DNA from: Candidatus Uhrbacteria bacterium
GTDB lineage: Bacteria; Patescibacteriota; Patescibacteriia; GWA2-47-26
Direction: 5' to 3'
Length of the DNA stretch: 40,181 nt
Assembly: GCA_016187515.1 (NCBI GenBank)
Contig: JACPJN010000004.1
Coordinates: 1-40,181, forward strand
Shown here: positions 1 to 40,181 of the stretch, one piece after another
How the letters are laid out: each line of letters starts with the position of its first letter
Position numbering within the stretch: position 1 is the first letter of the stretch
The notes under the pieces: model-generated
What the model saw: only the letters and a program-made list of their open reading frames with translations
Databases searched by the model: none
What the model was told of the DNA's origin: nothing
Made by a program: the position numbers and the translations under genes

Positions 1-117
1 AAACAAGAACTTATCCGATTCGTGAACTACTACAATACCGTTAAACCGCACAAAGGCATCAACAATCTTACCCCCATGGAACAACTAATTAATTACTTTT
101 ATCCGCAAAAACTGTGA
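1..117 (+). CDS. Transposase, C-terminal fragment (IS481/IS3-like integrase core), truncated by window start
   Basis: Frame 1 reads KQELIRFVNYYNTVKPHKGINNLTPMEQLINYFYPQKL*, typical end of a DDE integrase-core transposase (YN..RPH.g...TP). Confidence 0.8.
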   Translation, partial: KQELIRFVNYYNTVKPHKGINNLTPMEQLINYFYPQKL

Positions 118-125
118 ACAACGCG
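113..125. repeat. Right terminal inverted repeat of the IS (TGTGAACAACGCG)
   Basis: Exact reverse complement of CGCGTTGTTCACA at 39925-39937, upstream of the transposase start at the other window end. Confidence 0.7.
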
Positions 126-265
126 ACTAAATCCTACAGTTTACACTATGTAACTTTTTGCTTAAATTTCAAAAAAATAAACCCCGGAGCGATGACGCCC
201 GGGGTCTTGTTTCCTCCGCGTTTTTTAGTGCGACACTTGCCTGCGCACTGGCCGGCGCACTTGCC

Positions 266-1429
266 TTAGGCCGTGGCGTCTCCTTGCGCCGCCGCGAGCC
301 TCTTGGCCTTGGCGCGGCTCCACTCGCCCCAAGCCATGAACCCGAGAGCAATGACCACGAACCAGAGGGATTGGAGATCTTCGGCCTTCATGGTGGGTGA
401 CTTATCGCCACGCGCTACCAGCACTGCCGCAAACAGCCAGATGAAGCAGGCCGTTCCCAACGGCGCGGCCGCCAGCGACGCCAGCCGGTTGGTAAGAACC
501 GCAAATGTTTGGTTCTTCCCCGGGAACATGAACAGGAAGACCGAGAAGAACGCCGCCACACCGTACGGCAAGCCGCTCAAGATCGCGCCGAAGTCCGGCC
601 CGTGATTCCCGGACGGGTTAAGCAGAAAAACGCTGCGCATCGCCAGGATGCGCGAATTCTGCTCCCAACCGAAAAGTTCCGGCCAACCAATGATCACGAT
701 GCTCGCGACAAGCACCGTTGCCGCCGCAAACGCCTGCTCAACCACGAAGAACCCCTTGAGGTCGTAGCTCCCCTGGGTATTCTTGTAGTGGCTCATGATG
801 TACTGCCGGATCGTGTAGAACCCGATGTACATGCCCATGATCACGAGGGCTTCCTTCGAGTTGATGAAGTTGAATCCTTTCGGACCGCCGGCGCGAGCGG
901 CGAACCAGACCGTGCCGAACGCGAAAGCCGCGGCCACGATTTCCTGCCAAACGAGCTTCTTCTTGGAGATTCCCAGAAGAATCTGAACGAGGTCCACAAA
1001 CAGAATGGTGGTGAGGATAAGGCCTGCCCTCATCAACGGTTGCGCGACCGTCACGGGAAGGCGCTCATGGGTGACGGGATCCAAAAGTCCGTACATCAGC
1101 GTCGTGGTCGGAATGACCACCGCCGTGCAAATTCCGGAGGGAAAGAGCCAGAGCCATTCGCGCGGAAAAGTGAATCCCGCGATGGTGATATTGCCCTTGC
1201 TCGTGAACCTCTTCCGCCACGCGAACACGAGCGGGACGATGAGGCAGACGAACATGGCTCCGAGCGTGTTGTTGAGCAAGTGCTCAAAGCCGTCCATCTT
1301 CACCACCTTGAGATAGTAGGCGATCCAGAAGAGAAAGATGGCGTAGAAGAAGGGATACGCGACCGCGTACTGCACGAGGCGTTTGTTGCTGCCTTCTTTC
1401 GAGGTGAACAGGATAGTGATGCTTTGCAT
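266..1429 (-). CDS. Polytopic membrane protein of unknown function
   Basis: ORF with many hydrophobic segments; start at internal Met (MQSITILF) has an AGGAG Shine-Dalgarno just upstream. Confidence 0.75.
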   Translation of the reverse strand: MQSITILFTSKEGSNKRLVQYAVAYPFFYAIFLFWIAYYLKVVKMDGFEHLLNNTLGAMFVCLIVPLVFAWRKRFTSKGNITIAGFTFPREWLWLFPSGICTAVVIPTTTLMYGLLDPVTHERLPVTVAQPLMRAGLILTTILFVDLVQILLGISKKKLVWQEIVAAAFAFGTVWFAARAGGPKGFNFINSKEALVIMGMYIGFYTIRQYIMSHYKNTQGSYDLKGFFVVEQAFAAATVLVASIVIIGWPELFGWEQNSRILAMRSVFLLNPSGNHGPDFGAILSGLPYGVAAFFSVFLFMFPGKNQTFAVLTNRLASLAAAPLGTACFIWLFAAVLVARGDKSPTMKAEDLQSLWFVVIALGFMAWGEWSRAKAKRLAAAQGDATA

Positions 1430-1697
1430 GAACTGCTCCTTTCGGTTGCTCGTTTCAAAGGGCAAATCCAACTAAAACGCGGCCGGGGTCCTCCCTTCCG
1501 CGTTTCTGTCCCCACCTTACCAATCCCCACTAATCGTGTCAAATATGCCTGAACAACCCCAGCACCATCCCGCCTTGCGGGAGGTGCGGGGTTTGTTAGT
1601 GCTAGCCCCGATGCGCTTCGCGATCGGGGAGCCACTAACAAAAAAAGCGCGGAGATTGCCTCATCTCCGCGCTACCGCCCTCCTTAAACGCAAGGTG

Positions 1698-2453
1698 CTA
1701 TCCGGAATTTTGCGCATGCTCCACATGCTCCAAGCGCCTATGCCACGCATCGTACGCGGATTTTGCTTCGGCCAGTCCGCGCTCGGTCAGACGCCAATAT
1801 CCTTCTTCCACACCTTCCAACAATTCCCCATCAAAACAATCGTTGATCACGCCTTGGATGGCCTTCCGGCTCCCCCACAACTTCTCGGGCAACTTCCACT
1901 CCTGAAACAATTTCCGCAGATCGCGCCCGACCGCGTCAGCATTAAACACTCCGCCTTTGCGTTCCAGGTATATGGAATACAAACCGGCCAAAACTGCTTC
2001 GCTAAGATCCAGACCATCACTGCCGTCTTCGGTTTCCTCCTCCTCTTCTTCTTCGCTCTCCTCTTCCGGTTTCGGTTCCGCCTCCGGCTCCGGCGCTTGC
2101 GGTGGCGGCGCCGAAATATTATGAATGACCGGCGGTTCAGGCGCGTGTTCATGCCGGCGTCGGCGATCTTGAACTCCCAGGACCTCCGCGAGCGGAAGCA
2201 CGGGTTTCAGGAGCGCGCCGTCTGCCAGCGGCGTGAGAAATCCGCTGCGGATTAACCGGTCAATCAGGCGCGCGGTCTCCCGCCTCAACTCATGGCTCTC
2301 CTCGGCAGCCAGCACCGCCAGAGTTTCAGCGACATCCGGCCGCCTTTGCGGCCAATCGCTAAAGCCCTCATAAAGCATCTGGCAGGCGCGGCGAAACTGC
2401 GAACTGCCGGCAAGCGTTTGGCGCAGGTTTTCAATCTGCTGTTCACGATTCAT
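1698..2453 (-). CDS. Hypothetical protein: two helical/winged-helix-like ends joined by a Pro/Glu-rich acidic linker
   Basis: 251-aa ORF; linker PEPEAEPKPEEESEEEEEEETEDGSD. Confidence 0.7.
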   Translation of the reverse strand: MNREQQIENLRQTLAGSSQFRRACQMLYEGFSDWPQRRPDVAETLAVLAAEESHELRRETARLIDRLIRSGFLTPLADGALLKPVLPLAEVLGVQDRRRRHEHAPEPPVIHNISAPPPQAPEPEAEPKPEEESEEEEEEETEDGSDGLDLSEAVLAGLYSIYLERKGGVFNADAVGRDLRKLFQEWKLPEKLWGSRKAIQGVINDCFDGELLEGVEEGYWRLTERGLAEAKSAYDAWHRRLEHVEHAQNSG

Positions 2454-2808
2454 GAATTCCTCCTTAGGGGCTTGCTGCCGAATGCCATTTCTACTGCAAG
2501 GTAAGAATTTCGGCTGCGCCTTTGCAAAAATTACTCAACAGATACTCCTTATATGCTTCATAATTTTTGCTTCGTCTCGCCTGCCCGCCTTGGGCGGGCT
2601 CAAAATTCTTACCTTTCGCTACGAAAGCGCATTCGGCAACAATCCCCTTATTCAAAACACGCCGGATTGTACCCGTGCTAGAACTATAGCACAAGGCGTA
2701 AAAATTGCAACCCCGCGGTTTGGAATTTTAGGATTATGAAAAACCCGGATACATTTCATAATAAAAAAACTCTAGCGTGCGGCTAGAGCGAGGACTGACG
2801 CCAACCGG

Positions 2809-3225
2809 TCAGGGCAGTCGGCCGGAAACCAGGATCTGCCACGCCTCCAGTGGAGTATACTGGCCGGGATTGAAGGTGAGCACATACAAACCGCCCACCA
2901 CTGCGCCGATCCCCAAACAAATTCCCGCGGCCGGACCAAGATCCTTGATCCGACGCACTGCCTCGCTGTGGCCTGGCGCAACGAGATTGCACAACTCTTC
3001 CACAGCGGTATTCAGGCATTCAAACGCCCACATGAAACACACGACTGTCCAGAGGGCTATCCACGCTTCAATGTGGAGAGCGCCCCAAATCATGGATCGT
3101 CCAATCCCGAGTAGCGCCGACACCGGAAAGGCGCGCACCAAAAACTTCATCATGCGTCCGGAAGACACGTCCCGAAGTCCGTGGATGCCGTGGATGAAAT
3201 ATGGGATGACCCAAAAATTGCGCAT
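2809..3225 (-). CDS. Diacylglycerol kinase family protein (DgkA-like)
   Basis: ECLNTAVEELCNLV...RRIKDLGPAAG matches the prokaryotic DAGK signature E-x-x-NTA-x-E ... KD-x-x-A-A. Confidence 0.8.
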   Translation of the reverse strand: MRNFWVIPYFIHGIHGLRDVSSGRMMKFLVRAFPVSALLGIGRSMIWGALHIEAWIALWTVVCFMWAFECLNTAVEELCNLVAPGHSEAVRRIKDLGPAAGICLGIGAVVGGLYVLTFNPGQYTPLEAWQILVSGRLP

Positions 3226-3350
3226 TGTTCTCCTCCCTAAAAGAGCGCGCTTACTTTACCACATCCTTAAAAACAATACAAGACGGTGGATAAAAACAAA
3301 CTTGTTTAAAGCCAAAATCACCCCGCCGAAGGGCGGAGTGGTTTTGCCAA

Positions 3351-3450
3351 AGCGGGATACCAGAATCTCCGCCCACTTGTCCGCCTTTGGCGGGAGGCGG
3401 ATCAGCCTTCGGCTGAGAACCCAGATGGCGCCTCTTGCTTGCCCTGTAGT
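3351..3450 (-). pseudogene. Degenerate partial tRNA-Gly copy interrupted by a short palindromic insert
   Basis: agcgggataccagaatc and tggcgc(c)tcttgcttg match the intact tRNA-Gly at 3536-3606, separated by about 55 nt containing hairpin-forming sequence. Confidence 0.5.
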
Positions 3451-3535
3451 AGAAATCCGACTTGCCCGCAAAGCGGGCGATGGGAACCCCGCACCAGAAC
3501 AAGTTCGGTGCGGGACAGGTCGAACCCATCCCAAA

Positions 3536-3606
3536 AGCGGGATACCAGAATCGAACTGGCGCTTCTTGCTTGGGAAGCAAGCGTACTGCCACTATACTAA
3601 TCCCGC
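3536..3606 (-). tRNA. tRNA-Gly (anticodon CCC)
   Basis: Cloverleaf readable on minus strand: GCGGGAT...CTTGC-TTCCCAA-GCAAG...GTTCGATTC...ATCCCGC; CCA not encoded. Confidence 0.9.
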
Positions 3607-3625
3607 AAGTGCGAAATACACACTA

Positions 3626-4027
3626 TCATGAGTCGCCAAAAAAGTACTCCCACCACTTCCGCGGATTCGACAGCGCATTCTTGCCAACATTTTTATCCAC
3701 ACATTTTCCATTTTCAATTTCACATTTTACATTCCCCTCAATCACCACCACTTCTTCCCCGGGCTTCACATACCCTAAAACCCGCCGCGCCTCTTTCTCG
3801 AGAAAATCGGGTCTTTCAAAAAGCGTGATCAAGTCGGTAAGCTGGTTCTGCTCGCCTTGAAGCGCGTCAACTTGGCTTTGCAGGGCCTCCATCTCCTGCC
3901 GGATGGAGCGATCTTTGATCCTCGCGCGGGTAAAACTGACCGACAAAAAAATCAGCGCGACTATTCCGCCAGCAAAAAAAAGACGCGATTCAAAAAATCT
4001 TCGCCAGGTAATCCGCCGTCCGGCCAT
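3626..4027 (-). CDS. Septum formation initiator (FtsB/DivIC-like)
   Basis: Short N-terminal TM segment followed by coiled coil, then YVKPGEEVVVIE. Confidence 0.75.
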   Translation of the reverse strand: MAGRRITWRRFFESRLFFAGGIVALIFLSVSFTRARIKDRSIRQEMEALQSQVDALQGEQNQLTDLITLFERPDFLEKEARRVLGYVKPGEEVVVIEGNVKCEIENGKCVDKNVGKNALSNPRKWWEYFFGDS

Positions 4028-4042
4028 ATGCGGGATTATTTC

Positions 4043-4546
4043 TTAGTCCTTTTTTATGGATTCTTGAGGTATCACCTGAAGCAGTTTATTCAAAATACGG
4101 AGCGCGCGGCTGGGATTTTTCATATGCGGAAAATCCAGCACGGTGTCGCCGTTACCGGCAACGATATGAAGCGTACCGCACCGCAAGAGCGTCCCCCAGA
4201 ATCCTTTGATATGATGGGAGACGTCGTTGATTCTGGAGACCAGCATTTCGGAAACCCGGCGATCAAAAAACCCGTGCTGCTTGGTTTTAATCACCCGCTT
4301 GGTGGTAATCGTGAGCGTATTGAAATGCCAGACCACATAAATCTCAACCAGGACGATGATGCCCACGGACACCGAATAAACAAAAAATACGATCCCCCAT
4401 TTTCCCCATGAAAATAACGGAAACATCAGAAAAAACGGCATCACCATCAGAAAGAAAGCGACCAATACTTGCTTCAGCAAGGTCAGGAAATAACGGCGAG
4501 AGATCAACAGCACTTTTTCATCTTGGTCTAAATTAAGGTGGGTCAT
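4043..4546 (-). CDS. PH-domain (bPH2-like) membrane protein
   Basis: Two TM segments then TLTITTKRVIKTKQHGFFDRRVSEMLVSRINDVSHHIKGFWGTLLRCGTLHIVAGNGD; ATGA overlap with upstream murE-like gene. Confidence 0.7.
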   Translation of the reverse strand: MTHLNLDQDEKVLLISRRYFLTLLKQVLVAFFLMVMPFFLMFPLFSWGKWGIVFFVYSVSVGIIVLVEIYVVWHFNTLTITTKRVIKTKQHGFFDRRVSEMLVSRINDVSHHIKGFWGTLLRCGTLHIVAGNGDTVLDFPHMKNPSRALRILNKLLQVIPQESIKKD

Positions 4547-5823
4547 AATTTTTTTAATTCCTCGCGCACCGCTTTCCGATCGTCCCAGGGAATTTTCTTG
4601 CCTCCGGCTACGCACATGGCTTGTTCACTCCCTTTTCCTGTAATTAACACCAAATCCCCTTTCTGCGCCAGCGTAAGCGCCTTCCCAATCGCCTCCTTGC
4701 GATCCAAAATCTTCAACACTTCAATACTGTGGACTGACGACTGTGAACTGACGACTGCTTCAGCGCCTGCCGCCACGTCATCAATTATCTCCAGTGGATC
4801 ATCATCATACGGATCCTCATTGGTAACAATGACTACCGCGGCGCGCTCCGCCGCAAAACGTCCTTTTACGGAACGATTAGCGCGATCGCGGCCGCCCCCG
4901 CATGAACCCAGCACGTGAATTATGCGCTGGGGATGCAATTTCGCCACCACCTGGTAAAGCGCGGCCAGGGCCACCGGCTCAAACGCGTAATCCACAATAA
5001 CACGGAAACCGTGCTTTTCCGCCTCGGGAATCATTTCAATCCGCCCCGGAACACCTTGCAACTGGCTTGTTGCTTGTCTAAGCACGGATTCCTCCACGTC
5101 TAACTCGCGCGCCACCGTCAGCGCGGCGGCCACATTTTGCGGCGTGTGCTCGCCAGGCACACTGGTAGGCAAGGCATCCGCCACGGTATATTTAATCTTC
5201 TTGTCAAACGGGAACGCGAGAAACTCGTCGGCATACTCACTCGCACCATTCACAATCGCAATTTTCTCCCTCGCCCCTTGTGGGAGAGGGCGGGGGTGAG
5301 GGGCGGGTGAGGGACTTAGTGTCTTTCGCCTCCCACCCGCCGCATGCCTGAAAATCCCCAACTTTGCCGCTTTGTAATTTTCAAACCCGCCATGCGATTC
5401 CAAATGCTCCGGGTACAGATTCGTCAATACCATTATATCATAATTTATAAATCGGTGCCGGTACTGTAAATATCCCTCCGAGGTGGTTTCCACAATCGCC
5501 GCAGTACAGCCGGCGCGCGCCATCTTGCGCAAAAATCCTTGCGTTTGGAAACGCCCCAACATGGTCATCTTGCGATCATTTAGCTGACACCGCCCCGCCA
5601 CGCAAAATTCAACGGTTGAGAGCGCGCCAACTTTCCATCCGGCACTTTCCAGAATTTGCCGCAAAAAATGCACCACGGACGATTTTCCGCTTGTTCCGGT
5701 CACCCCAATCACAATCATCTTTTCGGAGGGATGCCCATATATAACCGCTGCGGTACGCGCGAGCACAAAATGATAGCGCGCGAGTACTTGCGTGGGAATC
5801 AATTTTTTAAAAACTCGTTTCAT
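4543..5823 (-). CDS. murE: MurE-like Mur ligase
   Basis: GVTGTSGKSSVVHFL P-loop, NYDIMVLTNLYPEHLESHGGFENYKAAK, C-terminal Mur ligase domain; start moved to MKRVFKK because TATAAT lies inside the longer ORF. Confidence 0.8.
   Translation of the reverse strand: MKRVFKKLIPTQVLARYHFVLARTAAVIYGHPSEKMIVIGVTGTSGKSSVVHFLRQILESAGWKVGALSTVEFCVAGRCQLNDRKMTMLGRFQTQGFLRKMARAGCTAAIVETTSEGYLQYRHRFINYDIMVLTNLYPEHLESHGGFENYKAAKLGIFRHAAGGRRKTLSPSPAPHPRPLPQGAREKIAIVNGASEYADEFLAFPFDKKIKYTVADALPTSVPGEHTPQNVAAALTVARELDVEESVLRQATSQLQGVPGRIEMIPEAEKHGFRVIVDYAFEPVALAALYQVVAKLHPQRIIHVLGSCGGGRDRANRSVKGRFAAERAAVVIVTNEDPYDDDPLEIIDDVAAGAEAVVSSQSSVHSIEVLKILDRKEAIGKALTLAQKGDLVLITGKGSEQAMCVAGGKKIPWDDRKAVREELKKL
5265..5318. 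repeat. GC-rich hairpin repeat inserted in frame in murE
   Basis: ttctccctcgccccttgtgggagagggcgggggtgagg; encodes TLSPSPAPHPRPLPQGAREK. Confidence 0.7.
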
Positions 5824-5842
5824 AACTCCCGCATTATAGCTC
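5791..5842 (-). promoter_or_regulatory. Sigma70-like promoter of the murE-like gene, probably leaderless or near-leaderless
   Basis: Minus strand TTGCCA-N17-TATAAT followed 9 nt later by ATG. Confidence 0.5.
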
Positions 5843-5940
5843 ATTCATTGGCTGCTGGCAACTAAAAGAGCAAAAAATAGCAATCGACACGGCCGCGGCA
5901 CATCAGCCGCCACAACCGCCGCCAGCCGAATACTGTTAAT

Positions 5941-5970
5941 GTCAATAAAGTGCGATCGCACTTTGTTGAC
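5941..5970. repeat. 30-bp palindrome (one mismatch), copy 1
   Basis: gtcaataaagtgcgatcgcactttgttgac; same core as copy at 6761-6796. Confidence 0.9.
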
Positions 5971-6045
5971 ATTCTTTTTTGGTTCCCTTCTGAAACCCCC
6001 TCTCTCCACTCTGCTCTTCTCTTTTTCGCTCCTTCCTCATTACAC

Positions 6046-6636
6046 CTACAATTTTGCCCATCGAATCTTCCTCCGTAAATTCAAACTGCAATCATTACAA
6101 GCCACTTTCATCAGCTCAAAATATTTTTGCAAACCCAAATAGCGCAGAAGCGCGCCAAGGGCGGGCTGGGGATTGTAGCGCGTCATCCATACGCTGCGCT
6201 GGAGCATCCTAAAACCATTATTCTTGAGTAAATTGCGCAGTACATTACGATATTGCTTCTTATCTTCCGGTACATCAAAAACGATGAGATAAAAATTGTC
6301 ATCCCATTTCTTCTTCCTTTGCTCTTGCATATGCAGCGCAAACTCAAGCCGAAGAATTTCATACTCGCCTTTCGCAGTAAGCCGATACAAACGCTCCTCT
6401 CCTTCTTTTATACGCTCAAGATAGTGCCAGCGTTTAAGATAGGCAATCCGCCGCAACAGACGTTCGTATTCCCGCTTCCTACGCCTCCGCTCCTTCTCGA
6501 TATAGGCAGTGGGCCCAAACCCGGCGAGGCTCCAGCGCACATGCGATGGCACATGAATGCTCCCCTCTTTCAAATTCTGCGCCTTAAGTTCAAGCAGCGC
6601 AATTTGAAATTCTTTTAATTCTAGGCGTACACTCAT
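6046..6636 (-). CDS. PaaX-like regulator with Cas2-like C-terminal fold
   Basis: N-terminal winged-helix-like part (YLERIKEGEERLYRLTAKGEYEIL) and C-terminal DDNFYLIVFDVPEDKKQYRNVLRNLLKNNGFRMLQRSVWMTRY. Confidence 0.7.
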   Translation of the reverse strand: MSVRLELKEFQIALLELKAQNLKEGSIHVPSHVRWSLAGFGPTAYIEKERRRRKREYERLLRRIAYLKRWHYLERIKEGEERLYRLTAKGEYEILRLEFALHMQEQRKKKWDDNFYLIVFDVPEDKKQYRNVLRNLLKNNGFRMLQRSVWMTRYNPQPALGALLRYLGLQKYFELMKVACNDCSLNLRRKIRWAKL

Positions 6637-6740
6637 AAGTCGAGTTGATGGTGAGATTATGCGGCTATGCTTTAGTGTATCCGTTATCCAATTAGTGCAT
6701 CTGTTATCCACAAAGGTACTATGGGAGGGTACTATGATCT

Positions 6741-6795
6741 ATTATACCGCATCACTACGCCAAGTCAATAAAGTGCGATCGCACTTTATTGACTT
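6741..6795 (-). promoter_or_regulatory. Promoter of PaaX-like gene with -35 box inside the palindrome
   Basis: Minus strand TTGACT-N16-TATAAT; TTGACT is part of the 36-bp palindrome. Confidence 0.6.
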
Positions 6796-6796
6796 G
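6761..6796. repeat. 36-bp perfect palindrome, copy 2
   Basis: caagtcaataaagtgcgatcgcactttattgacttg equals its own reverse complement. Confidence 0.95.
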
Positions 6797-6990
6797 GTCT
6801 TTTGGCTCGGCTTTTTTAACGGGTAGATTTTACGCCGATGCTTTCTGAAAACAAAAGAGGGGCACCCGCCTCTCCCACCGACGCTGATGCCATTCGGTTC
6901 TGTGGCACCCGCAAACTCGGCGGGCAGGTAAAACCCCGCGCTACATCCGTGATCCGTGTCCATCCAGAAATCTATCCGTGGCAATCCGTA

Positions 6991-8253
6991 TCACTTCAAC
7001 GCTCCCTTCAATTTCCCGACCATATCAGTTTTCTCCCATGGTAAGTTCAGTTCTGGTCGGCCGAAGTGGCCGTAGGCCGCGACTTGGCGATATAGTGGAC
7101 GGCGTAGATCTAAATGCTTAATAATTATACCCGGCCGCAGATCAAACACTTTTTTAACCGCTTCCGCAATGCGGGAATCAGACACGCGGCCAGTGCCAAA
7201 AGTATCCACGCGCACAGACAGCGGCTCCGGCACTCCAATGGCATAAGCCACTTGCACTTCAACCCGATCAGCCAGTCCGGACGCCACCACATTTTTTGCA
7301 ACCCATCGCGCGCCGTACGCTGCCGAACGATCAACCTTGGTCGGATCTTTTCCGGAAAATGCGCCGCCGCCATGCCTTGCGTACCCGCCATAAGTATCCA
7401 CAATAATTTTGCGGCCGGTCAGTCCGGTATCTCCTTGCGGACCGCCAATCACAAATCGTCCGGTGGTGTTCACATGAATAATCAGCTCTTTCCAACGCTG
7501 GCGAGTTTCTTTTTGCCAATCAATCCAGCCCATGGGCTTCTTTTTTGGCCGCAATTTTTTGTCAAAAAATACCGGCTTAATAACTTCCTTAATTACGGCC
7601 TCGCGAAGCGCGGGAAGTTCAACTTCCGGATTATGCTGAACTGCCAAAAGCACAGTATGCGCGCGTACCGGAACGTTGCCTTGATATTCAATAGTGACTT
7701 GCGATTTTCCATCCGGGCGCAGCCCCTTGATAATTCCTTTTTTGCGCACCTCTGCCAAACGCTTGCACAATCTATGCGCCAAAGTAATTGGCAAAGGCAT
7801 CAGCTCCGGTGTTTCATTGCAGGCATAACCAAACATTAATCCTTGATCCCCTGCTCCCAAATGTTCCAAATCTTCTTTTACAATTTTTCCACCCGCCCCT
7901 TCGGTAAATGAATCCACGCCCATGGCAATATCCGAGGATTGTTCCTTAATCGCAGTCATGACCCCGGAGGTTTCCCATTGAAATCCATACTCTGCGTCAG
8001 TGTAACCAATATCCTTAACCACGCCGCGCACCAATTTGGAAATATCCGCGTAGGCCGAAGTGGTTATTTCCCCGGCCACCACGCACACGCCATTGGTCAA
8101 AAGCGTTTCGCACGCCACGCGGCTTTTTTGATCTTGTTTAATCAGCGCGTCCAAAATCGCGTCGGAAATCTGATCGGCCATTTTATCCGGATGACCCTCG
8201 GTTACGGATTCGGAAGTAAAAAGTTTGAGGTGGTTTTGTTTAGCTTTTGGCAT
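6991..8253 (-). CDS. metK: S-adenosylmethionine synthetase
   Basis: [77 protein letters not shown]. Confidence 0.98.
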
Positions 8254-8261
8254 ACTTTCAA

Positions 8262-8352
8262 ATGTCGTCACCCGAGCATAGTCGAGGGATCTCTACACCA
8301 TGAAAAATAAGAGATTTCTCCACTCGGCTCACGCCTCGGTCGAAATGACGGA
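8262..8352. repeat. MITE-like inverted repeat element between metK and murD
   Basis: cgtcacccgagcatagtcgagggatctct ... agagatttctccactcggctcacgcctcggtcgaaatgacg, arms inverted relative to each other. Confidence 0.55.
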
Positions 8353-8487
8353 GATTTTTTACCTGTGAATAACTTTCCTATTCTATCATAATTTTTTTAC
8401 CGCGTCTACCACGTACAAAAAGGGGTACATAGTCGCAAGCGCCCGGCAGAGCTAGCGTGTATCACTTCTTTCTGGGCACCCCAAAAG

Positions 8488-9954
8488 TTATACCAGTTTT
8501 CGTACGTGGTCTACAAACTGCCGTCCCCGATCAAATTCATTTTTAAATAATCCAAACGAGGCCGCGGCGGGAGAAAGCAAGACGATGTCGCCAGATTGTG
8601 CTAGAACATGCGCTTTCTTGACTGCCTCCTTCATCTGTTTTACAAGAGTAATTGGTAATTGGTAATTAGTAATTAGTGGTTTGAATTTATTGGTGGCCGT
8701 GCCAGGAAGTAATACCACGGCTTTGCAATACTGCTTCACGTACTTTGCCAATTCCCGAAACTCCAATTTTTTATCCGCCCCGCCGGCAATGAGGACAATA
8801 TTTTTTGTGATTTGTGATTTGTGATTTGTGATTTGTCGCTGTCCCAGTGTAGCAAGTGCCGCGACTGTCGCCTCCGGCGTTGTGGCGGTTGTGTCATTGT
8901 AGTAACGCACGCCATCAACTGTACGAACAAGTTCAAGCCGATTAGGTAAACCACGAAAGGTCTTCAGCACATGCGCAATATCTCGACGAGTAACCCCTGC
9001 TGCGTCAGCTGCCACTGCCGCGGCAAGGGCATTGGCGCGATTGTGCGCGCCCGGAATTTGTAAATCCTCAAGCGGAACCCAGCGCGGTAATTGCTTTTCC
9101 GCCGAAAACCAAACGACTTTGCCGCGCGCGCGCTTGGCCATCGCGCGTGTCGCCGCATTATCATAATTAAGCACTAGAGTATCGCCACGCTTTTGAAATC
9201 GAAAAATATTTTCTTTATCCGCAATATATTCTCGGATATTTCTATACTTATCCAGGTGATCATTCATGATATTGGTCACCACCGCAATGTTGGGACTTTT
9301 TTTCACCGTCGGAAAATGATGCAAAAGCCAACTTGAAAGCTCCGCCACAATCGGCTCGCCATTATACGTATCAATAAACGAAAGCGGCGAGGCACCTAGA
9401 TTTCCGGCCAGCCACACTTTACCCATTCTCCGATTCGGGCGAAACGGAGAATGGTGATATTTTAGCATTTCATAGATAAGCGCGGTGGTTGTACTTTTTC
9501 CCCGCGTACCGGTTACGCCAATAAACAATTTCGGCGTATGCCGCGCTAAAAATAAACTCCAGTCATTGACAACCGGTATTTTCCGCTTGGCCGCAATCCT
9601 TAAATACGGCGACTCAGACGGAACTGACGGGTTTTGAAATACCACATCCGCGTTTTTAAAATCTTCCTCCCGATGCTTGCCAAAAACAAATGCGAGCTTA
9701 GGGCTTAGTGCTAATGGCTTAGAGTTTTTTGCCCTACGCTCTATGCCCTTGGCTCTATGCCGAAGTCCAGTCCAATACTTCACCAACTCCCTCACACTCC
9801 CCTCCAGCTCCCGCGCACTCCGTAAATCCGTAACCGTCACCTTTGATCCTTGCCGCAAAAAAAACTTCACCGCCTCAATGCCAGTCCCCTTCTCATAGAG
9901 TCCAAGCCCCATGACCGTGACGCGTTTGTTTTGAAAATTTGTGAGCATAGTCAA
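8488..9954 (-). CDS. murD: UDP-N-acetylmuramoylalanine--D-glutamate ligase
   Basis: GVTGTRGKSTTTALIYEML, NIMNDHLDKY, GLPNRLELVRTVDGVRYYNDTTATTPEATVAAL, LLSPAAASFGLFKNEFDRGRQF. Confidence 0.95.
   Translation of the reverse strand: MTMLTNFQNKRVTVMGLGLYEKGTGIEAVKFFLRQGSKVTVTDLRSARELEGSVRELVKYWTGLRHRAKGIERRAKNSKPLALSPKLAFVFGKHREEDFKNADVVFQNPSVPSESPYLRIAAKRKIPVVNDWSLFLARHTPKLFIGVTGTRGKSTTTALIYEMLKYHHSPFRPNRRMGKVWLAGNLGASPLSFIDTYNGEPIVAELSSWLLHHFPTVKKSPNIAVVTNIMNDHLDKYRNIREYIADKENIFRFQKRGDTLVLNYDNAATRAMAKRARGKVVWFSAEKQLPRWVPLEDLQIPGAHNRANALAAAVAADAAGVTRRDIAHVLKTFRGLPNRLELVRTVDGVRYYNDTTATTPEATVAALATLGQRQITNHKSQITKNIVLIAGGADKKLEFRELAKYVKQYCKAVVLLPGTATNKFKPLITNYQLPITLVKQMKEAVKKAHVLAQSGDIVLLSPAAASFGLFKNEFDRGRQFVDHVRKLV
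8649..8676. repeat. Heptanucleotide repeat (TAATTRG)4 within murD
   Basis: taattgg taattgg taattag taattag. Confidence 0.9.
8807..8836. repeat. Heptanucleotide repeat (GTGATTT)4 within murD
   Basis: gtgattt x4 then gt; encodes QITNHKSQITK region. Confidence 0.95.
9696..9765. repeat. Two heptanucleotide blocks (GCTTAGN)4 and (GCYCTAY)n within murD
   Basis: gcttagg gcttagt gctaatg gcttaga ... gccctac gctctat gcccttg gctctat. Confidence 0.85.
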
Positions 9955-9958
9955 ATCA

Positions 9959-10063
9959 ATCTCCCTCCCTTAAGGTAAGGGAGGGCTAGGGTGGGTTATG
10001 CCGGCCATCCTCGGGCAGGAATGATTCATAGCTCCCCTCACCTCTCTTATCTTAAAAGGGGAA
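9959..10063. repeat. Intergenic GC-rich hairpin repeats (two units)
   Basis: ctccctcccttaaggtaagggagggctagggtgggttatg and gctcccctcacctctcttatcttaaaaggggaaa. Confidence 0.7.
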
Positions 10064-10148
10064 AAATTGAAGGATGCCGCCATCATAGCATAAAAAAGGA
10101 GAATGGACAAAACGTATCAACATGATACGATGTATGCAGGAGGAGCGC

Positions 10149-10610
10149 ATGCACACCATTCCACTGACCGACATGGACGGAATCAAGATAGCCGAGCTAT
10201 CCGTAGGCCCGAGGGAGTTTGGGATCACGCTTACGAATGATGGGATCGGGGCAGCAGCACGCGGCGACCTCGAGCTTCATCCCAATACACCAACGGTACT
10301 GCGAGACGCGCTGGCGCAAGCCATGCGTGACCGCGACGAAGACCCAGACCCTTGCCTTAACCGGCTGACAGGTAGTCCACAATTTCCTGGCCCAGTCACG
10401 CTGTCTACGATCGGGGGTGATGTGATCGCAATCTTCAGCGGCCACGCCGCTGACTGCGCCACACTCCTGATCCTTTCCGCACATGCGTTTGCGCGCGTTG
10501 GCGCTGGCCCTATCGAGCTTTACCACCGTGAGGTAGCCGCACTAGTTTCCTGGGCCGCGGACGTGTGCCACGCCCAAGCGGCGCTTAAGGCCGCGCCAGC
10601 CGCCCGCTAA
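10149..10610 (+). CDS. Hypothetical protein
   Basis: AGGAGG SD upstream of MHTIPLTDMDG; cgtatca-aca-tgatacg dyad upstream; hairpin plus T-run downstream (about 10690-10718). Confidence 0.6.
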   Translation: MHTIPLTDMDGIKIAELSVGPREFGITLTNDGIGAAARGDLELHPNTPTVLRDALAQAMRDRDEDPDPCLNRLTGSPQFPGPVTLSTIGGDVIAIFSGHAADCATLLILSAHAFARVGAGPIELYHREVAALVSWAADVCHAQAALKAAPAAR

Positions 10611-10772
10611 ATCTCCCCCAGTCAACACCATCCCGCTACGCTGTTCGCTTCATGCTCTTTCCCGCGACCCTTCGCCTGCCACGCCCGCCGCGGCCTTCCG
10701 CGTCGGGTCGGTTTTTTTATGCAAACGGCGACCATAAAGGTCGCCACTACATCCTCTGCTGAAAGGCAAGTT

Positions 10773-10994
10773 TTATGCCGCCGCAGCGGTTTGCAGCGGC
10801 CGCTCCACTTGCACTAAAAAATCTTTCGCTTTCCCAAACACGGTCTTGCGAGCGCCAAGCACCTCAACCCCGGCTACTTTTCCATCCGCATCATAATCAA
10901 CTGCAATATCATCCGTGAGACGTTTGGTCGTCACGGTTGTATCACGGAATTCGAAATACATCGCATCGCTTATTGGGTCGTATTTGATCTTCAT
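10773..10994 (-). CDS. DUF2283 family protein
   Basis: MKIKYDPISDAMYFEF...DDIAVDYDADGKVAGVEVLGA. Confidence 0.85.
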   Translation of the reverse strand: MKIKYDPISDAMYFEFRDTTVTTKRLTDDIAVDYDADGKVAGVEVLGARKTVFGKAKDFLVQVERPLQTAAAA

Positions 10995-10995
10995 A

Positions 10996-11259
10996 TTAGG
11001 CAATATAGAGTGCGTACACAGTAATTACTACAATCGTATCCCTCTCCACAACAAATACTGGGTTCACTTGTTTTATCTTGTAAAATTTCTTATTCCATTC
11101 TGCATTATACTGAAAATCCTGCTTTGCTTCAAATCGGCCACTCCTCGCTTCACGCCATTCTGCAAGCCGAATCGTTTCTACTACTTCATTTTCATTGGCT
11201 CCCCTTTTCCGCATACTATCCTGTGCACGCGGCGAAAATTCAATGGGAAGATTCTTCAT
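10996..11259 (-). CDS. DUF4258/BrnT-like small protein
   Basis: EFSPRAQDSMRKRGANENEVVETIRLAEWREAR...NPVFVVERDTIVVITVYALY; adjacent to DUF2283 gene. Confidence 0.75.
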   Translation of the reverse strand: MKNLPIEFSPRAQDSMRKRGANENEVVETIRLAEWREARSGRFEAKQDFQYNAEWNKKFYKIKQVNPVFVVERDTIVVITVYALYIA

Positions 11260-11293
11260 ATACTATAACACAGTGAGCGATGGCTGTCCAATT

Positions 11294-11980
11294 TTATGCG
11301 TGCCCGTGTTTCATATGCACGCCGCGGGAAGTAAATACAGTTTTATGCAGGCGCACTTCGGTCATGGCCTTGATAATTTCCCAGGACATTTTAAAATATT
11401 CTTTAAGTCCGCCCCAAAAACCGAACTTTTCGATTTTCTTCACAATTCTAATGCCCGGCATTTTGGTTTTTCCGTATGGCAATTTATTCGCGCGGCAATA
11501 ATAATTGAGCGCGCTTTCAGCTTTAAATCCTTTCATGTAGTAATCCGGAATATCGGTAAAGACCTTGCGCAACATGGCCCGCTCTCCGCCAATCAGCGGA
11601 AGATATTGCTGCAGCCAAGTAAAAAACCCGCCGCGATCGCGCAGCCCCACATTCATCGCGTACGTTCCGGCAAGCACCGGCTTCACGATACTTTCAATGT
11701 GTTGGGCCGTAAACCCACTTAAATCCGCGTCCGCAAAAAATAAAATCGGCGCGTCCGTGTGCGTTACGCCATGCGACATGGCCGAGCCCTTGCCATGCCG
11801 GAAGGGCAGCTCATGCACCATATCCGCCCCGGCTTCCCTAGCTAACTGCGCGGTCTTATCTTTTGAGCCATCGGAAATAACAATCACCTCACCGATAAGC
11901 AGCGAGGATTTTAAGGTCTGCACCACTCCGGCAATGGTTTTTTCTTCGTTAAAGGCGGGGACGATAGCGGCTACTTTCAT
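11294..11980 (-). CDS. Family 2 glycosyltransferase
   Basis: AAIVPAFNEEKTIAGVV...VISDGSKDKTAQLAREAGA...FFADADLSG. Confidence 0.92.
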   Translation of the reverse strand: MKVAAIVPAFNEEKTIAGVVQTLKSSLLIGEVIVISDGSKDKTAQLAREAGADMVHELPFRHGKGSAMSHGVTHTDAPILFFADADLSGFTAQHIESIVKPVLAGTYAMNVGLRDRGGFFTWLQQYLPLIGGERAMLRKVFTDIPDYYMKGFKAESALNYYCRANKLPYGKTKMPGIRIVKKIEKFGFWGGLKEYFKMSWEIIKAMTEVRLHKTVFTSRGVHMKHGHA

Positions 11981-12056
11981 AGTTCGCTTTACGAACGATA
12001 ATTCGATGATTAGAGATTAGACAATTCGAATCGCAAATTAACTAATTATCAAATTA

Positions 12057-12632
12057 TCATTTGCGCCGCATATGCATGTCATAAATAACTTCTTCAACGC
12101 GGCGCAAGTTTTGCTTGGCCTGATCATACTTGGTGCGCAAATAACCCGTCAGGTCAAACTTGATCAACTGCTCAACAACATCGCGCACCACCTCCGCGAG
12201 CTTCTCCACTTCTTGCGCACGTCCCTGTGTGGCGCGCTGTACGGCCTTGCGCGTAAGCTCGCCGGTAAAGTCCGAAAGTCCTGCCAAATATGTATCCGCA
12301 TCTATTTGCATGCCTTTCAATTCCACCACTTTCCCTATTCGCATCCATTCGCAGAATAATTTTGCCTCCACATACTCCTCCAGCGCCGCGCGATACGCGC
12401 CCTCATAGCGTAACTCCGGCAATTGCTTAAACTGCTTCTCAAGATTCCCAAACGTGCGCTCCACTTCTTGGAGTAACGCATCTGCGGCACTCATATCATC
12501 CCGATGCAACGCAAAAATCGCCTGCTTGGCTTTGGAAAGCGTGCCGTTGGATACCCCAATTAAATCCCGCCGCGCGGACTCATAAGTATCGTATTCTTTC
12601 TTTAAGCGTACAAATAATTTTTCATTTAACAT
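12057..12632 (-). CDS. Translin-family protein
   Basis: EEYVEAKLFCEWM...YLAGLSDFTGELTRKAVQRA...LRTKYDQAKQNLRRVEEVIYDMHMRRK resembles translin motifs. Confidence 0.75.
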   Translation of the reverse strand: MLNEKLFVRLKKEYDTYESARRDLIGVSNGTLSKAKQAIFALHRDDMSAADALLQEVERTFGNLEKQFKQLPELRYEGAYRAALEEYVEAKLFCEWMRIGKVVELKGMQIDADTYLAGLSDFTGELTRKAVQRATQGRAQEVEKLAEVVRDVVEQLIKFDLTGYLRTKYDQAKQNLRRVEEVIYDMHMRRK

Positions 12633-12634
12633 AC

Positions 12635-15325
12635 CTATGCGTGCACTCGCTTACGGATAAAAAATGCTTTGACCAGTTCGATAAGCGCCACATTGATAAC
12701 GCCCAGCCCGATTAGCGGCAGCCAGTCAGCAGCGGAAAGCGCTACGGTGCGTAGGATATGCTGCAGTGGCGGCGCGTATACTGCCGCCAAGAGCAAGACC
12801 GCGCTTATTCCCGTAGATCCTAACAATAAACGGTTATTAAAGGGATTGACGTGCCAGACATAACGATGCATGCTGCGAATCGAGTAAATTGAGAATAGCA
12901 TATTAGTGCCCAGAGCGGCAAATACCAAAGTCCTCGTATAAGCAAGATCATATCCATGAGTCAGGAAGTAGAGATAAAATCCAAACAAAAGCACGCTCCC
13001 GACAATGCCAACCCCGAACACAAGTGTGTTCATCTCAAAATCCATCAGCGACGAGGTACGCGCTCTGGGTTTTTCCTTCATCACGTGCGGTTCGCCCGGA
13101 TCAAACGCGAGTGCCATATTCGGCAATGAATCTTCTATTAAATTTATCCAAAGAATTTGCGCCGCAAGAACCGGGAGTGGCAGGCCAAGTAAGAGACTCC
13201 CTATTATAATGATAATCTCTTTCCAACTTCCCGAAAGCAAATAGGCCACTACTTTGCGGACATTTTCATAAATATTCCGGCCTCCTTGCACGGCACCAAC
13301 GATCGTCGCCAAATTATTATCGGTAAGCACGACATCGGCTGATTCCTTAGCGACATCAGTGCCCGAGCCAACCGCAATGCCAATGTCAGCGCTTTTGAGT
13401 GCTGGGGCATCGTTTACTCCATCGCCCGTCATCGCCACCGAAACACCCAGCCGATGAAACGCCTCCACAATACGTACTTTATGTTTGGGCAGGACGCGCG
13501 CAAAAATATTCACCTCCTTCATGCGCTCCGCAAGTTTCTCGTCATCCAGCGCGTCCATTTGGTCACCAGTGAGAACAAGACCCCTCCTAACCTCCCCTTT
13601 AAAAGGGGAGGAAACCAATTTTTCTCCCCCTGCCCGAGGGGGAGTTAGAGGGGGTGGGAGCAATCCGGCCTGTGTGGCAATTGCCACTGCAGTCCTGGCA
13701 TGATCGCCAGTAATCATGATCGTGCGAATTCCGGCGCGGTGGGTCACGGAGACCACTTCGGAAATATGCGGGCGCAAAGGATCTTGAAGCGCAAACAAAC
13801 CCGCAAATACGAGATCGGACGGAAGTGTATGATTTTTTATTAGCTCTTTCAGTGTTCTTATTTCGCGCGGTACTTCGCGATAGGCAACCGCCAATAATCG
13901 TTTCCCTTGACCAGTTCTATCTTCAATCTGTTTTATCAGAACACGCCGCTCTGCGGCCGTCAATTTTGCCGCGGCCAGCACTTTCTCCGGCGCCCCGCGG
14001 ACATAAAGCACGTTTACGGCTAGGCCACCCGCGGGTGGCCTAGCCACGCGGTGCAGCGTCGCTGACCATTTTCGCGCGCTGTCAAAAGGCATCTCGTCTA
14101 ATTTGGGAAACGCACGATTAAGTTTTGCTACATTAATTTTTGCTTCTTCTGCTCCCTTATACAATCCCCGAGTAGTCGGATCCTGACCCTCATTTCCCGT
14201 GAGCGCGCATTCCCAGGCTTTGGCCTTGTCTTTTGCAATCACTTCCACTACTGACATCTTCCCAGTCGTAAGCGTGCCGGTTTTGTCCGCACAAATCACT
14301 GACACACTGCCGAGTGTTTCTGCCGCAAGTAAACGCTTCACAATGGCTTGCCGCTTGGCCATGTTGCGCATGCCAATTGCCAAAATCACGGTCAGTGAAA
14401 TCAACAATCCTTCCGGAATCGCGGCGACCGCCACAGCCACGGCAATTAAAAACATTTCTACGATAGAGCGGCCTTGAATAGTGCCAATACCAAAAATACC
14501 CAACGCAATGAGTACGGTTACTCCTCCTAATACTTTGGCCAGTTTCGCCAATTGTTTTTGAAGCGGTGTAACCGGATCTTCTACTTTGTGCACCAAAAGA
14601 GCAATCTCGCCAAAGGCCGTATCTTTACCCGTAGCGACCACGACGGCCTCGGCTTTTCCACGCGCCACCGTGGTGCCTTGAAAGACCATGTTCGTGCGCT
14701 CGGCCAGCATCGTCGCCCCGTGCAGCGGCTTCAATTGTTTTTTAACCGGAAGCGACTCGCCAGTCAGCGCCGCTTCATTAATTTCCAAATCAAACATTTG
14801 CAGCAAGCGCGCATCGGCCGGCACATGGTCACCGGCTTGGAGCAAAACTATGTCACCTGGCACGAGTTCACTGGCGTCCACTGCCATCTCCCTCACCCTC
14901 CCCTCTCCCAGCGGGAGAGGGTGGCCGGAGGCCGGGTGAGGGGTTACCTGCCGGCGCACCCGCGCCTTATGCTTGACCATGGCCTTGAGCGCGGCAAACG
15001 CATTGTCCGCCTGCCACTCTTGCCAAAATCCAATCGCGGCATTGACCACTACCGCGGCCAAAATCACGCCCATGTCCACAAACTCTTGAAGCGCGGCAAC
15101 AATGAGCGCCGCGATCAAAAGCACATAAACGAGCGGGCTTTTCAACTGCCGCACGAAAATCGCGACCCGCGAGGGACGCTGGTCTTCCGGCAAAACATTC
15201 GGGCCGTATTTTGCAATGCGCGCGCGTGCCTCCTCCTCGGTCAGACCATGTTTCGAGGTGCTCACCTCCTTAAGCACATCCTCCATCTTAAGCGCATGCC
15301 AGTTTACCTTAGCCATAGTCAACAA
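12635..15325 (-). CDS. Cation-transporting P-type ATPase (Ca2+-type, P2)
   Basis: AALTGESLPVKK, ICADKTGTLTTGKMSV, GDGVNDAPALKSADIGIAVGSGTDVAKESAD, PEGLLISLTVILA. Confidence 0.95.
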   Translation of the reverse strand: MLTMAKVNWHALKMEDVLKEVSTSKHGLTEEEARARIAKYGPNVLPEDQRPSRVAIFVRQLKSPLVYVLLIAALIVAALQEFVDMGVILAAVVVNAAIGFWQEWQADNAFAALKAMVKHKARVRRQVTPHPASGHPLPLGEGRVREMAVDASELVPGDIVLLQAGDHVPADARLLQMFDLEINEAALTGESLPVKKQLKPLHGATMLAERTNMVFQGTTVARGKAEAVVVATGKDTAFGEIALLVHKVEDPVTPLQKQLAKLAKVLGGVTVLIALGIFGIGTIQGRSIVEMFLIAVAVAVAAIPEGLLISLTVILAIGMRNMAKRQAIVKRLLAAETLGSVSVICADKTGTLTTGKMSVVEVIAKDKAKAWECALTGNEGQDPTTRGLYKGAEEAKINVAKLNRAFPKLDEMPFDSARKWSATLHRVARPPAGGLAVNVLYVRGAPEKVLAAAKLTAAERRVLIKQIEDRTGQGKRLLAVAYREVPREIRTLKELIKNHTLPSDLVFAGLFALQDPLRPHISEVVSVTHRAGIRTIMITGDHARTAVAIATQAGLLPPPLTPPRAGGEKLVSSPFKGEVRRGLVLTGDQMDALDDEKLAERMKEVNIFARVLPKHKVRIVEAFHRLGVSVAMTGDGVNDAPALKSADIGIAVGSGTDVAKESADVVLTDNNLATIVGAVQGGRNIYENVRKVVAYLLSGSWKEIIIIIGSLLLGLPLPVLAAQILWINLIEDSLPNMALAFDPGEPHVMKEKPRARTSSLMDFEMNTLVFGVGIVGSVLLFGFYLYFLTHGYDLAYTRTLVFAALGTNMLFSIYSIRSMHRYVWHVNPFNNRLLLGSTGISAVLLLAAVYAPPLQHILRTVALSAADWLPLIGLGVINVALIELVKAFFIRKRVHA
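13581..13660. repeat. GC-rich hairpin repeats inserted in frame in the P-type ATPase
   Basis: cccctcctaacctcccctttaaaaggggagg ... ctccccctgcccgagggggagttagagggggtggg; encodes PPPLTPPRAGGEKLVSSPFKGEVRRG. Confidence 0.8.
14888..14944. repeat. GC-rich hairpin repeat inserted in frame in the P-type ATPase
   Basis: tctccctcaccctcccctctcccagcgggagagggtggccggaggccgggtgagggg; encodes TPHPASGHPLPLGEGRVRE. Confidence 0.8.
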
Positions 15326-15327
15326 TT

Positions 15328-15366
15328 CGTCCCCCTCTTAAGATAAGAGGGGGTAGGGGGAGTTAT
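15328..15366. repeat. Intergenic GC-rich hairpin repeat
   Basis: cgtccccctcttaagataagagggggtagggggagttatga. Confidence 0.7.
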
Positions 15367-15630
15367 GAACCTTTGTGTTATGTGTTACGTGCTATGTATT
15401 ACGTGAACCTAGTATATCAATTTCCACCCATCCTGTCATTCTGAACCCCGACGCGGAAGTCGGGGTGAAGAATCCCGCCCGCCTCGCCGAGGCGAGTCGA
15501 GGCTGGGCGCGTATGCGCGCACCCACCCACAACAAAAAAACGCCTTGCTTGCGCAGGGCGTATGGGACAGCAAAGTAGTACAGCGTGGGGATTACTGAAT
15601 ATTATACCGCTTTTACTCTAGTCCTCCGGA

Positions 15631-16107
15631 TTAGCCGTTTCGCTCTTTGTCGGCAGAAGCAATATACTCATCAAGATATTTTACGAACGCTTTGACAAGC
15701 TTACGCGCATGAATCAGGTGCTTTTCGCCACGCCGGTACTCTTCATCAACTGGACCCAATACGGCCTCCCGCGCATCCTCCCCCATAATCTCACTATCGA
15801 TATTAGTGATGATCTCTTTTGCCCGGGCAGGATCCTCCAGCGCCTCCACAAAGGTGCGCACTGCCACAAGCGCGTCGATCGCTTGTTTGCGTTGCTCCGA
15901 CTCTGAAGCCGAAGTAAACTTTTTCTCAATGTCCGCCAGAACCTGCGCTAACTTCGTATCTAGATCACCAACTTCTTTTAATGCTTGCAACATTTCACAA
16001 AAGCTCTTCATGAACCGTTGGTTTTCGTGCGCTGTCTCCATTGCTATACCTACCTTCTCAAAATACTCACGCGGCTGTGATTGCGGTGGTGTTTCTCTGG
16101 TGTTCAT
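15631..16107 (-). CDS. Hypothetical helical protein
   Basis: ORF from MNTRETPP, AGGAGGGC-type SD region upstream, helix-rich composition. Confidence 0.6.
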   Translation of the reverse strand: MNTRETPPQSQPREYFEKVGIAMETAHENQRFMKSFCEMLQALKEVGDLDTKLAQVLADIEKKFTSASESEQRKQAIDALVAVRTFVEALEDPARAKEIITNIDSEIMGEDAREAVLGPVDEEYRRGEKHLIHARKLVKAFVKYLDEYIASADKERNG

Positions 16108-16335
16108 ACTACATTGCCCTCCTTTTATCTTTTTTACCAATGAACTTATTCTCCTCAACTAAAAGCATACTCTCTCTCTCTTCTTTCCGCAACCCCCTGG
16201 GTGTGGATAACCGACTTGACGCATTGCCGCCAATATGTTGTCGTAATAATACGACAGTTAGCGTAAGACCAGGACAAGGTTGGGTTGCCCTCGCGGCGGC
16301 CCTCTCCAGAAACGGAGAAAAAGACCTTCTGGATG

Positions 16336-16500
16336 CTACGTCGTTTTTTTGTTTGGAATACGCCGCCGCACTTTGCGCATAATACGCTCAATGCGCGCTC
16401 CTTTGATATTCACACCAACCGCAATGATAAAATGGCTCGCTCGATCTGGCAGTGAGCCACTCTCATCAAGATAGACCGGCACAAATGCAGGTGTCAACAT
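16336..16500 (-). pseudogene. DUF3800 N-terminal fragment (truncated)
   Basis: MLTPAFVPVYLDESGSLPDRASHFIIAVGVNIKGARIERIMRKVRRRIPNKKTT*; YLDESG signature; below the ORF-track length cut-off. Confidence 0.6.
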
Positions 16501-16529
16501 AAAGCCGCCATCCAGTATTGTTACATCAT

Positions 16530-17492
16530 TTAGCCCCGCGCAATGATAAACGCTAGATACGTCACATACAAACCGACAAACACTCCGCCTTGCCAGCGTT
16601 CAAACACATGGCGTTTGCCGACAAAAAGTGTAAGAAAGGCAATCAGTGTTCCCAGCAGCAATACTCCCAGATCCAGATTGAACGCGCTCTTAAACGGCAC
16701 CGCGCTGATAACTGTGCTGGTTCCCAGAATGAAAAAAATGTTAAAAATGTTGGACCCGATTACATTGCCCACCGCAATGTCCATCTGCTTGCGCCAGGCC
16801 GCCACAGCCGAGGCGGCCAGTTCCGGAAGCGAGGTGCCCATGGCCAATATCGTAAATCCAATCAGCGCTTCGGACACGCCAAGCGCGCGGGCAATATCCA
16901 CGCCCCCGCTGACTGCGGCGCGTCCGCCAAGAAATAACAGCGTGAGCCCTCCCAGCACCATCAGCGCTGACCGTCCTTTGCCAAATACGCGCACCTCCGG
17001 GCCTTCCCCGACCACTTTGCTTATTCCGTAGGTATAATATAAAAATATAATGAAAAAGAACAGTAAAACAAGGCCTTCGGAACGCGACAAAATATTTAAT
17101 GTCAGTCCATCAATAAAGGCGTCGTTGGCCATAATGATAACCGCAAGCGCGGCCAGCAAACTCATGGGAATCTCTTTCCAAACCGTTGAACTTTGCACTT
17201 TCAGCGGAAAGATTACCGCGGATATTCCCAGAATCAATAAAAGATTCATGATATTGCTGCCGATCACGTTTCCAATAACAATCTCCGCGCTCCCGCGGAT
17301 GCTCGCCACTACGTTGACCACCAATTCCGGCGCGGAGGTGCCGAAAGAAACAATCGTCAAACCAATCACCAGCGGGGAAATTCCCAAGCGCTTTGCCAGA
17401 GATGACCCGCCATCAACCAATAAACGCGCGCCATAGATTAAAAGAATAATACCGATGCCCAAAAACCCGATAGACAAAACCATATCGCGCAA
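16530..17492 (-). CDS. CaCA-family calcium/sodium antiporter
   Basis: Duplicated alpha repeats GTSAPELVVNVVASIRGSAEIVIGNVIGSNIMN and GTSLPELAASAVAAWRKQMDIAVGNVIGSNIFNI. Confidence 0.95.
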   Translation of the reverse strand: MRDMVLSIGFLGIGIILLIYGARLLVDGGSSLAKRLGISPLVIGLTIVSFGTSAPELVVNVVASIRGSAEIVIGNVIGSNIMNLLLILGISAVIFPLKVQSSTVWKEIPMSLLAALAVIIMANDAFIDGLTLNILSRSEGLVLLFFFIIFLYYTYGISKVVGEGPEVRVFGKGRSALMVLGGLTLLFLGGRAAVSGGVDIARALGVSEALIGFTILAMGTSLPELAASAVAAWRKQMDIAVGNVIGSNIFNIFFILGTSTVISAVPFKSAFNLDLGVLLLGTLIAFLTLFVGKRHVFERWQGGVFVGLYVTYLAFIIARG

Positions 17493-17494
17493 TT

Positions 17495-18493
17495 TTAATT
17501 CATTAGACCCTGGATTACAAAGAAAAGCAGGTAAAGCAGAATCAAGAGCAGCGACTCGCCGCGATTCAATTCATTTTTGGTGCGAAATAAAATCATCAGT
17601 AAAATAGTTACGATCGTAAGCGTCCAGCCGGTAAGCAAAATGTCCGTTCGGCCAAATCCGGAAAGCGGAGTGAAAATGCTCAACGCGCCCAAAATCATAA
17701 TGTTGGCCGCGGCAGAACCCAGGATATTGCCCGCGGAAACATCGCGCGGTTCTCGCCGTGACCGCAGCATAATCGTCAACTCCGGCAGATTGGTGCCTAT
17801 CCCTAAAACCAGCATGCCAAAAACAAAGGCCGGAATTTCAAAACGCGACAAAAGCGCTTCCGAGCCATTAACAATCATACGCGCCACTACCATCAAAATC
17901 ACGGCGCCGAATATAAACTGCGCAACGGCGCGCTTAAGTGACGTCTGCTTGACCGCCTCCTCCACCGGAGCGCTATGCTGGTCTTTAAGATAATAAAAAA
18001 CAAAAAATAAATACAGCGCCACAAGAACTGCTCCGTCAACGCGCGAAAGCGTCCCATCAATAAACAAAAGCGCGGGAGAAAGCAAAAGCGCGGTCAGCAC
18101 ACCCAAATCATGAATACCCAGACGATTGCACCACGGCACCCGCGGCAAAATCTTGCACATTGAATAACGCGCGAATTTTCCATCAATGGCAATTTTTCCA
18201 AACATCAAGCCATTTAACCCGATAACTAAAGTTAAAAGCACAATAATACCGCCTAAAAGATTTCCAAAGGCCAGCCGCGGCACATTGTCAGCCGCAGCGT
18301 ACGCGCCAATCACCATCTCGGGCAAAGAGGTCGTCAGCCCCAAAAGCACGAAACTCAAGGCAAAAGCGCTAATTTTAAAAATCTTTCCCAGATTGGTCAG
18401 CGCAACAACGATAAGATCAGCGGCCTTGCCCAGAACAAAAAAACCGGCCAAAAGCGCTGCGATTATTAGCGATGTGGAAAGCTCAAACGGCAT
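17495..18493 (-). CDS. Second CaCA-family antiporter, divergent
   Basis: GLTTSLPEMVIGAYAAADNVPRLAFGNLLGGIIV and GIGTNLPELTIMLRSRREPRDVSAGNILGSAAANIM. Confidence 0.85.
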   Translation of the reverse strand: MPFELSTSLIIAALLAGFFVLGKAADLIVVALTNLGKIFKISAFALSFVLLGLTTSLPEMVIGAYAAADNVPRLAFGNLLGGIIVLLTLVIGLNGLMFGKIAIDGKFARYSMCKILPRVPWCNRLGIHDLGVLTALLLSPALLFIDGTLSRVDGAVLVALYLFFVFYYLKDQHSAPVEEAVKQTSLKRAVAQFIFGAVILMVVARMIVNGSEALLSRFEIPAFVFGMLVLGIGTNLPELTIMLRSRREPRDVSAGNILGSAAANIMILGALSIFTPLSGFGRTDILLTGWTLTIVTILLMILFRTKNELNRGESLLLILLYLLFFVIQGLMN

Positions 18494-18559
18494 TCGTGTG
18501 AACCTGCGCAGGTGTTAGTTCTTCAACATTCTCAGTATATCACATTTATCTTTTAAAAA

Positions 18560-18598
18560 GAATAATCCCGCGCATAAGTTCAGGCGCGGGATTATTCG
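18560..18598 (-). terminator. Rho-independent terminator downstream of the small zinc-ribbon gene
   Basis: gaataatcccgcgc ... gcgcgggattattc, followed on minus strand by CTTTTTAAAAG. Confidence 0.65.
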
Positions 18599-18632
18599 TC
18601 TAAAGAGGACATATGCCCTCTGGCAATTGCAG

Positions 18633-18779
18633 TTATGACTGCTGCGGCTGATCTCCTTGCGGAGCTTGGGGTTGAGGAGCCTGCGGTTGCGCGTCACCAC
18701 CTGCTTGTCCTGCGCAGTTTGCGCACTTTTCTCCTTCGTTTGCAACGTCTGCCACGCCGCATGATACGCACTTTGCCAT
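18633..18779 (-). CDS. Small (48 aa) zinc-ribbon protein with Pro/Gln-rich tail
   Basis: MAKCVSCGVADVANEGEKCANCAGQAGGDAQPQAPQPQAPQGDQPQQS*; AAAGGAGGTGA SD upstream; absent from ORF track because it is short. Confidence 0.75.
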   Translation of the reverse strand: MAKCVSCGVADVANEGEKCANCAGQAGGDAQPQAPQPQAPQGDQPQQS

Positions 18780-18812
18780 GTCGCTTCACCTCCTTTCTAT
18801 GCAAAGATTATT

Positions 18813-18847
18813 TTAAAGGTGCACCAAAATTCTGGGTGCACCTTTAA
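18813..18847. repeat. 13-bp perfect inverted repeat upstream of the zinc-ribbon gene
   Basis: ttaaaggtgcacc-aaaattctg-ggtgcacctttaa. Confidence 0.85.
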
Positions 18848-19092
18848 TTTTAGTACGGCGCGAAAAATATGTCAATAGCGATTTTAACAATCCGGTTTAT
18901 ATTTATAGATGATCGCTGATCATTTCGATTGTACCACTAATCTTTGAAAATGAAAAAGCCATCCGAGATTTGCAAAAACACTACGGTGGTGTTCCTGTTT
19001 GCGGGCAGGCAAGAGTTGGGCTGGAAATTTCACGGTCGTACAATTTTCAGCCTCGTGCTAATTGCTGCACAAGAGCTATACAGCAAAATCAC

Positions 19093-19130
19093 GTGTCCCA
19101 AAATCTCACGGCCGTGAGATTTTGGGACAC
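19093..19130. repeat. 38-bp perfect palindrome in an intergenic region
   Basis: gtgtcccaaaatctcacggccgtgagattttgggacac is its own reverse complement. Confidence 0.95.
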
Positions 19131-19267
19131 GGACAAAAAACTAATCCCGCGCTTGGAAACATTCTTAATTGCAGAGCCGAAAAGAGTTCCGTAACATTCC
19201 TTAATTGCTTGACACGTGGCCGGGCGGTAAAAATGGCTAAATCAAACAGAATTGTGGATATCTACGC

Positions 19268-19424
19268 TTGACAATAATCCGGCGCGGTGATATGGTTTAA
19301 GTAGAGTAAGTCCCCCGGGTAAAGCCTGTGTGAAGGCACTCTCGCTTTTAGGAGTATCCTAGTGATCGCAGGACAATCCCAAAGGGCATCAATGAATTAT
19401 CCCCTTTTCAGGGGATTCTTCATT
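19268..19424 (+). ncRNA. Candidate orphan small RNA with promoter and terminator-like hairpin
   Basis: TTGACA-N17-TATGGT at 19268-19296, about 100 nt without an evident ORF, then ATCCCC-ttttca-GGGGAT hairpin. Confidence 0.35.
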
Positions 19425-20041
19425 ATGAGAGTCCTGCCTTTCAGTGGTTCGAGAAGCTTCATTTCTTGGCCGATGTACTGCCGATAAAAAGAATTAGAAA
19501 TAAAATCCGCAATCTCTAAAAGTATGTTGGAATACGAGGGTTGCATTTCAAAATGCACAATAGTGTTTGGGTACCAGTTTTTAAGGAAAGAAAGTATGTT
19601 TTTGTGGAACTGCACTTTACTGAGCACACCATGCTGATGCTTTCTGCTATCAACCGTAATATAAACTTTTTTATATGCCTGGATATGTGACGCCTTAAAT
19701 AACGCTTTGAGCATATCGGCATATACCTTATCGAAAAGCAATTGCTCTTCTTTTCCATAATACTCTATCTCGCCGCTTGCAGGTATCAACGATATTTCCT
19801 GCATCACCGTAAGTAACTTAATATCCGGCTGGTTATAGATAAATTTCAATAGCTTTGTTCTCAATGGTTCAAAAAGTCGATCAGCTGCGTGGATTCTTGA
19901 TTTTCCAACAAACGGCAGACGATATGCCTTCCACCGTCTCCACAACTTCTTTACATCTACAGTTTGAAAGCCATTGATGCTGATAAACTGCGGCTTGGTT
20001 CGGTCTTTGAGGTTATAGGATTCATCAAGGTAAAGGTACAT
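19397..20041 (-). CDS. DUF3800 domain protein
   Basis: MYLYLDESYNLKD...FISINGFQT... and C-terminal LLEIADFISNSFYRQY. Confidence 0.75.
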   Translation of the reverse strand: MYLYLDESYNLKDRTKPQFISINGFQTVDVKKLWRRWKAYRLPFVGKSRIHAADRLFEPLRTKLLKFIYNQPDIKLLTVMQEISLIPASGEIEYYGKEEQLLFDKVYADMLKALFKASHIQAYKKVYITVDSRKHQHGVLSKVQFHKNILSFLKNWYPNTIVHFEMQPSYSNILLEIADFISNSFYRQYIGQEMKLLEPLKGRTLIMKNPLKRG

Positions 20042-20060
20042 AAGAGAGTAAAATCCTATT

Positions 20061-20136
20061 TGGTGGGCCGCCTGGGGATTGAACCCAGAACCTTATCCTT
20101 AAGAGGGATCTGCTCTGCCAGTTGAGCTAGCGGCCC
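20061..20136 (-). tRNA. tRNA-Lys (anticodon CTT), CCA encoded
   Basis: Minus strand GGGCCGCTAGCTCAACTGGCAGAGCAGATCC-CTCTTAA-GGATAAGGTTCTGGGTTCAATCCCCAGGCGGCCCACCA. Confidence 0.9.
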
Positions 20137-20137
20137 A

Positions 20138-20213
20138 TGGTGCGCCCAGCAGGGATCGAACCTGCGACCTCTTCCTTAAAAGGGAATTGCTCTACCAATT
20201 GAGCTATGGGCGC
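20138..20213 (-). tRNA. tRNA-Lys (anticodon TTT), CCA encoded
   Basis: Minus strand GCGCCCATAGCTCAATTGGTAGAGCAATTCC-CTTTTAA-GGAAGAGGTCGCAGGTTCGATCCCTGCTGGGCGCACCA. Confidence 0.93.
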
Positions 20214-20297
20214 AAAAAGCGCGGGGCTACGGACCCACGTGCGAACAAAGTATACGCCACGATTTATTTTTTGGCAAGCCCGGTAGTGAAACTTCGA

Positions 20298-21455
20298 CTA
20301 CCGGGCAAGGTCCATCACTATTTTTGCCACTTGTACTGCCGCATCGGGTTTGGAAAGCTCCTGGGCGCGCTCCGACATCTCGCGCATGGCGCCCAGTTCG
20401 TCCATTAGCTTCTCCACGGTCTTCACCAGCCGCGCACTGGTGAGTGTTTTCTGATTTAACACGATTGCCGCTCGCTTTTGTTCAAAATAACGCGCGTTTT
20501 CCTCCTGGTGGCTGCCGGGAATTGGAACGATGACGATTGGTTTACTAAGTGCCGCGAGTTCGGTCAGCACGCCCATGCCGGCGCGGGTCACGACAAGATC
20601 GGCAGCCGCAAGCAGATCACCCATTTCGGAGGTCACGAATTCAAGTACGCAGTAGCGACCCCCTCCCCTAACCCCTCCCACCAAGGGAGGGGGATTTGGT
20701 TGTGCTTCCTCCCCCCTTGTGGGGGAGGATTGAGGTGGGGGGGCGATATTTTTTCCACGACCAATAATATGAATCACCTGATATTTTTTTACGAGTTCCG
20801 GCAACGCCTCCACGACAATTTCGTTGAGCCGCTGCGCTCCGGTTCCGCCGCCCACCACCAGGATCGTGGAGCGTTGATCGTCAAACCCGCACAGTTTCAA
20901 ACCGCGCTGACGATCACCATCTAAGACAACCCCCCGCACCGGATTGCCGGTCCAAACCGCCTTCTTTTTCCACCGCCCCGGCACAGTCCCAGGCAATGCA
21001 TAGGTAATTTTCTTCACAAAAGGCGCGACAAGTTTGTTTGCCAAAGACCAACGCACATCTTGATTATGCAAAAGCACAGGAATTCTAATTCCAAACATGC
21101 GCAGCCACCAGGCGGCCCAAACCACCGGTACGCCCACAAAACCGCCGGCAGTTACAATCACATCCGGCCTGATTTTGAGCAATTTAAACCAGGCAATTTT
21201 GGTGGCCAGATGCAGGGCTATCGGCGTGAATAAATTACGCCAATCAAAATAGCGACGCAATTTCGGAGCCCAGATCCAGTGATACTGGATTCCTACCCCC
21301 TGCATTAATGCGCGCTCCGGGCCTTTCCGCGTCCCAACCCACACAATCTGCAATTTTTCATTTTGCATTTTACATTTTACATTCAACTCCTCAATCACGG
21401 CCAAAAGCGGGGTAACGGAACCCAGAGTAAAACCGCCGGCAAATAATATGCGCAT
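20298..21455 (-). CDS. murG: UDP-N-acetylglucosamine--undecaprenyl-PP-MurNAc-pentapeptide GlcNAc transferase
   Basis: FAGGFTLGSVTPLLAVIEEL, GGFVGVPVVWAAWWL, VGGGTGAQRLNEIV, VVTRAGMGVLTELAALSKPIVIVPIPGSHQEENARYFEQ. Confidence 0.93.
   Translation of the reverse strand: MRILFAGGFTLGSVTPLLAVIEELNVKCKMQNEKLQIVWVGTRKGPERALMQGVGIQYHWIWAPKLRRYFDWRNLFTPIALHLATKIAWFKLLKIRPDVIVTAGGFVGVPVVWAAWWLRMFGIRIPVLLHNQDVRWSLANKLVAPFVKKITYALPGTVPGRWKKKAVWTGNPVRGVVLDGDRQRGLKLCGFDDQRSTILVVGGGTGAQRLNEIVVEALPELVKKYQVIHIIGRGKNIAPPPQSSPTRGEEAQPNPPPLVGGVRGGGRYCVLEFVTSEMGDLLAAADLVVTRAGMGVLTELAALSKPIVIVPIPGSHQEENARYFEQKRAAIVLNQKTLTSARLVKTVEKLMDELGAMREMSERAQELSKPDAAVQVAKIVMDLAR
20658..20742. repeat. GC-rich hairpin repeats inserted in frame in murG
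   Basis: accccctcccctaacccctcccaccaagggaggggg ... ctcccccccttgtgggggaggattgaggtggggggg; encodes PPPQSSPTRGEEAQPNPPPLVGGVRGGG. Confidence 0.8.
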
Positions 21456-21525
21456 AGGGCTTAGGGCTTAGGGCTTAGGGCTTGTAAATAACTCTATGCC
21501 CTACGCTCTTTGCTCTATGCTACTT
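21455..21525. repeat. Heptanucleotide blocks (AGGGCTT)4 and (GCYCTAY/GCTCTTT)n
   Basis: agggcttagggcttagggcttagggctt ... ctctatgccctacgctctttgctctatgct. Confidence 0.85.
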
Positions 21526-22620
21526 CGCATGTCTCGAAATACTTCCCACGATCCCCACCGCCAGACCCTCCACCGCCAGCGCGGTTCCGCCGTAGGAAAC
21601 AAACGGCAAGGGCAGTCCGGTCAGCGGAAAAATTCCCAGCATCGCGCCGATATTAATAAACGACTGAATTCCAAACCATCCGGCAATACCGATTACCAAA
21701 AATCTAGAAAAATCATCTGGCGCGTCACGCGCAATGCGAAACATTCTTGACAGAATCGCGAGAATAAGAATAATCAAACCGGCGCTAATCACAAACCCTA
21801 GCTCCTCGGCCAGAATCGGAAAAATCGAATCGCCGGTAACTTCCGGAAGATAGCGAAATTTTTGCCGCGAATGTCCAAAGCCCACGCCGAAAAGTCCTCC
21901 GGAACCAACCGCCAAAAGGGCTTGATTGATATGGTAACCAATTCCTTGCGGATCAAGTTCCGGATGAATAAAACTGGTCAGCCGCGCTGCTCGGTAAGGC
22001 GCGACTTTAATCAGCGCGGCCAGCAGGACAAACGCGCCAACCACCGCGGAGATGAGATGGGTCATCCTAAATCCCGCGGCAAAAGCCAGAAAAAATACCA
22101 TGGCCACAATCATTCCCAAGGTCCCCAGATCCGGCTGAAGCATGAGCAGTAAGCCCAGAAGGGCGACAACCCCGACAAACGGAATAAACCCGGAGCGCAG
22201 ATCGCGGAGGACTGACGCGCGGCTTTCCAGCCAAGCGGCCAGATAAACTAACAATCCCAGTTTGGCGACCTCGGCGGGCTGAAAAGAAAACGATCCCACG
22301 GTAAACCAGCTGCGCGATCCGCCAAAAGTGCTCCCGATTCCCGGAATCAGCACCAAAATCAACAGGAGCAGGACGAGAATAAAAAACGGCACCGCGACAG
22401 ATCGCCAGAATTGATAAGGAACTCGCGAGGCAATCAAAAACAGAATCACTCCGGGCGCTACGCCGAAAATAAGCTGGTGCTTAACCGCGTAAAAACTCGA
22501 TCCGAATTTTTCAAAAGAAAACACCGAGGAAGCCGAGGCCAGCACAATCAGGCCGAAAACGCCAAGCGCCCCCACGAGGGAAAGAAAAACGTAATCGGGA
22601 GGATTTGCGTGTGTCTTCAT
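21520..22620 (-). CDS. ftsW: FtsW/RodA/SpoVE-family lipid II polymerase/flippase-type protein
   Basis: GVGFGHSRQKFRYLPEVTGDSIFPILAEELGF and GIFPLTGLPLPFVSYGGTALA. Confidence 0.95.
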   Translation of the reverse strand: MKTHANPPDYVFLSLVGALGVFGLIVLASASSVFSFEKFGSSFYAVKHQLIFGVAPGVILFLIASRVPYQFWRSVAVPFFILVLLLLILVLIPGIGSTFGGSRSWFTVGSFSFQPAEVAKLGLLVYLAAWLESRASVLRDLRSGFIPFVGVVALLGLLLMLQPDLGTLGMIVAMVFFLAFAAGFRMTHLISAVVGAFVLLAALIKVAPYRAARLTSFIHPELDPQGIGYHINQALLAVGSGGLFGVGFGHSRQKFRYLPEVTGDSIFPILAEELGFVISAGLIILILAILSRMFRIARDAPDDFSRFLVIGIAGWFGIQSFINIGAMLGIFPLTGLPLPFVSYGGTALAVEGLAVGIVGSISRHAK

Positions 22621-22624
22621 GCAA

Positions 22625-22800
22625 GTAATTTCTAATTGCTCTAATTATTCTAATTGACCAAGTACAATTAACCTAATTGATCTAATTGACCTAATTATTC
22701 TAAACAAATCCCAAATTGGTCATTGGTTATTGTTTAGGTTAATTAGAGCACTTAGGTTAATTAGAATAATTCTTTCTGGTCAATTAGGTAAATTAGAAAT
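22625..22800. repeat. Large imperfect inverted repeat built from CTAATTNNN-type units
   Basis: Left arm aatttctaattgctctaattattctaattgacc..., right arm ...ggttaattagaataattctttctggtcaattaggtaaattagaaatt. Confidence 0.75.
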
Positions 22801-22804
22801 TATC

Positions 22805-23878
22805 TCACCCAATCCCCACTCCTCTATCCAAAAGCATCAGGATCACGCCGACCATTGCCCCAAAGCCAGCAATCAGCCACAGTCGAAAAACCACATTGGG
22901 CTCGGGCCAGCCCTTGGCCTCCAGATGATGATGGATTGGCGCCACCAGAAAGACCTTTTTCCCCTGCCGGAGTTTACGGGATCCGATTTGAATAAGCGTG
23001 GAAAGCGCTTCAATTACCAGTACCGCGCCGATTACCGGCAAAAGCAAGGCGTAGTTGGTCAGCATCGCGACCACTCCCAAAGTTACGCCCATAGACATGG
23101 AACCGGTATCGCCCATGAAAAATTTCGCCGGATAAATATTATACCAAATAAAAACCGTGAGCGCGCCGATAATCACCGCGAGAAATGCCGCCAGCTCATA
23201 CCGGCCTAAAATAAAAGCAATCGCGGCGTAGGCGCCAAAAGCGGCCAAGAGTACCCCGCCGGCCAAGCCGTCCAGTCCATCGGTCTGATTTACCGAAAAT
23301 CCGGTCGCGATAATGATGAACATAAAAATCGGAATATACCAGGCCCCGACAGCGAGGTTGCCCCAAAAAGGAATATGCAAAACATCCCAATCCAGCTTGA
23401 AATAAAACCATAACGCGCCCGTGAGCGCGATAACCGCGTACAAAATCAACCGATGCCGCATTCGCAAGCCGCCGCCGTTGGGACCAATGCGGTAGATATT
23501 GAACAAATCATCAACGAGCCCAATTACCGCCGCGGCGCCAAACGCGGCCAGCGGAAGATAGGTCTGGGATCGGGAAAAAAAATTAAGCGCGTTAAAAAAC
23601 GGCCCGTCGATCCGCGCGAAAAACCACAACAGCAAGACCACGATAAGCGTCGTCCCCCACACTAAAATTCCGCCCATGGTCGGGGTTCCGGTTTTATTTT
23701 TATGAAGTTTGGCAAAAATCGGCGCGAGTTTGCTGTCCCGAATCTGTTTTCCAAGCCGGTGCGCAATCAGAAAACGAATCAGCATCGGAGCCAATAAGAA
23801 CGCGGCCAGGAAGGAAACGATGGCGAGAAAAAAAATTCTGATGACCTGCTCAACAGGTAGTCCATTAAGAGTTGACAT
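22805..23878 (-). CDS. mraY: Phospho-N-acetylmuramoyl-pentapeptide-transferase
   Basis: KTGTPTMGGILV, GLVDDLFNI, NQTDGLDGLAGG, FMGDTGSMSMGVTLG, APIHHHLEAKGWPE. Confidence 0.96.
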   Translation of the reverse strand: MSTLNGLPVEQVIRIFFLAIVSFLAAFLLAPMLIRFLIAHRLGKQIRDSKLAPIFAKLHKNKTGTPTMGGILVWGTTLIVVLLLWFFARIDGPFFNALNFFSRSQTYLPLAAFGAAAVIGLVDDLFNIYRIGPNGGGLRMRHRLILYAVIALTGALWFYFKLDWDVLHIPFWGNLAVGAWYIPIFMFIIIATGFSVNQTDGLDGLAGGVLLAAFGAYAAIAFILGRYELAAFLAVIIGALTVFIWYNIYPAKFFMGDTGSMSMGVTLGVVAMLTNYALLLPVIGAVLVIEALSTLIQIGSRKLRQGKKVFLVAPIHHHLEAKGWPEPNVVFRLWLIAGFGAMVGVILMLLDRGVGIG

Positions 23879-24224
23879 AGAGCAGCAGTATGGCTTGGAG
23901 CAAAAGTAGCAGCGCCGCGATCAGCGCCCCGGCCAGCATCAGCTGCCCAAGATACGGGTCGCGTCGAACCAGAATCCGGGCCAGCAGGCCATTGACTCCC
24001 AGGATTATCGAACTGGCCAAGGGAATGAGATATACCAAATACCAAGCCCCGATGAAATCAACTCCAAACGCGGTGGTATAATGTAAAAAAATCGGATCCT
24101 CTTGCGGCGCGATTCCTAGCGCAAGAATTAACAATTGTCCAAAAATAAGGACGGCCGTAGCAATGGTCAGGTACCGCAAAACCGGATTTTGGTACCAAAA
24201 CCAGCGCTTAATGAAGGAAGTCAT
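23865..24224 (-). CDS. Small polytopic membrane protein
   Basis: Hydrophobic C-terminal part of a longer ORF; plausible start MTSFIKRWFWYQNPVLRYL; upstream extension is antisense to ALDH gene and past its terminator. Confidence 0.6.
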   Translation of the reverse strand: MTSFIKRWFWYQNPVLRYLTIATAVLIFGQLLILALGIAPQEDPIFLHYTTAFGVDFIGAWYLVYLIPLASSIILGVNGLLARILVRRDPYLGQLMLAGALIAALLLLLQAILLLYVNS

Positions 24225-24266
24225 AGTTAAGGATATAGTATAGCACAACCAAATAAAATAATAAAG

Positions 24267-24308
24267 GCCATCTGACCGCCCGTCGCAAGCGACGGGAAGC
24301 CAGATGGC
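24267..24308 (-). terminator. Hairpin terminator downstream of ALDH gene
   Basis: gccatctgaccgcccgtcgcaagcgacgggaagccagatggc followed on minus strand by CTTTATTATTTTATTT. Confidence 0.75.
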
Positions 24309-24352
24309 ACACCTCCTAACACACTCTCTACACACTCTACGGATCTTCTCCG

Positions 24353-26773
24353 CTAGGCCGCGTGCGCGAACCAGATGTTCTTCTGCTGGGTGGCGTGGTC
24401 CAGGAACATGGTGGACTCGCCTTCCGGACCGACCCAGTTCAGCAGCCGTCCGTAGCTCACGAGCGTCCGCTTCATGTTGCAGACCGAAGCGGCCTCCACC
24501 TTGCGGCTGGCTTCGGCTCCTCCGAAGCACCAGACCGCGTCCACGTCTTCGTGGCTCGCGAACATCTCCACGATCGCGTCCGGATTCTTGGCCGTCAGGA
24601 TGTTCACGACCCCGGCCGGCACGTCCGAGTTCTGGATGATCTCGACCAGATCCATGGCCGAGAACGCGCACTTCCCCGCGACGATGACGACGGCGTTTCC
24701 CATCGCGATCGCGGAGGCCATGGTGGAGACAAGCCCCAGAAGCGGATACTCGTCCGGCGCGCGAATGCCGATCACCCCTACGCTCTCGTTCAACGCCACG
24801 ACGTGCATGCCCTTGACGCTGACTTGCGGGGTCTGGCCTTCGAACTTGTCGGCCCAGCCGCCCCAGTGGAACAGGCGTTCGGAGGTCGCGTTCACTTCGG
24901 CACGCGCCGAGTCCATGCTCCGTCCGGTCTGCGCCGCGATGGTTATCGCAAGCGCTTCCTTGCGCCGCATGACCTTCTCGGCCATGAAGTACAAGATCTG
25001 CGCGCGTCCGTGAGCGGTCTGTCCAGCCCACGACTCTGCCGCGCCTCGCGCCGCTCGGACTGCGTTCCTGACGTCCTTGCGGTTGGCGTCGCCCACGATC
25101 CCCACGATGTTGCCGTGCGGATCGCGAACACGAATGCTTGCGGCGCCGTCCGGACGCACGAGCTTGCCGCCCACGAGGAACCGATGCGTCTCGTCAAGCG
25201 CGTCAGTGTCCGTCAACACGAGTTGCGGATGCGCGCGCTTACCGCGCTTGGCCATCGGCTCCGGAGTCGGCGGATCAAACTTCTCAACCGTGAGGTCCAG
25301 GATGTTGCGGATTCCGCCTTCGCGTCCGTAGCCGCTCTCGCGATAGCCGCCGAATCCGGAGGCCGGGTCGAACAGTTGCGTGCAGTTGACCCAGACCGTG
25401 CCGGCCTTGATCTTCGCGGCGGTCCAGTGCGCGAGTCCGATGTTCTGCGTCCACACGCTCGCCGCGAGTCCGTAGCGCGTGTTGTTGGCGAGCATGGCGG
25501 CTTCGGAGGGAGTCCGGAACGTCATTACTATCAGCACCGGGCCGAACACTTCCTCGCGCACGATCGTGTGCGAGGTATTGACCTTCGTGCAGAGCGTCGG
25601 CGCGTAGTGGTAGCCCTGCGGGGGGCAGACCCATCCATCCGGTTGCCAGACGTCTCCGCCTTCCGCGGTGCACTGGGCCACGAGTCCGGCGATCTTGTCG
25701 CGTTGGGCCGCGGAGTTGACCGCGCCCGTGTCGTAGGCCTTGTCGAGCGACTTGCCGCCGCGCAGCTTGCTCATCCGCGCCTTGAGGCGGGCGATGAGTT
25801 CGTCCGCAATGCTCTCGTGTACGAGCAAACGCGAACCGGCACAGCAGACCTGTCCGTTGTTGAATCCGAGCACTCCGTCGACCGCGCCCTCGACCACCGC
25901 GTCGAGATCCGCGTCCGCGTAGACCACCATCGGCGACTTGCCCCCGAGCTCGAGGGTCAAGAGCTTGCCAGAACCGGCCGTGGCCAAACGGATGTCGCGG
26001 CCGGCCCGGGTTGAGCCGGTAAACGCGACCTTTTTCGGGGTCTGGTGCCGGACCATCAGCTGGCCGGTCTGGAGGTCGCCGAACACGAAGTTCACGACGC
26101 CCTTGGGAAGCTTGACCTCTTCCATCAGCAGCTCGGCCAGGTACAGCGCGGAAAGCGGGGTGTACTCGGAGGTCTTCAAGACCACCGTGTTTCCCGCGGC
26201 GATCGCGGCCGCGACTTTCCAGGCGATCATGAGCAGCGGGAAATTCCACGGCACAATCTGGCAGATGACGCCGACCGGCTGGCGATTCGGGTACGCCTGC
26301 AGCATGATCTTGGCCCAGCCGGCGAAGTAGTAGAACCAGCGGATGACGCCGGGCACGTCGATGTCGCGGGTTTCGCGGATCGGCTTGCCGTTGTCCAGGG
26401 ACTCGAGGACCGCGAGGATGCGCGCGTGCTTGGCGATCGTACGCGCGATCGCGTACAAGTACCTCGCCCGGACGAAACCGGAAAGCGCGCTCCAGAGGCC
26501 GAAGGCCTTCTGCGCCGCGGCCATGGCTTGGTCGACATGCGCCTGCGTTCCGACCGCGACTTGCGCGAACGTCTCGCCCGTTTCCGGGTTCGACGTCGTG
26601 AAGTAGCGCTTGGCCCGTGTGCGTCCGCCAGTTGCGGGACAAACCCACGCGCCGTTGATGAAGTGGCCGAACCTGGCGCCGTGGAGCTTGAGCCAGGCGC
26701 GCGCGTCCTTGTCGGACTCGGGCGCCGGACTGTAGTCGAGGGGTTCCTCGACTCGTTCTGCGTTTGCGTTCAT
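24353..26773 (-). CDS. ALDH16-like aldehyde dehydrogenase (full ALDH domain plus truncated second ALDH domain)
   Basis: Domain 1 has LTLELGGKSPMVVYADADLD and NNGQVCCAGSR; domain 2 repeats the NAD-binding half and lacks the ELGGK/GQxC catalytic motifs. Confidence 0.85.
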   Translation of the reverse strand: MNANAERVEEPLDYSPAPESDKDARAWLKLHGARFGHFINGAWVCPATGGRTRAKRYFTTSNPETGETFAQVAVGTQAHVDQAMAAAQKAFGLWSALSGFVRARYLYAIARTIAKHARILAVLESLDNGKPIRETRDIDVPGVIRWFYYFAGWAKIMLQAYPNRQPVGVICQIVPWNFPLLMIAWKVAAAIAAGNTVVLKTSEYTPLSALYLAELLMEEVKLPKGVVNFVFGDLQTGQLMVRHQTPKKVAFTGSTRAGRDIRLATAGSGKLLTLELGGKSPMVVYADADLDAVVEGAVDGVLGFNNGQVCCAGSRLLVHESIADELIARLKARMSKLRGGKSLDKAYDTGAVNSAAQRDKIAGLVAQCTAEGGDVWQPDGWVCPPQGYHYAPTLCTKVNTSHTIVREEVFGPVLIVMTFRTPSEAAMLANNTRYGLAASVWTQNIGLAHWTAAKIKAGTVWVNCTQLFDPASGFGGYRESGYGREGGIRNILDLTVEKFDPPTPEPMAKRGKRAHPQLVLTDTDALDETHRFLVGGKLVRPDGAASIRVRDPHGNIVGIVGDANRKDVRNAVRAARGAAESWAGQTAHGRAQILYFMAEKVMRRKEALAITIAAQTGRSMDSARAEVNATSERLFHWGGWADKFEGQTPQVSVKGMHVVALNESVGVIGIRAPDEYPLLGLVSTMASAIAMGNAVVIVAGKCAFSAMDLVEIIQNSDVPAGVVNILTAKNPDAIVEMFASHEDVDAVWCFGGAEASRKVEAASVCNMKRTLVSYGRLLNWVGPEGESTMFLDHATQQKNIWFAHAA

Positions 26774-26785
26774 GTTCGTTCTCCT

Positions 26786-27748
26786 TTACGCGACTGCGAA
26801 ACGGCTCTCGGCGCCGTAGCGGCCGAAGGCCTGGTGGTTGAGTTGCAGTTCAAGGTCCGCCAAGAGCGAACTGGCCCCGAGCCGGAGCAATTCCGGTTGG
26901 GTCCACTCGTCTCCGAGCTCCTCCTTCATGAGGATGAAATACTTCCAGGCGTCCGCGGCGGTCTTGATCCCGCCAGCCGGCTTGAAGCCGACCTTGATCT
27001 TGGTCAGATCGTGGAAACGCCGGATCATGCGCACCATCACGAGCGCGCCTTCGGGAGTCGCGTTCGTGGGTTCGTAGCCGGTCGAGGTCTTGATCGTGTC
27101 GGCCCCGGCCAGCATCGCGACCATGGCGGCTTTCGCGACGGTCTCGAGACGTCCGAGGTTGCCGATTCCGAGGATGACCTTAAGCTTGGCGCGCTCGCCG
27201 CATGCCGCGCGGCACGCGACGACCTCGTCGTAGAGTTCGCGCCAGCGTTCCGTGAGCGCGAGCGCGCGGCTGATCACGATGTCGATCTCGGTTGCGCCGT
27301 CGCCGATTGAAAGCTCGATCTCCTTGAGCTTGGTCTCGAGCGGAGTTTGTCCGGCCGGGAAGCCGGTGGACACCGCTGCGACCGGGATGTTGCTACCGGC
27401 GAGGTACGCGGCCGCATCGGCGACCATCTTGTGGTACACGCAGACCGCGCCGACGCAAATCGGCGTGGTAGGCAGATCGAACTTCGCGACGAGTGCCGTC
27501 TGAAGATCCAGGTCAACCGGCCGGCGCGCCTTGGCGCACAGCCGATCGACCCGACCGAGCGTGTCATCGCCTGCGAGCGTCGTGAGATCCATGCAGCGGA
27601 TCGCGCGAATCGTTGCGGCCACCTGCGAGGCGCCCTTGAACGTGCGCCGGGTTCCGATCTCGGAGGCACGCCTTTGCGCGGCCCACGGATCGACCCGGAT
27701 GGACTCGATGAGTCCGGAATCGAACGGAAGCGGTTTGTTGGTAGGCAT
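26786..27748 (-). CDS. deoC: Deoxyribose-phosphate aldolase
   Basis: ATEIDIVISRALALTERWRELYDEVVACRAACGE-KLKVILGIGNL...AGADTIKTSTGYEPTNATPEGALVM...KVGFKPAGGIKTAADAW; SD GGAGG before MPTNK. Confidence 0.93.
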   Translation of the reverse strand: MPTNKPLPFDSGLIESIRVDPWAAQRRASEIGTRRTFKGASQVAATIRAIRCMDLTTLAGDDTLGRVDRLCAKARRPVDLDLQTALVAKFDLPTTPICVGAVCVYHKMVADAAAYLAGSNIPVAAVSTGFPAGQTPLETKLKEIELSIGDGATEIDIVISRALALTERWRELYDEVVACRAACGERAKLKVILGIGNLGRLETVAKAAMVAMLAGADTIKTSTGYEPTNATPEGALVMVRMIRRFHDLTKIKVGFKPAGGIKTAADAWKYFILMKEELGDEWTQPELLRLGASSLLADLELQLNHQAFGRYGAESRFAVA

Positions 27749-27806
27749 CGCTACTATCCCTCCTTGTTGGGTTGTCAGGGTACAACTCTGCCTTTTAGGC
27801 ATGATT

Positions 27807-27837
27807 GTTATACCGAACTCCTTGATATTTGTCAAAT
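27807..27837 (-). promoter_or_regulatory. Promoter/operator of deoC-aldh unit
   Basis: Minus strand TTGACA-N17-TATAAC; dyad TTTGACaaatatTCAAG overlaps the -35 region. Confidence 0.6.
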
Positions 27838-27857
27838 CTTGGCTTTAAATACAAAAC

Positions 27858-27889
27858 GCTGCCAACGCGTAGACGTCTACGTTGGCAGC
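27858..27889 (-). terminator. Hairpin terminator downstream of acs
   Basis: gctgccaacgcgtagacgtctacgttggcagc followed on minus strand by gttttgtattt. Confidence 0.65.
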
Positions 27890-27935
27890 AGGATTCCTCC
27901 ATGTCGTATGTGCTCGAAGAACTTTTGTTGCAGAA

Positions 27936-29870
27936 TCAGACGCGCACGGCCTCGATGAGCGCCGCAACCGCGGCCGGATCCTCAAGCGTAGTCACGTCGC
28001 CAAGCTCTCGGCCCTCGGCCACGTCGCGCAGGAGCCGGCGCATGATCTTGCCTGAACGGGTCTTCGGGAGCGCCGGGGTGAACCGGATCTGCTTGAGGTT
28101 GGCGTGCGGACCGATGATCTTGCGCACGAGTTGGTTGATCTCGTCTGCGAGCCCGGGCGATCCCTCGTGTCCGGCCTTGAGGATCACGAACGCGCAGATC
28201 GCCTGGCCAGTGATGTCGTCTGCGATGCCCACGACTGCCGCTTCCGCTACTGCCGGGTGCGCGCCGATCGCGCCTTCCACCTCGGCCGTGCCGATGTTGT
28301 GTCCGGACACGATCATGATGTCATCCACTCGTCCGGTGATCCAGTAGTAGCCATCGGGGTCGCGCCGACACCCGTCGCCAGTCAAGTAGTAACCCGGGAA
28401 CGGCTGGAGGTATGTCTGTAGGAAGCGGGCGCGGTCGCCCCAGATGTCGCGCAGCATGCCGGGCCACGAAGCCGCGATCGCCAGCAGTCCAGTCGCTTTC
28501 GGATCGCCCAATTCGTTTCCCGCCTCGTCCAGCACTACGGCACGTACGCCCGGGAGCGGAAACGTGGCGGAGCCGGGTTTGGTCGGCGTGGCTCCCGGAA
28601 GCGGCGAGATCAGGATCCCGCCGGTCTCGGTTTGCCACCAAGTGTCCACGATCGGACAGCGCCCCTCGCCCACGACCGCGCGATACCACTCCCATTCCGG
28701 CGCTTTGATCGGCTCGCCCACGGTCCCGAGAATCCGGAGCGTGGAGCGGTCGTGGCCGATAACGAACGCGTCTCCTTTGGCACGCAGCGCGCGCAGTGCA
28801 GTCGGCGCGGTGTAGAAGATGTTGACGCGATGTTTCGCGACGATCTGCCAGAAGCGTCCGAAATCCGGATAGCTCGGCACGCCCTCGTACATGAGGACCG
28901 TCGCGCGATTGGCAAGCGGACCGTAGACCACGTAGCTGTGTCCGGTGATCCAGCCGCAATCCGCGGTACACCAGAACACTTCACCCGGTCGGTAGTCGAA
29001 CACCAGCTCGTGGGTGTAGGCGGCGTAGGTGAGGTACCCGCCGGTCGTGTGCACGACGCCCTTGGGTTTACCGGTCGAACCGCTCGTGTACAGGATGAAG
29101 AGCGGTTGTTCGGCATCCATCGGTTCGGGCGGACACGTCGCCGAAGCGGCGGCCAGCAAACCTTCCCACGACAAGTCGCGTTCGGGCTGCATCGGAACAT
29201 CTGCGCCCGTGTGCTTGACCACGAGCACATGCTCGATCGAAGGCGTCTCCGCACATGCCGCATCCGCGCTTTGCTTCATGGTGACGCTCTTGTTTCCACG
29301 CCACCCGGCATCCTGGGTGATGAGCACCTTGGCGCCGCAGTCGTTGATGCGATCGCGCAGTGCGCTAGCCGAGAACGCGCCGAACACGACCGAGTGGATC
29401 GCGCCGATTCGCGCACACGCCAGCATCGCGATCGCGAGCTCCGGAATCATCTGCAAGTAAATGCAGACGCGATCGCCCTTGCCGACCCCGAGCGCCTTGA
29501 GCACGTTTGCCGCGCGCTCGACCCGGTCGAGAAGTTGCAGATAGGTCAGCCGCCTCGGCGCATCTTTCGGATCGTTCGGCTCCCAGATGATCGCGACTTC
29601 GTCTCCGTGACCGGCGGCGACGTGGCGATCGAGGCAGTTGAACGAGGCGTTGAGCGTGCCGTCTTCGAACCATCTGATGTTGCCGTCACGAAGAGATCCG
29701 GAAAAACCCTTGGTCGGCGGCTGGTACCAGGTCAGTAGGCGTCGGGCCTGGCTGACCCAGAAGCCGTCCGGGTCGGCAAGCGCCTGCTGATACAGCGCTT
29801 GGTAGGCCTCCCCGCTGACCACGTGGTGGGCCGAAAACGCGGGCGGAACTGCGCAAGTTTTTTCACTCAT
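27936..29870 (-). CDS. acs: Acetyl-CoA synthetase (AMP-forming)
   Basis: LFILYTSGSTGKPKGVVHTTGGYL, VDTWWQTETGGILISP, YLTGDGCRRDPDGYYWITGRVDD, LPKTRSGKIMRRLLR. Confidence 0.96.
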   Translation of the reverse strand: MSEKTCAVPPAFSAHHVVSGEAYQALYQQALADPDGFWVSQARRLLTWYQPPTKGFSGSLRDGNIRWFEDGTLNASFNCLDRHVAAGHGDEVAIIWEPNDPKDAPRRLTYLQLLDRVERAANVLKALGVGKGDRVCIYLQMIPELAIAMLACARIGAIHSVVFGAFSASALRDRINDCGAKVLITQDAGWRGNKSVTMKQSADAACAETPSIEHVLVVKHTGADVPMQPERDLSWEGLLAAASATCPPEPMDAEQPLFILYTSGSTGKPKGVVHTTGGYLTYAAYTHELVFDYRPGEVFWCTADCGWITGHSYVVYGPLANRATVLMYEGVPSYPDFGRFWQIVAKHRVNIFYTAPTALRALRAKGDAFVIGHDRSTLRILGTVGEPIKAPEWEWYRAVVGEGRCPIVDTWWQTETGGILISPLPGATPTKPGSATFPLPGVRAVVLDEAGNELGDPKATGLLAIAASWPGMLRDIWGDRARFLQTYLQPFPGYYLTGDGCRRDPDGYYWITGRVDDIMIVSGHNIGTAEVEGAIGAHPAVAEAAVVGIADDITGQAICAFVILKAGHEGSPGLADEINQLVRKIIGPHANLKQIRFTPALPKTRSGKIMRRLLRDVAEGRELGDVTTLEDPAAVAALIEAVRV

Positions 29871-29889
29871 AGAACACCTCCTACCGGAC

Positions 29890-29919
29890 ATTATAACAAA
29901 CCACTTGACAGAAGTCAAA
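29890..29919 (-). promoter_or_regulatory. Promoter/operator of acs
   Basis: Minus strand TTGACT-N17-TATAAT with TTTGACttctGTCAAG dyad over the -35 box. Confidence 0.65.
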
Positions 29920-29941
29920 CCCTATGATAAAGTGAAATTCC

Positions 29942-30062
29942 AAATCCCAAGCACCAAATCACAAAGAAACCACAAACTCCAAGTCCCAAATTACAAAATG
30001 CTTGTGCTTCGGCCATTGAGATTTCGAATTTGTTTGTAATTTGAGATTTGTAATTTGTAATT
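29942..30062. repeat. Short-period AT-rich repeats in inverted arrangement upstream of rpmA
   Basis: ccaaatcccaagcaccaaatcac...ccaagtcccaaattacaaaa and ...gatttcgaatttgtttgtaatttgagatttgtaatttgtaattta. Confidence 0.6.
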
Positions 30063-30071
30063 TATCAACAT

Positions 30072-30353
30072 ATGGCACATAAAAAAGCCGGCGGTTCAAG
30101 CGCGCTCGGCCGCGATTCGCATGGTCAGCGGTTAGGGGTAAAAATTGCCGATGGCACGGCCGCCCGCATCGGGCAAATTATCGTCCGCCAGCGCGGCACG
30201 CCCATTAAGCCGGGTAAAAATGTCGGCAAAGGAAAGGATGACACGATTTTTGCCGTGGCCGACGGAATCGTCCAATTCAAAAAACGCAAGGTAACCCGCT
30301 TTGACTCCACCCGCGCCTGGCGCACGATCGTGAGCGTCGTCCCGAAAGCATAA
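30072..30353 (+). CDS. rpmA: Ribosomal protein bL27
   Basis: [71 protein letters not shown]. Confidence 0.97.
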
Positions 30354-30365
30354 ATTAACCACAAA

Positions 30366-30390
30366 AACCCTTCCGCAAGGAGGGCTTTTG
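30366..30390 (+). terminator. Terminator of rpmA
   Basis: acccttccgcaaggagggcttttg hairpin with T-run. Confidence 0.6.
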
Positions 30391-30420
30391 TTATTCCTTT
30401 TTCAAAGCACCATCAATTTC

Positions 30421-30462
30421 CATCCCCTCCCTTAAAGTAAGGGAGGGCTAGGGTGGGTTATG
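30421..30462. repeat. Intergenic GC-rich hairpin repeat, near-identical to 9959-10000
   Basis: tcccctcccttaaagtaagggagggctagggtgggttatg versus ctccctcccttaaggtaagggagggctagggtgggttatg. Confidence 0.85.
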
Positions 30463-30577
30463 ATGCGTTCAAAAAGAGAAGAGTTGCGACGGAAGGGAAA
30501 GGAAAGAGTTGCTCCGCCCCGTCGCGCGGCGGCTGTTGATGCAAAGAACGTGCGGCACGAATGCGTACGCGCCGGAA

Positions 30578-31018
30578 TCACCGCGCTTGCAGCTTCACGG
30601 CGATTCGCTCGGTCCGCCATATACATTCTGACTTCCGGCAGAGTCCGAATTTCATTTCCAGCGTCAGCGCGTATTTTCCGGCTTTCTTAGGCGTGGCCGT
30701 AATATGAAATTCCGCGCGGTCGTCGCGAAGCACTGCCGCGTCTCCGGCTCTTTGGACGGTTTTCTGCACCTGTACGTCCGCAGGCGCTTCAACCTTGAGC
30801 TCGGTCGGAAACTTCGTGTTGATCTTCCAAGCCCCGACGGGCACCACCCAGACACGGACAACCTGCGGGTGTCCGACCGCACCATATTCCAACAGTGCGG
30901 TTTCCAACCGATAAAACCCCGACGACTCGGCCGCCTCAACCCGCCGTCCACCGCAGGCAAATACCGCCAAAATCGCCGCAAAACTCCTGCGCGCCACCCA
31001 ATTTTTTGTGTTTTTCAC
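30578..31018 (-). CDS. Predicted secreted/lipid-exposed protein of unknown function
   Basis: N-terminal hydrophobic signal-like segment, then beta-rich sequence with AEFHITATPKKAGKYALTLEMKFGLC. Confidence 0.55.
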   Translation of the reverse strand: MKNTKNWVARRSFAAILAVFACGGRRVEAAESSGFYRLETALLEYGAVGHPQVVRVWVVPVGAWKINTKFPTELKVEAPADVQVQKTVQRAGDAAVLRDDRAEFHITATPKKAGKYALTLEMKFGLCRKSECIWRTERIAVKLQAR

Positions 31019-31156
31019 GGTGCACCTTTTTCGTGTGTTGATTGGTTGTCAGCGGTCCTTACTATCTTACCACACCACCGCTTTAAAGAAAAAAGAAGGA
31101 GCAGGGTGAGCGAATCGCTCGTTCCACTGCTCCGAAAAGTGCACGCGCGTCCAGGT

Positions 31157-32455
31157 CTAATCCGCTCCGGAAAGCAGAATCTCCTGCGGATGACCATTGG
31201 CGTCCCTGCCATTGAGACGAACTTCAATCCACTCATCACCCTGCAGCCAATAGTCATACTTATCAAGGCAGAGATGCGGGACCGTTTTCCCGGAAAGATT
31301 ATGAAGGGTAAATAAACGGCCGAGTTTTGCCTGATCAGCAGGTGACCACGAGCTGTTTCCGGCAAGCGGGAGGGCGAGCGGTTCTTCCCTAAACACATGC
31401 GGCGCGCGTTTCTTCACTTCAGCCAAGGATTCACCTGTTGAATCCATGCGCCATATTTTTACTTCCATTCCTGAAAACAGCACATCAACTCCTGCCAGCT
31501 CCTGAAGCACCACAGTGAAGAAACAATTGTATGCGGTATTAAACTGGTAGTCCTTGGCAAACACTACCTGCGCCTTCGGCTCCGGCTCCGGTGGCAGAGG
31601 CGCCGCAGGCGACGTGTACACTGCCGGCTGAAGCGAAGCAGTGAGGGTCTGGGTTCCCATGGCCTGGACTTCGGCGCGTCTCTCATTTTCCCGCGCCCTG
31701 GCCGTGACCTCGACTACCAAGTGCCGCAAGGACTCCACCTGGCCCGTACATTCTTTCTTTCCTGTTTGCGCTTCGGTAAGCTGGGCCATCAACTGCGTCA
31801 CTTCCTCGCGACACTGCGTGGTCTGCTTAACGTGCAGATCGCGCTCCTCCTGCGTACTGGCCTGTAGCGCCTGCGCCGAGGCCATACACTGCTCCAATTC
31901 CTGCTGGCGCTGCGCCGCTGACTCGCTGGCCGTTTGCGCGGCCTCGCGCGCAGCCGTACCCTCCTTGCCCAACCGATCCATCTCCTTGCCGCACGCCTTC
32001 TGCTGTTCACCCAGGAGCGCGACCCCCTGTTGCAACTCCCCCTTGAGCGTGCGGATCTGCTCCTTCTTCTGCGCGACCTGGGTCTTCTGCGCCTTGATCT
32101 GCTCCTGCATCTCGTTCGCCTGCTTACGCGCCGGCGCCGTGGTCATGCCCCACATCACGAAGTAGTACAGGATAAAGACCGCGACGATCCCGGCGAAAGC
32201 GAGGATCTTCTTGTTGAGCAAACTCCACCCGAGCATGTACTTGGTGATCAGCCAAGCCGCGAGAAACCCGAACGTCAGCGTGATGGCCTTGGCTAAGTAG
32301 GGATTGACTCCGGCGCTTTCCGGCACCCCGAAATACCGGCCCATCAAGGCGGTAGTGAGCGGAAGCGCCAACAGCATCAGGATGTACCCGATCGTTACCG
32401 CCAGTGCGGCAACCCCGACGATCTTCGTAGCATTCTGGGCCAAACCTTTGAACAT
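31157..32455 (-). CDS. Membrane protein paralogue A: N-terminal TM module, long coiled coil, C-terminal beta-rich domain
   Basis: MFKGLAQNATKIVG... nearly the same N-terminal module as the 32927-33766 gene; C-terminal region different. Confidence 0.75.
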   Translation of the reverse strand: MFKGLAQNATKIVGVAALAVTIGYILMLLALPLTTALMGRYFGVPESAGVNPYLAKAITLTFGFLAAWLITKYMLGWSLLNKKILAFAGIVAVFILYYFVMWGMTTAPARKQANEMQEQIKAQKTQVAQKKEQIRTLKGELQQGVALLGEQQKACGKEMDRLGKEGTAAREAAQTASESAAQRQQELEQCMASAQALQASTQEERDLHVKQTTQCREEVTQLMAQLTEAQTGKKECTGQVESLRHLVVEVTARARENERRAEVQAMGTQTLTASLQPAVYTSPAAPLPPEPEPKAQVVFAKDYQFNTAYNCFFTVVLQELAGVDVLFSGMEVKIWRMDSTGESLAEVKKRAPHVFREEPLALPLAGNSSWSPADQAKLGRLFTLHNLSGKTVPHLCLDKYDYWLQGDEWIEVRLNGRDANGHPQEILLSGAD

Positions 32456-32589
32456 GGCTTCCTCCATTGTTTGAGGTTTAACTTGTCAACGAACCCCTTA
32501 TCTGCCCACCACGCACAATCGCGTGATGTACAGGTAAAGAGAGTGGAGTGGCACATAGCGGATACGCGCGCCACTCCGCCTAAGGAACA

Positions 32590-32820
32590 CTACTCCTCTT
32601 CCTGCATGAGACGAGCGACTTCCTGCATGTCCTGCCCGACCTTACAGAATTGCTGCTCGGCTTCACGGAAATGCTGTCCGGCCTCACGCACGCCTTTCCC
32701 GAAGTCCTGCAGGCCACGCCCGAGGTAGCGCAATACACGCAAAACAAGGAATGCCTGAATCACGAACGCAATGCTAAAGCCCACGATGATGCCCATGAAA
32801 AAATGCGCGATGTTGGTCAT
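32590..32820 (-). CDS. Small membrane protein with amphipathic C-terminal helix
   Basis: MTNIAHFFMGIIVGFSIAFVIQAFLVLRVLRYLGRGLQDFGKGVREAG...; AAAAGGAG SD upstream. Confidence 0.6.
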   Translation of the reverse strand: MTNIAHFFMGIIVGFSIAFVIQAFLVLRVLRYLGRGLQDFGKGVREAGQHFREAEQQFCKVGQDMQEVARLMQEEE

Positions 32821-32874
32821 GGTGTACTCCTTTTAATTGATTGCGTTTTGAGGTCGGAGTTGTCAACAAATCTA

Positions 32875-32926
32875 CTTGTCCGGCGCGTTGAGCTAAAGGA
32901 GCAATCGTCGCGTGGTTGCCGGCCTT
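32875..32926 (-). pseudogene. Decayed duplicate of the 3' end of the vWA gene
   Basis: Minus strand reads PATTRRLLL*LNAPDK* against PATTRRLLLQLKAPDK* at the end of the 33935-34849 gene. Confidence 0.75.
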
Positions 32927-33766
32927 TCACCAATTGAGAAAGCACAACACCACTGCAACGGCGATCACCAAAATCGCGAGAATCAAAATCGCACAGAAAA
33001 ATTGATGAGGTCCGCATGTGGCGAGTACTAGCAACACCACAACAGCGCAAAGTAGAATCGCATAGCAGAGATTCTTCAATATGTCCAAGTGCTCAACGTC
33101 ACCGGCATAGCTGAATCCCGGCCACTCAATCCTACGCATACATGGATCACCTTTCCAATTCGCGTAAGAAACTAAGAGCGTCAAATTATACGCCACCCAC
33201 GGAACACCAAAAAACCAAAGGAAAAATACCGCCCCGATGGCAAGAATCACCCACAATGCAGTGCCAACCCAACTCGGCAACGCCGACATCACCGAAGCAG
33301 GATTTTCTTCAGTGTGTCTACTAGAAACATCCTCCCTCTGAATCTTATCACCCCGTTCTTCCTCCTGCTCCTGCGCGTCTTTTTCCCTAAGTTGCGCGAT
33401 CTGGGCCTGCTGGGCCTTGATCTGCTCCTGCAGCTCGCGCGCCTGCTTGCGCGGCTCCGCCGTGGTCATGCCCCACATCATGAAGTAGTACACGATCCAC
33501 ACCCCGACAATCCCGGCAAAGGCGAGGATTTTTTTGTTCAGCAGGTTCCACCCGAGCATGTACTTGGTGATCAACCAAGCCGCGAGAAATCCAAACGTCA
33601 GCTTGATGACCTTGGCCAGGTAGGGATTGATTCCGGCGCTTTCCGGGACCTGAAACTGCCCGCTCACTCCGAACATCGTAGCTGGAAGAAACAGCAACAT
33701 CAGGGTGTACCCGATCATTGCCGCCAGTGCGGCAAACCCGACGATCTTCGTAGCATTCTGGGCCAA
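32927..33766 (-). CDS. Membrane protein paralogue B: same N-terminal TM module, short coiled coil, different C-terminal TM domain
   Basis: MFKGLAQNATKIVGFAALAAMIGYTLMLL... LTFGFLAAWLITKYMLGWNLLNKKILAFAGIV. Confidence 0.75.
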   Translation of the reverse strand: MAQNATKIVGFAALAAMIGYTLMLLFLPATMFGVSGQFQVPESAGINPYLAKVIKLTFGFLAAWLITKYMLGWNLLNKKILAFAGIVGVWIVYYFMMWGMTTAEPRKQARELQEQIKAQQAQIAQLREKDAQEQEEERGDKIQREDVSSRHTEENPASVMSALPSWVGTALWVILAIGAVFFLWFFGVPWVAYNLTLLVSYANWKGDPCMRRIEWPGFSYAGDVEHLDILKNLCYAILLCAVVVLLVLATCGPHQFFCAILILAILVIAVAVVLCFLNW

Positions 33767-33934
33767 ACCTTTGAACATGGCTTCCTCTGTTGCTTGAGGT
33801 TTGAATTGTCAACGAACCCCTTCATCTGCCCACCACGCACAATCGCGTGATGTGTAAGTAAAGAGAGTGGAGTGGAAACGCGGAGTAGCACCCGAAAGGG
33901 TGTACCCTCGCGCCCCACTCCGCTTGCGCCGCAA

Positions 33935-34849
33935 CTACTTATCCGGCGCCTTAAGCTGAAGGAGCAATCGCCGCGTAGTAGCCGGCAAGGCCATCTGCTT
34001 CCCAACCTGCGCGATAAAGGAATCCAGCCGACCGGTTTCCTTCATGCAAATTCCCAGAAGTACGTCCACCAGCGCGTCCAGCTCCGCAAGCTCCAGGTAC
34101 TTGCCGCCATGCTCACGCGCGAGCCACTGGTAGTAATCCTGAATCTTTTGCTTGCGCGGCGAGGTGCGTTCGCTCTCTTGCGAGCAAAACACGCTGTAGA
34201 AAGCAAAACCCTTTTTCGCAAGGTCGGCCACTTCCGCGCGGTAGTCATACTCGTGCGGACAACCACTCACGCGATCCAACACGCCATGAGGCGGCATGTC
34301 GCCGACGACCACTCCCACGCGCTTGGCCTTGCCACCGACGACACTGCGCGCCTGCGCGTTCAAGTGATGAAACGCATCCTCCACCGCGCAAAGTCCATCC
34401 CCTCCTCCGCCGGGCCGCACTTCCGCAAGCGTCTTGCGAATCATTTCCGGATCAGCCGTCAAGGGCTGATGCAGAAACGGATACACGCCGTGGAAGTGCT
34501 GGGCCTCGTCGCCGTGATTCTTGTACGCGTAGACTGCGAACTGCGCGCGTACCTGCTCCTGCGCGATGCGCTTCGCAATCGCCACGATTGAGTCGCGCAC
34601 CCGCGCGAAATACGGGTACATGCTCCCGGTGGTATCGCAGAAAAACACAACTTCCAGATCTCCACTGCTGATTCGACTCGGGACCGCCTGGCGACGCGCC
34701 AGCGCGCTGATCCGCCCGGCAAGCGAAAAGGGCGTAAGCGATACATTGCTCCCACCCCTCCTAACCTCCCCTCGGGCAGGGGAGGAGATTGTTTCAGCCC
34801 TTCCCCTTTCAAGCGTACCGGCGCGTTCATCCTTTTTGATTTCGCTCAT
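33935..34849 (-). CDS. vWA-domain protein (TerY-like general type)
   Basis: LEVVFFCDTTGSMYPYFARVRDSIVAIAKRI (MIDAS-like DxTxS), later VGVVVGDMPPHG. Confidence 0.75.
   Translation of the reverse strand: MSEIKKDERAGTLERGRAETISSPARGEVRRGGSNVSLTPFSLAGRISALARRQAVPSRISSGDLEVVFFCDTTGSMYPYFARVRDSIVAIAKRIAQEQVRAQFAVYAYKNHGDEAQHFHGVYPFLHQPLTADPEMIRKTLAEVRPGGGGDGLCAVEDAFHHLNAQARSVVGGKAKRVGVVVGDMPPHGVLDRVSGCPHEYDYRAEVADLAKKGFAFYSVFCSQESERTSPRKQKIQDYYQWLAREHGGKYLELAELDALVDVLLGICMKETGRLDSFIAQVGKQMALPATTRRLLLQLKAPDK
34751..34791. repeat. GC-rich hairpin repeat inserted in frame near the vWA N-terminus
   Basis: cccacccctcctaacctcccctcgggcaggggaggagattg; encodes ISSPARGEVRRGG. Confidence 0.8.
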
Positions 34850-34866
34850 GGGCTTTTCTCCTTGGT

Positions 34867-35556
34867 CTATGCTCCGACGCACGCGCGCAGGAGCTGTCGT
34901 GTTTGCAAAAGTTCAAGCGTGAGGCGCCGCATCAGCTCCGGATTCAGAAATGATGACTCCATCTGCTCATACCCTTGCACCTTGTATGCCAGCTCTTGAA
35001 GCGCTTGCGCCAGCGCCTCGTCCTGGCAGGTCTGCATCGCGCGAGCCAGCAACTCTTGCACCTCGCGCAACAAATCATCCAGTGCAAACAGCGCCTGCTC
35101 GCTCTCTTGGAATCGCACCGCAACGAGCGCCATCTTCTCACGCAGTGCGTCAAGGGACTGTGCCGTTGCCACTTGGTACATCGCGCGAAGCAGGTGCAAC
35201 TCTGAGGTCAGTTCGCCAAGCGCTGGCAAAAGATACGCGCGCTTACCGTTCTGAACGCGCTGTGCTACCCGCGTACGCGCCTCTTCAAGATTGAGGAGTG
35301 CGCTGTCAATTTTCCGCCGCTCCTCTACCGCCGCGATTACTGGAATCACGGCCGCGATGCCGACCGTACCGGCGACTGCCGAACCAAGCTTGGAACCCAT
35401 GACCAACCGTGCCGACACGAAATTGGAGAAATCCATAAGATCATGAGTGACGCCCCGAAAATCGCCCCAACGAAGATGGGAAATTCGTGATGCCACCCAA
35501 AAAGTGATGCCTGCGCCTGCAAAAATCGCCAAAACAAGAATGAGGAAGATCGGCAT
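34867..35556 (-). CDS. Membrane-anchored helical protein of unknown function
   Basis: MPIFLILVLAIFAGAGITFWV TM segment then helical cytoplasmic-type region; start at internal Met downstream of ggagg. Confidence 0.65.
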   Translation of the reverse strand: MPIFLILVLAIFAGAGITFWVASRISHLRWGDFRGVTHDLMDFSNFVSARLVMGSKLGSAVAGTVGIAAVIPVIAAVEERRKIDSALLNLEEARTRVAQRVQNGKRAYLLPALGELTSELHLLRAMYQVATAQSLDALREKMALVAVRFQESEQALFALDDLLREVQELLARAMQTCQDEALAQALQELAYKVQGYEQMESSFLNPELMRRLTLELLQTRQLLRACVGA

Positions 35557-35724
35557 GGGAGGAAACCTCCGTGTTTGAGTTTTCAAAGTGCGTGGACTTC
35601 CGCCCACCCGGTCCCTTGCCAATAAGCAAGAGACAGGATGAAAGAAGGAGGATGGCTGGCGATTCCATCCTCGTAAGAATAGTGTGATCTCGACTTGCCG
35701 CATGCGGCCATGCGCCTGCTCAAC

Positions 35725-35964
35725 CTACTCGATCTTGAAGCCGAGAAGTTGAAGGAACGACTTGCCGCGCTTGCCAAGCTCGTCCATCCTGGGATCGTTG
35801 ACGATGCCATCCGCCAGCTCCGCCAGAGTACGAGCTTCAGCGGCCACCTGCTTGATGCGCTCCCGCACACCGGCGATTCCTTGCGGGGGAGACGAAGCGC
35901 TGGCAGGCGAGGCCGGCGCTACCTGGGGAGTCGTGCCGCTTGCCGGCGTCTTGGTGGCGGCCAT
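35725..35964 (-). CDS. Small hypothetical protein
   Basis: 79-aa ORF, Ala/Pro/Ser-rich N-terminus; consistent spacing with neighbours in a polycistron. Confidence 0.5.
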   Translation of the reverse strand: MAATKTPASGTTPQVAPASPASASSPPQGIAGVRERIKQVAAEARTLAELADGIVNDPRMDELGKRGKSFLQLLGFKIE

Positions 35965-35967
35965 GGG

Positions 35968-36219
35968 CTACCTCCGACCGCTACCGGCCGCTTCCTTGGC
36001 CTCGCTACGCTTGTTGAACGCCCACTTGATGCCGAGCGCCGCCAAAAGCATGCCGAGAAACAGGACCAGTCCATTCACAAAGCTCTGCCAGGTCAGCTCC
36101 GGGGCGGGCTGGTTCGCCTCCTTGGCTTCCTTGGATGCCTTGCGATGAAGGACGACCCTCCAGATCGCGAGGCCGAGCAGGATGGCAACGATGCTGCTGA
36201 AAAGGACGACGAGGAACAT
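35968..36219 (-). CDS. Small membrane protein (two TM segments)
   Basis: MFLVVLFSSIVAILLGLAIWRVVLHRK ... FVNGLVLFLGMLLAALGIKWAF; AAAGGAG SD upstream. Confidence 0.6.
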   Translation of the reverse strand: MFLVVLFSSIVAILLGLAIWRVVLHRKASKEAKEANQPAPELTWQSFVNGLVLFLGMLLAALGIKWAFNKRSEAKEAAGSGRR

Positions 36220-36343
36220 GGCGTTTCTCCTTTTGTATGTATTGGAGGGGTATCCCTCTCACCGCGTCCTGCGGGATTGCAAGGCGCGGAGTAAAGGGGC
36301 GGAAGGGCGGCGGCGTTTTGCCACCCTTCCGCAAGGTGCGTGC

Positions 36344-36523
36344 CTACCGGAAGCCAAGGAAGAAGCCAACGTCGGTCATGCGCCGCCGCTCTGCTTCCAT
36401 TCGCCGCAGATATTCCTGCCAACGACGTTGTTCCTCGAAAAAATGATCCATGCTGCATCCAGGGCACACGCTTCCCGTGTAGTAGCCATGCTTGTAGCAG
36501 TGGGGGCGAAAATCGAACTTCAT
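36344..36523 (-). CDS. Small (59 aa) His/Cys-rich zinc-binding-type protein
   Basis: MKFDFRPHCYKHGYYTGSVCPGCSMDHFFEEQRRWQEYLRRMEAERRR. Confidence 0.55.
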   Translation of the reverse strand: MKFDFRPHCYKHGYYTGSVCPGCSMDHFFEEQRRWQEYLRRMEAERRRMTDVGFFLGFR

Positions 36524-36574
36524 GATTTTTTCCTCGCGGCTTTTCAAGGTTCCGCACAGCGATGTGCTATGCGC

Positions 36575-36627
36575 TATCCCCATTTTGCCATACCCCAAAA
36601 AGAAAACTACTGAAAAAGTGGAGAAAA
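36575..36627 (-). promoter_or_regulatory. Upstream repeat element, copy A
   Basis: ctatccccattttgccataccccaaaaagaaaactactgaaaaagtggagaaaa. Confidence 0.7.
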
Positions 36628-36636
36628 TCTCTATGA

Positions 36637-37131
36637 TTACCCTCCGCCGGTCTGCTCGCGCAAGCGCTCAATCAGCTCCGCGACGGAGATGATTTCGCAG
36701 GCATCGCACATGCCGTTAATCACCGTCAGACATTCATTCATGTAATTCAGCAAATCTCGCATCACCCCCATAAAATGCTCCGGGTCAAACTTGTTCTGAA
36801 ACTCCAGCCAACGCTGAAAGCAAAGTTCTCCATCGCTATCAAGTGCGCACGATACTGTCGCGCCGCTGTTCATAACCAACAAATCACGCATAACTCGGCT
36901 ATGCCGCTTGTGGTCAACAAGATGACAGCCGACAGACGCCGTAATGCAAATCATCGCTGATCTCGCGGAGGTCTTCAGCGTAATCATAATTTGCACAGTG
37001 CCGTGCGCGGCTTTTACGCCAAATGCAACCATTCTCCCCTGAACCAGATGATAGTTCACGCTGATGTCATCCAAGACCTGCGTAATGTCGGTTATACTGA
37101 CGCGCGCTGCCGATGATGCAATTTTCATCAT
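36637..37131 (-). CDS. Hypothetical protein, YbjN-like impression
   Basis: MMKIASSAARVSITDITQVLDDISVNYHLVQG... start preceded by GGGAG; HFMGVMRDLLNYMNECLTVING. Confidence 0.55.
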   Translation of the reverse strand: MMKIASSAARVSITDITQVLDDISVNYHLVQGRMVAFGVKAAHGTVQIMITLKTSARSAMICITASVGCHLVDHKRHSRVMRDLLVMNSGATVSCALDSDGELCFQRWLEFQNKFDPEHFMGVMRDLLNYMNECLTVINGMCDACEIISVAELIERLREQTGGG

Positions 37132-37187
37132 GGATCTCCCACGTGTCAATCGTGTCAATGAGCACGCGCCACGAAATTGTGATGCGT

Positions 37188-37240
37188 TATCCACATTTTG
37201 CCATACCACCAAAAGAAAACTACTGAAAAAGCGGAGAAAA
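37188..37240 (-). promoter_or_regulatory. Upstream repeat element, copy B
   Basis: ttatccacattttgccataccaccaaaagaaaactactgaaaaagcggagaaaa. Confidence 0.7.
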
Positions 37241-37283
37241 CCAGCCGGACCTTGCTTGAGAGCAAAATTAGGTAAACAAAAAA

Positions 37284-37306
37284 GGCCAACCAATTGCTGG
37301 TTAGCC
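37284..37306 (-). terminator. Terminator downstream of the Ntn-hydrolase-like gene
   Basis: Minus strand ggctaaccagcaattggttggccTTTTTTGTTT. Confidence 0.7.
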
Positions 37307-37341
37307 ATGAGGCGGGCGAGGAGTTTTGTCGCGCCACCCCT

Positions 37342-38466
37342 TTAGAAATTGTCCTCCAGGCTGCGGAAAACGAATCCTTCGGTATCAGTAATGGTGGCGA
37401 AGTAGATATCGCCGCCAACCGTGGGAATGGAATCTTTGAGGTACTCATGGACTCGCGCAGTTGTCTCAATCAGGAACTGAATAATCTTCAACAATTCCCG
37501 TAGCGACATGTACTGCATATGATTGACTGTCTTGCCTGCCTTGATCTGCCTCGTTAGCACCCCTGAGCTAACCTGCTCCAAAAGTTTAATGTAATGGGGC
37601 AAAGGCAGGGTATCTTTGTCACGATCATACGCGGAACGAAACGGCTCCTTTGAAAGCAAGGTTTCGCAATCCTCTTGCACGGGCGGTAGACGGCGGATAA
37701 CGGTTGCCTTTGCCGCATTAACCAAGCGTTTATCCAAGCTATCCAGACCCAGCACATGTTGGACCACCATATCTGCGAATGCGCACACATGCCCTGCGAT
37801 AAGACGGTCGGTTTTGACGCTAGTGCCAGTCAACAAGGTGTCGGCAATCTCAGCATCGCCAGCCGTGGCGATGAGGTTATTAGCCCTATCGCTGACTTCA
37901 AACACGACTGCGCACTTTCCCTTTTCGTCGGCTTTGTCCACTCGGAAAGTGGCAACACACACTTCGTACTGCCTATCCACTGCGCAATAACCAGCATAGA
38001 GGAATTCAGCAACCATCAACCCGAATTCCACTTTAGCCAACTCGTCAGCCAACTGCTGGTTAAGTAAGTTGATATAAGCCTTGAAAGTAAGCGGTTTGTT
38101 GCCGCTTTTCGCCATGATGACTTCCTGACCGGCAGGAGATTCCACTGCGTCAATGATTTTATCTTGCAGGTGTGCGATAAAATCACTACCGGTTTTGATC
38201 CTTGCGCCGTATGGCCGTCCATTGATGTAGTACATCGGCCGCACCTTGCTGGATCTGAAGTTGTTTACCGCCATCGACTGAACACTGGCTTGAATCTTGT
38301 CCAATAGCCCTTGTAGCTGTTCTTCTTGGGTGGCTGACAGCCAATCTACATCCACAAGCATTTTGAGGAGCTGTTGAGGATCCAACATGGGACGCGAGCT
38401 TGTGACCAAGCTGTCAGCGCCTAGGGCAATGCCGGAGTGAGCACGAAGAATAATGCCTAGCGACAT
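37342..38466 (-). CDS. Putative proteasome-like (Ntn-hydrolase fold) protein
   Basis: N-terminus MSLGIILRAHSGIALGADSLVTSS resembles proteasome-type Gx(V/I)xLxADSxxT; C-terminus TVGGDIYFATITDTEGFVFRS resembles VGGxIdvaxI; SD AAGGAGG upstream. Confidence 0.5.
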   Translation of the reverse strand: MSLGIILRAHSGIALGADSLVTSSRPMLDPQQLLKMLVDVDWLSATQEEQLQGLLDKIQASVQSMAVNNFRSSKVRPMYYINGRPYGARIKTGSDFIAHLQDKIIDAVESPAGQEVIMAKSGNKPLTFKAYINLLNQQLADELAKVEFGLMVAEFLYAGYCAVDRQYEVCVATFRVDKADEKGKCAVVFEVSDRANNLIATAGDAEIADTLLTGTSVKTDRLIAGHVCAFADMVVQHVLGLDSLDKRLVNAAKATVIRRLPPVQEDCETLLSKEPFRSAYDRDKDTLPLPHYIKLLEQVSSGVLTRQIKAGKTVNHMQYMSLRELLKIIQFLIETTARVHEYLKDSIPTVGGDIYFATITDTEGFVFRSLEDNF

Positions 38467-38645
38467 CGCATACCTCCTTGTTAGTTTTAGGACCAGGACC
38501 TTCCCGGCCTTGAAATAACCTCATTTTAAAGATCATTTTAAGGCCGAGAATTCATATTCTAAAAGAACAAACTTCCCATTGGGCTAACTTATCACTTTGA
38601 TATTAATTTGTCAATACCTGGTGCAGAGCTGTAATATTTATTTGT

Positions 38646-38972
38646 TCAAACCCGCACCCCAATCAGAAATGTACATCCTTTTGGACCGATTTTGGCGCTG
38701 TGGAAAACATGCTTTGGCACATCAAAACGCTCGCCTTCGTTAAACACCTGCGATCGCCCGTTCATTTCAACGACCATTGAACCAATAAACACCGCATACG
38801 CAGTATCAATCGGATGTTCATGCTCGGCATAACAATACCCGGGCTGATCCGTATGCACCCAGTTTTGCTCATAACCATCCTTCACAAAAACCTTTTGCCA
38901 TTTTTCAATGTCGGATTTGATTTTTGTACGCATACGACCAACAAAACCGATGCGCCGATAAACGGCCATCAT
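38646..38972 (-). CDS. Cupin-domain protein
   Basis: HTDQPGYCYAEHEHPIDTAYAVFIGSMVVEMNGRSQVFNEGERFDVPKHVFHSAKIGPKGCTFLIG; alternative start at 38933 (MRTKIKSD). Confidence 0.8.
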   Translation of the reverse strand: MMAVYRRIGFVGRMRTKIKSDIEKWQKVFVKDGYEQNWVHTDQPGYCYAEHEHPIDTAYAVFIGSMVVEMNGRSQVFNEGERFDVPKHVFHSAKIGPKGCTFLIGVRV

Positions 38973-38987
38973 GACACCTAATTAATC

Positions 38988-39041
38988 TTATCCCCATTTT
39001 CTCACTTGGCAAAAAGAAAACTACTGAAAAAGTGGAGAAAA
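38988..39041 (-). promoter_or_regulatory. Upstream repeat element, copy C
   Basis: ttatccccattttctcacttggcaaaaagaaaactactgaaaaagtggagaaaa. Confidence 0.7.
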
Positions 39042-39084
39042 CCCGCCAAACTTTTGCTCCACAAAACTTAGGCGGGTAAAATAA

Positions 39085-39104
39085 AACCCGCCGATTGGCG
39101 GGTT
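39085..39104 (-). terminator. Terminator downstream of retropepsin-like gene
   Basis: aacccgccgattggcgggtt followed on minus strand by TTATTTTACCC. Confidence 0.65.
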
Positions 39105-39239
39105 ACTACTATAAGGATGAGGTTCCCCTACCCCAACTTCTTGACCACCGCGATATCAAATCCTTTCGGATCAAGGAAGACGATAAAATCCGTAAGCGTG
39201 CCTTCAACTTTGAGCGCGAGGTCTTTTTTTAGCCGTTTT

Positions 39240-39695
39240 TTACGCTTCTTCTCTGTACAAATTCGATATTCTTAAAACCACGTCTTCATCGTTCCTCGAA
39301 AACATGCTCCTACGCTTGGCCTCTTCAAAAATAATCATAAATCTATCAAATACTCCTTCACGCCCAAGCACTCGCGGCGCACGCGCGCTATCAAGAAACG
39401 CTACGGGAAGACGGCAGGTTTCTTGACCAATGCGTACCGTAATCTCGTGCCGCCATCCTCGCAGCAGTCCATTCCCGATACCGGCGATCGCCATGGGTAT
39501 GCCTTGCTCCGCATCAATTCCCAACATGGGAGCGTCGCTTTTGGGAAGTGCGGAGACAGTGGCGCCAGAATCCAAAATCAAAAATAGGGAGATGGACTCC
39601 CCGTCTTTGGTGGAAAATGAGATCTCCGCAGCCGGAAATAAGGCAATCTTGCCGTCTTCATGCAGTGTAATTCCGTACGGGAATATCTGCGACAT
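39240..39695 (-). CDS. Retropepsin-like aspartic protease
   Basis: SLFLILDSGATVSALPKSDAPMLG (DSGA active-site motif) and RVLGREGVFDRFMIIFEEAKRRSMF. Confidence 0.75.
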   Translation of the reverse strand: MSQIFPYGITLHEDGKIALFPAAEISFSTKDGESISLFLILDSGATVSALPKSDAPMLGIDAEQGIPMAIAGIGNGLLRGWRHEITVRIGQETCRLPVAFLDSARAPRVLGREGVFDRFMIIFEEAKRRSMFSRNDEDVVLRISNLYREEA

Positions 39696-39891
39696 AATAA
39701 ATCACTGATAATGTGGACGGAACAGAAAAAATCTTAATTTCCGCTAGGGGGATTTTTGGAGCGAGCGTACGCGCTTCTTTGATAACTTCATCGAGCGTAT
39801 CTCCCGTTGCAATAATTTCACCCGCCACAATAGCGACTTGCTTTCCGCCATATTTACGGATGTCAATTGTTGGCATCACATCTAAGTTCAT
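39658..39891 (-). CDS. DUF5678-like small protein
   Basis: IRKYGGKQVAIVAGEIIATGDTLDEVIKEARTLAPKIPLAEIKIFSVP; overlaps downstream protease gene. Confidence 0.65.
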   Translation of the reverse strand: MNLDVMPTIDIRKYGGKQVAIVAGEIIATGDTLDEVIKEARTLAPKIPLAEIKIFSVPSTLSVIYYVADIPVRNYTA

Positions 39892-39924
39892 AACAATTAC
39901 ATACTACCATATGTAAGAAATCGC

Positions 39925-39937
39925 CGCGTTGTTCACA
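39925..39937. repeat. Left terminal inverted repeat of the IS (CGCGTTGTTCACA)
   Basis: Exact reverse complement of 113-125. Confidence 0.7.
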
Positions 39938-39969
39938 CTTTACCATTCTTGGGATAAAGTGGGAACACT

Positions 39970-40181
39970 ATGACAATTCATAAATCTACACGGCTCACCC
40001 CCATTCAAAGAAAGGAGATCGCCGATCGTTATTTTCATAGAAGGGTCCGCATAGCTACGCTAGCTCGTGATTACCGCGTAAGCAGGCATACCATCTACAA
40101 TGTCGTCAACCGGGCCAGAATCAAGGATTACAGCGTTCATAAGAGCATCAACAAACGCTACCGGTGCCTGCAATATGGGAT
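39970..40181 (+). CDS. Transposase, N-terminal fragment (HTH), truncated by window end
   Basis: MTIHKSTRLTPIQRKEIADRYFHRRVRIATLARDYRVSRHTIYNVVNRARIKDYSVHKSINKRYRCLQYGI. Confidence 0.85.
   Translation, partial: MTIHKSTRLTPIQRKEIADRYFHRRVRIATLARDYRVSRHTIYNVVNRARIKDYSVHKSINKRYRCLQYG

Follow-up and report, generated by a model that had tools for sequence, protein, structure and literature searches.

A conserved vWA gene cluster with a membrane J-protein partner and a promoter-like element in Patescibacteria

What, if anything, joins a compact run of largely unannotated genes around a vWA protein in a Candidatus Uhrbacteria genome? The window analysed here is a complete contig of 40,181 bp from a 1.2-Mb genome rated 100% complete, and ten clear minus-strand genes, spaced by 3–210 nt, occupy its positions 31157–38466 in the list of open reading frames. 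A sequence-only reading had counted eleven such genes; ten stand, and the eleventh, a cupin-like gene, lies just outside, at 38646–38972. The same reading regarded the combination as unnamed and likely to form a complex, which agrees with our results: a conserved pair of genes lies within it, and no description of the combination was found in the literature outside subscription journals. Apart from one vWA match below threshold, profile libraries including Pfam and PADLOC returned no family for any of the ten genes. Unrelated genes that simply share a direction might look like this, given that Pfam covers no component besides vWA and J; conserved adjacency, co-occurrence and a shared sequence element, described below, speak against it. 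We give this account almost no weight: it is refuted for the core, and may still hold for the genes of 79 and 76 codons. The cluster is a real, conserved, unnamed and apparently co-regulated system.

The vWA protein and its membrane J partner

The vWA protein (304 aa, ATG start; 33935–34849, minus strand) contains in order DTTGSM, the motif already pointed out from the sequence alone, GGGGDG and GDMPPHG. Its residues fit a metal site of the MIDAS type (D-x-S/T-x-S and one further Asp), and the D, T and S of DTTGSM, together with the later GDMPPHG, are invariant across eight orthologues. Its Pfam scores fall just short of the cut-offs (23.6 bits versus 27 for VWA_4 and 19.8 versus 23.8 for VWA), and the proteins of relatives match VWA with E values as good as 8.6e-7. 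Scanning GTDB contigs for this protein gave two relatives, L007 in Candidatus Magasanikbacteria and L008 (the same as G489) in the same phylum, and six more (G081, G114, G174, G187, G203 and G233) came from searching the window's class, 381 genomes in all, with a profile. Orthologues are 34–55% identical over seven aligned genomes; the G203 reading frame is broken in the assembly.

Immediately upstream of the vWA gene is one for a TM-anchored helical protein (34867–35556, minus strand; phmmer E 2.9e-17 to the L007 protein), which belongs to a family that we call TM-J. The sequence-only reading had staked its case on the conservation of neighbouring genes in other genomes, and such conservation was found: the two genes adjoin in all nine loci, and in each of the eight others the TM-J gene directly precedes the vWA gene. 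This vWA/J core is present in 7 of the 381 genomes of the class, and in G174 and G233 the core locus consists of these two genes alone. Eight of the nine family members carry a J domain (PF00226, best E 8e-24), which is C-terminal and has YHPD in every case. The window copy is the exception, with no HPD-containing J domain; it ends at the expected start of the J linker, 17 nt short of the vWA start codon, and the loss is a clean absence and not a frameshift. A hydropathy/positive-inside script, ambiguous for the window protein and for one J protein, predicted a cytoplasmic C terminus for most of the single-TM J proteins. J proteins of the DjlA type likewise have an N-terminal TM anchor and a C-terminal cytoplasmic J domain. 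The TM-J proteins share that layout and differ in that a vWA gene is always adjacent; their helical middle shares no Pfam family.

J domains stimulate Hsp70. Because all eight relatives have, in the homologue of the TM-helical protein, a J domain whose HPD is intact, the cluster's absent ATPase partner is, on this comparison, most likely DnaK/Hsp70. No dnaK gene occurs in any of the clusters examined. Nor does a MoxR AAA+ gene adjoin the vWA gene in the neighbourhoods searched with a P-loop pattern; P-loop genes farther off encode only apparently housekeeping ATPases (FtsH, MutS, AtpD, FtsK-like or pilus-type). The earlier remark that no MoxR/AAA+ partner is visible is therefore right in that the cluster encodes no AAA+ protein, but it missed the key partner, to which the J domain of relatives points and which lay beyond the view that this window affords. 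The sole J domain of the window genome is that of a canonical DnaJ. Given that the J domain of the cluster is gone in this genome, coupling to DnaK would have been lost or would be supplied by this lone DnaJ.

Related but distinct vWA genes were also seen, next to a J-kinase fusion (L030), a J protein and an OmpA-like gene (L031) or a kinase-like gene (L032). Because L030 and L031 place a related vWA gene beside J proteins, the vWA–J pairing recurs in these genomes.

A promoter-like element and the genes it precedes

Comparison of the window with itself brought up a repeated intergenic sequence, a 25-nt element of the form TTTTCTCC(A/G)CTTTTTCAGTAGTTTTC with three copies, all on the minus strand. 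The first (36602–36627) lies upstream of the main operon, the second (37215–37240) upstream of a gene for a 164-aa protein and the third (39016–39041) upstream of the cupin-like gene. No other site with up to two mismatches to the element core was found in the 1.2-Mb genome. Outside this genome the core was found in L008, at 550 (exact) and at 3428 (one mismatch), in L007 at 7314 (one mismatch) and in L022/G114 at 11089 (two mismatches). Each of these sites is intergenic and precedes a cluster gene on its coding strand; shuffles gave expected core matches of 0.00, 0.04 and 0.08. An alignment of the seven sites revealed a −10-like AWWAT about 15 nt downstream. Exact TTTCNNNNNNNTTTCARTANNTTTC occurs at ten sites in the 381 genomes, namely three in the window genome, two in G114 and five singletons in genomes that lack the vWA/J core, and its reversed control occurs at four. 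Against a background of 5 in 381, at least three sites in one genome has a P of about 4e-7 and at least two a P of about 9e-5, values to be read with the pattern having been derived from these very sites. No enrichment of the element was found at the core loci of the f9/f58 genomes. These patterns suggest that the cluster is apparently co-regulated through a dedicated promoter-like element. The sequence-only reading had overlooked both the shared element and the cupin gene, outside its coordinates, that carries a copy.

The first gene of the main operon encodes a Cys/His mini-protein (36344–36523, minus strand) with the C-terminal sequence DVGFFLGFR. It matches weakly (E 0.006–0.009) a counterpart in G114 that ends in DDGFFMGFR and is encoded upstream of the G114 TM-J gene. 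The 164-aa protein (36637–37131, minus strand) had been labelled YbjN-like, a label that stays unproven, the protein having no match to the YbjN family profile or to any other in Pfam; the gene is tied to the system by the promoter element alone, in the window genome. The cupin-like protein (minus strand) is so named by motif from its reading frame and also has no Pfam match. Between the TM-helical gene and the mini-protein gene lies, among others, that for a 79-aa small soluble protein (35725–35964, minus strand), placed in the cluster by its reading frame and spacing only.

The Ntn-like protein (374 aa, N terminus MSLGI...GADS; 37342–38466, minus strand), whose gene is followed at its 3′ side by a terminator-like hairpin (37284–37306, minus strand), has a single homologue class-wide (31% identity, E 3e-41). 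This homologue is in G114, which has both the system and the element, 28 kb from the vWA core of that genome. The second element of G114 precedes genes for a 35-aa peptide, a radical SAM protein and a methyltransferase, directly ahead of the Ntn gene. The proposal that the G114 Ntn gene is co-transcribed from the element is weakened, since the gene has its own perfect match to a sigma-70 promoter (TTGACA-16-TATAAT); it is thus linked to the element by neighbourhood only. As far as gene content indicates, the Ntn gene is tied to the system by co-occurrence and lies outside the conserved core; no homologue was found in phages, plasmids or viral contigs. The earlier description of the protein as proteasome-like has a single feature in its favour, a spacing of (M)S-x15-D at the N terminus as in HslV, and found no support in profile comparison (hhalign probability against HslV 0.8%; no match to PF00227), and a structure model built from two sequences was unusable (pLDDT 35). 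A proteasome-like nature is thus unproven from the sequence.

A dedicated element ahead of several units raises the question of whether the cluster is an envelope sensor or stress-signalling device, in which 3-TM proteins would sense the outside, vWA and J proteins would relay the signal and the element would be the output promoter of an autoregulated regulon. The vWA relatives of L030, beside a J-kinase fusion, and of L032, beside a kinase-like gene, would also fit. However, no kinase, sigma factor or DNA-binding regulator was recognised in the cluster or the core loci, and we regard such a device as quite unlikely.

Membrane families that accompany the core

Two proteins of the cluster had been described as paralogues with TM segments and coiled coils, and the DNA confirms this, because their 5′ parts are a 484-bp duplication with 85% DNA identity (70% protein identity over 150 residues). 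Paralogue A (31157–32455, minus strand; phmmer E 7e-20 to L007) has a 3-TM domain with the sequence GVNPYLA, a coiled coil and a C-terminal beta domain, and paralogue B (32927–33778, minus strand), a copy of the 5′ part of A, has the same 3-TM domain, a short coiled coil and additional predicted TM helices. The degree of identity suggests that the duplication inside the locus is fairly recent. A fold search with the model of the A beta domain (pLDDT 67) had no match at E ≤ 0.001, the lowest value being 0.04; ApaG ranked as the most probable fold (TM 0.42), and the model would support at most an Ig/FN3-like sandwich. The small TM proteins named by the earlier reading were also recovered: a 76-aa protein (32590–32820, minus strand) with one predicted TM segment and an amphipathic tail, which has no significant sequence match among the similarly positioned small TM proteins of relatives, and an 83-aa 2-TM protein (35968–36219, minus strand), which weakly matches the 2-TM proteins of relatives (E 0.014–0.02 in a 14-sequence set).

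The 3-TM domain of A and B defines an unrecognised family (motif GxNxYLA, predicted N-in), members of which adjoin the vWA/J core in L007, L008, G114, G187 and G081. Profile comparison joins the window/L007 proteins to the G114/L008 group (hhalign 96.6%, E 4.9e-10) and that group to the G187/G081 proteins (98.7%). At E < 1e-15 the family profile finds 7 of the 381 class genomes, six of them with the vWA/J core. A hypergeometric P of 1.2e-11 for this co-occurrence was set aside as inflated, because seeds overlap; in non-seed genomes only, two of three co-occur (P = 1.3e-4, shared ancestry ignored). The 3-TM genes of G174 and G203 are located away from the core, so that linkage is not the whole of the association. 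G114 has at least six tandem copies of the family, and in G303 the 3-TM and coil proteins occur with no vWA.

The coil proteins carry a 153-residue domain that accompanies the 3-TM family in G081, G114, G174, G187, G203 and G303 and was not found at the window, L007 or L008 loci. It sits behind TM helices or lipoprotein-like signal sequences, once with WD40/PD40-like repeats. Because it is found on both TM proteins and lipoproteins, it is probably extracytoplasmic.

A chaperone-coupled model and its alternatives

Comparative genomics establishes, at the level of gene content and predicted features, that a soluble vWA protein with conserved MIDAS-type residues adjoins a TM-J protein, that both travel with 3-TM and small TM proteins and that four lineages share the element. 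We propose, with a probability of about 50%, that the cluster encodes a dedicated vWA machine, co-regulated and coupled to Hsp70, for assembling or switching a protein complex of the membrane or surface. The TM-J protein would keep the vWA protein on the inner side of the membrane and recruit DnaK. Together, TM-J and vWA would act as an adaptor, bound to the membrane, through which DnaK reaches the 3-TM proteins or the outer partners of these. The vWA metal site would grip a peptide of the 3-TM proteins or of their partners, and ATP hydrolysis by DnaK would power the assembly, disassembly or switching of a complex with outward-facing coiled-coil, beta-sandwich or propeller parts. The window lineage would be a derivative that lost the J domain and kept the vWA residues and the promoter element. 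We rate this mechanism as plausible, at about even odds. Weighing against it are the window copy that lacks a J domain, in a genome whose one J domain is that of canonical DnaJ, the clusters' lack of a dnaK gene, the two-gene core loci of G174 and G233, and the vWA-free set of 3-TM and coil proteins in G303. A narrower version, which we offer tentatively, is a Patescibacteria-specific, Hsp70-driven surface machine in which a J protein tethered to the membrane and a vWA adaptor operate 3-TM paralogues with coiled-coil, beta-sandwich and propeller parts displayed outside the cell, under a dedicated regulon, for example in host-cell contact, with the J domain dropped here.

The usual account of bacterial vWA proteins invokes an AAA+ partner. 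In this system the partner that is conserved is a J protein of the membrane, and Hsp70-coupled vWA systems thereby gain a testable case. The analysis also marks out several unannotated membrane families in Patescibacteria, a group with a poorly known envelope biology, and yields a promoter-like signature with which to look for more members of the regulon.

Known systems offer partial parallels. According to PMC7159879, vWA domains use the metal site to bind peptides and serve MoxR ATPases as co-chaperones. The ternary MoxR–vWA systems covered there resemble our model in that vWA is the proposed peptide-binding co-chaperone of an ATP-driven chaperone and accessory genes vary, but the present cluster is without MoxR/AAA+, and the link to a chaperone (Hsp70) comes through the J domain that a membrane protein carries; that text, as far as available, notes no counterpart of the 3-TM family. 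It also describes GAP1-N2 GTPase systems with HSP70/GrpE and a DnaJ fusion, again Hsp70/J coupling in a modular accessory system, which by this account need a GTPase, whereas here there is neither a GTPase nor an encoded Hsp70.

The cluster could instead be a Patescibacterial version of the FtsZl1–vWA system, a predicted membrane-remodelling system that includes a DnaJ-like Cys domain (PMC2875224). In both, an operon combines a vWA protein that has an intact metal site with numerous TM proteins, some relatives have kinase and OmpA-like genes nearby as in PMC2875224, and L031 brings vWA, a J protein and an OmpA-like gene together. By contrast, tubulin-like FtsZl1 (PF13809) was found in 0 of 13 genomes, with positive controls, the cluster has no GTPase and its core partner is the TM-J protein; we consider this identity very improbable.

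We think it unlikely, too, that the genes form a biological-conflict system, directed at phages or other bacteria, that would be patchy, modular and chaperone-thresholded with fast-changing accessory genes as effectors. The core is patchy (7 of 381 class-mates), its accessory genes vary (LIM/DA1-like peptidase, transglutaminase-like, radical SAM/methyltransferase) and chaperone-based vWA/MoxR and GTPase/HSP70/DnaJ systems of other bacteria are analogous (PMC7159879). Against this, core vWA identity is high across classes, no nuclease, toxin or pore-forming effector was recognisable, PADLOC gave only weak coiled-coil or helical matches and no known defence system, and the core vWA subfamily was absent from the phage records and viral contigs searched. 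The vWA relatives on viral contigs (33 loci, mostly large phages) form a longer sister subfamily of about 360–470 aa; one of these loci, L056, has a J-domain gene within 6 kb.

A GC-rich palindromic repeat within coding sequence

The N-terminus of the window vWA protein (minus-strand gene, 33935-34849) contains an in-frame insertion of a palindromic GC-rich repeat (CCTCCCCTCGGGCAGGGGAGG...) at window positions 34745-34782, and this repeat-derived insert is absent from the other vWA orthologues. The P-type ATPase gene also carries the palindromic repeat in frame (13627-13664). Stretches resembling it were found at four further sites in the genome, with coordinates near 1501 in loci L002-L005. 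By eye, stretches in the MurG-like and Mur-ligase-like ORFs also resemble this repeat.

Genes accompanying the core and the Ntn gene

A protein of about 616 amino acids is encoded near the core (the TM-J and vWA gene pair) in two lineages, at L007:5395-7248 (Candidatus Magasanikbacteria) and L039:7690-9540 (genome G114), and the two proteins resemble each other by eye. G114 also encodes a protein in which Pfam LIM and DA1-like peptidase domains both score above cut-offs (L022:5940-6818) and a second such protein that resembles it by eye (L039:4928-5809); plants are the best-known source of this family. Three mini-proteins with DnaJ-type CxxCxGxG repeats (L039:6819-7543) share the neighbourhood of the TM-J/vWA operon. 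Elsewhere in G114, adjoining the Ntn gene and preceded by the 25-nt promoter-like element, an operon for a 35-aa basic peptide, a radical SAM protein and a methyltransferase (L076:7320-10760) looks like a modified-peptide (RiPP-like) operon.

Related vWA genes outside the core set

In genome G352, consecutive genes for a J-domain protein, a vWA protein, a membrane protein and an OmpA-like protein (L031:2093-6581) form a vWA-J system distinct from the window-type core. A longer sister subfamily of the window vWA is common on phage contigs in IMG/VR (L041-L073), many of which are 150-470 kb.

Surroundings of the cluster

Window positions 24000-30000, which hold genes resembling those for acetyl-CoA synthetase, aldehyde dehydrogenase and DeoC, form a block of 62-65% GC, compared with about 45-59% across the rest of the contig, and are likely to be acquired DNA. 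At 39240-39891, a short way upstream of the cluster, a retropepsin-like aspartyl protease gene overlaps a DUF5678 gene.
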